A stretch of 47,792 nucleotides of DNA. Origin: a virus. The notes under the pieces were generated by a model. The model was given only the letters and a program-made list of their open reading frames with translations, was not told where the DNA came from and ran no database searches. The stretch's first letter is position 1. Each line of letters starts with the position of its first letter. The position numbers were made by a program, and so were the translations under genes. This document shows positions 1-47,792 of this stretch, piece after piece. The stretch spans positions 1-47,792 of the IMG/VR virus record IMGVR_UViG_3300030329_003466, one strand, 5' to 3'.

Positions 1-98
1 TTAGAGGGCCTAATGAAATATTCCATGATTCAAGATTTTCAATTAAAAAAGGAGTAGCTACCTTTCAATCAAATTTAACTTCTACTGGTGATATTATA
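1..98. repeat. Terminal direct repeat, left copy
   Basis: Bases 1-98 match 47694-47791 exactly. Base 99 is G here while the final base of the window, 47792, is A. The reading frame of the tail-fibre gene continues without a break when the two copies are merged, which argues that this is an assembly overlap of a circular or circularly permuted genome rather than a biological long terminal repeat. Confidence 0.95.
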
Positions 99-2003
99 GC
101 AAAAGGTCCAGTATCTGAAGTTGCTGTTGTTACAACTGATGCAGGTGCTGATGCGGGGATACAGTTTTCAAATGAGGCAGATGAAAGTAATTGGAATATT
201 GCTAGCGATGGTTCTGATGAGCATAAACTTAAAATTGATAAACATTGGGTTTCAGGTTCAGATACAAAACTTACTATAGATAATGATGGAAATGTCGGTA
301 TCGGAACATCAACTCCAATAGCAGATTTAGATATTAGAAATGGACATATTAAAGTTGGTGAATCAAATATATATGCATCAAATGTAGACCAACCATATTT
401 GATTGTAGCAGATGACGACTTTTATACAGGTGCAAATACAAATTGGGGTACCTATGGAATGCAACATCGTATCAAATCAACTGATGGTGGTGTTCCAAGG
501 CTAACAATTGATTCTCTACATGGAGAATTATTTTCTGTAATTCATTCTGGGAATGTCGGAATCGGAACATCAGGCCCTTCAACCAAATTAGATGTTGATG
601 GTACCGTTAAAGCAACAGGGTTTACAATCGGTGGCCATACAATAGATGATATTGATATTGGTAGCGAGTTTACTGACGCTGATGACCATTTAATGTCAGC
701 TGGAGCAATAAAAGAAAAGATTGAAGCTTATGGTTATTCAACTGCTTCAGGAGATATAACAGCAGTAACAATTACAACTGATTCAGGTGGTGGTTCAGCA
801 GCTTCTGATACAGGTGGTTCTGCTGATTTTTCTATACTAGGTAGTAATGGTGTAGGAGTTACGAATAGTGGAACTACAATAACAGCAACTGCTGTGCCTG
901 GTGAAATAGACCATGATAGTTTAAATAATTTTGTAGCCAATGAACATATAGATTGGACAGGAGCAAGTGCAGGTACTATACATGCTACTAATTATACCAA
1001 TACAACTTATAGTGAAGCAACAAGTTCAGCAGAAGGTTTAATGTCTATAGCTCATCATGATAAATTAGATGGTATAGAAGCAAGTGCTACTGCAGACCAA
1101 ACTCAAGCAGATATAAATGGTTTAGCAATAACTACAACAGGAGCATTAGATAGCGGTAGCATTACAAGTGGATTTGGTTCAATAAACAATGGTAGCAGCG
1201 GTGTGACTACAGGAGATATTTCTTGTCAAAATATAGCGACTAATTTACCTGCTATTACAAGTGGAAGTAGCAAATCAACAGTCCAGGTAAGCCAAGAATT
1301 AAATGATGGTACTGGCTCTGGCTCTTTTTATACAGCTTTAGAATTACATGTAAAAGAAACAGCTACTGACCAATGGGATGAAGGTAGAAGTTATATATTT
1401 TGCCATAATGCTTCCTCAGCATCTGCAGGAGGAGATGGGGTAACTCCTAAATTTAAGGTATCTACTGACGGAGTAGTAACTGCAGCAAGCACTTTAAGTT
1501 GTTCGGAGATTACATCAGGAGCAGTTGTATGGCAACGCTTTCAATTTTATGTTATAGGTGGTAATACATCTAGATTTTACTATCTTGACCATGATGATAG
1601 GTATAACTCTTTAGCTCATTGGGATAATTATAGCACAATATTAGGTGCAGGTAGTAATTTAACTATGTTAGACGAAAGAATGTCTGCATTTCCTGAAGTT
1701 GCTGAAAATTGCATATTTGCAGGAGGTATTGGAACTATATATAATGATACAGGCACAGATAATCCTAAAATATCTATTTATTATGATGAAAGTACTCTTG
1801 CTGGAGATGAAGACCAAAGTGAAGCATTTGCAAGTCTTGTAGATACTGATGTTACTATAAATACGCAAGATAGAAAATATGGCTTTACACTAGATGCGGT
1901 AACAGGTACTACCTTAAATGCAGGATGTAAATATGTGCCTACTATATCTAACATAGCTACTACTGTATGGGGAAGTATGACATTAAAGTTTATAACTAAA
2001 TAG
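1..2003 (+). CDS. Tail fibre / receptor-binding protein, C-terminal part (gene continues from 47519)
   Basis: The frame is open from base 3, in register with the ATG at 47519. Joining the ends gives 2178 bases and a 725-residue protein. Two copies of a motif beginning GNVGIGTS (DNA at about 289-325 and 550-585, nearly identical) followed by an LDI or LDV strand are typical of trimeric fibre shafts and of the region before S74-type fibre heads in phages. The rest is rich in Gly, Ser, Thr and Asp, as expected for beta-structured fibres. The last 170 residues (from about base 1500) are more aromatic and are the likely receptor-binding head, but no catalytic chaperone motif is visible. It follows the giant tail protein, consistent with a virion-surface role. 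The receptor is not predictable. Confidence 0.8.
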   Translation, partial: RGPNEIFHDSRFSIKKGVATFQSNLTSTGDIIAKGPVSEVAVVTTDAGADAGIQFSNEADESNWNIASDGSDEHKLKIDKHWVSGSDTKLTIDNDGNVGIGTSTPIADLDIRNGHIKVGESNIYASNVDQPYLIVADDDFYTGANTNWGTYGMQHRIKSTDGGVPRLTIDSLHGELFSVIHSGNVGIGTSGPSTKLDVDGTVKATGFTIGGHTIDDIDIGSEFTDADDHLMSAGAIKEKIEAYGYSTASGDITAVTITTDSGGGSAASDTGGSADFSILGSNGVGVTNSGTTITATAVPGEIDHDSLNNFVANEHIDWTGASAGTIHATNYTNTTYSEATSSAEGLMSIAHHDKLDGIEASATADQTQADINGLAITTTGALDSGSITSGFGSINNGSSGVTTGDISCQNIATNLPAITSGSSKSTVQVSQELNDGTGSGSFYTALELHVKETATDQWDEGRSYIFCHNASSASAGGDGVTPKFKVSTDGVVTAASTLSCSEITSGAVVWQRFQFYVIGGNTSRFYYLDHDDRYNSLAHWDNYSTILGAGSNLTMLDERMSAFPEVAENCIFAGGIGTIYNDTGTDNPKISIYYDESTLAGDEDQSEAFASLVDTDVTINTQDRKYGFTLDAVTGTTLNAGCKYVPTISNIATTVWGSMTLKFITK

Positions 2004-2079
2004 ATGTTGGATAATAAGAGGAGATTTGTTATATTAAGTTGGAAAAAAGAAATTAATTATTAAAGGTTAGGGAATCAGT

Positions 2080-2841
2080 ATGAATGAATTGTTTATGTTA
2101 AAAGAAGGTGTTCTTAGAGATAAAAATAAGAAAGAGAGAGAAGCTGAATCGAAAGCGGCCGCCCAAAGAATAAAAAATTTAGTTGAGACAGCTGTAGCTA
2201 CAGGTCTTACTTTTGCTACTGGAGGAGCTGGTCTTCCTGCTTTACTCTCTAAAATTCCAGCTTTGGGAAAGGTTATAAAAGGTTCAAAGACTTTAACTAG
2301 CATTGCTAAGTTTTTAAATGCCGCACAAAAAACAAGTAGAGCTGGAGTATATGGCACTAATATATTAAATAATTTAATTCATCGTGGAGTAGCAGATTTG
2401 ATAATTCCTGATGTTGACCGTGGTTCAAATGTAGAACAAAAAGTACAAGGGTATTTAGCTGATGTTGCTGCAGGAACTACCGCATATGCAGGTTCGTTTA
2501 TGCCAGATGCTGCACATCCTTGGACTGGTGAAAAATGGAGTGAGGTTGTTACTGGAGGAGGTTCTGGGGCATCTTCAAAACCTCTTTCTCAAGCCTTTCA
2601 AGGAATAAAAGATGTTAATAATGATGGAACAGTTGATATTTTAGATGTCATAGCTTCACAACAATCTTCGCAAGCTAATGTTCCAACACCAGACCCTAGA
2701 CAAACAATAAATGTCAGTGGCGGCACTTTTGCCACAACTCCTAATACAAGACAAGGTTTATTTGGCTCTCAAATAACTCAAAAGCCTTCGGGTTATAAGG
2801 ATGGAAACCCATATTATACACTTAAAAACACTATAAAGTAA
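2080..2841 (+). CDS. Putative internal/ejection protein with one dockerin-type repeat
   Basis: This 253-residue protein is preceded by AAGG about 17 bases upstream. Residues 1-30 are charged and helical. Residues about 33-75 are Ala/Gly/Leu rich and amphipathic, suggesting membrane interaction. At residues 178-189 the sequence reads DVNNDGTVDILD, a dockerin type I / EF-hand-like calcium loop, followed by a Ser/Gln-rich stretch. A close relative of this repeat occurs twice in the protein encoded at 26260-28155. Together with the three following genes it sits where podoviruses encode ejected internal proteins. That assignment is inferred from position and composition, not from a recognised family. 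Confidence 0.75.
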   Translation: MNELFMLKEGVLRDKNKKEREAESKAAAQRIKNLVETAVATGLTFATGGAGLPALLSKIPALGKVIKGSKTLTSIAKFLNAAQKTSRAGVYGTNILNNLIHRGVADLIIPDVDRGSNVEQKVQGYLADVAAGTTAYAGSFMPDAAHPWTGEKWSEVVTGGGSGASSKPLSQAFQGIKDVNNDGTVDILDVIASQQSSQANVPTPDPRQTINVSGGTFATTPNTRQGLFGSQITQKPSGYKDGNPYYTLKNTIK

Positions 2842-2851
2842 GGAAAGAATT

Positions 2852-3655
2852 ATGAATATGCACGTAATGGATGAAAGTTTAGCCAAAAGGGGACGATTTG
2901 GTGATATATTAATAAGAAATGTAAATGGAGAACCTTCTCACGTTTCACGCTTAGAAGCTGAATTAATTGATTCGCTAGGAAAAGAAGGTGAAGGTATCGT
3001 GTCTAGACTAGGTTCTGGAACTATTAATCCTAAAACTGGAATGAGAGAATACTTTATGGGGTGGGTAATGGGTGCATTGTTAGTAACTGCTTTAGCGAGT
3101 ATGCAAACGAACAAATTCCAAAATTGGGGAGGGCTAAACCCTTTTACTACTCCTTATAAATCAAGATATAGTGCACGTTCTAAAATGATGGAAAAAGGTT
3201 TAACGGGCTTTGAGGACCTAAAAGATTTTTACGGTAAAAAAGGAAAATTTGAAGGACTTGGTGATATAGGGGGAGCTATTAAAGATTTAAGGTATCACAG
3301 AGGAGGGTATGGCCTGCAAGAAAAAACAGGAAGCACTTGGAACGCTCTTTTAGGTGGAGGCCTTGAAGCTTTCAGAAATTTTAATCCATTAAAAGCTTTA
3401 AAAGAAAAATTAAGCCCATTTATAAAAGGAGAGCAAAGAAAGAAATCTCAAGGCTTAGATGAGGCTCGTCTTAAACTTGGGGAGCTTAGTAAAGGTATAG
3501 ATGTTGGTGGTGTTAATGTGGGGCAGATAAAAGATATATTTAAGCTCGGAGCTACAGCTCAAGGCAAAGGTGATGAATTTATGGCTGCGAATGTTGCAGA
3601 AAAATCAAAACAGTCTGGGGATGAAATATTCCAAGAGTGGATAGGCATGCTTTAA
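2852..3655 (+). CDS. Virion structural protein, putative internal protein
   Basis: This 267-residue protein has a good ribosome site (AAGGAAAGAATT) before its ATG. Its N-terminal part includes HVSRLEAELIDSLG followed by a GTINPKTGMREYF stretch (about residues 30-68). That arrangement recurs in phage structural proteins in which a 'HV(T/S)..E' segment precedes an 'NP.TG...F' segment. Residues about 70-88 (GWVMGALLVTALASM) form a plausible membrane-inserting helix. The C-terminal half is Lys/Gly-rich and helical. It is one of four consecutive genes of likely ejected proteins, and its TAA overlaps the ATG of the next gene (TAATG at 3653-3657), so translation is probably coupled. Confidence 0.75.
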   Translation: MNMHVMDESLAKRGRFGDILIRNVNGEPSHVSRLEAELIDSLGKEGEGIVSRLGSGTINPKTGMREYFMGWVMGALLVTALASMQTNKFQNWGGLNPFTTPYKSRYSARSKMMEKGLTGFEDLKDFYGKKGKFEGLGDIGGAIKDLRYHRGGYGLQEKTGSTWNALLGGGLEAFRNFNPLKALKEKLSPFIKGEQRKKSQGLDEARLKLGELSKGIDVGGVNVGQIKDIFKLGATAQGKGDEFMAANVAEKSKQSGDEIFQEWIGML

Positions 3656-6291
3656 TGAGTATTGAGCAGTTATTATCTCAGATTTCTGGAGATGTTTCTG
3701 AAATTCAGCAAGGTCATCGTCAATGGGAACACGGAAAATATGGTGGCGGTAGCCCCCGTTATATGCAGGATTTGGCTAACTTTGAAACTAGATGGCAGAA
3801 TGTTTTTGAGTATCTAGATATTAACGATAGCACATCTATAGAAAAAGCATATACTAACCTAGAAGATGATTTTAAAAGATATACTAATATCTATCCAGAA
3901 AAGCTATGGGATTATGAATTAGTAAAAAATAATGTCACAGAAATGCTTGATGCTTATAAGGGTAGGTCAGCAAATCTATTAGCTTCTCAAAATAAATTAT
4001 CCGAACTTAGAGAAACTTTAGGAAGTTATCTTGATGCAGATGTTGTTCAGACAATGATTAATGACTATGTGTCTAATAATCCAGGTAAAAATAATAAAGA
4101 TTTTCGTAATCACTTTGTATCAAATATAGCTGGTATTGACAAAACAATTGATGATATTGCAAGAAGTATATATTTAACAACAAGTCAAGATTTGGAAGGG
4201 GAATCTTTTCATAAGTTAAGAAAGAATCCATTTTTTAATAGCAATTTATTATCAATAGATGATGATACTTTAGCAAATGATATACTTTCTGCAAAACAAT
4301 ATGTCAAAGCATTAAAAGGAGAAATGGTAACTGGTTTAGATGCGATGCTTCTTTTAGACCAAGGAGACCCTTGGGTTGTCGCAAATCAAAATTTACCAGA
4401 TGATGATAAGAAGCCTTATTCATTAAAATGGCATGTTACTACTGACGAAGCAGCACAATTAAAAATGATTCTAAATGGTGACATTGACCAAACAGAATAT
4501 CAAGCAAGCGAAGCTTTAAAACAAAAACAAAAAAGAAATGCTAAGAATGATGTTATTGAAAATCTTAAGCCTATGGTCGGTGTTTATGAAAGAATAAATG
4601 CTATTATTTCCACTGCTGAGGCAACGAATCAGAAAGGTTGGGGTCAATTTGGAGGAGACGACCTTTTAAATTTAACTAAAAGTGATGGAACAACTTATTT
4701 GTATTCAGACCTTAAAGGCTCATTTACAGATGATATTCTTGGCGGTAATTACAATTTACTTCCTTTAGAATTAAGAAAAGCTTTTGAAGCTCAGGCAAAA
4801 CTTCACCCTAATAATCCAATAGCTTTAACAAAAGACCTTATGGAATTTTGGAGACAACAGAACTTAGATGGGATAATAGATGAAGATGTTAGATATTTTA
4901 TGAATTTTGATGAGAATGAAGATGAAATGCCATTTCCTGTTGAACTTCAGAACCCAGATATATACCCACAAGGACTAAAAAACCTCCTAAGAGGTAATGA
5001 CACTAGGTGGAGCAGAAAAAGCCCTAAATACGGGCAATATGCAGGTATGGATTTTGTTTCTTTAAATAAAAACCAAGGGCTACTAAGTTCTGATGATATA
5101 GATTTAGCTAATCAAGATATTGATATTGATGTTATTGATACTACTATACCTCCAGTTGAAAAAGGTAATGAATATGATGTTGAAGAGGGTGATTTAGACC
5201 CAGATATAATAACAAAAGAATCTGTTATTACACACGAGCATACAGACTACGAGGAAAGCAGAAAGAACAGGATTGAAAATGCTAAAAACAAATCATATGT
5301 TCATAACGCAGAGCTTAATGAAGATTACAATCGAATATCTAAAGCTTTAACAAGTTATGAATCAACATTTGAAAATATTATTAATGATTCAGGCTCTATT
5401 GATTGGTTTGATAATAAAGAAAACGAAGACGAAGGAACTTATTCTGTGAATGTAGGAAGAGGTACGGGTGCTACAAAAGTTTCTAAGAACTATATTCCAA
5501 CTCCTACCGAAGTAGAAAGACTTCAAAAGAATTTTGAAGAAAGTATAAAAAAACAATTACAAGATGTTATTGATATGCATGGCCCAAACAGTGCAGACCC
5601 TCAGGTTGATAAAATTTTAGCAAAAGAAGATTGGGCTAAAAAGAAATATTTAGCTTTTAATAAATGGAAAGCTTCTCTCCCAGAAATAAGACGTAACTCT
5701 AGTTCTAAAATTGAGTATGAAGAAGCACATGAAAAAGCTCAAAATATTATTGATGAATTAAGTTTGACTATAAAAGAGAGGAAAGAAAAAAGAGTAAACG
5801 AGCATTTAACTAAAGTTGTAGAAGAAAAACTACCTCAATTCCTTCCTACGACAGTATACAAAGATACTAAAAGAGGAACAATTCATCATAGACATGTGTC
5901 TGACCCTGCTGGAGTAATGGGGACTAGTTGGGTTGAAGTCCCTTCTTCAGTTATAGGTACAGATGATAGAGGAATAAATCCATACACTGGAGAGCTTGAC
6001 CCAACTTTTGCTCCAGATTATCACAAGCCAACTAGCATTCTTATTGAACAAGATTTAATGAAAGCTGATGAAGAATTAAGGACTTTACCTTTACCTGCTT
6101 TAAAAAAGAAAGTTATTGATATGCTATACACAGTTACTATTGGAAGTGGTCTTCAAGGAATACGTTTTGAACCTCTTGGAGCCGAACCTTTTGTAATTAT
6201 AAATAAAAAGTCAATATCAGACTGGGCTAAAAACGCAACTCAAGACCAATTGTTGCACGCTATTAAAAGTTTTAGATATAACAAGGAGTAA
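3655..6291 (+). CDS. Large putative internal virion protein (878 aa)
   Basis: I choose the ATG at 3655, which overlaps the upstream stop as TAATG, over an upstream GTG at 3637. Neither has a clear Shine-Dalgarno sequence, so coupling is likely. The 878 residues are highly charged, helical and Asp/Glu/Asn-rich, with no signal peptide, no membrane segment and no catalytic motif that I recognise. Size, helicity and position directly before the 1889-residue protein resemble the central ejection proteins of podoviruses (the role played by gp15/gp16 in T7), but there is no sequence match I can name. The function is therefore inferred from context. Confidence 0.8.
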   Translation: MSIEQLLSQISGDVSEIQQGHRQWEHGKYGGGSPRYMQDLANFETRWQNVFEYLDINDSTSIEKAYTNLEDDFKRYTNIYPEKLWDYELVKNNVTEMLDAYKGRSANLLASQNKLSELRETLGSYLDADVVQTMINDYVSNNPGKNNKDFRNHFVSNIAGIDKTIDDIARSIYLTTSQDLEGESFHKLRKNPFFNSNLLSIDDDTLANDILSAKQYVKALKGEMVTGLDAMLLLDQGDPWVVANQNLPDDDKKPYSLKWHVTTDEAAQLKMILNGDIDQTEYQASEALKQKQKRNAKNDVIENLKPMVGVYERINAIISTAEATNQKGWGQFGGDDLLNLTKSDGTTYLYSDLKGSFTDDILGGNYNLLPLELRKAFEAQAKLHPNNPIALTKDLMEFWRQQNLDGIIDEDVRYFMNFDENEDEMPFPVELQNPDIYPQGLKNLLRGNDTRWSRKSPKYGQYAGMDFVSLNKNQGLLSSDDIDLANQDIDIDVIDTTIPPVEKGNEYDVEEGDLDPDIITKESVITHEHTDYEESRKNRIENAKNKSYVHNAELNEDYNRISKALTSYESTFENIINDSGSIDWFDNKENEDEGTYSVNVGRGTGATKVSKNYIPTPTEVERLQKNFEESIKKQLQDVIDMHGPNSADPQVDKILAKEDWAKKKYLAFNKWKASLPEIRRNSSSKIEYEEAHEKAQNIIDELSLTIKERKEKRVNEHLTKVVEEKLPQFLPTTVYKDTKRGTIHHRHVSDPAGVMGTSWVEVPSSVIGTDDRGINPYTGELDPTFAPDYHKPTSILIEQDLMKADEELRTLPLPALKKKVIDMLYTVTIGSGLQGIRFEPLGAEPFVIINKKSISDWAKNATQDQLLHAIKSFRYNKE

Positions 6292-6293
6292 CA

Positions 6294-9200
6294 ATGTCTT
6301 CTTATAGTTATACTTTTGATGAGTATGTAGATTATATAAGAAAAAAATACCCAAATGAAGTAAGCGATTTAGGTTCTCAAGGTGTTTATCTTTATGGTAA
6401 AACCAAAGAGAACACACCAAATGTTGAACCTATAAAGCTTCCCGTTTCACAACCTATACATACACCTGTTCCTCAATCAAATAAAGAAGTTAGGACTGAC
6501 CCTTCATTTCTCGGCTCTTTAGCTGATTATTGGGTGGATGCAGATTCTCCTGATTGGATGAAATCTGCTTATGTAAATTCTTTAACTGGACTTACAGAAG
6601 AGGTTATATATGGAAAACCTAGGTATGATTTATCAGATTATGACCCTAATCTACTAGAAGAAATAGGAGCAGGATTACTTGGCTTTATCTTCCCTTTAGA
6701 TTTAGCTGCATTTGGGGTTGGAGGTAAAATAGGGGGAGCTGTTATTAAAGGTGTTGGAGCTCCGACTATTAGAACTATTGGGAGTCAGCTTACAAATCTT
6801 GGGGCTCAAGGTATATCCAAAAGATTCTCTCTTTCTGGGATTAATCAAACTATTGTTAAAAATATAGCAGGAAAATCTTCTCAAGCTTGGATAGGTAATG
6901 TTGCTGATGTAGCTCTTAACCAAAGTATAAGAACAGGCTTCCAACTTGGCACCTATGAAGCTGCAGGTTCTGGACTTAGAGCGGCAACTTATGTTGGTCC
7001 TAATGGAGAAAAATTAACTAGCGAAGAAATTTTAAAAGAAACTCTTGGTGGATTTGTTCATGGTATGGCTTTAGGCGGTATAGCTGGTTATGGTGCTGGG
7101 TTTTTGGGTTCTAAATGGACCGAAATAGGTAAAAGAATTAAAGCAAAAAAATCTGCAGGAAAGAAATTGAATGCTAGAGATGTTAAAATGTTATCTAGAA
7201 CAAAACATGCTATCCCTAATGCTAAAGCTTTTGGTTGGGAAGTCGGTGTATTTACAGCTCCAAGTGTTGTAGATGAATATGCAAAAATGCAGGAGGGTCA
7301 AGGATTTGACCTTACCAATATATTCCATACTGCAATAGTTAATGCTGGTATGGTAGGAGTAATGCATAGCACAAGACATGTATTTTCAAAAGCTAATGCT
7401 AAGCTTGAATCTTGGAATAAAGACATCACTAGCGATATACAGAAAGCTTTTAGTGAAAAATCATCTTTTGACAGATTACAAGATTACTTTTCTTCTCAAG
7501 AACAAAATTCTTCTGGACCTGAAAAAGCTGCCTACCAAAAAGCTTTAGAAGTATTAGGAAAGGAAAAGAATCAATCTAGCGACAAAATTAAGTTTAACAT
7601 AGAGCAAAGAGATAGATTAATAAAAGAGATAAGCGATGTTATAAAAGATTTAGATATAAATATTGGATTAAAAAAACCAGAGCAACTTATTGCTATTTCA
7701 AAAAGAATAGCAAAAGGTATGCGAGCTGTTAATGAAGCTATTGGTTTAACAGGAGATAAAGAACTTGCTAAGCTTATGAATGACTTTAGTGCGGATATAA
7801 TTAAGAATATAAAGATAAATACTAGCTCTACCAGTAAATCTAAAAATTCTTTAATTGCTAGCTATAGAGCTTTAAGAGGTAAAAATAAAAGAGACAAAAA
7901 TAAGATTATTGTTGAACGTGATGGTCAAGCAATTGAGATTAATATAAGAGATGCACACAAATATTCAAGAAAAGATTTAAGAAATGCTATAAATGCTGAA
8001 GCTGACGGAGCTTTTCATGGTGCAGCTAAAAATACATTTCAGGCAATGGATGCTGCAAATAAAATTGAACCTTACAATAGAACATCAGACTTTGTAAGAG
8101 GGTTTAAATTTGATGCTGAAGGGAATCCAATACCTGCTGACAATTTAAAAACTTCAAAGCATAGGACAAGCAAAGGCTTTTCAGAAAAGTCTGGTAGAAC
8201 AAAAGAGGTTTCTGATAGAGCCAAAAAGCTAGAAAAAACACACGATGAAATATCAAAAGATTCAGCATCGATGGATTCAACTGTTGAAACAAGAAACAAA
8301 TATTCTCAATCTAAAAGTATTATATTAAACTTTTTAGAAAAGTTTTACTTAAATGCTACAGTTGGGGACAAGTTTTTATCTACCTCTACAGTAAGAAATA
8401 GAGTTAAAGGTTTAAATAAATTTGCAAAATGGTTAGCAGAAAAGAAAGAAAAGAATCTTTATGAGGCATCACAAGCTGACATAAAACAATTTTTAAAAAA
8501 TGAAGGAAATAGAACACATGCGATAGCTCTAAAAGAGTTAATTGAAAGCAAGCGGTCCAAATTTAATAAAACACATGATACTAAAGAATTTAAAAGCTAT
8601 TCTGAATTATTGCCAGACAAAGCGACAACAACTACACCAAACGAGCACTCTACTAGAATTAAAGAAAGAGAATTAAGTTCAAAATTAAATTATACTAAAG
8701 AACAGCTTAGAGATATAAGGGAAGAGGTTACAGGCAAAAGACGTTTTAAAGATATGACTGAAGCAGAAAAGGTTAAAGTTTCAAAGTATATATCTAAAGT
8801 ATTAAAGAAACCTTACGAATCTACAAGTAGAGAATTAAGAAACTTAGAAAGTCAAATATTAATAAGAGCAGAAAAAATAGGTTTTGGTCCTAATAATGTT
8901 AGAAAACTTCTTAGAATATTAGGGGTTAAGGACGGTAGTTTTAAAAATGTTAAGAGTGTCGAGACTTTAAAAGAAGCATTACAATGGATGAGAGAAAAGC
9001 CTGCTGAATTTTTAACTTCAAAAGAAAAGTCAAGTAGCACAAACTTCTTTGTTAAGATGACTTCAAAAGTATTTAACACTCTACCTTTACCTTCCGCAAT
9101 AAAAAGATTCTTTATGCCTGGTTGGTATGTTCTTAAACATTATGGCGGAGAGCCAGGTAAGAAATTATATAAATCATATATAGATTCTCAAGTAACATAC

Positions 9201-11963
9201 GAATCTATGATGGGTAACTACAATCAAAGTTTTTATAAAATAAGTAAACTTTTAAAAGCAAGCGATAGAGATAAATTAAGATTTGTGGATGAGGTTTTAA
9301 GAAAGTCAGCAAAGTCTAAAAAAGATTTAGAATTTATTGATAAGATGTTAAATGAAAAAGGTCAAATTCTTATAGACGGAAAACCTATTATTCTAAAAGA
9401 AGGACAGCTTGTCCCACGAGATGCTGTCTTTGAGGGCGGGAGTAAACAATGGCAAGCTATGATGCACTGGAAACAATATACTGATGGTATATGGAGAAAT
9501 CTAGATATTGCTATTAAAAATACAGTGTCCAGAGGAGAATACTTAAAATTTAAACAAAAGTTTGACCCTAAGTATGTATCAACCTACTTTTCTAGAGTTA
9601 TGAATCCAGAAGTTGTGAAGGCTATATTTAGCGGAAGAGAACAGGGATTTGTTATTGATTTAGCCAAAAGAGAATTGACCCGTTCAGCAAATGCAGAGGC
9701 AGACAAACTAGGGCTTAAAAAAGGTACAAATAAAAGAAAGAAATTTGTTGATGAATATGTTAATAATGAAAATAACATAGCTGAGATTACAAGTGAGATA
9801 CACGATTACATTACCAATAATATTAATAAAATTAATCCTAAATATTTAAAGAAGAGGGGTATTGATATTAGTGATAGTGATGGAATGGTTGAAATCACTA
9901 CAGGTATTTTAGGTAGAAAGAAAAGAGTTAAAGCATATGTTGAAAACTTTGATGCTGTATCTAGAAATTATGCAAATTCTATGGCTGGAGCTATATCTGG
10001 TGCTGCTCATTTTCCAGAGCTAACAGGATTTTCACCTAAACGACACGGTGTAGCTAAGCAGTCAATAGTTGAAATGTCTAATAGTGGAGGAATGGCTGCC
10101 TATGCATCAAAGATGATAATGAGGCATTTAGGTTTAGAGTCTAGCTTAAATCAAAAAATTAATTCTAAAACTTATAGATTCTTAGGAGGTCTTACAAATG
10201 CTGGTGTAGCATTAGGGTTATCAACACCGATACTTCCTGGTCTTAAAAATTTAGCTATTGGACAAGCAAGAAATGTTGGAGCTTTTGGGCTTATGAACTC
10301 TGTTAGAGGGTTTGTTGCTGCCTTTTCTAGAACAAGCCAAAAAACATCAAGAGAATTAGGACACTTTGAATCAGGTACTAGGTCTTTAGATTTATTACAA
10401 AAAGGTTTAGGGTTAAGCACTAAGCCTATTATAAGGCATTTTAATATGCAAACTCAATTTAAATGGTGGAACTTTATGCAACCAAGTGAGGCTATGAACA
10501 GAATATCTTCTAAGGTTGCAGGTATGTTATACTTTGAAGAAACTATGAGAAGATATAAAGGTGAAATGAATGTTATTGGCAATTGGAATCAAAAAAATGC
10601 AAAAGAATTTAAAAGATTTCTATCTGAGAGACTACATTTTACTCCAGAGGAAATGGCCTATATAGACAAAACTCCTTTGCATAGATTATTAAGTTCAAAA
10701 AACCCTACTGATGTGGCGGTAATGACACACTTAACTCAAAAGGCCGCTCATTTTATGCACATATCTACACAAGGTGGAACTCAAGTAGGAATGCTACCTT
10801 TATGGATGTCATCACCGTTAGCAAGACCTATGACTTTATTTTATAGAATGGCTTCTGCAGCAACATTTGATACTTATGTTAATTTTATAAAACCTGCTGT
10901 AACACACAGGAACCCTTTTCCTTTAGTAAGATTAGCTGCCGCTCACATGGTTACAGGCAATGCTTTATATGCACTTTATAAACAATTAGGTTTATCTGGC
11001 AATCCACTTGAAGGATTAGACCCTAAAGATGAAGCAGGAAAAACAAATCAGATGCTATCAGAAATGTTTACCGATGCTTACAAGTCTGGATTTTTTGGTA
11101 CAGTAGAAGGTGTATTTAGTCCTTATACAGGATTATTATCTGGCCAAAGACCTTATGCATCTATGGCTCAAATAGGACAAGGCGGACTACCTATGATGGA
11201 CCCAATCCTTTTAAGATATTCTCAAGATATGCTAAAAAACACAATGCAATTATTTTTTGAAAGACCTGAGACTAGATATACTATGGAGGAATGGACTGAA
11301 AAAACTATTGGAAACTTGCTATCGGATATAAGCTCATTTGGTAGCCAATATAGAAACATGTGGATATCACAAAATGCTCCGTACCTTAAAGATAGAAAAG
11401 ATTTAAGAAGACTGTATAATAATTATCAGAAATCTATTGGTGAAGATAGAGTTCCTTTTGGTGGGGCTTGGGAAGACCCTGCATATTTTATGTTTGATGA
11501 CATGAGAACTGAAATATTTAAAAAAGGGGCTACTCATGAAGATAAAACAAAAGCTGTAATGTTAGTATATAATACGATAGTCCATGAATTAATGAGTGAC
11601 GGTCTTAATGGAGCTCAGTCTCACAAAGAGGCTATAAAAAGAATTAAATCTTCCTTAGCCGCCTCTAGACCTGTTCCAATTACTTGGAAAGTAAAAGCTG
11701 AAGATAATAAAAAATATAGAGATTTTTATAACGGAATAGACAAAGAATGGCAAGACAAACTACATAATGCTGAGGCTGAATTTAATATCCTTAAAAAAGA
11801 AGTTACAGCAATACTTAACCACCCATACTCTTTTATAACTTACGGAAATTTAGGTGGTATAGAAAACATTATGCACAATAAAGATTATAATCCTACAGAC
11901 TTCTATAAGAATCTTTCAGACGAAGATAAGAAGTTGTACGAAAAATATCGACTATTTAACTAA
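6294..11963 (+). CDS. Giant internal/ejection-type virion protein (1889 aa)
   Basis: An AAGGAG site sits just before ATG 6294. Glycine/alanine-rich hydrophobic segments lie at about residues 120-165 and 245-275. A central stretch around residues 690-800 contains TSTVRNRVKGLNKFAKWLAE and a following 'ASQADIKQFL' helix, which looks like the SAM-like core-binding domain of tyrosine recombinases but lacks the catalytic domain. The region from about residue 930 is large and helical, with hydrophobic patches near residues 1300 and 1500-1570. Such multidomain giants are typical of podoviral ejected proteins and of phage 'polyvalent' proteins. The last codons overlap the end of the convergent gene by 12 bases. 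No muralytic motif was seen. Confidence 0.85.
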   Translation: MSSYSYTFDEYVDYIRKKYPNEVSDLGSQGVYLYGKTKENTPNVEPIKLPVSQPIHTPVPQSNKEVRTDPSFLGSLADYWVDADSPDWMKSAYVNSLTGLTEEVIYGKPRYDLSDYDPNLLEEIGAGLLGFIFPLDLAAFGVGGKIGGAVIKGVGAPTIRTIGSQLTNLGAQGISKRFSLSGINQTIVKNIAGKSSQAWIGNVADVALNQSIRTGFQLGTYEAAGSGLRAATYVGPNGEKLTSEEILKETLGGFVHGMALGGIAGYGAGFLGSKWTEIGKRIKAKKSAGKKLNARDVKMLSRTKHAIPNAKAFGWEVGVFTAPSVVDEYAKMQEGQGFDLTNIFHTAIVNAGMVGVMHSTRHVFSKANAKLESWNKDITSDIQKAFSEKSSFDRLQDYFSSQEQNSSGPEKAAYQKALEVLGKEKNQSSDKIKFNIEQRDRLIKEISDVIKDLDINIGLKKPEQLIAISKRIAKGMRAVNEAIGLTGDKELAKLMNDFSADIIKNIKINTSSTSKSKNSLIASYRALRGKNKRDKNKIIVERDGQAIEINIRDAHKYSRKDLRNAINAEADGAFHGAAKNTFQAMDAANKIEPYNRTSDFVRGFKFDAEGNPIPADNLKTSKHRTSKGFSEKSGRTKEVSDRAKKLEKTHDEISKDSASMDSTVETRNKYSQSKSIILNFLEKFYLNATVGDKFLSTSTVRNRVKGLNKFAKWLAEKKEKNLYEASQADIKQFLKNEGNRTHAIALKELIESKRSKFNKTHDTKEFKSYSELLPDKATTTTPNEHSTRIKERELSSKLNYTKEQLRDIREEVTGKRRFKDMTEAEKVKVSKYISKVLKKPYESTSRELRNLESQILIRAEKIGFGPNNVRKLLRILGVKDGSFKNVKSVETLKEALQWMREKPAEFLTSKEKSSSTNFFVKMTSKVFNTLPLPSAIKRFFMPGWYVLKHYGGEPGKKLYKSYIDSQVTYESMMGNYNQSFYKISKLLKASDRDKLRFVDEVLRKSAKSKKDLEFIDKMLNEKGQILIDGKPIILKEGQLVPRDAVFEGGSKQWQAMMHWKQYTDGIWRNLDIAIKNTVSRGEYLKFKQKFDPKYVSTYFSRVMNPEVVKAIFSGREQGFVIDLAKRELTRSANAEADKLGLKKGTNKRKKFVDEYVNNENNIAEITSEIHDYITNNINKINPKYLKKRGIDISDSDGMVEITTGILGRKKRVKAYVENFDAVSRNYANSMAGAISGAAHFPELTGFSPKRHGVAKQSIVEMSNSGGMAAYASKMIMRHLGLESSLNQKINSKTYRFLGGLTNAGVALGLSTPILPGLKNLAIGQARNVGAFGLMNSVRGFVAAFSRTSQKTSRELGHFESGTRSLDLLQKGLGLSTKPIIRHFNMQTQFKWWNFMQPSEAMNRISSKVAGMLYFEETMRRYKGEMNVIGNWNQKNAKEFKRFLSERLHFTPEEMAYIDKTPLHRLLSSKNPTDVAVMTHLTQKAAHFMHISTQGGTQVGMLPLWMSSPLARPMTLFYRMASAATFDTYVNFIKPAVTHRNPFPLVRLAAAHMVTGNALYALYKQLGLSGNPLEGLDPKDEAGKTNQMLSEMFTDAYKSGFFGTVEGVFSPYTGLLSGQRPYASMAQIGQGGLPMMDPILLRYSQDMLKNTMQLFFERPETRYTMEEWTEKTIGNLLSDISSFGSQYRNMWISQNAPYLKDRKDLRRLYNNYQKSIGEDRVPFGGAWEDPAYFMFDDMRTEIFKKGATHEDKTKAVMLVYNTIVHELMSDGLNGAQSHKEAIKRIKSSLAASRPVPITWKVKAEDNKKYRDFYNGIDKEWQDKLHNAEAEFNILKKEVTAILNHPYSFITYGNLGGIENIMHNKDYNPTDFYKNLSDEDKKLYEKYRLFN

Positions 11964-12416
11964 TTCAAATATTTCTTTAATAGGTACCAAAACTAGTTGA
12001 GACATATTATCATCTCCACCCATAACTATCTTAACCTTTTTTGCTTTGTTTAATTCTTTAATTCTTTCTTTAAGTTTTTTAACATTTAATATAAAACCAC
12101 CAACTATATCATCTTTATAGGAAAGAAGGTGAATCCATGTTGAAGCTTCCGTGATAGTGATTCCAGAATCTTTTCCTTTATATCTAATTTCTATAGCTAT
12201 ATTTCCTGTTTCTTTCCACTTATCTCTTTCTGTCTTAATTTCTATTTTAGAATCTCCCTCTAAAACACCTTGAACAAATTCCTCGCCCATCTTACCAAAC
12301 TTTAAATCAAGGTCAAACTCTTTGCAGTATCCTTCTGTTAATGGCACCCATACTCCTTTCTTGTAAATTTGTAATTCACCGTTAAAAACATCATAAATAT
12401 CCTTTAAATATATCAA
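11952..12416 (-). CDS. PD-(D/E)XK-type nuclease, possible Holliday-junction or packaging endonuclease
   Basis: In this 154-residue protein, acidic residues at E45/E46 (KMGEEFVQ), D55, an E59-x-K61 pair within KIEIKTERD, and a following GNIAIEIRYKGKDSGITITEA block are arranged like the core of small phage PD-(D/E)XK nucleases, where a 'TGN..IE...G..SGI..T.A' segment follows the EXK strand. It is the last gene of the early unit. Its start overlaps the stop of the upstream gene (12413-12416, ATGA-type overlap). Placement after a RuvC-like gene suggests DNA-branch processing or host DNA degradation. The exact substrate cannot be read from the sequence. Confidence 0.7.
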   Translation of the reverse strand: MIYLKDIYDVFNGELQIYKKGVWVPLTEGYCKEFDLDLKFGKMGEEFVQGVLEGDSKIEIKTERDKWKETGNIAIEIRYKGKDSGITITEASTWIHLLSYKDDIVGGFILNVKKLKERIKELNKAKKVKIVMGGDDNMSQLVLVPIKEIFELVK

Positions 12417-12622
12417 AATACTCTAGAACTTAATTCGTCCAATCTATTTTGTAAGCCATCAATAAATTTATCATCTATAACATTACCATAGACCGTTGTT
12501 CTATTCTTATTCCTTTTACATTTTGATATTAATTCTTCATAAAATTTAATAATACCAGTTTTCCCTGAAGGCATAGCATCTCCGCCCTCATGTAATTTAA
12601 TTGGTTTAATATTTCTTCCCAT
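12413..12622 (-). CDS. Small unknown protein (69 aa)
   Basis: The gene starts after AAGGAGAAATA, a strong ribosome site almost identical to the one before the gene at 15132. The protein is basic and helical in its C-terminal half (KFYEELISKCKRNKNRTTVYG), with no cysteine pairs or membrane segment. It lies between the RuvC-like and PD-(D/E)XK genes and overlaps the latter by 4 bases, so it is probably co-translated with it. I do not recognise the family. Confidence 0.75.
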   Translation of the reverse strand: MGRNIKPIKLHEGGDAMPSGKTGIIKFYEELISKCKRNKNRTTVYGNVIDDKFIDGLQNRLDELSSRVF

Positions 12623-12631
12623 TATTTCTCC

Positions 12632-13141
12632 TTATTTGTTAAAAAACTCTTCTTTTGCATAATGTGCAATTAGTATTGAATCTGCTGTAGCTAAAGTAAC
12701 TCTTGTAACTTCAGGATATAATTCTTTTGCTTTTTCCTTTAACCATTTCTTTCTTTCATTATACTCTATGCCCTTAGGGCAATTAAAATATTGTATCCAT
12801 TTGCTTGGTAAGATAGTATGTATCTCTGATTCTTTTCTTGATATTATACCAAACCATATACCATAATTAAATCCATATGCAAAAGCATGTCTAGAACCAT
12901 TAGTTGGTCTAGCCCAAACTCTTTCAATTAAAACTCCCACATTATATGGGGCTGTATCACCTAGAAAATATTCAAAAAATATAGCCATATCCGCAGGTTC
13001 TTTAGGACATTTAGCGGTTTCTATTCCTTCATCAGAAATTAGTGTAATTCCCCCTGATTTTCCAGGGTCAATCCCTATAAATTTAGTCAAATGGGAGAAT
13101 TGATTTTTGGATTTGTTCTTCTTGTTCTGCTTCTTGCTCAT
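12632..13141 (-). CDS. RuvC-like Holliday-junction resolvase
   Basis: The RNase H-fold signatures are in order in this 169-residue protein: D25 in IGIDPGKSGG, E73 in VLIERVWARP, and D154 in ATADSILIAHYA. This matches the D/E/D catalytic pattern of RuvC and of phage RuvC-like resolvases, which resolve branched recombination or replication intermediates before packaging. A basic 18-residue leader precedes the domain. The gene overlaps the end of the helicase gene by 59 bases in another frame. The fourth catalytic acid of RuvC may lie in the same C-terminal helix but is not certain. Confidence 0.85.
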   Translation of the reverse strand: MSKKQNKKNKSKNQFSHLTKFIGIDPGKSGGITLISDEGIETAKCPKEPADMAIFFEYFLGDTAPYNVGVLIERVWARPTNGSRHAFAYGFNYGIWFGIISRKESEIHTILPSKWIQYFNCPKGIEYNERKKWLKEKAKELYPEVTRVTLATADSILIAHYAKEEFFNK

Positions 13142-14423
13142 TATTATACACCTTACATTTATCTCCTTTATATCCTAGATGAATATCTCCAGTCTGTCCA
13201 TATCTAACTTTTCTAGCACACAAGGTAATTATATTTCGTCCTAAGTCGCTCTTAGGGTTAACTTTGTATTCGTAATAGACAAATAATACATTCTCTGCTA
13301 CTTGTTCGATTGCACCACTTTCTGCTAAGTCTGACAATTGTGGTCTTCCACCATTGCCACGATACTCTACATTTCTATTTAGCTGTGATGCTAATACGAC
13401 AGCAGCCTTTTGTTCTTTAGCCATCCATTTATAATCATTGACTAACTTTTCTATTTGAAATCTTCTGTCAAGCTTAGACTCTAAAGCTATAAGCTGAATG
13501 TAATCATCAAATATTATGTCTGGTTTAAATTTTTTGACTTCGACAGACGAAGAAGAAAAGTCCCTAAGGTTGTCAAACATAATGAAGTTGTCCTTAGAAT
13601 ACTTCTCAGTAATTTTTTTACGAACCCTTTCAAGTTCTTTAAGATTATTATCATCATAAATACCCTTTCTTATCATTGAGTAGGATAGAGTGTCAGATTC
13701 GAGGCAAATTAACTTTTTCATAACCTCGACATTGGGCAGCTCTCTATTAAATAGCATGACACGATAACCGTTGTCAAGCATTCTCGACAGGAGGTTGAGC
13801 ATATACGTAGTTTTCCCATGCCCTGGTCGTCCTCCGATGATACTCACTTCACCTCGTGTTAATCCGCCTGCGAATCTATCAACACTCTCATATCCAGTTG
13901 AAATTAATTTTGATTCCCTAGAACTTATGTCTGTTATTGCTAAATCTAGTGAATCGTTAATACTAAAATTTTCTGAAGGTCTTACTTCAATAAGGCTTCC
14001 AAGTAGGGAATGGGTCTCTAGGAGGGTATCGTGTGCGGACGATATATTCTTAGAAGCCTTATCTTTTATCTCTGTAGCTTTATCTACAAGCTGTCTTAAT
14101 AAATATTTTTCATATATTTGTTTAGCATAAGTTTTAGTCATACCAGATGTTGTAGCTTCGGTTGAACAAAGAGCAATATATCCATTATTTAATCCTGCCA
14201 ACTTATCTTCTTTGCTCAAAGAATTACTTATCGTAATTAAATCAACAGGAACCTGCTTTCTTTTAAGCTCAGTTATTCTATCCCAAAGCATTTTTGCCTC
14301 ATCTTGAAAAAACACTTTTCCATTCCTTAAATATGGTGCAACCTCGTCATAAACATCCTCGTAGTTGATTATATTTCCGAGAATAGTATCCTCTGTCACC
14401 TTACTATAAGGGACTTCTTCCAT
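13083..14423 (-). CDS. DnaB-type replicative helicase
   Basis: This 446-residue protein has the DnaB architecture. A helical N-terminal domain spans residues 1-100 and a linker about 120-160. The RecA-fold ATPase has Walker A GRPGHGKT at 198-205, Walker B IIFDDYIQL at about 303-311 and a sensor ASQLNR at 345-350. An SDLAESGAIEQ block at 364-374, with the usual DnaB arginine-rich motif, follows. It should unwind DNA ahead of the fork as a hexamer. No primase or polymerase gene accompanies it. The C-terminus ends in ILPFD, an acidic/hydrophobic tip resembling SSB-interaction tails. AGGAG precedes the start. Confidence 0.93.
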   Translation of the reverse strand: MEEVPYSKVTEDTILGNIINYEDVYDEVAPYLRNGKVFFQDEAKMLWDRITELKRKQVPVDLITISNSLSKEDKLAGLNNGYIALCSTEATTSGMTKTYAKQIYEKYLLRQLVDKATEIKDKASKNISSAHDTLLETHSLLGSLIEVRPSENFSINDSLDLAITDISSRESKLISTGYESVDRFAGGLTRGEVSIIGGRPGHGKTTYMLNLLSRMLDNGYRVMLFNRELPNVEVMKKLICLESDTLSYSMIRKGIYDDNNLKELERVRKKITEKYSKDNFIMFDNLRDFSSSSVEVKKFKPDIIFDDYIQLIALESKLDRRFQIEKLVNDYKWMAKEQKAAVVLASQLNRNVEYRGNGGRPQLSDLAESGAIEQVAENVLFVYYEYKVNPKSDLGRNIITLCARKVRYGQTGDIHLGYKGDKCKVYNNEQEAEQEEQIQKSILPFD

Positions 14424-14452
14424 TGTATATGCTCCTTTCTCCTGTCCGAGAT

Positions 14453-14653
14453 TTAGTCTATATTGTTTTGTAGATTATTTCCAACCATTTTAACAATAGC
14501 TGTGTTCATCTCCTCTTTACTTACATCATTAACCTGATAGATATGCTGTCCTCCTTGAGAGGGGAGGTGTTCAAGAGGGTTTGTTTTAAAATATAACCCC
14601 CAATTGTTATCAATCAGTAGCTTTTCTATTAATTGTTGTAGGTCTTTCACCAT
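14453..14653 (-). CDS. Small unknown protein (66 aa)
   Basis: I place the start at ATG 14653, preceded by GAGGAAAAG, rather than at the far upstream ATG 14818, which would lie almost wholly inside the neighbouring gene in another frame. The 66 residues include a leucine-rich helix (MVKDLQQLIEKLLID) and a 'QGGQHIYQVNDVSKEEM' segment. There are no metal or membrane motifs. It sits directly before the helicase gene in transcription order. It could be a helicase accessory protein, but that is only a guess from position. Confidence 0.7.
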   Translation of the reverse strand: MVKDLQQLIEKLLIDNNWGLYFKTNPLEHLPSQGGQHIYQVNDVSKEEMNTAIVKMVGNNLQNNID

Positions 14654-14675
14654 CTTTTCCTCTATTTGTTTATAG

Positions 14676-14978
14676 TTACTTAGACTTTTTTGATACTTTA
14701 TCGCTTGACTTTTCTTTAGAAATGTCTTGTTGTTTATCAGATAAACTATCCTTAGCTCCGTCTGCATTATCGCTTGGCTCGGGAGATTTGTTTTCTTTAA
14801 TAAATTCTTTAAACCCATCTATGTCCCCTTTATACTCAACATACCAATCTAAAAGCCTATCAAGCCCAGACATATAAACTTTAAGTTCATCTAAAGCTTC
14901 AAAGGCTATATTTATACCATGCCTATTTTCCAGAACAGTTTTATTTAGTTCTTTTATTGTTGGCTTTTTTCTTGACAT
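14676..14978 (-). CDS. Helical protein with Ser/Lys/Asp-rich tail (100 aa)
   Basis: The start is at ATG 14978, directly after AGAGGAGTGAAG. An upstream ATG at 15005 is possible but lacks a ribosome site. Residues 1-65 are helical (KELNKTVLENRHGINIAFEAL, then a Trp/Tyr-containing helix). Residues 66-100 are a low-complexity Ser/Asp/Lys tail. Its first codons overlap the end of the upstream coiled-coil gene by 38 bases. Function unknown. The organisation of short helical proteins between SSB and helicase genes would suit helicase-loading or scaffolding partners, which is inference only. Confidence 0.75.
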   Translation of the reverse strand: MSRKKPTIKELNKTVLENRHGINIAFEALDELKVYMSGLDRLLDWYVEYKGDIDGFKEFIKENKSPEPSDNADGAKDSLSDKQQDISKEKSSDKVSKKSK

Positions 14979-15132
14979 CTTCACTCCTCTTTTTTTGTAG
15001 GTCACTTACTTCATCAACTTTAATTCTGATACTTTCAAGTAACTGTATCATTTCTTCTACAGCACCCTCAAGTTTAAAAAGTCTTACTCCTTGTTTTTCA
15101 ATATTAGCTTCCATGTCTATTGCTCTGCCCAT
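14941..15132 (-). CDS. Short coiled-coil protein (63 aa)
   Basis: ATG 15132 follows AAGGAGAAATC. A heptad-like pattern runs through residues 9-45 (for example LFKLEGAVEEMIQLLESI), and the C-terminus is Lys/Arg-rich (KKKANNKRTK). Similar length and layout occur in many phage small accessory proteins, but no family is recognisable. It is the first gene downstream of the structured gap at 15154-15231. Confidence 0.75.
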   Translation of the reverse strand: MGRAIDMEANIEKQGVRLFKLEGAVEEMIQLLESIRIKVDEVSDLQKKRSEDVKKKANNKRTK

Positions 15133-15153
15133 GATTTCTCCTTATTTAAATTA

Positions 15154-15231
15154 AGACAGCCACCCACAACGGTTAAGATAGTGTTGCGAAGTGTCGCAAA
15201 GGTAGGACATTCGGAACGTGAATGACTGTCT
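15154..15231 (-). ncRNA. Intercistronic structured RNA element, 78 nt
   Basis: The ends 15154-15161 and 15224-15231 form an 8-bp closing stem that needs one G:U pair on the minus-strand transcript; the plus strand would have a C:A mismatch instead. Inside are two perfect hairpins: 15184-15189 with 15194-15199 (6 bp, 4-base loop) and 15208-15212 with 15220-15224 (5 bp, 7-base loop). It fills the gap between the SSB-like gene and the coiled-coil gene. It has no tRNA signature and no U-tract, so a processing site or small RNA is more likely than a simple terminator. Folding is by eye. Confidence 0.45.
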
Positions 15232-15241
15232 AAAGTTATTG

Positions 15242-15871
15242 TTAAAATGGAATCTCATCCAAATCAGTTTTTTCTATTTTCCTGTCTACACCATCTTCCC
15301 AAGCATTAAAGTATTTAATAATTAGAGGTGTTGTGTCGTACCCTTTTTTATTTTTATAAGGTCTTCCATATCTAGTAGTAACTGAAACAGCTTTACCTAA
15401 CATGTCTTCCTCATTAATAGTTGGTAACTGTTTAACAGTAGTTTTCTTACCATCTATCTCTTTTTCAACCTCTTTACATTCTATACCTAATGCTTCACAG
15501 GTTTTTAAGTAACCCATATTCATATCAGGTCTGCCTTTAAAGGTGTCGCTAGGTCCAGGTTCTAAATATCTAAATATACCGTCAGACCTAAGTCTTCGAC
15601 CAACATATTCCTTACCATCAACTGTTTCTCCATTCACTACATATTCTGCACCCTCATTCTCTTTGGACAATTCTACATATATGTTGTAAATCCTAGCTTT
15701 AAATTCACCACCTTTTATGTCATACACATTAGATTTAACCTCTACTATATGTCCAACATAGTTACCTGGCACAGCAGGAATGAATTTGTTTTCTTTTTTA
15801 TTTGATGTGTCGCCAGAAAAAAAGCTAGTTTCTGTTGAGCTATCAAATACACTATCTATTTCGTTTGTCAT
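15242..15871 (-). CDS. Single-stranded DNA-binding (SSB-like) protein
   Basis: I use ATG 15871, right after AAGGAGAAAAA, instead of an upstream start at 15928 that overlaps the previous gene. The 209-residue protein has an acidic N-terminus and a beta-rich core beginning about FIPAVPGNYVGHIVEV, as in phage DUF669-type SSB relatives. It ends in DLDEIPF, the acidic amphipathic tail typical of SSBs that recruit partner proteins. It lies between the Rad52-like gene and the helicase cluster, where recombination modules usually encode an SSB. The OB-fold is inferred, not visible as a motif. Confidence 0.75.
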   Translation of the reverse strand: MTNEIDSVFDSSTETSFFSGDTSNKKENKFIPAVPGNYVGHIVEVKSNVYDIKGGEFKARIYNIYVELSKENEGAEYVVNGETVDGKEYVGRRLRSDGIFRYLEPGPSDTFKGRPDMNMGYLKTCEALGIECKEVEKEIDGKKTTVKQLPTINEEDMLGKAVSVTTRYGRPYKNKKGYDTTPLIIKYFNAWEDGVDRKIEKTDLDEIPF

Positions 15872-15884
15872 TTTTTCTCCTTGT

Positions 15885-16337
15885 TTACTTGTTTGGTTTC
15901 CAGTTTTTAGGTGGATACCATTTACCATTGTATTCAGTCATTTCAGCTCTGTAATTAGGAAGACTGTATAAATCCCTACCTATACCAAACTGAACTGCTG
16001 CTCTCTTAAATGCATCACTTGCTTCGCCTTTTTGTTTTTCAACATTAGACTCAGTTCCGCAATCCATTTTTGATACAATACCAACTTGACCGTCATCTCG
16101 TAAAAATGTGATAGTGATTTGACAAAACAGATTTCCTTTTATTTCTGTGAAATCTGATGCCCAATTCCCTACACCAACAACTTCATCAAGCTTGTCTTGT
16201 ACATATCTAGCATCAACATAACACAGCATATTAGCAATCTTTACATTATTATGCATGAAAGTATTACCAACTCTGTATTTTCTCTCATTTTCAGGTGTTT
16301 CTGCTAAAAGTTTACTCAAGTCTTTTTCTTTTATCAT
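15885..16337 (-). CDS. Rad52/Sak-like single-strand annealing protein
   Basis: The start is ATG 16337, preceded by GGAGGTAAA. The 150 residues carry the Rad52/22 hallmarks: YVDARYVQDKLDEVVGVGNW (about 40-59), a beta hairpin with ITITFLR, and the helix E..KGEASDAFKRAAVQFGIGRDLY (about 105-124). This family pairs complementary single strands, often loading onto ends resected by an adjacent exonuclease. Here that partner is the upstream Cas4-like nuclease, whose coding sequence ends at 16351, 14 bases before this start. At 150 residues it is close to other phage members and shorter than eukaryotic Rad52. Confidence 0.88.
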   Translation of the reverse strand: MIKEKDLSKLLAETPENERKYRVGNTFMHNNVKIANMLCYVDARYVQDKLDEVVGVGNWASDFTEIKGNLFCQITITFLRDDGQVGIVSKMDCGTESNVEKQKGEASDAFKRAAVQFGIGRDLYSLPNYRAEMTEYNGKWYPPKNWKPNK

Positions 16338-16350
16338 TTTACCTCCCATC

Positions 16351-17112
16351 TTAAAATGAAGGCGGTCTACAATGGTCATAAAATTGACAATACCTGCAAT
16401 TCCAAGAACTGGCAGGACTCACACCAAGATTAAACATAGGTAAACCACCTTTAATTTCTTCATTAACATTCTTCCAAAATCTCTTAGCTTTGTCTACATA
16501 GTCAAGAGACACTGGTATTATTTTCATTCTTGAATCATCTTTCTTGTAGTAACACAAGAACATTCCATCAAGACTTCCAAATTTTTTCTTTATCGCATAC
16601 CCATAAGTGCCAAGCTGTAGCTCTTGGTGGTCAGATTGGTTAGGGGATTTATATTTTCTACCAAACTTTAGCGACCACGAAAAGCTAGCCATAGTTTTAA
16701 AATCATACAGATAGACCTTATCATCGCATTCAATAACAAGGTCATAAAAACCACGGACATTAAATTCAGGGATTTGAATTTCTTCTTCCATATGCACTTT
16801 AAACTTTTTTTCTTTTACTTCTTTTTCTTTTTTTAATAGATAACTATTATAGTTAACTATATTAGTAAAGGCAGATTGTAAATCTTCATGCACAATAGTT
16901 CCAAGCCTTAAAAGTCTCGAGCTTCTATCGTCTGGAGGATTTGTAGGCTCTACCTTTTCTACACTTGTATAAAAAATTTTTCTAGCACAATTACCAGAAT
17001 TACTGGCTTGAAAGTAATGTTCATTACCATCATACCTTTCTTTTCTGTTCTCTTCGTTTTTTTTATTTATGTAGTCTGCGTATACCTTCTGAATATCTAT
17101 AGGGTTAAACAC
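16351..17112 (-). CDS. Cas4/AddB-like Fe-S PD-(D/E)XK exonuclease
   Basis: This 253-residue protein starts with GTG at 17112, embedded in the stop region of the upstream gene. Nuclease residues are in order: H75 (GTIVHEDL), D124 (GFYDLVIE), D137-x-K139 (LYDFKT) and the Q-motif near HQELQLGTYGY (162-171). Four cysteines, C42 (GNCARK), C239, C242 and C248 (NCRYCQFYDHC), match the [4Fe-4S] arrangement of Cas4 and AddB nucleases. It likely resects DNA ends to feed the adjacent annealing protein. No Cas1/Cas2 or CRISPR array is present, so a CRISPR role is not supported. Confidence 0.9.
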   Translation of the reverse strand: MFNPIDIQKVYADYINKKNEENRKERYDGNEHYFQASNSGNCARKIFYTSVEKVEPTNPPDDRSSRLLRLGTIVHEDLQSAFTNIVNYNSYLLKKEKEVKEKKFKVHMEEEIQIPEFNVRGFYDLVIECDDKVYLYDFKTMASFSWSLKFGRKYKSPNQSDHQELQLGTYGYAIKKKFGSLDGMFLCYYKKDDSRMKIIPVSLDYVDKAKRFWKNVNEEIKGGLPMFNLGVSPASSWNCRYCQFYDHCRPPSF

Positions 17113-17269
17113 TTATGTTTCCGTTAGTGTAACTATTAATTAATTTTAATAGGCACTCGTTATAAGTATTCATTCCACCTTGAAGCAATCTAATTTTGAA
17201 TTGCCTCCATGTATCTGGTGGTATATTTTTAATAATATACTGCTTTGATTTGATTTGATTATCTTCCAT
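17105..17269 (-). CDS. Ribbon-helix-helix-like small protein (54 aa)
   Basis: ATG 17269 follows GAGAGGTAATA. The protein reads as a short polar leader, then a strand and two helices (YIIKNIPPDTWRQFKIRL, then GMNTYNECLLKLINSY), which fits the Arc/MetJ ribbon-helix-helix layout. In that layout a basic strand is followed by 'P...W..FK' and a second helix ending LI..Y. Such proteins usually dimerise and bind operators, so it may regulate phage transcription. Its stop codon overlaps the GTG start of the exonuclease gene, implying coupled translation. Confidence 0.75.
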   Translation of the reverse strand: MEDNQIKSKQYIIKNIPPDTWRQFKIRLLQGGMNTYNECLLKLINSYTNGNISV

Positions 17270-17340
17270 TATTACCTCTCATATTGGTTAATGTTTACTA
17301 TCTAAGTTATTACTTATTAAATTAAATAACAAGTATTTAT

Positions 17341-17406
17341 TTAAGTTACTGAATTAAAATAAATAAAAATTGCTGCTATGGTTATTAAAATTATGTAACC
17401 TTCCAT
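17341..17406 (-). CDS. Membrane micropeptide 3 (21 aa)
   Basis: The ATG at 17406 overlaps the preceding stop as TAATG. The peptide is nearly all hydrophobic (MEGYIILITIAAIFIYFNSVT), one transmembrane helix with an acidic N-terminus. It is the third of three consecutive single-helix peptides, and the overlap with its upstream neighbour supports real translation. Its size alone would not justify a call. An accessory lysis, superinfection-exclusion or membrane-anchor role is possible but unproven. Confidence 0.5.
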   Translation of the reverse strand: MEGYIILITIAAIFIYFNSVT

Positions 17407-17522
17407 TAGTTTCTAAACCATGTAACAATTAGTTGAATTATATATGACCAAAAAATAATTCCAGATATAATAATTGTAACCCATGTTATTGGTCTGCAAT
17501 ATTTCCATAAAAATTCTTTCAT
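17406..17522 (-). CDS. Membrane micropeptide 2 (38 aa)
   Basis: ATG 17522 overlaps the previous stop as TAATG and is preceded by TTGGAGGTTA, a strong ribosome site. A basic N-terminus (MKEFLWKYCRP) is followed by one hydrophobic helix (about residues 13-33) and a short basic end. The topology resembles small phage holin or anti-holin-like peptides, but no family is recognisable and it lies in the early rather than the late unit. Confidence 0.6.
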   Translation of the reverse strand: MKEFLWKYCRPITWVTIIISGIIFWSYIIQLIVTWFRN

Positions 17523-17614
17523 TATAACCTCCAATCATTTTCAGTTAAAATTACATATGCAATAGCCATAATTACTATAGCTACTGAACATATTACCACT
17601 ATTGCTGTATCCAT
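17522..17614 (-). CDS. Membrane micropeptide 1 (30 aa)
   Basis: ATG 17614 is preceded by GGAGAGA. The peptide has an N-terminal hydrophobic helix (about residues 4-23) and a short polar tail ending TENDWRL. It opens a three-gene run of coupled micro-membrane proteins between a 96-residue unknown protein and the ribbon-helix-helix gene. The function is unknown. Confidence 0.6.
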   Translation of the reverse strand: MDTAIVVICSVAIVIMAIAYVILTENDWRL

Positions 17615-17622
17615 ATTCTCTC

Positions 17623-17913
17623 CTACATTTCTTCTGGGCCTGGACCCATTGCTCTTGAAGCTGCCTTGTAAGCTTTGTCTGTAACAAGCAATACACAGTC
17701 TTCGTTAATATAATCCTCTATTAAGGGTAAATCTCCCCCGCTAAGGGCAACAAGCCCCTTATGGTCCCCTAAATGTTCTAACAGTCTTATAGTATCATAC
17801 CATTCGTCCATCATATACATAGATTCGTTATCGCCATTGGTTATTCTAGAGCTTAACTCTTGAGCTTTAGTTCTAAGAGTTCTTACTTGCTCGTCTGAGT
17901 TTAGTATTTTCAT
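17623..17913 (-). CDS. Unknown soluble protein (96 aa)
   Basis: The start at 17913 overlaps the stop of the AbrB-like gene (ATGA) and follows AGAAAGGAAGC. The 96 residues are helical and acidic, ending in a Gly/Pro tail (AMGPGPEEM). No motif is recognised. The overlap places it in the same translational unit as the AbrB-like regulator. Confidence 0.75.
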   Translation of the reverse strand: MKILNSDEQVRTLRTKAQELSSRITNGDNESMYMMDEWYDTIRLLEHLGDHKGLVALSGGDLPLIEDYINEDCVLLVTDKAYKAASRAMGPGPEEM

Positions 17914-18086
17914 TTTGTTGCTTCCTTTCTAGGCTTGAATTTTAATTTACAAGCACTGTTATCGTTATATACTGGCTTTATAATAATCCAACCACCAGTA
18001 TCTATATTGTTTGCCTCAAGGAATTTTCCAGGCAATGTGATTCTTCCTTTATCGTCCATTTTAACTTTCGCTATGTTCATTGTCAT
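17910..18086 (-). CDS. AbrB/MazE-type swapped-hairpin protein (58 aa)
   Basis: The core VKMDDKGRITLPGKFLEANNI is the classic AbrB/SpoVT/MazE strand-loop signature ('D.KGRI.LP...R...'), normally a dimeric DNA-binding beta-barrel. Two in-frame starts are possible. ATG 18086 has GGAG seven bases upstream, and a second ATG follows two codons later. It could be a phage transcription regulator or an antitoxin, but no partner toxin is visible nearby, so regulation is the simpler reading. It overlaps the upstream gene by 26 bases and the downstream gene by 3-4. Confidence 0.8.
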   Translation of the reverse strand: MTMNIAKVKMDDKGRITLPGKFLEANNIDTGGWIIIKPVYNDNSACKLKFKPRKEATK

Positions 18087-18225
18087 TAATTATCTCCTTT
18101 ACTTTTTTCAAAGTTTCTTCAAGTTCCGTGATAGTGTAGTATGCTTTGTGGAAATGTATTGTTAAATCATTTCTATCAAAACTTACTGCTTTTTCTTTTC
18201 TGTGTAATATTATTTCTTCTTTCAT
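18061..18225 (-). CDS. Small charged helical protein (54 aa)
   Basis: ATG 18225 lies after AAAGGAGTAATAAA, a good ribosome site. The protein has a basic N-terminal segment followed by a helical, Glu/Lys-rich C-terminal half (ITELEETLKKVKEIINDN) and no cysteines. It overlaps the AbrB-like gene by 26 bases in another frame. It contains one copy of the repeated word CACTATCAC (minus strand) at 18128-18136. Function unknown. Confidence 0.65.
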   Translation of the reverse strand: MKEEIILHRKEKAVSFDRNDLTIHFHKAYYTITELEETLKKVKEIINDNEHSES

Positions 18226-18248
18226 TTTATTACTCCTTTAGTTAGTTA

Positions 18249-18539
18249 TTAATAGTTTCCCCAAAACTCATCTTCTATATCCAAAAAATGTATTTCATAT
18301 TCACTATGCTTTAATATAAAACTAACTGTCCCACTTTCTTTGAAACGATTTAGAAAAGTATTTTTTCCTATTGTTTTACCATTAAAGAATTTAGAACTAT
18401 ATTCACTATGTTTGTTGTAGGTGTCCCAATCTATTAGTTCAAGATTTTCTTTTTGAATCCATTTCCAAGCATCTTGAGGACTTTTAAAATACATATCCTC
18501 ATAAGATGCTCTGCTTCTCATTATTAATATTTTCTTCAT
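18249..18539 (-). CDS. Unknown protein (96 aa)
   Basis: The start at 18539 follows AAAGGAGAAAAA. A beta-like N-terminus (MKKILIMRSRASYEDMYFKS) leads into a Trp-rich helix (DAWKWIQKENLEL), and the C-terminus is acidic and aromatic. No recognised motif. It is the first gene downstream of the RNA-element cluster at 18563-18876. Confidence 0.75.
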   Translation of the reverse strand: MKKILIMRSRASYEDMYFKSPQDAWKWIQKENLELIDWDTYNKHSEYSSKFFNGKTIGKNTFLNRFKESGTVSFILKHSEYEIHFLDIEDEFWGNY

Positions 18540-18562
18540 TTTTTTCTCCTTTAGTTAATGTT

Positions 18563-18672
18563 GCTCAAGAGATTACAAAAAGGACCAGAAAGGAATTATA
18601 GGAGCGGGATGCTCCCAAGATACTAGTAGCCCACGATTGCCCTCACGGTAACAACTATCTCATCTCTTGAGC
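18563..18672. ncRNA. Closed-stem RNA element 1 of a tandem set, 110 nt
   Basis: An 11-bp perfect inverted repeat (18563-18573 with 18662-18672, GCTCAAGAGAT) encloses two small hairpins: 18601-18605 with 18611-18615, and 18637-18641 with 18647-18651. The second hairpin contains a G:U pair only if the plus strand is the RNA, so the element may be antisense to the early operon. There is no open reading frame and no tRNA signature. It contains AGGACCAG, which recurs in the next element. Confidence 0.45.
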
Positions 18673-18680
18673 TTAATTTT

Positions 18681-18765
18681 AGAGAGCCTCACATATTCCT
18701 TTGCGTATGCAGTGTTGATATAATCTCATGCTTCATCGACTTACAGGACCAGTTATTGGCTCTCT
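18681..18765. ncRNA. Closed-stem RNA element 2, 85 nt
   Basis: An 8-bp perfect inverted repeat (18681-18688 AGAGAGCC with 18758-18765) closes an 85-nt unit that starts only nine bases after element 1. Its interior is weakly structured by eye but again contains AGGACCAG (about 18745-18752). It has no coding potential. Regular spacing with its neighbours suggests a family of units rather than chance palindromes. Confidence 0.4.
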
Positions 18766-18789
18766 TTTATATTGGCTTTTTTCTCATTC

Positions 18790-18876
18790 AATAGTAGTGC
18801 CTTTTACTCGGACTAGTTTGTCATGCTTGAAAAGGTTCCTGGAATAAACTTAGTGTAACTTCTCAGGACTGCTATT
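18790..18876. ncRNA. Closed-stem RNA element 3, 87 nt
   Basis: A 9-bp closing stem (18790-18798 with 18868-18876) contains one G:U pair on the plus strand. Two inner stems give a three-way junction: CCTTTT 18800-18805 with AAAAGG 18830-18835, and TCCTG 18837-18841 with CAGGA 18864-18868 (one base shared with the outer stem). It lies 24 bases beyond element 2 and ends shortly before the stop of the gene at 18899. The strand cannot be settled from sequence alone. Confidence 0.45.
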
Positions 18877-18898
18877 GCTATAGTTACATACCAATATT

Positions 18899-19024
18899 TT
18901 ATTTCTTAAACAAATCTAATTTTACTATATCAACCTTACCAATTCTTACTTTAAGATATATTAATCCTTTTTCTTGTTTCTTTGGTTTAGGTTTTTCTTC
19001 TACTGGATAAAATGTTAAACTCAC
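18899..19024 (-). CDS. Small basic protein (41 aa)
   Basis: The GTG start at 19024 overlaps the upstream TGA and follows GAGGAGGAAGA. The 41 residues are Lys- and Pro-rich then beta-like (VEEKPKPKKQEKGLIYLKV). Too short to classify. The strong ribosome site and overlap with its neighbour support translation. Confidence 0.55.
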   Translation of the reverse strand: MSLTFYPVEEKPKPKKQEKGLIYLKVRIGKVDIVKLDLFKK

Positions 19025-19164
19025 TCTTCCTCCTCTGCTTTTACAAACTCTACATCTACTCCGTCAAATGTCCAAGTAAATGAGTCGTAATTATAGTAAA
19101 CAAGCTGTTCAAACTCTCTTATATCACACTCTGATATATCAATTGTTATTTTTTTGTTTTTCAT
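19021..19164 (-). CDS. Small acidic protein (47 aa)
   Basis: ATG 19164 is preceded by GGAGGAGGAATAAT. Residues run from a short Lys-rich start into 'ITIDISECDIREFEQLV', an aromatic middle and an EEEE end. No motif is recognised. It is coupled to the genes on both sides. Confidence 0.65.
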   Translation of the reverse strand: MKNKKITIDISECDIREFEQLVYYNYDSFTWTFDGVDVEFVKAEEEE

Positions 19165-19165
19165 A

Positions 19166-19336
19166 TTATTCCTCCTCCGTCAATTGTTCGTGTTCCATAA
19201 TATAATCCCAAACACATTCATCATTTTGACAACAAGGTTCTCCATACATTGTTTCAAAAAAGTATTTACGATTATCTGTGTCTGAATACATTTCTTGTGC
19301 TTCTTTAAATGTTGTCCCACAACCTCTACACTTCAT
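19166..19336 (-). CDS. Small Cys-rich, probably zinc-binding protein (56 aa)
   Basis: ATG 19336 follows AAAGGAAATAA. Cysteines C3 and C6 (MKCRGCG) and C35, C36 and C41 (GEPCCQNDEC) are arranged as a minimal zinc ribbon. The C-terminus is acidic. Similar small zinc proteins are common in early phage operons, and the function is not known. Confidence 0.7.
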   Translation of the reverse strand: MKCRGCGTTFKEAQEMYSDTDNRKYFFETMYGEPCCQNDECVWDYIMEHEQLTEEE

Positions 19337-19361
19337 TTATTTCCTTTCTTTTGTTTGTTTT

Positions 19362-19724
19362 TTATTGTCCTGTCCTCCACCATTTATATACAATATCTTC
19401 TTGTTTTCCTAGATTATCTAGAGCAACTTGTCTTTCTTGGTTATATGGTAAAAGCTCATTAATATCTTTAAGCATTTGAAGTGAATCTACCCAGTTATCA
19501 TAAAGTTTTAACCTGTCATCACTTGACAAATCCTCAGCTTCTTCATCATCTCTGTGAGCAGTATGTGTTTGAGAGTATTCGTCATATTCTGCATCTTCAT
19601 AGTGATTTAAACAAGAGTCTAATCCAAGCTGGTTACACAATTGTTCAATTGCTTTAGATAGCTTATTGTGAGCCACCTCATCTAAATCTCCCTCTACTAC
19701 AAATACTGTTGTATTTTTTTCCAT
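19362..19724 (-). CDS. Unknown acidic protein (120 aa)
   Basis: I choose ATG 19724, directly after AAAAAGGAGAAAC, rather than ATG 19796. The extra upstream codons would run through the tRNA-like element at 19748-19826 and have no ribosome site. The protein begins MEKNTTVFVVEGDLDEVAHN, has an Asp/Glu/His-rich middle and a helical C-terminus ending YKWWRTGQ. No family is recognised. Confidence 0.75.
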   Translation of the reverse strand: MEKNTTVFVVEGDLDEVAHNKLSKAIEQLCNQLGLDSCLNHYEDAEYDEYSQTHTAHRDDEEAEDLSSDDRLKLYDNWVDSLQMLKDINELLPYNQERQVALDNLGKQEDIVYKWWRTGQ

Positions 19725-19747
19725 GTTTCTCCTTTTTATTAATTTAA

Positions 19748-19826
19748 AGGAAGTGGCTCTCACTTTCGCTATGAGATATATTCGGTCTTGTTTCAACCGT
19801 AGTCGCCAAAGACTATACCACTTCCT
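19748..19826 (-). ncRNA. tRNA-like cloverleaf RNA, 79 nt, non-canonical
   Basis: Read on the minus strand, all 79 bases partition into a cloverleaf. It has a 9-bp perfect acceptor-like stem (19818-19826 with 19748-19756), a TA linker, a 5-bp arm with loop TTTGGC, a 5-bp arm (one G:U) with 7-base loop GAAACAA, a 6-base variable region, and a 5-bp arm with 9-base loop. Against a functional tRNA: the acceptor is two pairs too long, position 33 is A rather than U, the T-loop is not TTCRA and there is no CCA. It could be a decoy, processing signal or regulator. Folding is by eye. Confidence 0.5.
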
Positions 19827-19831
19827 AATTA

Positions 19832-19840
19832 GTGATAGTG
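19832..19840 (+). repeat. GTGATAGTG word, intergenic copy
   Basis: This is one of seven same-orientation copies. The others are at 9871, 12151, 16108, 18128, 20564 and 22783 (start coordinates). This is the only copy lying wholly between genes. It extends to GTGATAGTGATT and sits six bases beyond the cloverleaf element, between it and the stop of the upstream gene. Confidence 0.6.
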
Positions 19841-19844
19841 ATTA

Positions 19845-20039
19845 TTATCTGTAATCTTCAACAATTTCCCAATCCTTTAGATAATCTTCAGCTATATCAT
19901 ACAGAAAAAACCCACCACTTCCACAATTGTTAGGCGGATATTTATTGTAGTCGGCTGTATGTACTCTAGTAACTTCAAATCCGTCTTCAGTATAATATAC
20001 ATCAATTATAACTCTTTCTTTTTCGTTATCTTTAGGCAT
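19845..20039 (-). CDS. Unknown small protein (64 aa)
   Basis: The start at 20039 follows GGAGAAGAGT and overlaps the end of the upstream gene by 8 bases. The product begins with beta-rich sequence (RVIIDVYYTEDGFEVTRV) and ends acidic and aromatic. No motif is recognised. Confidence 0.75.
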   Translation of the reverse strand: MPKDNEKERVIIDVYYTEDGFEVTRVHTADYNKYPPNNCGSGGFFLYDIAEDYLKDWEIVEDYR

Positions 20040-20484
20040 ACTCTTCTCCTTTCTTTGCTTTTTCTATGTTTACTATTGCTAAATCAATAGCTTGTCTGAC
20101 TGTTCCTCCACTTCCACCAGTTTCATCAATATGCTTAGTTATATTTGCATAAGCTTGTTGTAGATGAGTGTGGCATCTGTTCAGATTTCTGTGTCTTTTT
20201 TCATCAAGCCACTCCATAAAATCATCATAGGACACCTCGTCATTACAGTCCAAAGGACGAAGAAGTGTATTGTCTTTATTATTAAGGAGCTTCTCAAGGT
20301 CTTTATCAAAACCTTCATCTCCATAATCCCAATGGTCTAGGTGCTCATATATGATTTCGTATAAATCCTCCGTATAGCATTTTATACCTTTTTCGTATAC
20401 ATGCATTGAAGCAGTATTTCCTAGTTCCTCAAATGGAGTAACTTTTAATTCTACTTCTATGTATAGTTTTTCTAACTGATTCAT
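20032..20484 (-). CDS. Unknown helical protein (150 aa)
   Basis: ATG 20484 follows AGAAAGGAACAAC. The N-terminal 50 residues are beta-like and acidic. Residues about 95-150 form helices rich in His, Gln and Ala (CHTHLQQAYANITKHIDETGG), with a GGSGG turn. No catalytic motif is visible. It sits in a run of unknown early proteins that may be host-takeover factors, judged by position only. Confidence 0.78.
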   Translation of the reverse strand: MNQLEKLYIEVELKVTPFEELGNTASMHVYEKGIKCYTEDLYEIIYEHLDHWDYGDEGFDKDLEKLLNNKDNTLLRPLDCNDEVSYDDFMEWLDEKRHRNLNRCHTHLQQAYANITKHIDETGGSGGTVRQAIDLAIVNIEKAKKGEEYA

Positions 20485-20501
20485 AGTTGTTCCTTTCTTT
20501 T

Positions 20502-20840
20502 TTATTTGTATTTATTTATTTCCTTTTCGTTGTTGTAAAATCTTAAATAACTTGTGCTTTTTGGTGATAGTGCTCTATCCCCTCTTAATGCTCCATATAT
20601 ATCATGGTTGTACACACCTGTTATTTGGATTTCATCAAAGTCAAAAACATTACCTTTTTCATATGCTTGTGTGAATCCTAGCAGTGCCTTAACTCCGTTT
20701 ATTTTATTTGCAAACATATACTCCGTAAATATCCAATCAAGAAGTTCTTTATCAGACATTCCCTGCATATGCTCATTTTTGGTAAGATACTTTTCAATAC
20801 CTTTACCAAATTCTTCTTTAATTCTGTGTATTTCACTCAT
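20502..20840 (-). CDS. Unknown protein (112 aa)
   Basis: ATG 20840 follows AGAAAGGAAAATAA and lies immediately after the stop of the upstream gene. The product is mixed helix and strand, with a Tyr/Asn/Lys-rich C-terminus ending KEINKYK. It contains a GTGATAGTG copy (20564-20572). No recognisable domain. Confidence 0.75.
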   Translation of the reverse strand: MSEIHRIKEEFGKGIEKYLTKNEHMQGMSDKELLDWIFTEYMFANKINGVKALLGFTQAYEKGNVFDFDEIQITGVYNHDIYGALRGDRALSPKSTSYLRFYNNEKEINKYK

Positions 20841-21608
20841 TTATTTTCCTTTCTCTAGTTTCTTTAGTATTGCATTCTTTTCTATATATTTTTTATGCTC
20901 ATATGTATTAAGTTTGTATGCTCTATCTGGTAGTTTAGACTTCGGAAACCAATTACCCTCTCCTCTTAACCCGTCTCCTTTTGAAAATTCTGTCCATTTT
21001 CTATGATAGGGTGCAAGTTTTATTGCTACATCTAAGTCTTTTTGTCTAATTCTAAATGCAGGATTTAATAATTTCTTATCATACATATCCACCGTTACGA
21101 ATATATATGAGCCCATATGTGTTTGACATTTAGCCCAACCATTTTTCTTGTCGTTGTATTCATGCACCTTTTTACATCGTTCTTCTTGGCTATAAGGATT
21201 GTCTTTCCACTTGTCAATCTTAGACTGCTCTTGCACTGAAAGTTTATCATAATCCTCCCTCCATTGTTTCTCTTTTTTAGACATCTCTTTATCCATCTTT
21301 TTAAGAGTTTTTGTGTTATCGGTGCTGTATACATCTTTTAAGTCTGGATTTGCTTCCCTAAACTCCCTGTATCCAAAAAATGGGTGTCCCCAATAACTAC
21401 AATATCTTTGCCTGTTATCAAAGAAATATATTCTTCGCCTTACATCTGACTCTTCAAATACAGTAGTCAAGTCTACTTTTTCATCAACAAGAAGTGTTAT
21501 CCATTTCCTATCATCTCTATTAGAAAAGATTCCTGATAACTCCTCATCTAAATCAAGGTAATTACCATTCCTATCTTTGTGTAGATATGTTCTCTTATAT
21601 TCGTTCAT
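20841..21608 (-). CDS. Unknown basic, aromatic protein (255 aa)
   Basis: ATG 21608 follows AAAGGAGAAC. It is the largest unknown in the early unit: 255 residues, strongly Lys/Arg/Tyr/Trp-rich, with a helical charged middle (MSKKEKQWREDYDKL) and a basic C-terminus. Basic, aromatic composition would suit nucleic-acid binding, but no catalytic or zinc motif is apparent. I do not recognise it. Confidence 0.8.
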   Translation of the reverse strand: MNEYKRTYLHKDRNGNYLDLDEELSGIFSNRDDRKWITLLVDEKVDLTTVFEESDVRRRIYFFDNRQRYCSYWGHPFFGYREFREANPDLKDVYSTDNTKTLKKMDKEMSKKEKQWREDYDKLSVQEQSKIDKWKDNPYSQEERCKKVHEYNDKKNGWAKCQTHMGSYIFVTVDMYDKKLLNPAFRIRQKDLDVAIKLAPYHRKWTEFSKGDGLRGEGNWFPKSKLPDRAYKLNTYEHKKYIEKNAILKKLEKGK

Positions 21609-21625
21609 TGTTCTCCTTTCTTTGT

Positions 21626-21850
21626 TTATTTTTTACCACAAATCTCATTAACTAAATCTCTATCCATTCCAGAATTGTCTAGTATCTCCCAAGCTAAATC
21701 TGGGACTATCTCATCTATCTGGTGTGCTGTCATATCTTCCTCTACCCAGACTGATATTGTATCACAATCTGGTAGTTCTAGGAAGTTTATACCAGTTTTA
21801 CTCATTATGAATTGCCCAACTTGGTGTTGTGCATATGATATCTTACTCAT
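21626..21850 (-). CDS. Unknown acidic protein (74 aa)
   Basis: ATG 21850 overlaps the upstream stop by four bases (ATGA) and has GTGGAGG before it. The 74 residues are acidic and Ile/Leu/Trp-containing, compatible with a compact helical fold. No motif. Strict coupling to the GP88-like gene suggests the two products are made together. Confidence 0.72.
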   Translation of the reverse strand: MSKISYAQHQVGQFIMSKTGINFLELPDCDTISVWVEEDMTAHQIDEIVPDLAWEILDNSGMDRDLVNEICGKK

Positions 21851-22434
21851 TTCATTACCTCCACTATTTGTTGTGTCTTGTTACCTATTGTATAGCACAT
21901 CATACAATCTATGCATTTGCCTCTACAATTTACTTTATCTGAATCTTCACTGACATTATTAAAAACCTTGTCAAAATGTTTCGGTACTTCTGTCATTATT
22001 GTATCCACTACTGGATTTGAGTAAACCATTATAAGATTACTCGGAATTTTTTTATTTTTTAGTACCTTGTTCACTATGTTCTTTCTCTTCGTCCATAATG
22101 TAAAGGTTGTATTCGGTTGATTTTTACATATGTTCATTATGTTTATAAAGTGGGCTTCATTGATTAATTCCCCGTGTCCATTAAACCTTGCTACGATACT
22201 GCTTACTGGTAGTAAGTATTTAGGGTCGTGGACTTCTGCACTTAAAAACTTTGAGTTTCTTTTAAATGAGGGGACTGCACTCTTCCTAAATGTCTGTAAC
22301 ATATTCCAAGAGTAGCACTCTCCACAAATTGTATCTGTCTCCTTCATCTTTTGACAAAACTTGTTGCTTGTTGTGTCTGTATTTAGTGCAGGAATTCCAA
22401 TGAGCTTTCCACTCATCTTGCTCCAATGATACAT
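21847..22434 (-). CDS. GP88-family-like cysteine-rich protein (195 aa)
   Basis: The start at 22434 follows AGAAAGGAATAAA. The N-terminal layout (KLIGIPALNTDTTSNKFC, then ICGECYSWNML, then a Lys/Arg/Asn segment leading to KFLSAEV) resembles the phage 'gene product 88' family. In that family a CxxC(Y) cluster follows a short 'PS..T' segment. A second cysteine cluster at about residues 168-180 (CRGKCIDCMMC) suggests an Fe-S or zinc site. The radical-SAM CxxxCxxC triad is not present. The family's biochemical role is not known to me. The assignment is by pattern only. Confidence 0.6.
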   Translation of the reverse strand: MYHWSKMSGKLIGIPALNTDTTSNKFCQKMKETDTICGECYSWNMLQTFRKSAVPSFKRNSKFLSAEVHDPKYLLPVSSIVARFNGHGELINEAHFINIMNICKNQPNTTFTLWTKRKNIVNKVLKNKKIPSNLIMVYSNPVVDTIMTEVPKHFDKVFNNVSEDSDKVNCRGKCIDCMMCYTIGNKTQQIVEVMK

Positions 22435-22459
22435 TTTATTCCTTTCTGTTATTAATTTC

Positions 22460-22506
22460 TGACAAGGGCAGGACTCAAACCTACATTACAGAGTATGAAA
22501 GCTCTG
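22460..22506 (-). tRNA. tRNA-like 3' half (possible degenerate or split tRNA)
   Basis: On the minus strand the order matches a tRNA 3' half: an anticodon-like stem CAGAG/CTCTG (22489-22493 and 22502-22506) with an 8-base loop containing TTTCAT, a 4-base variable region, and a T-arm of 5 bp (one G:U; on the plus strand it would be a C:A mismatch) with loop TTTGAGT. A 7-base acceptor half CCTTGTC and then A follow. A matching 5' half (expected GACAAGG plus D-arm) is not found directly upstream. Only a partial match CTGACA occurs about 120 nt away, near 22580. A functional tRNA is therefore doubtful. Confidence 0.3.
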
Positions 22507-22559
22507 GGTATTAATTCAAAGTCTTAAAGACATAGTAAATACTTGCTTTTAATTATGCT

Positions 22560-22595
22560 GTTGACCATTTAATCTTGTGTCAGCAAGATGTCAAC
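22560..22595. ncRNA. Stable two-part hairpin in 233-base non-coding gap
   Basis: GTTGAC (22560-22565) pairs perfectly with GTCAAC (22590-22595), and inside it TCTTG (22573-22577) pairs with CAAGA (22584-22588). The surrounding gap 22435-22666 has no gene. Apart from this hairpin and the tRNA-like half I see an alternative pairing TGTCAG/CTGACA around 22578-22607, which would compete with it. Confidence 0.45.
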
Positions 22596-22666
22596 CTTAC
22601 TACTGACATAGTTTTTTACATAACACTTCACTTTCCTTGCATTTATACTACCTTGTATATTAAATT

Positions 22667-22837
22667 TTAATTTTCTTTTGTTTCCCCTTCTTTTATTGAT
22701 AAATATTTACTGGCTTGTAACTTTCCAAAAAACTCTAGTAATCTGTTCCTATCTCTATCGCTTGGTATGTGTTGCATGATTAGTGATAGTGATTTATCTA
22801 GCTCCTCTTGTGTTTCAAATGGTTTAAATAATTCCAT
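22667..22837 (-). CDS. Small helical protein (56 aa)
   Basis: ATG 22837 follows AAAGGAAATAAC. The 56 residues (beginning MELFKPFETQEELDKSLSL) are predicted helical, with a charged C-terminus. A GTGATAGTG copy lies inside the coding region at 22783-22791. No family is recognised. Confidence 0.68.
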   Translation of the reverse strand: MELFKPFETQEELDKSLSLIMQHIPSDRDRNRLLEFFGKLQASKYLSIKEGETKEN

Positions 22838-22854
22838 GTTATTTCCTTTCTTTT

Positions 22855-23061
22855 TTATTTATTTGGTATCTTGTTTGCTATTCTTGGAAAGACTCCTCCA
22901 CAATCATAGCTATTATTGTCACAATCTGGACATTTGTTAGTTATATTCCAATAATCTCCACCCTGTCTGCACCATTCATCTATTTCTTCTGTTGTATAAA
23001 ACCAGTAACCTTGACCGTCGCATGTTGTACAGTCTTCTTGTTTATTTAGTTTCTTTTTCAC
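22855..23061 (-). CDS. DnaJ-type zinc-finger-like small protein (68 aa)
   Basis: The GTG start at 23061 follows AAAGGTAAAT. An ATG one base upstream, in another frame, is immediately followed by TGA and cannot be used. Cysteines C11 and C14 (CTTCDGQGYW) and C44 and C47 (CPDCDNN) form two half-sites of a CxxCxGxG-type zinc finger as found in DnaJ central domains. It is the promoter-proximal gene of the leftward unit and may be an early regulator or chaperone-like factor. Confidence 0.75.
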   Translation of the reverse strand: MKKKLNKQEDCTTCDGQGYWFYTTEEIDEWCRQGGDYWNITNKCPDCDNNSYDCGGVFPRIANKIPNK

Positions 23062-23850
23062 ATTTACCTTTCTTTTTTTATTTACATTGTGAACAGGTAG
23101 AGCTTCGCACTCAATAGCACTTATATAAAATAATTTATTTATATCTGCTCCTGTTCATATTAGAGGCGGTATCATGTCGCACCACTCAAGCAAATTTTAT
23201 AAATTCCATAGGTTTCTATAAAATTCCATGTATTTTTATGTAATGTTAATTCATACCTAAATAAAATATTTAGGCAGTACATCGGGGTTTGCACCCGTTA
23301 AGAAACTTGACACTTGACCACTTTTATAAGATTTAAAAAAAATCTTTTTATTATGTCGTCTACCAACCGCATAAATTAATAATATTAAATTTATTAGATT
23401 TAAATATTTTCTAATCTTTTTCATTTCACGACATATAATATTGATTGTATTATATTTTTAATGTTTCCGTACAGCTTATAGCTGGTCGCTCGGTGACTTT
23501 CGCCAGGCGGTCGGACTCTAAGCCCGCTATTATTTAGCACCTTTTACCCTCTCATTTTCTGAATTATTTCTAACCTATGGTTACCGTGCTTTATCAAGGC
23601 ACTAAAATAATTACTCCCTTGTTGTAGACTTTTATAAGTTAATAGCTATTTTTCAAGCTCTTCCACTCTAACGGGTAGCACTCTAAATTGCTACTAGTTT
23701 TTATACTCCAAACTTTATGCCGTCGCCTTTATTTTTTCATTGTCTCAGAAATGATAATCAATTAAAAAATTATGTTCTACTGTTTTAATTCGCAGTATTG
23801 AATAGGTTATTATTATTATTTCTATCTTAACCTGTAACTAATATAATAAA
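23062..23850. ncRNA. Long structured non-coding region, left part
   Basis: No convincing gene lies in these 790 bases. Stems visible by eye are GAACAGG/CCTGTTC (23091-23156), CCTAAAT/ATTTAGG (23256-23274), CGGG/CCCG (23283-23297), AAGATTT/AAATCTT plus a T run (23328-23349), TATGTCGT/ACGACATA (23352-23435), CAGCT/AGCTG (23472-23484), GGTG/CGCC (23492-23504, G:U only on the plus strand), GCGG/CCGC (23507-23527) and GTAGCA/TGCTAC (23675-23694). The GC-rich islands stand out from AT-rich flanks. A large RNA, several small RNAs, or an early leader are possible. The promoter for the leftward unit must lie here but I cannot fix it. Confidence 0.45.
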
Positions 23851-23860
23851 TTATAATAAC

Positions 23861-24249
23861 ATAAGTCAAGTATTATTTTTAATTATCTTTATTTATAGAC
23901 GAGAAAAAAATTTGTTTCTCTATAAAATACATCTATAAAAAATGATATTATATTATATCAATTATAAATATAATATAATCATTTAACATTAATAAAACAA
24001 GGAATAAAAAAAATATATATATATAATACATACAATAGTCAAATAAAGCTCAAAACATAGCCAAACAAGCAATATTATTATTACTAGTATGTCAATACCT
24101 AGATTTAATATATATAATTCTCATAAGGAGAAAATAAAAATAATTTAAAATAATTAAAATAATACTTGCATATTAAAAATAATGTTTGTAAGTTATAACA
24201 GGTTGAGATAGTAATTAAATAATAAATAATAAAATAAGGAATTAAAAAA
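23861..24249. other. Extremely AT-rich segment with perfect inverted repeat; origin candidate
   Basis: This stretch is almost pure A/T with short TATA runs. A perfect 10-bp inverted repeat ATATTATATT/AATATAATAT spans 23945-23954 and 23967-23976, and GAGAAA/TTTCTC lies at 23901-23920. It sits between the divergent transcription units, a usual place for a phage replication origin or paired promoters. No initiator gene is recognisable, so the origin call is positional only. Confidence 0.3.
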
Positions 24250-24420
24250 ATGAAAAGATATATAAAAGTAACATATAAGACCCAAAGTAATAAAGAAACA
24301 AATAAAATTATTGAGTCATGGAATAAATATAAAGGTGACGGTTTATTAGATTTTGCTTGTAATTGGTATGTTAAGGAATTGATAAGATGGGAGCCGTGCG
24401 ACTATAAAAACGGGAAATAA
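24250..24420 (+). CDS. Small basic protein (56 aa) in the divergent region
   Basis: ATG 24250 is preceded by AAGGAATTAAAAAA, a good ribosome site. The protein reads MKRYIKVTYKTQ, then a helical stretch, then FACNWYVKELIRW near the end, rich in Lys, Asn, Trp and Tyr. It is the only likely gene in the 1.86-kb non-coding region and is isolated from the late unit by the structured region 24440-24810. The function is unknown. Position suggests an early regulatory product. Confidence 0.6.
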   Translation: MKRYIKVTYKTQSNKETNKIIESWNKYKGDGLLDFACNWYVKELIRWEPCDYKNGK

Positions 24421-24439
24421 TCGAAATTTTCAACCAAAA

Positions 24440-24810
24440 AGCAGACCCCTGCCGACCAAAAATCGGCGGTGGGCTTGCGATAATAAACAGTCACACCCAT
24501 TCTGATATTATTTTTTGAAATTTAGGATTTAGGAAAGTATTAGTTACTTATTAGTTAACTATTGATTGCTTATTTGGTGGGTGTTTAGGATAGAGAAGTC
24601 CTACCCCTTAGATAACTAAGAGTGCTTCCTATCCTGGTATTGCTTATTCGGAGCCTGCGCAATTTGGATACCTAATAATTCATTGTTTATTAAGCGGGTA
24701 AGCTATGTTTAGTTCAATGAAACTCTAATACGGCCTTCTTACCTTCGACTGACCTGTGACTTTGTATACCCCTTGTTCTAGTCACTTAAAACACATGCGG
24801 AACAAGTTTT
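24440..24810 (+). ncRNA. Structured non-coding RNA candidate with H-type pseudoknot
   Basis: Several nested stems fit one strand. ACACCCA/TGGGTGT (24493-24499 with 24578-24584) is 7 bp. AGGATAG-a-GAAG/CTTCCTATCCT (24587-24598 with 24625-24635) encloses hairpin CTTAG-ATAA-CTAAG. GGTAT/ATACC is at 24636-24672 and GGTAAG/CTTACC at 24697-24743. In the last part GTGACT (24756-24761) pairs with AGTCAC (24780-24785), while CTTGTTC in its loop (24772-24778) pairs with GAACAAG (24800-24806), a textbook H-type pseudoknot. There is no coding potential. It lies directly upstream of the late genes. I cannot match it to a known family. Confidence 0.5.
24446..24473. terminator. GC-rich hairpin after the 56-aa gene
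   Basis: A hairpin with about seven continuous pairs (including one G:T) plus two more after a mismatch surrounds loop CCAAAAA, starting 25 bases after the stop codon. It is the most GC-rich hairpin in the region. No strong U-run follows on the plus strand, so it may be a rho-independent terminator lacking the tail, a processing site, or the first helix of the RNA described at 24440-24810. Confidence 0.4.
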
Positions 24811-24884
24811 CAACCAATATACACATGTGATGAGCTCTTAATATATATACAAATATACCTAATGTCCAAAATATTTTTTATTTT

Positions 24885-24913
24885 TTGTTTTAAAGTTATC
24901 GATTTCTTATATT
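24885..24913 (+). promoter_or_regulatory. Possible sigma70-like promoter for the late unit
   Basis: TTGTTT (24885-24890) and TATATT (24908-24913) are separated by exactly 17 bases and end five bases before ATG 24919. If used, transcription would start at or next to the start codon, giving a leaderless message, which fits the lack of a ribosome site there. The AT-rich context makes chance matches likely. Confidence 0.3.
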
Positions 24914-24918
24914 AATCT

Positions 24919-25662
24919 ATGGATTTTAAAACTATCAAAGGCGTTAATCACTATTTGTATGACAATCAAATTGAATTTAAAGCCTTTAAGCCAGATTCAT
25001 ACATAGTTGGTAATTGGCGTAAAGCGCAGGAAGGTGAATGGGCGTTTACAGATGACGACTATGTGTGTCAAATATTAAAAAAGGGGTTTATTTCTGGCAA
25101 ACCTTTTGTAAGGACAGTGTGTGGGACCTATTTTATTAAATCCAGTAAGAGGGAAATGCTTGGTGAGGAGGGTATTGCAGAGTGTATTTACTCTTTTGCA
25201 GGTACTTATGATGCTCAAAGGCAGTATTCTAGGAATAAAATGAATGGAAAAGAGTTCATGTTTGCTCAGTATGTAGCATCTGGCATGGAAGTTGTAGCAG
25301 CTTTTAAGAAGGCATACCCTTCTGCAAAGAGTGAAAGTTATATTAAGGCTAAATCACAGCAAATTTTAAAAAAAGAGAAGGTTCAACAAATGGTAAAAGA
25401 AGAAATTAAGAAAATCTTAGAGGATGAGGGAGTAACTCCTGAGTGGCTTATAGGAAAATATAAAGATATTGCTACTTTAGCTGAACGTGATGGAGATAAA
25501 TTACGCTCTTTAGAGTCTTTAGCTAAAATATCAGGCTTATTTGACACTGAAAAGAAACAAGAGCAGCTTACGGTTTGGGCTGGATTTAGCCCTGAGCAAA
25601 TGGAGGCTATTAAAGATGGAGAAAAAACGAAACTTATTGCACACGCAGAAAAAGAAGGGTAA
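24919..25662 (+). CDS. Terminase small subunit-like protein
   Basis: Residues about 110-210 have the terminase-2 small-subunit pattern: 'GKEFMFAQYVASGMEVVAAF', a helix-turn-helix-like 'KKAYPSAKSES', then 'LKKEKVQQMVKEEI' and a long helical region. This domain recognises phage DNA for packaging and precedes the large terminase. An extra 95-residue N-terminal domain contains a W..A..GEWAFTDDDYV segment and a VRTVCGTY segment of unknown role. The length, 247 residues, is longer than typical because of that domain. No Shine-Dalgarno site precedes the start. Confidence 0.75.
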   Translation: MDFKTIKGVNHYLYDNQIEFKAFKPDSYIVGNWRKAQEGEWAFTDDDYVCQILKKGFISGKPFVRTVCGTYFIKSSKREMLGEEGIAECIYSFAGTYDAQRQYSRNKMNGKEFMFAQYVASGMEVVAAFKKAYPSAKSESYIKAKSQQILKKEKVQQMVKEEIKKILEDEGVTPEWLIGKYKDIATLAERDGDKLRSLESLAKISGLFDTEKKQEQLTVWAGFSPEQMEAIKDGEKTKLIAHAEKEG

Positions 25663-25855
25663 AAAGGCAAAGGACCCTTGTCCCGTTTGCGATAAAGAGC
25701 TTTATTTTAACGAGGATTACTCTTCAAGAGCAGGATTATTAGATGAAAATGAGGAATGTATAGGCTGGATGTGCCCTCATTGTTATTCAGAGTTTGACTT
25801 TCTTAATAGAGTAACGTATATTATGCCTATGAATAATGAAAGAGGAATAGCATAA
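25616..25855 (+). CDS. Zinc-ribbon protein near terminase (79 aa)
   Basis: I start at ATG 25616, inside the end of the terminase gene (another frame), because a further upstream start at 25541 would add 25 residues of overlap without support. After a Lys-rich leader, C22-x2-C25 (DPCPVCDKEL) and C53-x2-C56 (GWMCPHCYSEF) form a zinc ribbon around a 'GLLDENEECIGW' hairpin. Similar small proteins sit by terminase genes in other phages. They may assist packaging or transcription. The stop abuts the lysozyme start. Confidence 0.8.
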   Translation: MEKKRNLLHTQKKKGKKAKDPCPVCDKELYFNEDYSSRAGLLDENEECIGWMCPHCYSEFDFLNRVTYIMPMNNERGIA

Positions 25856-26260
25856 ATGAAGTTAAAAGAAAGAATTAAAAAACATGAAGGATATGTAGGG
25901 ATGGTTTACAAGGATAGCTTAGGAATAGATACTATTGGCTATGGTTTTGCAATTAAAGACCTAGAATTAGATGAAGATATATGTGATGAAATATTAGCTA
26001 GAAAGCTAAAAGATTTAGATGTTAGAATAAAAAATAAATTTTCTTGGTTCTCATATATGCCGCCTCAAATTAAAGATGTTATTATGGAAATGTGTTATCA
26101 GTTGGGTGTCGGAGGGTTCTCAAAATTTAGAAAAACTATTGCTTTTTTGCAGGACAAGAAATGGGCAGAAGCTTCAGAAGAAATGCTTGATAGTTTATGG
26201 GCAAAACAAACTCCTAACCGAGCTAAATCATTAAGCGATATTGTTAAAGGGGTAGAATAA
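25856..26260 (+). CDS. T4-type lysozyme (GH24 endolysin)
   Basis: This 134-residue protein has catalytic residues at the same numbers as T4 lysozyme: E11 (KKHEGYVGMVYKD), D20 and T26 (DTIGYGF). The C-terminal WAKQTPNRAKSLSDI block matches the conserved QTPNRA region. It cleaves the peptidoglycan glycan backbone for host lysis or as a virion enzyme. It has no signal peptide, so it needs a holin, for which candidates occur at 37816, 39833 and 40134. Its location in the packaging cluster rather than beside the holins is unusual. The stop overlaps the next ATG (TAATG). Confidence 0.93.
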   Translation: MKLKERIKKHEGYVGMVYKDSLGIDTIGYGFAIKDLELDEDICDEILARKLKDLDVRIKNKFSWFSYMPPQIKDVIMEMCYQLGVGGFSKFRKTIAFLQDKKWAEASEEMLDSLWAKQTPNRAKSLSDIVKGVE

Positions 26261-28155
26261 TGATTATATATAAGTATGATGAAGATACAGGGCAGGTTGT
26301 TGCAGAAGATGTTGATGAAAAAGCAACTGTTAATATACCGTTTGCTGGAAGTTTTAATTATAAACATGGACAAAAAGGAGTGACTAAAACTCCTTCAAGT
26401 TCTCAAGCACCTACATGGAATTTTAATAATCCTTTGCAGAACTGGAATTTTCCTGTATTTAACAAAGCTAAACAGGTTGCAAAAGATTGGGACTTTCCTT
26501 TATTAAATATGTTAAAAAATTTAGCCCCTAAAAAAGAACCAAATAGTGTTGTAAATCAAACTAAAAAAGCTGTTCCCCCTTCTTCAGCACTAGGTTTGGC
26601 TGGCATTAAAGATGTTAATGGAGACGGGGTAGTCAATGTTCTTGATATTTTAGCTCAAAGCCAAGCTCCACAAGTTCAAGGACCGCCTGTTGCACCATCC
26701 ACAACCCCTCCTTCTTTACAAGGCTTAGGAGATATAAATGGAGATGGCGTTGTTAATGTTCTTGATGCAATATTATCTAATCAAGTCCAGGGTCCACCTG
26801 TTGCCCCGCCTGTTGCAACTGACCCAAATGATGAAGACTGGACTGGCTCAGACTTTCCACATATGGCTGACCCATTAAATGTTGGTTCTGTTCAAAGTGA
26901 GCCACAAACCTCAGAGGATTGGACTGGTTCGGATTTCCCACATATAGCTGACCCAGTTTATAGTCAATCGCCTGAAGTTGTACAAGCACCTGAACAACAA
27001 CAATATAATATTACTGGAGGTCTTGGGGAGGTTAATTTTGGAGTTTCGTATGAGATTGAGATTGATGGAGAAATGAAGTTATTTAACTGGGGAGAAGGCC
27101 CTATGGCTACTGGACAAATGTCTTCTAAAGATGTTTATAATATGGTGAATCAAACTCCAGAATCTACAGAATTACAAGACTCTCTTCTTACTAGTCCGCT
27201 TTTTGGTCTTACTCCTAAAAAAAAAGATGAATTATTAAATCTAGATGAACCTCAACAAGTAGACAGTACTGATTACGGTCTATTTCAGATAAATGATTAC
27301 TGGCATGGCGAAGAAGCTCAAGATTCTATATGGAATAAATATGTTCATCCAAAAGATATGTCTCCAATAGAAAATATCGAGTATGCTAAAAAATTATATG
27401 ATAGAGAAGGTTGGGATGTTTGGTCATCTTATAAAAACAATTCTTATAAGCAATTTTTAGATTGGTCAGATGAAGATTATAAAAAATCTGGAGTATCACC
27501 TATGGATTTAACAAGGATTGATATGATGTTTCCTGACCCAGAAGAAAATAAAATAGCAAAAGCTATTATGATGGCTGAATCTGGTGGTAACAGAAAAGCT
27601 ATAAATTATAACATGAGTCAAAAAGACTCTTCTTTAAAGTTTGAAAAAAGTAATAAAGATGGAATCAAAACAGTTTCTTGGGGTTATTATTTAGATGATA
27701 ATGATAAAAAAATAAAGCATGGCTCTCATGAAAATTGGTATCAGGACGGAACTAAACGTATAGATGGTCAATGGGAAGACGGTAATAGAGTAGGTTCTTG
27801 GAGAGAATACGACAAAAATGGAAACTTAAAAAAAGTAACTGAGTATGACGATAAAGGTAATGAAAAGAACGTAACTCATTATAACCCAGATGGTTCTATA
27901 AGAGATTTAGAAAAAGAAATAGCAGATAGGGAATGGAAAAATAGAGAAAACCTCATGGAGACAGGTGGTATGGGTGGTGGTATAAGAATTGATTTAGCCA
28001 AACAGTCTGATGAAGAATTAACTAAATTATTGGATGATATTCAAAGGGCTGAAGAAGTGGGTGGCTTGAGCGGCATGGCTAGGAATTCTTTCATTAAGCA
28101 ATATCAAAATGAAATTCAAATTAGAAAAGATGCTGGTAGGTGGACAGGCAAATAA
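26260..28155 (+). CDS. Mosaic protein: dockerin pair, permuted lysozyme-like domain, MORN-like repeats (631 aa)
   Basis: Domains in order: Pro/Asn-rich leader; two dockerin-type calcium loops, DVNGDGVVNVLD at 118-129 and DINGDGVVNVLD at 158-169; two copies of DWTGSDFPH(M/I)ADP near 193 and 220; and a 'LGEVNFGVSYEI..WGEGP.A' unit near 255-285 also present at 40301-40996. A lysozyme C-terminal half follows (STDYGLFQINDYWHG at 336-350, then 'IEYAKKLYDREGWDVWSSY' near 373-391). Next comes the normally N-terminal catalytic helix IAKAIMMAESGGNRKAINYN (432-451, E440), then YwqK/MORN-like 'HG..WY.DG' repeats about 465-550. It is likely a virion-associated cell-wall enzyme or adaptor. The start overlaps the lysozyme stop. 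Confidence 0.8.
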   Translation: MIIYKYDEDTGQVVAEDVDEKATVNIPFAGSFNYKHGQKGVTKTPSSSQAPTWNFNNPLQNWNFPVFNKAKQVAKDWDFPLLNMLKNLAPKKEPNSVVNQTKKAVPPSSALGLAGIKDVNGDGVVNVLDILAQSQAPQVQGPPVAPSTTPPSLQGLGDINGDGVVNVLDAILSNQVQGPPVAPPVATDPNDEDWTGSDFPHMADPLNVGSVQSEPQTSEDWTGSDFPHIADPVYSQSPEVVQAPEQQQYNITGGLGEVNFGVSYEIEIDGEMKLFNWGEGPMATGQMSSKDVYNMVNQTPESTELQDSLLTSPLFGLTPKKKDELLNLDEPQQVDSTDYGLFQINDYWHGEEAQDSIWNKYVHPKDMSPIENIEYAKKLYDREGWDVWSSYKNNSYKQFLDWSDEDYKKSGVSPMDLTRIDMMFPDPEENKIAKAIMMAESGGNRKAINYNMSQKDSSLKFEKSNKDGIKTVSWGYYLDDNDKKIKHGSHENWYQDGTKRIDGQWEDGNRVGSWREYDKNGNLKKVTEYDDKGNEKNVTHYNPDGSIRDLEKEIADREWKNRENLMETGGMGGGIRIDLAKQSDEELTKLLDDIQRAEEVGGLSGMARNSFIKQYQNEIQIRKDAGRWTGK

Positions 28156-28158
28156 TTA

Positions 28159-29724
28159 ATGGCTAACCTTAACCTTAATGGCAATGTTTCTAAGAATGAA
28201 AAAATTTTACACCATGCCTATAATGATTTGATAGCTTTTGGGAAGCTATTTTCCCCTCAAGATTTTTTGGCGTCTGCAACGCCCCCATTCCATGTGGAAG
28301 TGGGAAAAAAACTTTTAGCTAAAGACGTACAACAATTAGCTTTAGTTCTGCCAAGAGACCATGCAAAGTCTACTATGGCTGCTACCGCAATACTTCATCG
28401 TATCTTATTTGCCACAAAACAAGACCCTGAGTTTATATGTTGGGTTGGTGAAGCTCAAGACCAAGCAACTGATAATGTAGCGTGGCTACAAAATCATATA
28501 TATGATAATCCAGCAATACACTATTATTTTGGTGATTTAGAAGGTGACAAATGGACTAAGACTGAGTTTACTACTAAGAATGGTTGCAGAATGATTGCAA
28601 AAGGTGCTTCACAAAGATTGCGTGGAAAGAAGCAATTGTCTACTAGATATACAGGAATTGTTCTTGACGATTTTGAATCAGAGCTTAATACTAAGACTCC
28701 TGATTCTAGACAAAATATAAAAGATTGGGTTACAGCTGCTGTATACCCTGCTATCGATTTTGATAAAAGAGGGTTCTTATGGTGTAATGGAACTATTGTT
28801 CATTATGACAGTTTTTTGAATAATATTGTTAGAAGTCATCAGGAAGCAGAAAAAACTGGAGAAGATTATTCATGGGATGTTCTAACTTATAAAGCTATCT
28901 TAGATAATGGAGAGCCTTTATGGCCTAGTCGTTGGCCTTTAACAAAATTAGAAGAAAGAAAACAATTTTATATTGATTCAGGAGTTGCGGGCAAATTCTA
29001 TCAAGAGTTTATGAATCAAGCGAAGTCACCAGAGGACCAAATATTTCAAGAAGAGGATATTAATGATAACTATTATAAAGGAAAAATTAAATTTGATAAT
29101 GAGGCTGACTCATGGTTTTTGGAGTTGGATGATGGGACAAGACCTTATGTCAACATTTATATTGGTGTTGACCCTGCCTCTACACTTAGTTCTAGGGCTG
29201 ATTATAGTGTCATTATGGTTATTGGTGTTACCGCTGATAACGATTATTACATTCTTGAGTATTGGAGAAAAAGAGTATTACCTATGGAGTGTGCCGATGA
29301 GATATTTAAAATCGCTAAACGATACTCGCCAATTAGAAGAATAAATATTGAAACTATAGCATATCAAGAAATGCTTAGAGATTATATTATGAAAAGGTCT
29401 AAAAAGGAAGGATTGTTTCTTCCTGGTATTCACAAAGGGATAAAGAATTATGGAAATCAGAAAAAGAAAGACAGATTGTTTGAAGGTCTTCAACCTATGT
29501 TTAAAGCTGGAGCTGTTCATTTAAAAAAGAATATGCATGAGTTTATTGGTGAATTACTTGATTTTCCAAAAGGTTCTCATGATGATTGTATTGATGCTTT
29601 TTGGTTAGCTACTCAATTTGCAAAAGGAAATCCTAGTGCAGGTAAGTCTAAAAAAGAAAAGGGGAGAGATGGGTGGTTTAAAAGAAAAAAGAGGTATAAT
29701 TGGATTACAGGAGCTAGAATATAA
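28159..29724 (+). CDS. terL: Terminase large subunit
   Basis: Walker A-like LPRDHAKST (64-72), Walker B IVLDDFE (167-173) and the RNase-H-type nuclease acids D338 (GVDPAST), E398 (NIETIAY) and D479 within HDDCIDA (D475-D479) are all present in 521 residues. The protein is therefore a complete ATPase-nuclease packaging motor. The RDHAKST P-loop form is seen in several podoviral terminases. It translocates DNA through the portal encoded by the next gene. A 43-base AT-rich gap separates the two. Confidence 0.95.
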   Translation: MANLNLNGNVSKNEKILHHAYNDLIAFGKLFSPQDFLASATPPFHVEVGKKLLAKDVQQLALVLPRDHAKSTMAATAILHRILFATKQDPEFICWVGEAQDQATDNVAWLQNHIYDNPAIHYYFGDLEGDKWTKTEFTTKNGCRMIAKGASQRLRGKKQLSTRYTGIVLDDFESELNTKTPDSRQNIKDWVTAAVYPAIDFDKRGFLWCNGTIVHYDSFLNNIVRSHQEAEKTGEDYSWDVLTYKAILDNGEPLWPSRWPLTKLEERKQFYIDSGVAGKFYQEFMNQAKSPEDQIFQEEDINDNYYKGKIKFDNEADSWFLELDDGTRPYVNIYIGVDPASTLSSRADYSVIMVIGVTADNDYYILEYWRKRVLPMECADEIFKIAKRYSPIRRINIETIAYQEMLRDYIMKRSKKEGLFLPGIHKGIKNYGNQKKKDRLFEGLQPMFKAGAVHLKKNMHEFIGELLDFPKGSHDDCIDAFWLATQFAKGNPSAGKSKKEKGRDGWFKRKKRYNWITGARI

Positions 29725-29767
29725 TAATTATTGATTATTAATACAAATATTTTATATATTAACTACT

Positions 29768-31795
29768 ATGATAAAAGAAGATAAAAGAGCAAAACAGGTA
29801 AAAGATTATTTTAGGCGTTGGTCAGATGCTAAAAAAGATTGGGAAGCTGCAGCAAGAGAAGATATAGATTTTTATTTAGGAAATCATTTTTCTCCAGAAG
29901 AAGCAGATGTGTTAGAAGAAAGAAACCAATCTAATATGCCAATAGATAGATTGTATTCCGCTATTGAGCAGTTTAAAGCTATTACTACTTCTAAACCACC
30001 AAAGTTTTCCGCTGTTGGAAGAGAAGATTCTGATAATAAACTTGCTAATGTTTGGAAAGTTCTATTAGAATATATATGGGATATATCTGAAGGTGACGAA
30101 GTATTTAAGCAAGCTATACACGATTATGCTGTTACTGGTCTTGGATATTTTTATGCTTATATTGATAAAGAAGCTGACTATGGAAGAGGTGAAGTTAAGT
30201 TTGCGAATATAAATCCTTTTAGAGTTGCGGTTGACCCAAATTCTAGGCATCGCTATTTTGATGATGCTGCTGGTATAGCTGTATCAACTATATTAACCAA
30301 ATTTCAGCTGTTAGATTTATATCCTGAATTAAACCAACCATTTGAAGACAAAGAAAAGCTTTTAATAGATTTAATAGAAACTATGGATAATGACGAAGAT
30401 TATCCTACATCTACAAATAAATATACAACATCTTCTTTTACGCCAGATGTAGTAAAAGATTATGACACTTCTCAGCAATCAGAAAAATATAGATTAATAG
30501 AATTTTATAGCAAAGTAAAGGTTTCCTATTTTAGAGTAGCTAATGTTCAAACAGGGCAAACAGATGTGATAGATTCTGAAAGATTAGAAGTATTAATGTC
30601 TCAAAAAGAAATGATTGATGCTTTAGAAGCTGGGTATATTGATATTGCTGAGGTTAAGCAAACAAGAATAAAATTAACATGCGTATTAGGACAAATAGTA
30701 TTGTATGAAAAAATATTAGATACAGATATCTATCCTGTTGTTCCTGTTCCTAATATATGGACAAATACTCCATATCCTATGAGCGATGTAAGAAAAAATA
30801 AAGATTTTCAAAGGTTCCTCAATAAAACGGTCTCTCTCATTACCTCTCATGCTCAGGCTAGTGCTGGTCTCAAATTACTAATTCCGCAAGGCAGTGTTCA
30901 AGATGTTGAAGAATTAGAAAGAGACTGGGCTAATCCAAATGCTACCATTGAATATGACCCATCATTTGGGGAACCGCATTTTCCCTCACCTCAACCATTA
31001 GCAGGCTCAATAATGCAGTTGCCTCAACTTATTGAAAGATATATAGATTTAAATATGGGTATTTTTGAAATGATGCAAGGAAATACAGAGGTTGCTCCTA
31101 ACACATCTTCAGCAACTATGATGATGGAAGATTTTGGTCAACGTAGAAGCAAATCTAAATTAAGAGATATTGAGGGAAGCTTAAAGAGATTAGGGAAAGC
31201 TGTTTACAATTTATCTAAATCTCATTATACATTTGAAAAAACAATTAGAATTGTTCAGCCAAATAATGATATAACAGAATATGCTGTAAATAAAAGATTA
31301 TTTGATGATAAAACAGGTGCACTACAGACAATAGAAAATGATATTACTTCTGGTCAATTTGATATAAGAGTTATAGGTAACTCAACAATGCCTTCTAACA
31401 AATGGGGAGAATGGCAAATTTATATGGAAGCATATCAAGCTGGACTTATCGATAGAACTGAAGCATTAAAGAAAACAGAAATATTTGATAAGGAGGGCGT
31501 ATTGTCTAGAACTGATGAAGTAGAAAAATTACAAGGCATGATACAACAGTTACAAGAACAGGTTAAGAAAGTTTCTGGAGATTTACAAACAGCTCAAAGA
31601 GAAACTGTTCAGTCTAACCAAAAAACTGAAGTAGAGAAATTTAAAGGAAGATTAAAAGAAATTGAACTAGAAACTAAGACTGCTAACAAATTATCTGTTG
31701 GCAGACTTAAAGACACAGTAAACCTCGAAAGGGAGAAAATCAGAATGAATGGTGCATCAGCACCTGCTGGTGAAACTCCTGAAGAGACATTGTAA
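29768..31795 (+). CDS. Portal protein (P22-type)
   Basis: The 675-residue protein directly after terL starts with a basic helical region and a 'DFYLGNHF..EEA' segment. It has an N-terminal half of alternating strands and helices (for example NPFRVAVDPNSRHRYFDDA) typical of the P22-like portal family, and a C-terminal coiled coil (about residues 575-650) like the barrel extension. It would form the dodecameric vertex for DNA entry and exit. The family assignment is by pattern and by strict synteny with terminase and capsid genes. Confidence 0.88.
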   Translation: MIKEDKRAKQVKDYFRRWSDAKKDWEAAAREDIDFYLGNHFSPEEADVLEERNQSNMPIDRLYSAIEQFKAITTSKPPKFSAVGREDSDNKLANVWKVLLEYIWDISEGDEVFKQAIHDYAVTGLGYFYAYIDKEADYGRGEVKFANINPFRVAVDPNSRHRYFDDAAGIAVSTILTKFQLLDLYPELNQPFEDKEKLLIDLIETMDNDEDYPTSTNKYTTSSFTPDVVKDYDTSQQSEKYRLIEFYSKVKVSYFRVANVQTGQTDVIDSERLEVLMSQKEMIDALEAGYIDIAEVKQTRIKLTCVLGQIVLYEKILDTDIYPVVPVPNIWTNTPYPMSDVRKNKDFQRFLNKTVSLITSHAQASAGLKLLIPQGSVQDVEELERDWANPNATIEYDPSFGEPHFPSPQPLAGSIMQLPQLIERYIDLNMGIFEMMQGNTEVAPNTSSATMMMEDFGQRRSKSKLRDIEGSLKRLGKAVYNLSKSHYTFEKTIRIVQPNNDITEYAVNKRLFDDKTGALQTIENDITSGQFDIRVIGNSTMPSNKWGEWQIYMEAYQAGLIDRTEALKKTEIFDKEGVLSRTDEVEKLQGMIQQLQEQVKKVSGDLQTAQRETVQSNQKTEVEKFKGRLKEIELETKTANKLSVGRLKDTVNLEREKIRMNGASAPAGETPEETL

Positions 31796-31807
31796 AAGGA
31801 GTCTAAT

Positions 31808-32536
31808 ATGACTAACAACGATAGCGGACATCAGGCAACTGGTCTAACCGCAGGCAATAAAGAAGAAGGGCAAAACCCTGCACAGAGTTCTGACTGGGAG
31901 AAACAAGCAAAATATTTTCAATCAGAAAAGGATAAACTGTATCAGGAAAATCAGAGATTACAGGATTATAAAAAAATTGGAGAGTTTTTGGAGTCACGTC
32001 CAGACATTACTCAAGTAGTTACTAATATGGCTACGGGTGGCCAACCTCAAGCTCCTCAACGTATAACCTTAGATAAAGATGAATTTGACCCATGGGAAGC
32101 CTATAACAAACCATCTTCAAAATCATATCAATACAGAATGCAAGAAATGTCTGACGTAGTTCAGTCAGCAGTTTCAGAACAAGTGCAAGGTGTTGCACAG
32201 GCGCAAGGAATGCAAAATCTTAAAGGCGAACTTGAGAAGCGAGGCTTAAATGAAGAACAGATACTAGATTTTGTTCAATTTGCATCTAGAAACCCTGCCG
32301 AATATGGTATAGATGGAGTTCTGAATATGTGGCAATCTGTAGCGAATGGTAATGAAACCCAAGATGTTACTAGTGAAGCTAATACTGCACCAAGACCATT
32401 AGACCAAATTAGGGAAACACAAAATAATCCTGCTTATGGAGGAATATTAGGTGGTGAACAACCTGCGGTCAAAGATGATATAGATGAAATGTGGGAAGGT
32501 ATTACTAAAGCTGGTAGTCGAGGAAATTTATTATAA
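31808..32536 (+). CDS. Scaffold-like head assembly protein
   Basis: GGAG precedes ATG 31808 by six bases. The 242 residues are acidic and Gln-rich with an N-terminal coiled coil (about 28-60: QAKYFQSEKDKLYQENQRLQ) and a disordered C-terminus. Such composition and location between portal and major capsid genes are typical of capsid scaffolding proteins. No protease gene is visible, so scaffold removal may be non-proteolytic. Function inferred from context. Confidence 0.75.
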   Translation: MTNNDSGHQATGLTAGNKEEGQNPAQSSDWEKQAKYFQSEKDKLYQENQRLQDYKKIGEFLESRPDITQVVTNMATGGQPQAPQRITLDKDEFDPWEAYNKPSSKSYQYRMQEMSDVVQSAVSEQVQGVAQAQGMQNLKGELEKRGLNEEQILDFVQFASRNPAEYGIDGVLNMWQSVANGNETQDVTSEANTAPRPLDQIRETQNNPAYGGILGGEQPAVKDDIDEMWEGITKAGSRGNLL

Positions 32537-32558
32537 TTTAAACTAAGGAGAAGTAAAA

Positions 32559-33923
32559 ATGGCAACAACCAATAAAGGTGTACTTAAGTTTGGTACTCCT
32601 GGTGGAGCTACGGTAGATAGTGCTTCGTTAAACACTAGAAGACTGTACGACTTTAGCGATAGAGTCGCTGATTTAACACCAGAAGAGTCACCATTTTTTG
32701 TATACTTATCAAAAGTAGCAAAAGTGCCAACTACTGACCCTCAATTTAGATTCTTAGAAGATAGAACAAAAGTTTCTTGGAGTGATAGAAGCTTTAAATT
32801 AAATGGCAGTCATTCTGTACCTGCAGCTGGAAGCACATTAACATATACTGTTACTGATGCTGATACACCAGCTAATTCAATCGACTGGTTGATTAAAGGT
32901 ATGGTTTTTGCTATTGATTATAAAGAAAATGACTCTCCTGAAACTATTATTGTTCGTATTGAAAGTGCCCCTGTAGATGCAGGAACAAGCACAACATTTA
33001 CTGGTAGAACTATTTCTGCTATAGATGGTGCTGAAACAGGTGCTGACAATACAGTGTGCCAAGTTATTGGTACATCTTTTGAGGAAGGTTCTGGTGCTCC
33101 AGATGTATGGCAAGAAGAGCTTGATAATGATTATGGTTATACCCAAATCTTTAAAACAGCTTGCGAAATGACTAATACTACTAGAGCAACTGTTTATCGA
33201 GGTTATGCTGATGAATGGCAAAGAATCTGGAATCTTAAATTGAGAGAACATAAAGTTGACATAGAAAGAGCAATGTTATTTGGACAAAGAGCATCGTCTA
33301 ATAATATTCAATATTCAGAAGGTGTCGTAGGACATATAGTTAAAAATGGTACAGCTGTAGTAAATGATGGAGCATTATCGTACACATCAGGAGCTCCATA
33401 TTTTAGAAGTTGTGCTCAAAGTGAATTAACTTATGACCGATTACTTTCTGATTTTGAAGTAGTATTTGACCCTGCTCGTGGAGGCTCAAGCAATAAGCTT
33501 GGTCTTGCTGGGTTCCAAGTAATAACATTCTTTAACAAGTTGGGTGGATTTAGTAAAAATATAGCAAATTTAGGTGTTACACCTAATACTGATGAATCTA
33601 CTAATGCATTTAATTATGATATACAAAATATTCAAGGTTCATTTGGACATAGTCTAATGAAAATTGATACTGTATATGGTAGTTTATCAATGGTTAAAGA
33701 GCCTCTATTTAGAGGATTTTCAACAGGTTATTTAGCTATGATTGATTTAGACCATGTAGCTTATAGACCATTAGTTGGAAACGGTGTTAATCGTGATACT
33801 TCAATAACAACCAACGTTCAACAAGCAGATGAAGATTTGAGAAAAGATATGATTCTAACCGAAGCAGGTTTAGAAGTTACTCTTCCAGAAACTCATATGT
33901 TATATAACGTTGAAGCGTCATAA
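32559..33923 (+). CDS. Major capsid protein (SU10-like HK97 fold)
   Basis: AAGGAG lies before ATG 32559. The 454-residue protein has the N-terminal segment 'DLTPEESPFFVYLSKVAKV', close to the 'SP..TPF...' segment of SU10/DUF5309-type capsid proteins. It also has the central 'REHKVDIERAMLFGQRAS' helix seen in those families. A variable-looking insert (about residues 90-170, Thr/Asp/Gly-rich) may be a surface domain. Position after portal and scaffold genes fits. Lattice geometry is not predictable from sequence. Confidence 0.88.
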   Translation: MATTNKGVLKFGTPGGATVDSASLNTRRLYDFSDRVADLTPEESPFFVYLSKVAKVPTTDPQFRFLEDRTKVSWSDRSFKLNGSHSVPAAGSTLTYTVTDADTPANSIDWLIKGMVFAIDYKENDSPETIIVRIESAPVDAGTSTTFTGRTISAIDGAETGADNTVCQVIGTSFEEGSGAPDVWQEELDNDYGYTQIFKTACEMTNTTRATVYRGYADEWQRIWNLKLREHKVDIERAMLFGQRASSNNIQYSEGVVGHIVKNGTAVVNDGALSYTSGAPYFRSCAQSELTYDRLLSDFEVVFDPARGGSSNKLGLAGFQVITFFNKLGGFSKNIANLGVTPNTDESTNAFNYDIQNIQGSFGHSLMKIDTVYGSLSMVKEPLFRGFSTGYLAMIDLDHVAYRPLVGNGVNRDTSITTNVQQADEDLRKDMILTEAGLEVTLPETHMLYNVEAS

Positions 33924-33934
33924 GGGGGTTATAG

Positions 33935-34363
33935 ATGAGAAGTGATTTTTTAAATGAAAGTAGTGGTGCATCTTTTGGATATAAAAAGAAAGTTGTGCCT
34001 ATTGACCATGATGTTACATTAACTAATGAAGATAGCGGAAAAGTTTTTATGCTTAGTGCCACAGGTGGTACTGTTGCAGTTACTCTTCCAACTTCTTTAG
34101 AAGATGGTGTACATTATAAGTTCATAGTAGAAGAAGAAACTCCTTCAAATGCTATTACTATAGCGGCTGGGAGTGCAATTGTTAGCTTTGTAATGAAAGA
34201 CGCAGGAGGCAACGCATCTAATTCGACAGCAGGAACTCAAATATCTAATGTAATTATTGGAGCAACAGCTCAAAAAGCTGATTATGTTGAGTTAATGGCT
34301 GCTGGAGGAGAATGGGTTGGTTCAGCACTTTCTAGCATAGATGACGCTATTACTACATCATAA
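33935..34363 (+). CDS. Putative head decoration protein (142 aa)
   Basis: GGGGG lies before ATG 33935. The product is beta-rich: after a 20-residue leader the sequence alternates hydrophobic strands (VFMLSATGGTVAVTLPTSL, HYKFIVEEETPSN, ITIAAGSAIVSFVM) and Gly/Thr turns, suggesting a jelly-roll-like fold. It lies immediately after the capsid gene, where decoration or head-fibre proteins usually are. No closer family recognised. Confidence 0.7.
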   Translation: MRSDFLNESSGASFGYKKKVVPIDHDVTLTNEDSGKVFMLSATGGTVAVTLPTSLEDGVHYKFIVEEETPSNAITIAAGSAIVSFVMKDAGGNASNSTAGTQISNVIIGATAQKADYVELMAAGGEWVGSALSSIDDAITTS

Positions 34364-34466
34364 ACCGAATAAATAAGGTTTAATAGCTTGTAGAGCTATG
34401 GGGTGGGTCATATGACAGGCCTACCCCGAATCTACTGGGAATTTAACAATTAAAATGGAGATATAA
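34364..34466 (+). ncRNA. Structured gap with two strong hairpins in the late unit
   Basis: These 103 gene-free bases contain ATAGCT-TGTAG-AGCTAT (6 bp), followed at once by GGGGT...ACCCC. Between those arms lies a GG...CC pair set and the 10-base palindrome GTCATATGAC. No U-tract follows, so it is not a classical terminator. Partial termination or RNA processing after the highly expressed capsid genes is a reasonable reading. Ribosome site GGAGATATAA for the next gene lies at its end. Confidence 0.5.
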
Positions 34467-34676
34467 ATGGCTATCAAATGTAAAGTATTCCTTCATGATG
34501 CAAAAAATTTAGCTAGTAGTGATGGAGATGATGACGGTAAATTAGCGGAAGATATTCAAGATTATGTTACCGCAAATATAAGTAGCACATTAGCAGGAGC
34601 AAATTTAAATGTAACTTCTACAATGATTGAAGGTGGAAGTAGAGTTATGACATTAGTAATTTGCGATAATAGTTAA
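34467..34676 (+). CDS. Small unknown structural-region protein (69 aa)
   Basis: ATG 34467 follows GGAGATATAA. The product is 69 residues with an acidic, Gly/Asp-rich turn (SSDGDDDGKLAEDI) and beta-like ends. It lies between capsid-associated genes, so a virion role is plausible. No family recognised. Confidence 0.72.
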   Translation: MAIKCKVFLHDAKNLASSDGDDDGKLAEDIQDYVTANISSTLAGANLNVTSTMIEGGSRVMTLVICDNS

Positions 34677-34678
34677 TA

Positions 34679-35131
34679 GTGTCTAAAAGAGATTATAAAG
34701 ACGAATACGAAAAGTTTCAAAAAGATAGAAGTGGTTATAGAGCAAAGCTTAATAAACATAATCGAGATAAAGGAACTTATGGTAACGGAGATGGCTTAGA
34801 TGCATCACATGAAAATGGCAAAATAACAGGATTTGTTGCTTCGTCTGAGAATAAAGGGAGAAAGGAGAAAAGCAGATTGAAAGGTTCTACTAGAAAAGCT
34901 TCACAAGGAGGAAAAATGCATGGCCCGTCTCATGAAGAAGGTGGAATTAAAGTTGAAGTTGAGGGACAAGAGATTGTAATTAATAAAAGTAAAAATAACG
35001 CCGCTGGCATTCATGAAAAAGAATTGTTGGCATTAAACGATAATCCTGATGATTATATTATAATTAAAAGGCCTGAATATGATAAATGGCCATCACAGGA
35101 TGCTAGAAAAAGAGGAGAAGAAAATGCCTAA
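34679..35131 (+). CDS. Structural protein with GPSHEEGGI motif (150 aa)
   Basis: Uses a GTG start at 34679, two bases after the previous stop. The N-terminal half is Lys/Arg/Gly-rich and probably disordered. The C-terminal half contains GPSHEEGGIKVEVEGQEIVI (about 81-100), followed by an INK segment. The pattern 'GPSH..GGI.....G.E.VINK' recurs in phage head and tail proteins of marine podoviruses and large phages. Its exact role is not established; it may be a minor virion component. Confidence 0.72.
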   Translation: MSKRDYKDEYEKFQKDRSGYRAKLNKHNRDKGTYGNGDGLDASHENGKITGFVASSENKGRKEKSRLKGSTRKASQGGKMHGPSHEEGGIKVEVEGQEIVINKSKNNAAGIHEKELLALNDNPDDYIIIKRPEYDKWPSQDARKRGEENA

Positions 35132-35675
35132 TATAAAATTACCTTATAATGCAGAGGGAGTAGAGCTTGCAGATAGCATAGCAGATAAAGTTGCAGATGC
35201 TGGTGGTGAAATATCACAAGATATTCCTATTAGTAATGCATCAATGAGGAATACTAATATGGATATGGATAGTTACGCAGGTGGAGGAAATGTAAACATA
35301 GATTCAATGGGTTACTATAAAGAAGGTGGTAAAATAGAAGAAGGTGGAAGAAAAGTCAAAGAAGATAAAAAAAAGCCAAAAACAACAGTTGTTAGAAAAG
35401 ATGTTACTGTAGGTGGTGAAAAAGTAGGAACACTTAAATCTTTAAAAACAGATTTTGTAGATAGTCCTTTAGATGAAGTTGTTACTGGGGTAGGAAAAGC
35501 TGCTAAAAATTTAGCTGAAGATGCTTACGGTGCTGCACAGAAGGTTCCTGGTGTAGTCGAAAAAGCTTCTAAAACTGTAAAGACTGTGACTGAAGGTTTA
35601 AAAAAGAAATTAAAAAAGAAAGACAAAAAGTTAAAATATAAAGATACAGACGGTGGCGGAAAGCGGAAGTCTTAG
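35124..35675 (+). CDS. Gly/Lys-rich structural protein (183 aa)
   Basis: I choose ATG 35124 (after AGAGGAGAAGAAA), overlapping the upstream stop by eight bases. The longer frame from 35079 would overlap far more without a ribosome site. The protein has a helical, Ala-rich start, a Gly-rich middle (SYAGGGNVNIDSMGYYKEGG), a Lys-rich segment, another helical region and a strongly basic C-terminus (KKKDKKLKYKDTDGGGKRKS). This suggests DNA contact inside the capsid, an inference from charge. Confidence 0.7.
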   Translation: MPNIKLPYNAEGVELADSIADKVADAGGEISQDIPISNASMRNTNMDMDSYAGGGNVNIDSMGYYKEGGKIEEGGRKVKEDKKKPKTTVVRKDVTVGGEKVGTLKSLKTDFVDSPLDEVVTGVGKAAKNLAEDAYGAAQKVPGVVEKASKTVKTVTEGLKKKLKKKDKKLKYKDTDGGGKRKS

Positions 35676-35677
35676 AA

Positions 35678-35878
35678 ATGGCAATTTTTATATATTGTGA
35701 AGATTGCGATGCTACAGTAGAGCCAAATAGTTGTAAGCATAATAAAGAGTTTGATTCAGGTTCTAGGAATATGGGTGTTACAATTAATATGAGAAGTAAT
35801 CCTTGGGCTAAACAAACTCAAGTAGAATTTAGTCAAACAACAATGGAGCAAGATATAGCAGACAGGAATAGAAGATAA
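35678..35878 (+). CDS. Small zinc-binding-like protein (66 aa)
   Basis: ATG 35678 is two bases after the previous stop. C7, C10, C19 and H21 (YCEDCDATVEPNSCKH) make a plausible CCCH zinc site. The rest is polar. The TAATG overlap with the following gene indicates coupling. Function unknown. Confidence 0.75.
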   Translation: MAIFIYCEDCDATVEPNSCKHNKEFDSGSRNMGVTINMRSNPWAKQTQVEFSQTTMEQDIADRNRR

Positions 35879-36624
35879 TGGCAACTTTTGAAGATAAAAT
35901 TATAAGTTTAACTGGAATAACTAGCAATACCCAAAACCAAACATATATTGATGCTTGGTTAGAAATGGCCTGTAAAGATGTTTTAATTATGCTACCTAAA
36001 GAAGCTTTACTTGATATATCTGGAAGCTATACTTTAGATGATACTAATAATAAGATGCATAATGTTGATGATTTTATTGTTTTGCATGTAATGAGACGTT
36101 ATACTAATAAAGATACCGAAGCAACTACCTCAGCTCTTGTAAATACAAGATATAGAGATTGTAGGCAAGTATCTCATCGTTCAATTTCTTTAGCTGAAGA
36201 AGATTCTGGCTATTTGGAAGCATGTTCTGTTGAAGACCCAATTTATTATATTTTTCAAAATAATTTATATGTTCTTCCTCAGTGTACTGATGAATACACT
36301 GGTATAGTCAGTCGTGTAGTGTTTCCTAAAGCAACTTCAACTGAGCCTCTTTACAGTAAAGAAGCTTTAGATAATTTTCCAAATGAATTAGAGCAAGCTG
36401 TTGTATATAGAGCAGCTGCTAATGCAGCTAGATTCTTATTCCAAGACGAACAAGATGATGAAATTTATATTCCTATGATTAAAGATTTAACCAATCAGTT
36501 TGCTAATAGCATAAAATTATATTTATCAAAATTTAAGAAAGCAGCTCCTTTAGAAGAAGAAGATGTTTCTAGAAGTGGCAGTTTTATGAAAGCTCTGACA
36601 AAAGCTATGGGAGGTGCTCAATGA
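35878..36624 (+). CDS. Head-tail adaptor-like protein (248 aa)
   Basis: ATG 35878 overlaps the upstream stop (TAATG). The sequence has an N-terminal helix (TYIDAWLEMACKDVLIMLP), a beta-rich middle and a C-terminal helical segment with 'ELEQAVVYRAAANAARFLF'. That is the layout of podoviral adaptor/tail-tubular proteins that dock on the portal. The stop overlaps the next start by four bases. No closer family was identified. Confidence 0.7.
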   Translation: MATFEDKIISLTGITSNTQNQTYIDAWLEMACKDVLIMLPKEALLDISGSYTLDDTNNKMHNVDDFIVLHVMRRYTNKDTEATTSALVNTRYRDCRQVSHRSISLAEEDSGYLEACSVEDPIYYIFQNNLYVLPQCTDEYTGIVSRVVFPKATSTEPLYSKEALDNFPNELEQAVVYRAAANAARFLFQDEQDDEIYIPMIKDLTNQFANSIKLYLSKFKKAAPLEEEDVSRSGSFMKALTKAMGGAQ

Positions 36625-36905
36625 AAGTAAGAGATATTGTTTCTCAGATTGAAAGATTATTTGGTAGGCAACCACATCGGTATATAAATAGATTAATTAA
36701 TGATGGTATATCTGAAATTGCAGCAAAAAGGCAACATCGTGTTGAGCATAAAAAAATTGATTTAGTTGAAGACCAAAGATGGTATGATTTAGATACGGAG
36801 ATAATTGATATTGTAAAAGTTGAGATTAAAGATACAAATGATAGATATGCTATGGTTCCTAAATTAGCAGACTCTCATAGACTTTTAAAAGGAGATGAGG
36901 TTTAA
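36621..36905 (+). CDS. Small adaptor-like protein (94 aa)
   Basis: The frame overlaps the neighbours by four bases upstream and one downstream. The product starts with a basic helical part (RDIVSQIERLFGRQPHRYIN) followed by strands (HKKIDLVEDQRWYDLDTEII). The 'W..L' segment before 'DIVKVEI' resembles head-completion and adaptor subunits. Likely part of the neck together with its neighbours, by synteny. Confidence 0.7.
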   Translation: MKVRDIVSQIERLFGRQPHRYINRLINDGISEIAAKRQHRVEHKKIDLVEDQRWYDLDTEIIDIVKVEIKDTNDRYAMVPKLADSHRLLKGDEV

Positions 36906-37306
36906 TGGCTACAAATAAAAGAACATATCCAAATGATTATTTTGCATGGTATAATGATGATGAAAGATTAGCTATTGTTAATCTTGTGACTGCGACTGAT
37001 GAAGATTCTGGGGTTAGAGCAGGCGAATATGATACTTATAGTGGAAGCGATGTAGCAAGCGGAATAAGAATTACCTATCATGGAAAATATCCAGAAGTTG
37101 AAGACTATGAAGATGATTTATTTAAAGATATAGGTCTCGATTCAGGCTTGCATCCTTGTGTTGTATGTTATGTTAAATATAGGATATTTGAAGATTTAGG
37201 CGATATGCAAAAAGCTATATATTTTAGAAAAATGTTTACAGATATGTTAAATAAATACCCACTTAGAAAGTCTGGAGTTAGACGAATAAGTGTGCCAAGG
37301 ATGTAA
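36905..37306 (+). CDS. Putative neck/tail completion protein (133 aa)
   Basis: The start overlaps the upstream stop (TAATGG). The product is mixed alpha/beta and acidic in the middle (YPEVEDYEDDLFKDIGLD), with a 'HPCVVCYVKYRIFEDLGDMQ' helix and a basic C-terminus (KSGVRRISVPRM). It resembles neck proteins by position only; no family assigned. Confidence 0.7.
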   Translation: MATNKRTYPNDYFAWYNDDERLAIVNLVTATDEDSGVRAGEYDTYSGSDVASGIRITYHGKYPEVEDYEDDLFKDIGLDSGLHPCVVCYVKYRIFEDLGDMQKAIYFRKMFTDMLNKYPLRKSGVRRISVPRM

Positions 37307-37315
37307 GGAGATATA

Positions 37316-37804
37316 ATGGCGGGAGTTAATAGTGCAACATTAATAACAAAGATTTCAGAAAAAATTACATTAAATGGTAATAAGTATAATAATGTTGTAG
37401 AGAAAAGAATAAGCGGAATATCAGATATATTTAAAAGGATTGTTACTTGTCCAGCCAATTCAGAGACTACTGTTGCTATGTTTCATAGCTCTGTTGCTGA
37501 CGGAACTTTGTCTCCTTTAGATATAGATAATGTAAAATATATAAGATTTACCAATTTAGATGATACTAATAGTATTACATTAAGTTTGCAATCAGATGTA
37601 GGGGAGGACGATTCTGCGGCAGACGAATCTGCTAGTTTGTTAGTAGAGGCTGGTAAAAGTTTTATTATGGGCGTACCAAATGATGGTATAGGAATATCAG
37701 ATGCAAATGCTAATTTGGTAACAGATTTGGTTGATTTAGAGAGTCTTGTAGTATTTACAGGTAGTAATGCGGTTGATATTGAAATTTTTATAGCAAGTAG
37801 TTAA
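37316..37804 (+). CDS. Beta-structured virion protein, paralogue A (162 aa)
   Basis: AAGGAG lies before ATG 37316. The central VKYIRFTNLDDTNSITLSLQ strand pair and C-terminal DIEIFIASS are shared with the protein at 41201-41914 (VKYVRFTNLDDTNHVTLTFQ and DIEMFIAETA). The two genes are therefore duplicates. This version lacks the extra repeat domain of its partner. The fold is a compact beta sandwich, probably a virion surface or tail protein. Confidence 0.78.
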   Translation: MAGVNSATLITKISEKITLNGNKYNNVVEKRISGISDIFKRIVTCPANSETTVAMFHSSVADGTLSPLDIDNVKYIRFTNLDDTNSITLSLQSDVGEDDSAADESASLLVEAGKSFIMGVPNDGIGISDANANLVTDLVDLESLVVFTGSNAVDIEIFIASS

Positions 37805-37815
37805 AAGGAGGAAAA

Positions 37816-37977
37816 GTGGACGTAGACACATTAAAATCAGCGGTTATTGGTGGGGGCGGCATGACTGTCCAGTTTATAGATATGTTGCCTGAAATGGTAC
37901 GTATAGGCGTAGGAATAGCTACTATAGTATATTTTGTATATAAAATTGCCTTAATTAGAAAAGAATTAAAGAGTTGA
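37816..37977 (+). CDS. Holin-like single-helix membrane protein (53 aa)
   Basis: GTG 37816 follows AAAGGAGGAAAA, an excellent ribosome site. A Gly-rich N-terminus (VIGGGGMTVQFIDMLP) is followed by a hydrophobic helix (VRIGVGIATIVYFVYKI) and a basic tail (RKELKS), giving N-out/C-in topology. Size and charge resemble small phage holins and pinholins. Since two more candidate membrane proteins lie at 39833 and 40134, the true holin is uncertain. Confidence 0.68.
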   Translation: MDVDTLKSAVIGGGGMTVQFIDMLPEMVRIGVGIATIVYFVYKIALIRKELKS

Positions 37978-37978
37978 T

Positions 37979-38500
37979 ATGGCTAATGCAGCTTCTATAA
38001 CAGTAAAAGCAACTTTATTGCCTTCAGAAATTTCAAAATTGTTGGACGATATAACAGTTACATACACTCCATCAGATTCCACAGAAGGTTGGTATTATAA
38101 GCTAACTAATGTTACTACAAGTAGTCTAGACTTGATAGAACAAGGTACTGCAGGATATGTTGGTAAAGGCTCTACACCTACTGGTGTTGATGCAGGAGGG
38201 ACTTCATCTTTGGTTGCTTCTGGAGATAAAGTAAAATTTTTATTTATAAAACATTTAGGTGTTAGAGATGATGGAAGCACATTAAATACAGCTGATAGCA
38301 TTTACTTGGTTTTAGATGCAGCGGCAGCGGCTCACAATGCTGTTGATGCTATTGAGGTTGGTCCAAATGAATGTTGGTTTGGAAAAATGAATGGGACAAC
38401 AGTTGCTGATATTCATGCTATATCAGGGCAAAAAGCAGGTGCAGGTACGGGGGGAAACAAAATACAATGTATAGTTGCGGCTATACTGGATGATGTTTAG
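37979..38500 (+). CDS. Beta-rich virion protein (173 aa)
   Basis: Begins one base after the holin-like stop. The protein is rich in Ala, Thr, Asp and Gly with alternating strands (SITVKATLLPSEISKLLDDI, then TVTYTPSD.) and ends in an Ala/Gly stretch. It is similar in style, but not clearly in sequence, to the surrounding tail components. No family recognised. Confidence 0.72.
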   Translation: MANAASITVKATLLPSEISKLLDDITVTYTPSDSTEGWYYKLTNVTTSSLDLIEQGTAGYVGKGSTPTGVDAGGTSSLVASGDKVKFLFIKHLGVRDDGSTLNTADSIYLVLDAAAAAHNAVDAIEVGPNECWFGKMNGTTVADIHAISGQKAGAGTGGNKIQCIVAAILDDV

Positions 38501-38520
38501 AATAATATGAGGAATCATAT

Positions 38521-39300
38521 ATGGATAAAGGAGTTGTTAAAAGGGTAATTGTTACACCAGATAAACACTTCCCCTTACACGACCAACCCTCTATTAATTG
38601 TTTAAAAAAGACAATTGAAATAGTTAAGCCAGATGCTTATATAGATTTAGGTGATGTTGGAGAATGGCACGCTTTTAGTGCTTGGAGATTTAAAAGAAAA
38701 AAAGCTCCACCATTAGAATACTTAATAGATGATTTTGAAAAGGATGTAAAAGATGTTAACGATGGGATGGACCAAATTGATGAGTCTTTGGATAAAGCAG
38801 GTTGCAAAGAAAAGCATATTACTGAGGGCAATCATGATAATTGGCTTAATATGGCAGTTGAGAAATACCCCTATATTCCTCAGTATAGATTTGCTAATGC
38901 TGTTGACCTTAATGGTCGTGGGTACAAGTATCATAAGTTTGGGAAACATCTTAAAATGGGAAAACTTTACTTTTATCATGGCCATCAATATGGTGGTCAA
39001 TATCATACTGCTAACCATCTTAGGAAATTAGGATGCAATGTAATGTATGGACATTGGCACGATTTACAACAGATGAGTGCGACTCATATGGATGGACCAA
39101 AAAGTGCTTGGAGTATTGGATGTTTAAAAGATATGAAAGAGGAAGCAAATGATTGGCTGGATAACAGAAGAATTAATTGGGCTCATGCTTTTGCCATCGT
39201 TGATTTTTACGCTAGAGGGTTGTTTACAGTTCATATTATCCAAATTATCAATGGAAAAACCTCATTATGGGGAGAGCTTATAAATGGGAATAAAAAATGA
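38521..39300 (+). CDS. Calcineurin-like metallophosphoesterase (259 aa)
   Basis: All metal-binding motifs are present in order: D14-x-H16 (TPDKHF), G44-D45 (DLGDVGEW), G103-N-H-D106 (TEGNHDNW), H153/H155 (YHGHQYG) and G177-H-W-H180 (YGHWHD). The enzyme should bind two metal ions and cut phosphodiester or phosphomonoester bonds. In phages such enzymes act in RNA or DNA end processing or counter host defences. Its placement among late virion genes is odd for a repair enzyme. The substrate is unknown. The stop overlaps the next start (ATGA). Confidence 0.9.
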   Translation: MDKGVVKRVIVTPDKHFPLHDQPSINCLKKTIEIVKPDAYIDLGDVGEWHAFSAWRFKRKKAPPLEYLIDDFEKDVKDVNDGMDQIDESLDKAGCKEKHITEGNHDNWLNMAVEKYPYIPQYRFANAVDLNGRGYKYHKFGKHLKMGKLYFYHGHQYGGQYHTANHLRKLGCNVMYGHWHDLQQMSATHMDGPKSAWSIGCLKDMKEEANDWLDNRRINWAHAFAIVDFYARGLFTVHIIQIINGKTSLWGELINGNKK

Positions 39301-39833
39301 GCAGTAAAAAAGCAAAAGAGTTGGCAAGCTTGGTATGGCCTAAAGAAGATGTTGAAGGTATAGAAAATCTTGCAGATGATTTAGGTAATTTATTTTTTGG
39401 AAAAGCTATTCCTAACCCTAAAACTGGAGTTCTCGAACATAATGTTGGTGGATTTTGGGATAGGTTTCCACAATATAACGAAACAAATTTACCAGAAACT
39501 GACCTTGATGCTTTAGAACATTATTATGGGCAAGCTTTAGCTCAACATAGATATGGAACAATGCCAGCTCTTCTTGCTGGATTATTTAATGAAGTTCGTG
39601 GAACATATAGAGGAAATAGAGTTGAAGGAACTATTGTTGATTTAATTAATAATTTCTCAGCTTTGTCTCCAGATTTTACGGGAGAACAAGAAAAATATGT
39701 AAATATTGTAGACTCTCTTATTTCTAACCCTAATTATACACCAACTAATAATCAGTTGCAAAACTTAATTAATCATGCTTTAGAATGGACTGTTGACCCT
39801 CCTGAGAGAGAAATGTATGGACGAAAAAAATAA
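39297..39833 (+). CDS. Unknown late protein (178 aa)
   Basis: ATG 39297 overlaps the metallophosphoesterase stop. The product is helical and acidic with a 'NPKTGVLEHNVGGFWDRFP' segment (about 40-58) and 'HYYGQALAQHRYGTMPALLA' (about 84-103). Such 'YG.A..........LL.G...E' patterns occur in phage structural proteins, but I cannot name the family. It is coupled to the following gene (TAATGG). Confidence 0.72.
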   Translation: MSSKKAKELASLVWPKEDVEGIENLADDLGNLFFGKAIPNPKTGVLEHNVGGFWDRFPQYNETNLPETDLDALEHYYGQALAQHRYGTMPALLAGLFNEVRGTYRGNRVEGTIVDLINNFSALSPDFTGEQEKYVNIVDSLISNPNYTPTNNQLQNLINHALEWTVDPPEREMYGRKK

Positions 39834-40132
39834 TGGATATACTTACAATATTGGAACAATTTGGAATACCAGTAGCGGTAGCTCTGGCGTTCGGGTTCTT
39901 TATTTGGAAACAAAACAGGTTCATCCAGTCTACTCTTATGACAGAACTAGACCAAGACTTCAAGAGGTTGGAAGGTATTATTATAAAGTTAATAGACCAA
40001 CAGAAATTAGTACAAATGGAACAAAAAAAACTTAATGGTATATTTAAAGCACAAGTTGAAATTATGGCACGCTTATCAGGAAACGGATTGCGAGACAAAT
40101 TCTTAAGAATTATGGAGAAGGGTGAAGAATAG
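39833..40132 (+). CDS. Holin/spanin-like membrane protein with coiled coil (99 aa)
   Basis: The ATG overlaps the preceding stop. An N-terminal membrane helix (about 5-25: TILEQFGIPVAVALAFGFFI) is followed by a basic turn and a long charged coiled coil (about 40-75). This topology resembles BhlA/UviB-type holin-like and i-spanin proteins. The alternative frame at 39793-40035 lacks a ribosome site and is rejected. It is close to, but separate from, the other two membrane candidates. Confidence 0.72.
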   Translation: MDILTILEQFGIPVAVALAFGFFIWKQNRFIQSTLMTELDQDFKRLEGIIIKLIDQQKLVQMEQKKLNGIFKAQVEIMARLSGNGLRDKFLRIMEKGEE

Positions 40133-40133
40133 T

Positions 40134-40301
40134 ATGGTGCAAGATAGTTTAATGAAGCAACCAAAAAGAATGAAAATAGAAACGCCAATAGGTTCTATTG
40201 AGAGCGACAGCGGGAATCATACAATTGATTTTCTTAGTATTGTTCTTATAATAGTTATAGTATTGGCAGGTAAAAAAATAATCAGAGATTGGAGAAAATA
40301 A
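40134..40301 (+). CDS. Small C-terminally anchored membrane protein (55 aa)
   Basis: ATG 40134 is one base after the upstream stop and its own stop overlaps the next start (TAATGG). A polar N-terminal half is followed by one hydrophobic helix (IDFLSIVLIIVIVLAGKKI) and a short basic end. It could be an anti-holin, spanin part or tail-anchored factor. No signal peptide or lipobox. Confidence 0.65.
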   Translation: MVQDSLMKQPKRMKIETPIGSIESDSGNHTIDFLSIVLIIVIVLAGKKIIRDWRK

Positions 40302-40996
40302 TGGAATCTAATTTTCAAAAAATAGCAAACACGCTTGGGATGGACGTAAAATTAGGTTCAACTAACCCAGGTGAATCATATGAAGTTATAATAAACGGTA
40401 AACCTATAGTATATGAATGGGGGAAAGGTCCTTTTGCGGAGATGATGGAAACTTCATCAAATACAGGAACTCCAGCTTTTAATTCTAGTTCTGCTATTGC
40501 AGGTTTTCTTTCTGATGCTCTTAGCAGACTTAATTGGCCACGAAAAGCCTTAGAGTCAGGAGCTAGGGCTGTAGAAGATGTTACAAGAATAGCAAATCCA
40601 CCAGCAACAGATAATTGGGGAAATCCTATTTCGGTAGAACCCGAAACAACAGAGACTTATCACCCAGGTGAATCATATACTGTGGGACCAGCTGTTGACC
40701 CTACACCAAGTGGTGCACGTCAATACCCAAGAGTTACTCATAGAGGAGGAGCCCCTTTTAACCCTACTCCTGTTATGCCTAGTATGGAGCAGATGGAGAC
40801 AATACTTCCTTGGTTGCTTCGTCTAATAAGCCCTGTGGGAATGGGAATGTTTGATATGGGAAAAGAGACTATTCCTCCTGCGGCAGAGTATTTATTTGGC
40901 CCAGATGGACTCCAATGGGATTTAGATGACTTTTCAGGAAAATATAGACCAACAGAAGCTGATAAAAAAATGTGGGAAATAGAAAAGAATAAATGA
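40301..40996 (+). CDS. Proline-rich virion protein sharing a motif with the mosaic lysozyme-like protein (231 aa)
   Basis: ATG 40301 follows GGAGAAAATA and is preferred to a TTG at 40289. Near the N-terminus 'LGSTNPGESYEVIINGKPIV', then 'EWGKGPFAEM', matches 'LGEVNFGVSYEIEIDGEMKL', then 'NWGEGPMATG', in the protein at 26260-28155. The rest is Pro/Thr/Gly-rich (linker-like) with a C-terminal helical part. The shared unit may be a docking or assembly module used by two virion proteins. Function unknown. Confidence 0.72.
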   Translation: MESNFQKIANTLGMDVKLGSTNPGESYEVIINGKPIVYEWGKGPFAEMMETSSNTGTPAFNSSSAIAGFLSDALSRLNWPRKALESGARAVEDVTRIANPPATDNWGNPISVEPETTETYHPGESYTVGPAVDPTPSGARQYPRVTHRGGAPFNPTPVMPSMEQMETILPWLLRLISPVGMGMFDMGKETIPPAAEYLFGPDGLQWDLDDFSGKYRPTEADKKMWEIEKNK

Positions 40997-41208
40997 TAAT
41001 ACCTAAGGCACTCATAAATCAAGTTGCTAACTCTCTAGTTAAACATTTTAAGCTAGATAAGATTATGTCTTATGTATTTGAAGATAATGAATTAGATAAA
41101 AAAGTAAGTGAAATGGATAAACGCCTTAATTTATTAGAAAATATGGCACATCCACCTAAAAATTTTAAGTGTAATTATAAAGTAAACAAAGGAGAAGAAA
41201 ATGTCTAG
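40993..41208 (+). CDS. Small helical protein (71 aa)
   Basis: Starts with ATG 40993, overlapping the previous stop by four bases. The product is amphipathic helix and coiled coil (LDKKVSEMDKRLNLLENM) followed by a short basic tail. It overlaps the next gene by eight bases and its AAAGGAGAAGAAA serves as that gene's ribosome site. Function unknown. Confidence 0.7.
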   Translation: MIIPKALINQVANSLVKHFKLDKIMSYVFEDNELDKKVSEMDKRLNLLENMAHPPKNFKCNYKVNKGEENV

Positions 41209-41914
41209 ATTGACAGCTTATAATGCTGCTACGATGACAGTTACAATAACTGAAGATATCACGCTAAATAACAAAAGTTATGGTAGTACGCAAAGCAAAT
41301 CATTTACTAGCATTGCTAATATAACAAAAAGGCTAGTAACTATAACAACAACTGAAACGAGCTTACTAAGTTTTGGTTCGTCTGTATCTGCAGGAACACA
41401 CGTTCCAGGAAAAGTTAAATATGTAAGATTTACAAATTTAGACGACACTAATCATGTAACTTTAACTTTCCAAAACGAAAATGCAGATGAATTTCAAGTT
41501 AAATTAGATGCAGGGCAATCTTTCTTGCTAGCAGGAGATAATTCTGGTGGTATGGCTGATGTATGTTCAGCAAATATAGTTAATTTAGGAATGGAAACTT
41601 TTACAGATGCAACATGTGATTATAACAATGACCCTACTATAGCTTGCGATGCAAGTGCTAAAATTAAAAAAGGGATGTCTGTTACTGGTACTGGAATACC
41701 AGATAATTCATTTGTTAAATCAGTAAACATTCCTGGAGCTGTAACATCATTTGAGTTAGGAGATTCTGCTGGCTCTGATGTATCTACAACAGGAGGCTCT
41801 GTAACAAACGGAACATTAACTTTTGTTCCTAATTTACAAGACTTAACAACAGTAAAAGCAGATGCAGATACTGGCTCTTGTGATATAGAGATGTTTATAG
41901 CAGAAACCGCTTAA
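41201..41914 (+). CDS. Beta-structured virion protein, paralogue B with inserted repeat domain (237 aa)
   Basis: It shares the N-terminal TKRLVTI, VKYVRFTNLDDTNHVTLTFQ and C-terminal DIEMFIAETA blocks with the 162-residue protein at 37316-37804. Between 'GGMADVCSANIV' and 'FVPNLQDL' it carries about 80 extra residues (around 125-205). These include MSVTGTGIPDNSFVKSVNIP, which is like the 'GM.VTGTGIP..T.V' beta repeats common in marine phage surface proteins. Duplication followed by domain insertion is the simplest history. Confidence 0.78.
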   Translation: MSRLTAYNAATMTVTITEDITLNNKSYGSTQSKSFTSIANITKRLVTITTTETSLLSFGSSVSAGTHVPGKVKYVRFTNLDDTNHVTLTFQNENADEFQVKLDAGQSFLLAGDNSGGMADVCSANIVNLGMETFTDATCDYNNDPTIACDASAKIKKGMSVTGTGIPDNSFVKSVNIPGAVTSFELGDSAGSDVSTTGGSVTNGTLTFVPNLQDLTTVKADADTGSCDIEMFIAETA

Positions 41915-41931
41915 CAAATAAAGGAGAAATA

Positions 41932-42117
41932 ATGTCAGGTTTTGGTAAAATAGTTGCTGGATATATATTCAATGACGAAATGAAAGCAAAAATGATAAAG
42001 AGAATGAATGACAATGTAGATATACCATTTATCTCTGAAAAAACGGAAGAAAAAATCTTAGATGCTATTTGGGATAGCGTTGAAGATGTAGTGAAAGAAG
42101 CTTTAATTAAAGATTAA
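41932..42117 (+). CDS. Small helical protein (61 aa)
   Basis: AAAGGAG lies before ATG 41932. The product is helical with a 'GKIVAGYIFNDEMKAKMIK' start and an acidic C-terminus. Its stop overlaps the ATG of the giant tail gene (TAATG), so it may be a partner or assembly factor of that protein. No family recognised. Confidence 0.7.
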   Translation: MSGFGKIVAGYIFNDEMKAKMIKRMNDNVDIPFISEKTEEKILDAIWDSVEDVVKEALIKD

Positions 42118-45100
42118 TGCCTAAAAAAACACTAACAATTCGTGACTTTACTAAAGGTCTTAATACCGATTCTTCTCCTAGAGATATTGAAGATAACAAT
42201 CTTGCTCGTTCAGTAGGCGTTTCAATTGAAAGGCCAGGGATATTAAGACCTCTTGGTAAAGCTAATAGTTTATCAGGAGATGGTGAATATTATAGGTTTG
42301 AAGATGGGGGTACAGCTATGTCGACATCCGCTGTTCAAGACCCAGGTCACGGTTTATATGCCTTTTCATTTTCTTATAATCATGGAGAAAGAGCACAAAT
42401 AACAAAAGTATTATCTAATGTAGATGCCTCATCAAGCATAACTTTTGTAAGACTTGATAAAGATATTGGAACAGATTCTGGGGAGATAAATGTTTCTTCA
42501 GGAGACATTATAAGAATATATGGTAGAACTGCTGATAGAGAGTTAAATAATAGATATTTTGAGGTAAAAAGTGTAAGTGCTGCCAATAAAACCCTTTATT
42601 TAAAAACTGTTATTGATGGGACAGCTAAAGAATTTTCTCTCTTGGATGAGAGTGGGAATAGACTAGCTAGTACTATTTATTATTCTGGAGGAAACTTAAA
42701 TGGCTCAATGACAGCAAGTGCGTCTGCTGGAGATGAAACCACTGTCGCTATATCTTCTGTAGATTCAAGTTATTCAGGAATAGATTTATTTTCTCTTGGA
42801 GATTATGTAATGGTTAATCAAGAGTCTATGAAGATAACAGCAATGGATGCCTCTGCAAAAACTGCTACTTTTAAAAGAGGCGAATTAGGCTCAACAGTAC
42901 AAGCTCATAGCAGTCAAGATAAAATTGTAATTTACACTTATGGTCCAACACAATCTGGAGAAGGTGGAATTGAGCAAATATATGCCCAAACAAATAGAGA
43001 TTTTAGTGGTAGTGGAAACTGGGGTGCATATAATAGTGCAACTATTAGTGTAAATTCAGCTTCTGCTGGAAAATTAAGAGTTACAACTGCTGGGGATGCT
43101 GCTTATGCTGGACAAGCTCAAGGAGTTCAATTGGCGGATACTCATCTTAAGGGTCCTAATGATGATAAGCCTTTTCAACAAAACAGAAAATATAGAGTAA
43201 GAGCTAAATTAACAGGTGTAGCTAATTACTCAGATGCTCAGATTAAATTTATTTTAGGGGACAGAGATTGTTTATATTACCCAAAGCCAGTAACAAAGCA
43301 TATAGACCAGTGGCATGACGGGACTATTACAGGTTCTGAGGTTGAATACTATACAGATATTATACCATATAATACTACAGGAAATTTAAGGATTGAAGTT
43401 ACATATCATAGTAATTATCAAGCAACTCAATTTGATATTGATGATGTCTCTATTAAAGAAATAGATTCATTAGGGGAAGATACTTCTGTTACAGATGGGT
43501 TTTTAGAGGTTGTCCCTCAAAGAAATTTCACTAAATATATAGCTTGTCAAAGTGCAGAAACTATAGATTTATATGTTAGTGACTCAATAGATTCTAGAGC
43601 AAGTGGATGGTATACAAATATAGCTGATTTAAATGATAAATTTGAAGGTAACACAGACAAAAGTTCTATAGGTTTAGATACTATGGGGCAAGCGTCAGAA
43701 ACTTTGTTAACAAAAGGAATTATGCCAACTTATTTTTTTGGAGATAAAGCTCTTAGGATTTCTCCTGCTAATAAAATTGGTATTGATGATACGAACTATT
43801 CTCCTAGATGGTATGGGCATATTAAAAGAGATAAAATATTTGGAGCTGATTATAGTGTTAATTATATGAATGAATGGTATAAAGATACTGTTTCCCCAAA
43901 AAAACCTGTAATTTCTGGTGGAGATTCATATAAAGAAATGTTCAGATATCAAATAGGTATTACTACCGATTATTCTAAAAAAAATAACCAAGGAAGTCCT
44001 TGGGGACACAATTGGTTTAATGAATACTATATGAATGGTAAAGATGACAAGCAAATACCTGCTATTGCTGTTATGCAGGATATTGATTGTTGGGAGGATG
44101 AAGAAGATTTAGCTGAAGGTATGAGTAGACAGGTAGAAGTTGAGAACGATGAAGAAAATGGACATAAATACGAGATTTCTTCTGGTCAGCTTTATAGAAA
44201 TAAATATCATAATTTTCATAACAGAGATAATGCCGCACTCGATAATGATGAAAGATGGAAAGTAAGAAGAAATGTTTATAATAGAATTACAAGCAAGAAA
44301 GAGACAATTGCTTTAGATGACACGATTCCAGCAAGCACAAATGATGTTGAATTAAATATAAAAGGGGAAGCAGATAAGTTTGTGGTAGGGAAAAGGTATT
44401 TATTGCATGACCCAGATGATACTTATATTAAATGCATACTGGATTTAAAATCAATTGGAACAACGACCGATTTAGAATTAAACAATTGGGACGTTGGTGA
44501 GTGGACTCCTTGTATATTCTCTCCTTGGAAAGAGGGAGGTTTAGACTCGAACGGAAACTCATCAGTGGACCTTAATGATGAAGATGAATTTCATGAGGTT
44601 ACATCTTATAGATTAACAAAACCTCACGCTTCTGGAGATATATGTACAAATAACGGTGGAGGCGGTTTTATGGGAGCATATACTGATTGCGATGGTTATT
44701 CTAATACCTATGGAGACGATGCTGCACGTTTATATGGAGGAGTAAGCTGGATTGGATTAACTGGTTACGCAAATTGTAACCTTAGCAATAGAAGAAAGAT
44801 TTCAACATTAACTTATAATTCTGGAGAAAATAATGGTGCTCCTGGGAAGGCAACGATAACTGCCATTACTAGAAGCGGTAATGTTGCGACATATACAACT
44901 AAAACTGCTCATGGATTTTCAGATAAAGATAGGGTTAAGGTAGAAGCAACACCTAATAATGATTTTGATTGGAACCCTTTAGCGGCGGGTGATGAGAATA
45001 CTCATAGAATATCTAATGTTACAACAAATACATTTGATATAGATAGTACTGGTGGAGATTATAATGGTCGTGTGTTTTCTGGAGATAATGTTTCTGGAGA

Positions 45101-47519
45101 CCCTTCTGGCAATGTTCGTTTAAGTAGAAGAGGCTTGCCTGATATAATAAATACTCTTGACCCTTCAATGGATAATACAAATTGGATTTATCATAATTCT
45201 ACGGAACAATATACTGATTATTACTTTCAATCTAGAAATGTTGCTAGAGGATTAGTAAAAGAAGAAAAATGGTATTTTGTTACTTTTTCTGTTAGAAATT
45301 TTAATCAAAGAAATAACGGGTCAATAAGGGTTACTGTAGGTCAAACTTTAACTGAATTAGATACAGACAATACAGATGAATATTATGACATTAAAGGTAA
45401 TGCTTATAAAATGACAGTTGCAATTAAATCTCCTGAAACCATACTTGAAGTTAATAAACATTTAGGAGTTAATTTTGAAGTTTATGGCAATGGAGACCCA
45501 GAAATACTCACTTATGAAATAAATGGAAAAATAGGAAGTACTTCAGTAACTAGTTCTGACGCAAATCATAAAAGAACCTTATTAGGCGATATAAGTCTTG
45601 TCTCGAGAGATAGGTTTTGGAATAGTAATGTAGCCGCTTATTCTTGGCCTAAAACAAGCATAGCTTTTGGATGGAATTGGACTTGGGGTATAGAAGGAGA
45701 TTCATGGGGATTAAATGCTAGTACTTATGATTTTTATGTCTCATATTTATATGACGGTGGAGGTACACCTCAAGAATCAGCTCCTACCTTTTTAAGAACT
45801 AGAGATAATGTTTCAGAAGGAACAGGCTTAAGGATTAGTGCTTCTGTATGTTACTCTTCTGTAGGCGATGTATATGATATGTTTAATAGAAGAATTACAG
45901 GAGCAAGATTATATTTTAAAGCTACAGATAGCTTAGAATCTGATAAGCTTCAAGCTTTGTTAGATATAGACTTTATTAAAGGTGTTAGAAAAAGTAATAA
46001 TGCAAGTTTTGTCCCATGGGAGGAAGATTTTTCTGGCCAATGGGAAAAAGAAGCTAAAGACAGCGATGGACAATGGAACCAAGAATTTGATTATGTCCAA
46101 GACATACCAATAGGGCCTTATAAACAAGTAAAGCCTGCAAACCAAAGTCACCATTTACATGGCTATTTTAGGTTTGATAGCCCTCCTTCTGTTTTAGACT
46201 ACGAAACATTAAATTCATCTTTACCTTTTGAAAAGGGTGATTTTTTTGCTCAATATAAAACTGCTGCTTTATTAAAAGGAAAGTGCTATATCGCTAATTT
46301 TTCTATATTACCAAACGGTTTAAGCACAAGGCCCGAATTTCAATCTTTTGATTATTATCCAAATGCTATAGTTGCTTCAGAGGAAGGTTGTTATGATAAG
46401 TTTCCTTTTGAGTCAAAATGGATTAATCTTCCTATTGAAAACGATGATTCTCCAATAGTAAAGTTAGAAAGTTTTAATGATAACTTAGTTATACATAAAG
46501 AATTATCAACATATATTTTAAGCTTTAAAGATGAAAACAATCCTAATTTAGTAGCATCTTTAAATACAAGTGGGATTACATGGCAATCTCAATCTATTGC
46601 AACTAGTGTGGGAGTTTTTTGGATAAATAAATATGGATGCTTTCTTTTTGATGGAAAACAAGTAGAAGATATAATTGATGGCAAAATATCAAAAAGTGAT
46701 ATAGGGTGGCCAAATAATAATAATGATTTATATTATTGGAATATAGAAGCTGGCTCTAAAAGAATACCTTCATTAGGTTATGATGAAGTAAATAGGCAAT
46801 TATTAATTTCTAAAAACTGTAGACAAGGTCCAAATAATGAAGCTTCAAGTGAGGTTTGGATATATGATTTTCGTTCTAAATCTTGGACTTCTGATAGGGG
46901 AGGAACATTATATACCCAGGAAGATACATTTTTAGCTCCAATTTTGGCAAATACTGGTTACAGAACTAATTTTATATCTGAGTCAGGTAAGAATGTTATA
47001 TTTATTGATAATAGAGTGCCTAATGGAACAAGTTATAACTTTTCTAAATGGTCAAAAGAATTATATGTTGAAAGAAATGAAAATGATGCTATAATAAAGG
47101 CAGACAAAAGAAGTCTAGAGTGTTTAACAAAAGAACTTGATTTTGGTAATCCTCACCAATTAAAAAGAATTTACCAAATATTTGTAACTTATAGATTAAC
47201 AAGCACTGTGATTGATGGAAGCGGTGACGGTGGTGAAGTAGAAGACCCTGATATAGATATAGATGTAGATTATGGGCTAGATGGAGGTCCTCCTGATAAT
47301 GATTTTCAGCAAAGTGCAAATAATAATTTTGAAAATTCTTTTTCTGGAACAGATGGAGAGTGGGCAATTGCTACTTTAGTTCCAAATGAATCTATTGAAT
47401 GTTTTACATTTCAATTAAAATTAACTACTGGTGGAAGCTATGCTTCTTATGATTTTGAAATTAACGATATTACATTTGTTTACAGAACAAAAAATGTAAG
47501 AACAAGAGTTAAAGAATAA
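42117..47519 (+). CDS. Giant tail/nozzle-like protein (1800 aa)
   Basis: The N-terminal segment 'LTIRDFTKGLNTDSSPRDIEDN', then 'LARSVGVSIERPGILRPLG', is the pattern of podoviral tail proteins that begin with a 'F..GL.....P..I.......A.NV....G....R.G' block (tail tubular protein B or P22 stabilisation protein types). The remaining 1700 residues are beta-rich with many Asn, Gly, Asp and Ser residues, presumably propeller and sandwich domains. A short stretch near the C-terminus (about 1705-1725) is acidic (GEVEDPDIDIDVDYGLDGG). Unusually long for the family. The stop overlaps the fibre start. Confidence 0.82.
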   Translation: MPKKTLTIRDFTKGLNTDSSPRDIEDNNLARSVGVSIERPGILRPLGKANSLSGDGEYYRFEDGGTAMSTSAVQDPGHGLYAFSFSYNHGERAQITKVLSNVDASSSITFVRLDKDIGTDSGEINVSSGDIIRIYGRTADRELNNRYFEVKSVSAANKTLYLKTVIDGTAKEFSLLDESGNRLASTIYYSGGNLNGSMTASASAGDETTVAISSVDSSYSGIDLFSLGDYVMVNQESMKITAMDASAKTATFKRGELGSTVQAHSSQDKIVIYTYGPTQSGEGGIEQIYAQTNRDFSGSGNWGAYNSATISVNSASAGKLRVTTAGDAAYAGQAQGVQLADTHLKGPNDDKPFQQNRKYRVRAKLTGVANYSDAQIKFILGDRDCLYYPKPVTKHIDQWHDGTITGSEVEYYTDIIPYNTTGNLRIEVTYHSNYQATQFDIDDVSIKEIDSLGEDTSVTDGFLEVVPQRNFTKYIACQSAETIDLYVSDSIDSRASGWYTNIADLNDKFEGNTDKSSIGLDTMGQASETLLTKGIMPTYFFGDKALRISPANKIGIDDTNYSPRWYGHIKRDKIFGADYSVNYMNEWYKDTVSPKKPVISGGDSYKEMFRYQIGITTDYSKKNNQGSPWGHNWFNEYYMNGKDDKQIPAIAVMQDIDCWEDEEDLAEGMSRQVEVENDEENGHKYEISSGQLYRNKYHNFHNRDNAALDNDERWKVRRNVYNRITSKKETIALDDTIPASTNDVELNIKGEADKFVVGKRYLLHDPDDTYIKCILDLKSIGTTTDLELNNWDVGEWTPCIFSPWKEGGLDSNGNSSVDLNDEDEFHEVTSYRLTKPHASGDICTNNGGGGFMGAYTDCDGYSNTYGDDAARLYGGVSWIGLTGYANCNLSNRRKISTLTYNSGENNGAPGKATITAITRSGNVATYTTKTAHGFSDKDRVKVEATPNNDFDWNPLAAGDENTHRISNVTTNTFDIDSTGGDYNGRVFSGDNVSGDPSGNVRLSRRGLPDIINTLDPSMDNTNWIYHNSTEQYTDYYFQSRNVARGLVKEEKWYFVTFSVRNFNQRNNGSIRVTVGQTLTELDTDNTDEYYDIKGNAYKMTVAIKSPETILEVNKHLGVNFEVYGNGDPEILTYEINGKIGSTSVTSSDANHKRTLLGDISLVSRDRFWNSNVAAYSWPKTSIAFGWNWTWGIEGDSWGLNASTYDFYVSYLYDGGGTPQESAPTFLRTRDNVSEGTGLRISASVCYSSVGDVYDMFNRRITGARLYFKATDSLESDKLQALLDIDFIKGVRKSNNASFVPWEEDFSGQWEKEAKDSDGQWNQEFDYVQDIPIGPYKQVKPANQSHHLHGYFRFDSPPSVLDYETLNSSLPFEKGDFFAQYKTAALLKGKCYIANFSILPNGLSTRPEFQSFDYYPNAIVASEEGCYDKFPFESKWINLPIENDDSPIVKLESFNDNLVIHKELSTYILSFKDENNPNLVASLNTSGITWQSQSIATSVGVFWINKYGCFLFDGKQVEDIIDGKISKSDIGWPNNNNDLYYWNIEAGSKRIPSLGYDEVNRQLLISKNCRQGPNNEASSEVWIYDFRSKSWTSDRGGTLYTQEDTFLAPILANTGYRTNFISESGKNVIFIDNRVPNGTSYNFSKWSKELYVERNENDAIIKADKRSLECLTKELDFGNPHQLKRIYQIFVTYRLTSTVIDGSGDGGEVEDPDIDIDVDYGLDGGPPDNDFQQSANNNFENSFSGTDGEWAIATLVPNESIECFTFQLKLTTGGSYASYDFEINDITFVYRTKNVRTRVKE

Positions 47520-47792
47520 TGAGAGCTTCTAAAAAAATAGGAAAACCTTCTAACAAAGAAGGGAATGAAGGCGAAATTACTTTAAGAAGAGATACTGGAG
47601 GCAGAACATCTATCTTTGGTAAAATTAATGGTATATGGAATAGAGTAGGCCTTAATGTATTAGGAAAGCCATCTCTTGGAAGTTTTGCTTTTTTTAGAGG
47701 GCCTAATGAAATATTCCATGATTCAAGATTTTCAATTAAAAAAGGAGTAGCTACCTTTCAATCAAATTTAACTTCTACTGGTGATATTATAA
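47519..47792 (+). CDS. Tail fibre / receptor-binding protein, N-terminal part (continues at 1)
   Basis: ATG 47519 overlaps the stop of the giant tail protein (TAATG). The frame runs to the window end and, after merging the repeated 98 bases, continues at base 3 through 2003. The N-terminal residues (GEITLRRDTGGRTSIFGKIN, then GIWNRVGL) are basic and polar, as in fibre bases that attach to the tail. See the entry at 1-2003 for the rest. Confidence 0.8.
   Translation, partial: MRASKKIGKPSNKEGNEGEITLRRDTGGRTSIFGKINGIWNRVGLNVLGKPSLGSFAFFRGPNEIFHDSRFSIKKGVATFQSNLTSTGDII
47694..47791. repeat. Terminal direct repeat, right copy
   Basis: Identical over 98 bases to window positions 1-98; the following base differs (A at 47792 versus G at 99). 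It lies inside the tail-fibre gene and preserves its reading frame. The single end mismatch may be a sequencing or assembly artefact or a real variant. Confidence 0.95.

Follow-up and report, generated by a model that had tools for sequence, protein, structure and literature searches.

Comparison with two related phages indicates that a gene-free, stem-rich stretch in the genome of a marine-type phage encodes a conserved structured RNA on its minus strand, which we call RNA1. The genome, IMG/VR record IMGVR_UViG_3300030329_003466, comprises 47,792 bases and is referred to here as the window. RNA1 is hundreds of nucleotides long, conserved in structure and free of a conserved ORF, as is characteristic of large structured phage ncRNAs, and it is probably a previously undescribed RNA that represents a new family. 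A first-pass annotation of the same DNA had suggested a large phage RNA at this place, and this reading is supported by covarying structure, fixed ends, the lack of a conserved frame and the lack of an Rfam match. The most distinctive feature of RNA1, a tRNA-like domain at its 3′ end, had escaped that annotation.

The locus separates leftward replication genes from rightward packaging and structural genes (Table 1), and the sequence from 23061 to 24250 contains no plausible gene, in agreement with its earlier description as a gene-free region between divergent units. The sole ORF of at least 50 aa inside this stretch (23257-23424, minus strand, 55 aa) is not conserved. Of the region 23062-23850 that had been proposed as a candidate RNA, 23088-23833 forms the conserved unit, whereas 23850-24249 is an AT-rich spacer that holds divergent promoters and lies outside the RNA. 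ARAGORN found no tRNA gene in the window, and a search with TerL in bacterial genomes for a clue to the host gave no match. On the packaging side, the window also encodes a 631-aa lysozyme-like protein (26260-28155, plus strand) with a dockerin type I match, which is unusual for a phage.

Table 1. Predicted features of the RNA1 locus and its neighborhood, in positions of the window.
Feature	Position	Strand	Evidence or remarks
Replication side, left of the locus		minus	Cas4-like exonuclease, Erf, DnaB-like helicase, resolvase
Gene next downstream of RNA1	22855-23061	minus	68-aa protein, CxxC-type motifs; replaced by other genes in G001 and G002
RNA1, predicted structured non-coding RNA, ~746 nt	23088-23833	minus	homologues, consensus fold, no conserved ORF, no Rfam match
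tRNA-like 3′ domain, 70 nt	23088-23157	minus	MFE fold of each sequence alone, covariation, model R1
T-arm-like stem-loop	23098-23114	minus	directly abuts the acceptor 3′ strand (23090-23097), tRNA geometry
Central three-way junction	23562-23612	minus	closing stem and two hairpins (GUGC..GCAC; UAACC-AUA-GGUUA)
5′ terminal hairpin AGGUU...AACCU	23804-23833	minus	in 3/3 phages; U-A to U-G in G002
Predicted transcript start AGGTTAAGATAG	23822-23833	minus	identical in three phages
RNA1 promoter, -10 hexamer TATATT	23840-23845	minus	six bases from the predicted start
RNA1 promoter, -35 hexamer TTGACT	23864-23869	minus	10/12 match jointly with the -10, spacer 18
Divergent promoter TTGCAT-N17-TAAGTT and start AGGTTGAGATAG	24166-24211	plus	reads into ORF 24250-24420
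RNA2, second predicted structured RNA	24562-24833	minus	just upstream of terS, beside RNA1
RNA2 repeats, plus-strand form TTGCTTATT	24566-24574, 24640-24648	plus	flank the last RNA2 hairpin
RNA2 promoter, sigma70-type, TGGACA-17-TATATT	24868-24840	minus	
Packaging and structural side, right of the locus	terS 24919-25662; terL 28159-29724; portal 29768-31795		also lysozyme-like genes

Relatives were gathered with the terminase as bait, which gave 80 IMG/VR loci. Among these, the RNA1 region is kept only in G001 (IMGVR_UViG_3300030328_002602) and G002 (IMGVR_UViG_3300030329_004267), where its location and strand agree with those in the window. The TerL proteins of these two phages are 94-96% identical to that of the window, and the next locus reaches 81%. 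Beside this TerL, RNA1 has diverged fast, with pairwise identities of 63%, 55% and 55% among the three phages. Its boundaries are nevertheless common to all three, from the AGGTTAAGATAG start to the 70-nt terminal domain, and enclose 746 nt in the window, 681 nt in G002 and 670 nt in G001. In G001, the middle and the 3′ third ahead of the tRNA-like domain align poorly. In a blastn search, the region had no match among 50,697 phage records. When the 22-nt hairpin, the central hairpin and the 5′ start were used as exact patterns, IMG/VR yielded nothing beyond G001 and G002, and the pattern of the 3′ domain had no match in bacterial genomes. In G001, the tRNA-like end and the next gene are separated by a multi-branched element of about 95 nt (L095:2856-2948, plus strand; z -5.1), which the window lacks.

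The predicted 5′ end is accompanied by a promoter in the window, and G001 and G002 carry -35/-10-like hexamers at the same distance to the start motif. The predicted divergent plus-strand transcript begins at 24200 with AGGTTGAGATAG; its promoter has the same layout, and the first 12 nt, AGGTTRAGATAG, are (nearly) common to both divergent transcripts. In G002, a 41-nt sequence with TTGACTTT/TGTAACAGATTGTAA motifs additionally occurs in four direct copies ahead of RNA1 (L094:2310-2550), possibly tandem promoters, operators or iterons.

The stable stems noted in the first pass were confirmed by folding against shuffled controls, a check that had been set beforehand. The energy of the 799-nt region lies below the controls on both strands (z -4.4 for minus and -5.3 for plus; 0/20 shuffles as good on each), and in a sampled comparison one third (33%) of the 120-nt windows on each strand had z < -2 versus 6-8% in coding DNA. 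The consensus fold of the three-sequence alignment (z -7.7) beats all 40 column-shuffled alignments and keeps a z of -5.3 when the 3′ domain is left out. Covariation is present in the relatives as well. In the central junction, 10 of 20 pairs are doubly compensated across the three sequences, a result reached by 0/500 shuffles, and slid registers all fall far short. The 3′ domain shows compensatory double changes in 3 of 24 pairs, with 11/500 shuffles as good.

Since the reverse strand gives a similar consensus fold (z -7.2), energy cannot decide the strand of RNA1. We assign it to the minus strand based on the promoter directly upstream and on the conserved helices, which as listed by hand contain five G:U pairs on this strand and zero A:C. 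The same two observations contradict the earlier view that G:U pairing in a stem at 23492-23504 favors the plus strand. That stem and its GC-rich neighbors lie mostly in a stretch missing from G002, which makes the stem uninformative in this regard. A protein-coding explanation was rejected: similarity among the relatives runs across stops in all frames, and the conserved coding frame that the first-pass annotation had named as evidence against its own proposal was not found.

When the sequence of each of the three phages is folded by itself, the 3′ domain emerges as its MFE structure (z -3.2 to -3.8). According to the prediction, an 8-bp acceptor-like stem closes a junction of two arms. The first arm (4+7 bp, 8-nt loop) is anticodon-like and includes a 22-nt hairpin that is invariant (22/22 nt) and constitutes the most conserved part, and the second is a 5-bp T-arm with a 7-nt T-loop. 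The loop reads TTCAAAT or TTCGAAT in the relatives (TTCRAAT), which equals the tRNA T-loop consensus; the window has the diverged loop TGCGAAG, and one pair of its T-stem is broken by a U:U mismatch. The tRNA hallmark of an acceptor stacked on a 5-bp T-stem with a 7-nt TTCRANY loop is therefore exact in G001 and G002 and kept in geometry only in the window. With a covariance model of the domain (R1), the three phages reach 93-99 bits, and no other match in 48 related phage records exceeds 17 bits. The domain has no D-arm or D-loop and does not encode CCA, so that recognition by RNase P is not assured.

RNA1 is a member of no family tested and works at most like the GOLLD, ROOL or ICP1 RNAs. 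In the Rfam search (release 15), also set beforehand, the window gave no match and the region none at a permissive threshold; with the relatives included, gathering and permissive thresholds returned chance matches only. The GOLLD model (RF02032) hit 0 of 3 records at E ≤ 10, and cmscan likewise gave no match to it. The ROOL model (RF03087) also hit 0 of 3 at E ≤ 10, in a run in which control genomes gave nothing either. These results agree with the first-pass annotation, which had not been able to identify the sequence with GOLLD or ROOL. A four-arm tRNA cloverleaf was called neither by ARAGORN nor by RF00005. For tmRNA, there was no ARAGORN call and no model match, the only trace being a 6.3-bit local T-arm match in G002 (E 4.3). 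Readings of RNA1 and RNA2 as group I intron or tmRNA were judged by eye and found unsupported.

Judged from sequence, we give roughly even credence to RNA1 being a large structured trans-acting phage ncRNA that host RNase P/RNase Z free from the transcript of the leftward operon. The genes behind RNA1 differ across the three phages (zinc-ribbon-like, coiled-coil and an unrelated 68-aa protein), so RNA1 probably acts in trans and control of one gene is unlikely. The zinc-ribbon-like gene is also found elsewhere without RNA1; used as bait, it retrieved two relatives (L002 and L003), neither of which has RNA1 upstream. The minus strand shows no terminator-like site in the interval from RNA1 to the next gene; given the tRNA-like domain, we infer that RNA1 is cut off the mRNA by RNase P and perhaps RNase Z. 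RNA1 would then open the leftward operon from its minus-strand promoter with a fixed 5′ end, and the polymerase would continue through it to transcribe the replication genes. The stacked acceptor and T-arm at 23088-23157 would serve as the recognition and cutting site for host RNase P (and RNase Z), and the cut would both provide RNA1 with a stable 3′ end and trim the mRNA. The tRNA-like shape may in this way allow host enzymes that trim tRNAs to size RNA1. Once freed, RNA1 could function in infected cells through its fold, which is how GOLLD, ROOL and the ICP1 RNA are presumed to work.

Its position at the 5′ end of an operon into which it reads could instead suggest that RNA1 is a cis-acting leader, such as an antiterminator of the put or nut type or a riboswitch-like element that controls the first gene. 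The 12 nt shared with the divergent transcript would be expected of an antitermination signal serving both operons, and in the window the 3′ domain lies 27 nt ahead of the start codon of the next gene. However, this distance exceeds 100 nt in G001 and G002, the first gene is a different one in 3/3 phages, and 746 nt with a terminal tRNA-like domain go far beyond the needs of known antiterminator RNAs. We therefore regard a leader as unlikely. Less probable still are several independent small RNAs or hairpins in place of one RNA. The poor alignment in G001 would agree with them, and a cut at the tRNA-like domain would give at least two pieces, but all three phages conserve the order of one promoter, one start and one end, and no terminator intervenes. 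Of the earlier alternative between a new family and several small RNAs, the former thus probably stands, while the latter has lost ground, since in three phages the unit of 670-746 nt is delimited by a single promoter and a single terminal domain.

It is improbable that the structure represents a DNA element or replication primer at an origin beside the AT-rich 23850-24196. GC content drops to 14-17% next to RNA1, the GC skew switches sign near 24100, and G002 has its four 41-nt repeats at the same place; however, divergent promoters alone also give skew and AT-richness, and the conserved helices use minus-strand G:U pairs, which DNA hairpins do not favor. Very improbable, despite the T-arm and acceptor geometry, is a decayed tRNA gene with chance stems upstream, as the upstream part is structurally conserved by itself (z -5.3, 10 compensatory pairs), the invariant 22/22 nt belong to a non-tRNA arm and decay should not yield compensatory changes.

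RNA2 is spread more widely than RNA1 and occurs in 22 of 81 loci, 15 of them non-redundant. A loop-loop pairing is complete (7/7) in all 15, as CUUGUUC/GAACAAG, CUUGUUG/CAAUAAG or CUUAUUG/CAAUAAG, several stems covary, and Rfam gave no match for this RNA. RNA2 also contains a pair of direct repeats (AAUAAGCAA in the window, for instance) at a distance of roughly 75-115 nt. The two copies of a phage are identical (0 mismatches), whereas copies from different phages show a mean of 2.4/6 mismatches, and the 11 repeat variants comprise 10 distinct cores; 0/20,000 shuffles were as good. In the window, TTGCTTATT is found only at the two RNA2 repeat sites. As candidate explanations, these co-varying repeats could bind a protein that evolves quickly, TerS for example, or pair with a common partner. 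Most of the related loci that were checked, those lacking RNA2 among them, carry a block 'TTTCAACC...CACCCATTCTGATATTATTTTTTGAA' ahead of terS (window ~24430-24515, plus strand), which is possibly a packaging (cos/pac) site. With two structured RNAs side by side, the region is useful for studying phage RNA biology.

RNA1 adds an apparently unrelated family to the large, ornate RNAs of phages. To our knowledge, no function is known for GOLLD, ROOL or the ICP1 RNA, although these are conserved or abundant. Like RNA1, GOLLD is phage-borne, about 800 nt long, ornate and non-coding. Its linker sometimes holds tRNAs (PMC12286853), whereas RNA1 has its tRNA-like part at the end, as a domain that lacks a D-arm, and no tRNA gene was found in the genome. 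A homo-oligomeric nanocage is a further hallmark of GOLLD. ROOL is likewise a large phage RNA of similar length, but its model does not match RNA1 and the window lacks tRNA genes. Vibrio phage ICP1 produces an abundant ncRNA of ~800 nt from a gene-free stretch of ~1 kb (PMC7567579). The ICP1 RNA resembles RNA1 in length, in its ORF-less minus-strand gap and in a phage without tRNAs; unlike the RNA1 locus, this gap ends in an apparently ordinary intrinsic terminator, and as the 3′ model has no match there, the ICP1 RNA was rejected as a relative. With tmRNA, RNA1 shares an acceptor and T-arm and the absence of a D-stem. tmRNA is matured by RNase P, and the 5′ half of its acceptor sits at the 5′ end of the RNA. 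In contrast, both acceptor halves of RNA1 lie within its last 70 nt, and no tag frame was identified.

MALAT1/mascRNA and menRNA are like RNA1 in that a long RNA ends in a tRNA-like structure which has an acceptor and a T-arm, a D-arm that is reduced or absent, and a third arm of greater length. mascRNA keeps the acceptor and the T stem-loop and shows that RNase P and Z tolerate a reduced D region and a long anticodon-equivalent stem (PMC11693755). The same structural study emphasizes two D-loop guanosines (PMC11693755); G001 and G002 have two unpaired Gs beside the T-arm, and one may speculate that these stand in for them. Bacterial RNase P has been reported to act on tmRNA, OLE RNA and phage regulatory RNAs, and RNase P on MALAT1 at the tRNA-like end (PMC4919922). 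MALAT1 is a human nuclear lncRNA without homology to RNA1, and for RNA1 the cleavage is a prediction. By analogy, we tentatively consider RNA1 a possible, if somewhat doubtful, bacterial counterpart of MALAT1/mascRNA, with a 3′ end made by host enzymes, in which the RNA or its tRNA mimic would act on the translation or RNA-processing machinery of the host. The tRNA-like domain predicts cleavage by bacterial RNase P and RNase Z. If this is true, long phage RNAs can borrow tRNA processing to mature and may imitate tRNA inside the cell.

Follow-up and report, generated by a model that had tools for sequence, protein, structure and literature searches.

Results

Genes and features at the locus

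The window analysed here, a 47,792-nucleotide stretch of viral DNA (IMG/VR record IMGVR_UViG_3300030329_003466), carries a terminase operon and, back to back with it, a conserved phage non-coding RNA gene of ~270 nt with its own leftward sigma-70-like promoter (Table 1). From 5' to 3' the RNA comprises a set of interlocked helices, repeat copy 2 (GGCUCC-R-repeat), the P1/P2 hairpin and repeat copy 1 (CUCACC-A-repeat).

Table 1. Coordinates of the RNA gene, its structural parts and the adjoining features in the window.
Feature	Position	Strand	Basis or content
Whole RNA gene	24566..24833	minus	minus-strand covariation, minus-strand promoter, profile matches in ~160 loci
RNA promoter	24840..24869	minus	-35 TTGGAC (24864-24869), 18-nt spacer, -10 TATATT (24840-24845)
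Helix I	CACATG 24792-24797 with CATGTG 24824-24829	minus	94.5% of cells paired; both-side changes in 6/7 pairs
Helix H (reported pseudoknot)	CTTGTTC 24772-24778 with GAACAAG 24800-24806	minus	329/329 cells paired; both-side changes in 4/7 pairs
Helix G	GTGACT 24756-24761 with AGTCAC 24780-24785	minus	91.7% of cells paired; both-side changes in 4/5 pairs
Helix E	ATAC 24728-24731 with GTAT 24764-24767	minus	covariation; weakest in the window itself
Helix F	24732..24754	minus	98.6% of cells paired; only GG/CC in the window
Helix D	GGTAAG 24697-24702 with CTTACC 24738-24743	minus	214/222 positions Watson-Crick in 37 distinct sequences
Repeat copy 2	24640..24649	minus	plus strand TTGCTTATT+C before GGAGCC; minus strand GGCUCC-G-AAUAAGCAA
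P1/P2 hairpin, between the two repeats	24587..24635	minus	minus-favouring fold energy; paired changes in relatives
Repeat copy 1	24566..24575	minus	plus strand TTGCTTATT+T before GGTGGG; minus strand CCCACC-A-AAUAAGCAA
Terminase small subunit (TerS) gene, divergent neighbour	24919..25662	plus	PHROG 51 (E 2.6e-10), Pfam Terminase_2
Separate conserved element, not in the RNA	24428..24540		TTTTCAACC and CACACNCATTCTRATATTATTTTT around a variable GC-rich segment; also found before TerS in relatives that have no RNA

The neighbours of the RNA are the terminase genes together with small genes that are not conserved across members. A few bases before the TerS ATG lies a promoter-like element (a TTGCAA-type box, ~17 nt, TATATT), seen in the window and in L010, L011, L013, L016, L018 and L326, and present in relatives that have no RNA as well; from the position of this box the terminase mRNA is probably leaderless. 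Between TerS and TerL (26260-28155) a 631-aa protein with dockerin type I and lysozyme-like domains is encoded, which is present in only 1 of 12 related records, at 34% identity. Among the window's proteins, none occurs in all RNA-bearing records while missing from the RNA-lacking one.

On the other side of the RNA, the GC-rich stretch of the separate conserved element takes the form of a G-run (possibly a quadruplex), a C-run or a hairpin depending on the phage (compare L013 with L014), and the element is a possible packaging, promoter or terminator site. The segment at 23800-24260 is very AT-rich (12-22% GC), with the cumulative GC skew reaching its minimum near 24100, and is either origin-like or simply the divergence point of two gene blocks. 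In some class C phages (L316, L321, L324, L334, L313, L393 and L403) a 57-aa gene (M..KG..LTKRQQNAMKRHSVHHTGNH..), absent from near relatives, lies on the minus strand between the conserved element and the RNA. In L009, L015, L027, L084, L090 and L136 a minus-strand gene of 77-89 aa begins 2-7 nt past copy 1, whose sequence (AAGGAAC) may act as its Shine-Dalgarno site.

Homologues and distribution

The plus-strand fold of 24420-24860 is unexceptional (z = -1.07), and neither the window nor 18 loci matched any Rfam 15 covariance model at gathering score, so that the question had to be settled by homologues. Scanning with the window's TerS yielded 19 related viral contigs, the closest of which carry the same non-coding region, while patterns built from the RNA alone (TTCGGAGCC..CTTCGACT and others) recovered many more loci and a TerS alignment scan revealed a third, more divergent class of the RNA. 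The conserved RNA is thus represented by ~160 loci in viral contigs, some contigs being counted under more than one locus id, and by 48 distinct sequences. All of these loci adjoin a terminase operon, and in the first set 26 of 26 distinct members directly adjoin a TerS gene; in several phages other genes, spanning 0.4-1.7 kb, separate the RNA from TerS, and in L249 and L259 it stands beside a clearly different TerS. The contig of L330 (G008, 47.6 kb) overlaps itself at its ends, with TerS complete at one end and its C-terminal part at the other.

Sixteen TerS-bearing loci gave no profile match to the RNA. Among these, L319 starts inside the RNA and L006 begins too near TerS to be decisive; with both set aside, ~12 relatives are really without it. 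The RNA-bearing phages are uncultured, their TerL and portal proteins being only ~25% identical to those of cultured phages. No homologue of the RNA was found in annotated phages, nor in cellular genomes, where the stricter pattern had no match and the looser one gave chance matches that were rejected by the profile.

Helices and covariation

Six helices, the previously reported pseudoknot among them, covary strongly. In alignments of 47-48 sequences, with helices E, F, G, H and I read on the minus strand, 94.8% of cells are paired, compared with 73.2% in shuffled alignments and at most 49.4% in slid ones; the covariation score is 0.555 (0.183 shuffled, at most 0.102 slid), and both sides have changed in 262 cells (90 shuffled). 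Helix H shows six pair types at its central position, and its homologues read CTTGTTC/GAACAAG, CTTTTAG/CTAAAAG, CTTCTAG/CTAGAAG, CTTCTTG/CAAGAAG and CTTTTTG/CAAAAAG. Helices E and F are short in the window itself; relatives have GUAAC/GUUAC, GUUAC/GUAAC, GUAGC/GCUAC and GAAUC/GAUUC at helix E, and AGC/GCU, ACGC/GCGU, GGCC/GGCC and GUCC/GGAC at helix F. MAFFT leaves helix D unaligned between classes; it was inspected in each sequence individually, and four of its pairs that are A.C on the plus strand become G.U on the minus strand.

Along the RNA the helix sides follow one another in the order I, H, I', G, H', E, G', F, D, F', E', D', in which D crosses E and F, E crosses G, and H crosses both G and I. 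Helices D, E, F, G, H and I therefore form a chain of interlocked pseudoknots. The P1 region is misaligned across classes by MAFFT, and so the P1/P2 hairpin is backed by folds of single sequences and by visual reading of the sequences, with GGAUAG/CUAUCC and GGACAG/CUGUCC in relatives.

Strand and promoter

Three independent tests agree that the RNA is encoded on the minus strand. When helices D, E, H and I are read on the plus strand, they contain 20 A·C but only 2 G·U pairs, and since an A·C on the plus strand is a G·U wobble on the minus strand, pairing in the counted helices rises from 87.9% to 94.8% with the change of strand. A sigma-70-like promoter (TTGNNN, 16-18 nt, TANNNT) stands at a fixed place directly before helix I on the minus strand in 46 of 47 distinct loci, where shuffles predict 1.9; this comes from an anchored scan, a first, unanchored one having been uninformative for most classes. 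On the plus strand, promoters before repeat copy 1 show no enrichment (2 loci against 3.75 expected). The P1 hairpin region folds with a mean energy of -23.3 kcal/mol on the minus strand and -17.4 kcal/mol on the plus strand across 54 sequences. The RNA is consequently predicted to start near 24833 and to run leftward, divergent from the terminase genes, with its 3' end at or past 24566, and it is not a leader of the late genes.

These results recast the sequence-only reading of this region, which had described a structured plus-strand RNA at 24440-24810 with an H-type pseudoknot. Both of its stems (GTGACT/AGTCAC and CTTGTTC/GAACAAG) lie exactly where it had located them, and the compensatory changes that it had proposed to look for do occur at helix H. 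Given the plus-strand z score, the evidence for the pseudoknot is covariation rather than energy; the pseudoknot is real but is only one fragment of a larger RNA, and the plus strand as the functional one is contradicted by the A·C and G·U counts, the promoter and the P1 fold. The proposed extent overlaps the RNA, at about 24566-24833, but its left part (24440-24540) belongs to the separate element that relatives without the RNA also have. Of the four further stems placed upstream, the claim was partly right: the supported set is helices D to I together with the P1/P2 hairpin. Two exact TTGCTTATT repeats, at 24566 and 24640, had been overlooked. The case illustrates that a pseudoknot spotted by eye can be assigned to the wrong strand, and that the balance of A·C and G·U mismatches settles which strand is meant.

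Twin repeats

In the 3' part of the RNA a direct repeat occurs twice, once at each foot of P1; its length is 7 nt or more and mostly 8-9 nt. In the window, AAUAAGCAA occupies 24640-24648 and 24566-24574 on the minus strand, and the general form on that strand is GGCUCC-G-N8 for copy 2 and CUCACC-A-N8 for copy 1. In 27 of 27 distinct pairs, drawn from 160 instances, the two copies within a genome are identical over 7 core positions (0 of 189 positions differ), whereas between genomes they differ at a mean of 3.17 of 7 positions. Even between L330 and L334, which have 100% identical TerS proteins and 96% identity over the block, both copies have changed together. Just before the core the copies show a nearly constant A/G difference (T/C on the plus strand), with L290 as the exception. 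The repeats also have a partial consensus, being purine-rich on the minus strand and mostly ending in CAA or CUA. A 28-nt insertion lies beside copy 2 in L334 (1410-1455), with no source among the fetched loci.

For two drifting segments to stay exactly identical, they must both suit one and the same counterpart, or else the DNA of the other copy. Several explanations of this identity were tried and rejected. Specificity sites for TerS are ruled out by L330 and L334, where the TerS is identical and the repeats differ; a promoter motif, by the lack of further copies in the window; and target-site duplication from a recent insertion, by a hairpin that is in the same place in all members and by copies that remain identical. 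Pairing of the repeats with an internal complement was rejected as well: no complement was seen inside the RNAs, which makes pairing to a third strand within the RNA unlikely, and neither a third copy nor a complement was found at a conserved place in 12 phage records.

Comparison with known RNA families

Searches for established RNA families were negative. Rfam at E values up to 5 returned only sub-threshold chance matches to snoRNA, lncRNA and sRNA models, no Rfam ribozyme matched, and ARAGORN found 0 tmRNA or tRNA genes in the window and 15 loci, so that tmRNA, tRNA and the Rfam families were rejected. A 5' leader or riboswitch of the late operon would lie upstream on the same strand, and was rejected given that the RNA is on the minus strand with a divergent promoter. 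GOLLD and ROOL are large, elaborately folded orphan phage RNAs that were recognised by covariation (PMC12286853). The RNA described here resembles them in its elaborate fold, its orphan status and the way it was recognised, and differs in its length (~270 nt rather than many hundreds), its linkage to the terminase operon and its twin coevolving repeats.

Type III toxin-antitoxin RNAs of the ToxI family are phage-relevant and are built of pseudoknots and repeats. Unlike these, the present RNA has no tandem pseudoknot repeats; it consists of one entangled domain with two short repeats and no conserved toxin gene adjoins it, and this candidate was rejected. The packaging RNA of phi29 is likewise a structured phage RNA, which is needed for packaging and binds the portal. 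Our RNA shares with it the location near packaging functions, but this phage uses TerS/TerL and relatives with related TerS have no RNA, which means that the RNA is not generally required for packaging.

With regard to guide RNAs, copy 1 lies beside CCA and copy 2 beside CCG in most members, but both copies are within the RNA region. CreA works with type I CRISPR-Cas, is derived from CRISPR repeats and represses creT through a short match beside a PAM, while TldR guide RNAs consist of a scaffold followed by a short 3' guide. The published account of CreTA presents CreA as a noncanonical guide repressing the adjoining creT toxin gene (PMC8501985), and another presents the nuclease-dead, TnpB-derived TldR proteins as phage-encoded RNA-guided regulators whose targets are host flagellin genes (PMC13418256). 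A short match beside a PAM-like flank recalls the two repeat copies; in contrast to CreA, the scaffold here is pseudoknotted, no cas gene was recognised and both copies fall in the RNA region, and in contrast to TldR, no TnpB-like gene was recognised among the proteins scanned and TldR has no twin repeat.

Discussion

In this work we describe a phage RNA whose existence, strand and fold can together be held with high confidence, and from which we infer a mechanism. The most likely reading, to which we assign a probability of roughly 0.36, is that of a trans-acting RNA whose two repeats both base-pair with one common partner. The pseudoknotted 5' domain would serve as a stable scaffold and the repeats, single-stranded at the base of the P1 hairpin, would do the recognising, both binding the same partner through base pairing. 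A partner of the form 5'-N8-U-GG-3' would pair with both copies, by A-U at copy 1 and by G.U at copy 2, which would explain the nearly constant A-to-G difference between them; having no conserved third site in the phage genome, such a partner would come from the nucleic acids of the host or be an antisense transcript, and binding would sequester or mark it during infection. This base-pairing model is derived from a single rule, that the repeats match, and the same repeat pattern would arise from a protein with sequence specificity or from an action of copy 2 on copy 1. Against it stand the non-arbitrary, purine-rich composition of the repeats and the lack of the A/G difference in L290.

Next in likelihood come a common protein, self-targeting, strand transfer, a leader of leftward genes and a role for the late operon, in that order. 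It is conceivable, though unlikely, that a single sequence-specific RNA-binding protein, perhaps a dimer across P1, binds at both repeats and drifts in specificity between phages; the partial consensus, the position at hairpin feet and the invariable pairing of the copies fit such a protein, but TerS, being the same in L330 and L334 while the repeats differ, is not the one, and no other coevolving protein was found. Somewhat less probable still is RNA-guided self-targeting, in which copy 2 would be a short 3' guide past the scaffold and copy 1 its DNA target, the CCA/CCG flank difference would be PAM-like, and the adjacent site would be regulated or cut by an effector from the host or the phage, as happens with CreA at the creT promoter and with TldR guide RNAs at theirs. 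The scaffold-then-guide order, a match of only ~8-9 nt, the differing motifs next to guide and target and their concerted change all speak for this, but no window protein tracks the presence of the RNA, and the scanned proteins (a subset of the window's ORFs) include no recognised Cas, TnpB or IscB, an effector from the host being possible. P1, moreover, folds as part of the RNA, which runs on beyond the guide so proposed; in L290 the flanks do not differ, and the target has no consistent plus-strand promoter.

Strand transfer or processing, whereby a polymerase or primer from one copy realigns at the other (as a replication primer, in transcript realignment or in excision of P1), appears improbable. 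While an RNA-DNA hybrid has about the length of the match (8-9 nt), slippage is favoured by direct repeats around a hairpin and in cis only the template strand of one copy is complementary to the other, the ~160 loci include no deletion, duplication or P1-less allele, and a conserved pseudoknot domain would not be needed. We consider a cis-acting leader of downstream leftward genes quite improbable: L009, L015, L027, L084 and L136 do have the 77-89 aa gene 2-7 nt past copy 1, and in other clades a 57-aa gene follows 23-47 nt past it, but many members, the window included, have no leftward gene directly downstream, which argues against this role.

The least probable reading by our estimate, and a very improbable one, is the earlier proposal that the terminase operon has a plus-strand leader or a packaging signal here. 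That operon always adjoins the RNA, but the A·C and G·U counts, the minus-strand covariation and the minus-strand promoter contradict a plus-strand RNA or late leader, genes may intervene between the RNA and TerS, and the terminase has a promoter-like element of its own. Relatives with 53-58% identical TerS have no RNA, so that packaging with this terminase can do without it. Neither control of the late genes as a leader nor a packaging role is supported; a trans effect on late genes or packaging may exist. The further suggestion that the structure is an independent RNA is, on the other hand, supported by its own promoter, which reads away from the terminase operon.

Few orphan phage RNAs covary so densely, and this one occurs often among uncultured phages. 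It is possible, if on the doubtful side, that it represents a new class of phage RNA, a programmable one whose entangled pseudoknot serves as the scaffold for two guide-like segments, identical and fast-changing, which make its own recognition sequence reprogrammable, and which acts on host nucleic acid or on its own locus. Mutually matching segments that change between close relatives are otherwise the signature of guide RNAs, template-switch sites and recombination cores. The partner of the repeats would tell these possibilities apart and might uncover an RNA-guided or RNA-sponge strategy new for phages.

Follow-up and report, generated by a model that had tools for sequence, protein, structure and literature searches.

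The locus described here raises the question whether a lysozyme-like domain whose two halves stand in swapped order is a circularly permuted enzyme, and at which step of infection such an enzyme would act. The window, i.e., the whole stretch of DNA that was analyzed, comprises 47,792 bases with 33.6% G+C and corresponds to positions 1-47,792 of the IMG/VR virus record IMGVR_UViG_3300030329_003466. For one of its ORFs (Table 1), a preliminary description had claimed that a GLFQIN segment and an AKKLY helix precede the catalytic-Glu helix, in the reverse of the canonical order, as a circular permutation within a single intact frame would give.

Table 1. Location of the permuted domain, of other parts of the same protein, and of genes discussed in the text.
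Feature	Residues	Coordinates	Strand	Basis or remark
1889-aa protein with a short stretch of similarity to the gp16-like (ejection-type) protein of L202		6294..11963	+	phmmer 1.4e-13
T4-type lysozyme gene, probable endolysin		25856..26260	+	PF00959 3.6e-9; phrog_7 endolysin
631-aa protein with permuted lysozyme domain (fold predicted)	1-631	26260..28155	+	one uninterrupted open frame; L001 relative in the same gene neighborhood
Two dockerin-like repeats	117-170	26608..26769	+	PF00404 1.5e-7
Half B, canonical lysozyme second half (GLFQIN strand and following helices)	334-412	27259..27495	+	SLT_3, Lys
D338, aligned with position 52 of c-type lysozymes	338	27271..27273	+
GLFQIN motif	340-345	27277..27294	+
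Half A, canonical first half (entry helix, catalytic-Glu helix, hairpin strand 1)	413-458	27496..27633	+	SLT profile 14-35; canonical-order HMM covers A and B only once re-ordered
E440, predicted catalytic acid	440	27577..27579	+	AES-x-G in 24/24 distinct members
MORN-type repeat in C-terminal tail	511-531	27790..27852	+	PF07661 E 0.0011, does not reach its cut-off
Terminase large subunit, next gene downstream		28159..29724	+	phrog_38

Order of the Two Halves

The order that had been proposed is borne out by the motif positions in the ORF: GLFQIN at residue 340 is followed by the AKKLY helix, starting at residue 376 (nucleotide 27385), and then by the Glu-helix motif MAESGG, which begins at residue 438 and thus makes E440 the glutamate in question. 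The frame is indeed intact, being open throughout its 631 codons. The Glu helix had been located correctly behind GLFQIN, but the limits given for it, residues 432-451, are slightly off, as the predicted structure of the window domain places the helix at model residues 100-114, i.e., at about residues 427-441 of the protein. As for a separate catalytic Glu before residue 336, the permuted members found among 8670 ORFs lack a second half-A-type match upstream of half B. A candidate for such a second Glu in the subfamily of giant proteins described below was rejected, as L013 has Ala at this position (by eye) and no A-type match falls there. In this giant subfamily only (e.g., L047), a conserved stretch of about 40 residues (with NQILKNEIDNPGSS) lies upstream of the permuted domain.

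When the whole protein is submitted to hmmscan, residues 335-389 match positions 40-88 of PF18896 (SLT_3; 5.5e-7) and residues 430-451 match the start of PF01464 (SLT; positions 14-35), while half B is also recognized by PF00062 (Lys; positions 46-120). The isolated domain in its native order gives the same picture, with half B matching SLT_3 positions 42-88 and half A matching SLT positions 14-35. Both modules (Glu helix and G-x-FQIN hairpin region) are therefore present in the window domain and, because they stand in reverse order in the window as in every one of the 24 distinct members of the family described below, the domain is a permuted derivative and not an ordinary member of the lysozyme superfamily. 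In the native profile, position 12 (D) is aligned opposite residue 49 of alpha-lactalbumin and position 9 opposite residue 49 of hen lysozyme; residue 52 is the second catalytic residue of hen lysozyme. A six-frame search with SLT yields nothing in six of six records, which says little, since it is too weak for even the permuted copies.

Placing half A before half B raises the scores of the window domain from 34.5 to 44.7 bits for SLT_3, now in one stretch, and from 17.0 bits, under the cut-off of 21.3, to 25.9 bits for SLT. For the L001 relative, the corresponding values increase from 28.6 to 41.3 (SLT_3) and from 18.1 to 28.6 (SLT), a gain that may owe part to the shorter query because the full native protein was compared with the re-ordered domain. 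An HMM in canonical order, built from 14 canonical sequences recruited through the permuted profile, scores all 24 distinct members higher after re-ordering (mean gain 19.3 bits, minimum 9.3; window domain from 46.1 to 76.2 bits), and each re-ordered member beats the best of 20 controls with shuffled half A by at least 7.1 bits. In view of how the canonical set was recruited, the Pfam comparison is the independent test. With the same HMM, duplicating the native chain in place of re-ordering it brings no gain, so that explicit re-ordering alone is informative.

Database searches respond to order in the same manner. By tblastn against 50,697 phage records, neither the native 631-aa protein (E limit 0.01) nor the native domains of two relatives (E limit 1) find a match, and phage-record searches with the whole permuted protein of L202 found nothing; the re-ordered window domain matches 23 phage records, 17 of them from Prochlorococcus P-SCSP1 podoviruses and matched over 82% of the query. 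With phmmer, the re-ordered chain matches lysozyme 1gd6 over residues 5-97 (E 9.9e-6), and the native profile, among the matches listed, aligns with c-type lysozymes and alpha-lactalbumins through half B only. A PHROG scan assigns the 631-aa protein to no family.

Outside the lysozyme-like region, the dockerin-like repeats may be docking sites; a partner for them was sought in a few Pfam scans and none was found. They are missing from the L001 relative, which is 56% identical to the window protein over aligned columns. One further dockerin-like DxNxDGxVxxLD repeat occurs in a 253-aa ORF (2080-2841; PF00404 E 0.021) near the ejection-type gene. The C-terminal tail (27640-28155), with its MORN-like repeat, belongs to the window protein and has no counterpart in L001, the L001 protein ending just after half A. 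A short module, SYE-x-x-I-x-G ... W-G-x-G-P, is common to residues 254-289 of the window protein, a 235-aa ORF at 40289-40996, and the L001 relative.

A Permuted Family and Its Canonical Relatives

Scans of viral contigs reveal the B-A order in open frames on 25 other contigs, and the resulting 26, the window included, reduce to 24 distinct domain sequences, L203 being one of them; L180, L181, and L182, in which the contig ends inside the domain, are left out as complete members. The counterpart of E440 and its motif are conserved throughout (Table 1), and the Asp aligned with c-type position 52 is found in 23 of the 24, the exception being L088. Two pattern scans returned the permuted family in 20 of 81 and in 1 of 54 stretches, respectively, and the remaining stretches were rejected as chance matches, as out of frame, or as canonical lysozymes in which an AES motif follows by accident.

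A profile made from nine permuted sequences matches every complete family member once, over its full length. Canonical relatives are hit by two neighboring segments of the profile whose order is inverted: model positions within about 79-123 come first, and those within about 4-82 follow. This two-piece pattern is seen in Nitrospirae MAGs (L183, L184, L185, L186, and L188), on viral contigs (L114, L118, L119, L124, L125, L132, L134, L142, L143, L159, and L160), and in the P-SCSP1i locus L163, while L002, L004, L017/L029/L201, and L187 show the B piece without a clear A piece. A first scan of genome contigs (A3) gave 292 stretches, none of which was confirmed, and a second (A4) gave six Nitrospirae loci only, five canonical in order and the sixth (L187) truncated. 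Canonical bacterial relatives of the domain, which may be prophage genes, sit in these Nitrospirae MAGs.

In an unrooted tree of 40 rows (24 permuted ones, re-ordered, and 16 canonical ones), which contains some long branches, the permuted rows form one side of a branch with support 99/95 that recurs in 98% of 200 bootstrap trees, a placement that is consistent with a single permutation event. Comparison of the window with L001 by NG86 over 116 codons gives dN 0.13 and dS 1.23, the latter near saturation, and the two sequences are 84% identical in half A and 74% in half B. At the level of these codon and residue comparisons, both halves are under purifying constraint. As related phage proteins share the reversed order, the rearrangement is genuine and has been inherited, and it very probably serves a function.

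Predicted Fold

The model of the window domain, predicted from a 9-row alignment, reaches pLDDT 74.9 and pTM 0.73 and is weak in the GLFQIN region, and that of the L164 relative (26 rows) reaches pLDDT 91.5 and pTM 0.83, with three of the five AlphaFold models poor (61-65). In both predicted structures E440 or its counterpart lies toward the C-terminus of the Glu helix. The only strands in the L164 model are residues 8-13 (VDSSDY), 18-19, and 119-123 (VNVNY), the last preceded by the Glu helix at 101-112, which holds E111, and helices and strands appear to be placed as a permuted lysozyme needs. As strands assigned by DSSP need partners, the two ends of the domain likely pair, and the paired end strands that the DSSP string implies are likely the lysozyme hairpin, opened at its turn.

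Foldseek finds no match at E<=0.001 in the PDB for either model, or in BFVD for the L164 model. The best match of the window model has E 0.85; for the L164 model, chains of the lytic transglycosylase MltE rank 1-3, 7, 8, and 18 and were set aside as too weak (E 1.1-4.9, TM 0.15-0.17). VIA-align lists nothing relevant for the L164 model (SARS-CoV-2 protease chains and a glutaminase, Z 2.9 or less) or for the window model (a death domain, Z 2.9 or less); lysozymes do not figure in the VIA lists, a null that excludes nothing. Sequential aligners such as these are expected to perform poorly on a permutation, but with no match the lysozyme fold stays a prediction.

Gene Context and Proposed Virion Association

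Three kinds of setting were found for the permuted domain. In the first, it occupies approximately residues 95-260 of giant proteins, longer than 1700 aa where complete. In six phage records, five from Pelagibacter phages and one uncultured, proteins annotated as internal virion proteins match residues 1237-1601 of one of these (L047) at 22-26% identity; a PHROG scan of the giant protein of L168 and a phage-record search with that of L189 gave no match. The second setting consists of proteins of about 560 aa (L010, L012, L026, L027, and L203). In L202, which is the same contig as L026, the permuted gene lies directly upstream of a gene for a 1199-aa protein whose match to phrog_342 (annotated as "internal virion protein with endolysin domain") starts only at profile position 323, leaving out the N-terminal part of the profile. 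A six-frame search found phrog_342 in none of eight records, that of L202 included, which leaves a single whole-protein match of 31 bits as the basis of this assignment. The third setting, that of the window and L001, places the permuted gene directly after the T4-type lysozyme gene and before terL.

PHROG profiles assign terS (24919), terL (28159), portal (29768), and major head protein (32559) genes in the window. At 631 aa and adjoining terL, the window protein itself is not a giant ejection protein; the candidate for the gp16-like protein is the product of ORF 6294-11963, of which residues 89-166 match residues 66-143 of the ejection-type protein of L202 by phmmer and for which a PHROG scan gave no match. 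As the 1800-aa ORF 42117-47519 also matches an L202 protein, of 787 aa, the two phages are distantly akin. The large ORFs at 3637-6291 (884 aa), 6294-11963 (1889 aa), and 42117-47519 (1800 aa) are almost devoid of family matches. GC skew is positive in the structural arms of the window and negative within 10001-25000, where genes lie on the minus strand (a DnaB-like helicase and a Cas4-like exonuclease).

We propose, with a probability of roughly three in four, that residues from about 334 to 458 form a lysozyme-fold glycosidase that arose by circular permutation from a canonical phage domain and has a muralytic role in the virion. For the window protein, whose gene adjoins terL and the endolysin gene outside any ejection cluster, the virion role is an extrapolation. 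Its position speaks to some extent for a protein that is equally permuted and serves as an endolysin or lysis accessory, acting from the cytoplasm together with the adjoining T4-type lysozyme; PF00959 was found in two of eight records, precisely those of the window and L001. Still, we regard lysis as an unlikely function, as the other subfamilies that were examined have the domain joined to, or encoded directly upstream of, proteins that are probably of the ejection type and the window already has an endolysin candidate.

Proposed Mechanism and Further Alternatives

A virion-borne permuted glycosidase would descend from a canonical lysozyme/transglycosylase-like phage domain that was cut in its active-site beta-hairpin, between the strand behind the Glu helix and the STDYG-LFQIN strand. 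A short linker would join the old C-terminal helices to the old N-terminal helix, and strand pairing between the two ends of the domain would close the fold, bringing E440, the presumed general acid, beside D338 and the GLFQIN strand. The enzyme would then most likely act from within the virion and cut the peptidoglycan locally while the genome enters, like the N-terminal domain of T7 gp16.

A bolder version, which we consider improbable, takes the hairpin cut for a built-in folding switch that arose in one event and was inherited by the ejection-protein lineage: as the beta-sheet would close only when the two ends zip together, the domain would be inactive while packed and threaded through portal and tail and active after ejection into the periplasm. 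Still more improbable is an exchange between chains, in which each half B is complemented by the half A of an adjacent subunit and the active unit is an oligomer, such as the rings that ejection proteins form. The short linker between B and A is compatible with such an exchange and the ejection proteins of T7 are oligomeric, as excerpts of PMC8954989 state, but the single chain of L164 is predicted to fold with high confidence.

Phage proteins are mosaic, and the window protein carries dockerin-like and MORN-like extras that are missing from L001, so that one might see in the two halves unrelated or decaying pieces brought together by recombination, without a common core. This reading is very improbable and was rejected, since the halves are adjacent and in the same order on 26 contigs, are under purifying constraint, and are covered by one joint profile and one confident model. 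An assembly artefact or frame error is refuted by the same order in open frames on 25 other contigs. The claim of a circular permutation is accordingly upheld by the re-ordering tests, the reversed-piece profile hits, the conservation on 26 contigs, the tree, and, as far as a prediction can do so, the L164 model. The preliminary description covered neither the family-wide extent of the order nor the probable link to ejection-type proteins.

Comparison With Known Systems

The comparisons below draw on excerpts of the cited reports. A natural permuted lysozyme core with muralytic activity is known from the endolysin of Hafnia phage Enc34 (ORF39, PHA02564), in which the Glu helix (alpha5, Glu131) comes after alpha2-alpha4 (PMC8943055). 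In Enc34 and in the family described here, the Glu helix follows the core helices, here as half B before half A, but kinship at the sequence level is undetectable (hhalign probability 0.7 on the percent scale, E 0.083 over 29 columns). Furthermore, beta elements are missing from the Enc34 enzyme, which carries a membrane part at its C-terminus, whereas the window family retains the hairpin motif and is recognizable by sequence. A permuted lysozyme core is thus already known, and what is new here is a permuted family that can be recognized by its sequence.

The C-terminal domain of ULF49798.1 from the Prochlorococcus phage P-SCSP1 contains the same two modules with about 35% identity over 82% of the re-ordered chain, and its gene lies directly before that of a very large protein. 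In contrast to the window domain it has the canonical A-B order and gives a single SLT_3 match of 51.9 bits. In T7, residues 1-156 of gp16 (internal virion protein D) are a transglycosylase with E37, and in phage K1E the lysozyme activity is located in the gp15-like protein (PMC8954989). T7 gp16 would resemble the giant permuted relatives in carrying a lysozyme-fold muralytic domain N-terminally on a giant ejection protein, although E37 is near the start of its domain, while the window copy is permuted and belongs to a separate 631-aa protein encoded beside terL. That the lysozyme fold tolerates permutation is known from an engineered circular permutant of T4 lysozyme (1P5C; PMC2395249), which differs in being artificial, from another lysozyme family, and cut elsewhere. 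The accessible portions of a paper on the lysozyme superfamily (PMC2976769) contain no word beginning with "permut", and in those of PMC6403190, PMC7824862, PMC3482391, and PMC12419801 permutation concerns other proteins or is absent. No report of this permuted lysozyme family was found in the portions of the open-licence PMC literature that were accessible.

Significance

There is hardly any record of natural circular permutants of the lysozyme fold, Enc34 being the only one found in the accessible open-licence PMC literature, and there the permutation link is drawn from structure alone. As both orders can be recognized by sequence in the present family, its origin, breakpoint, and descent are open to study, and the permuted and canonical domains form a pair suitable for comparison at the bench. 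Standard annotation overlooks such permuted domains or halves them. Judging from the genes in which the domain occurs, a muralytic module seems to pass from one ejection protein to another, in the present case as a permuted lineage, which would add a further case of such movement.
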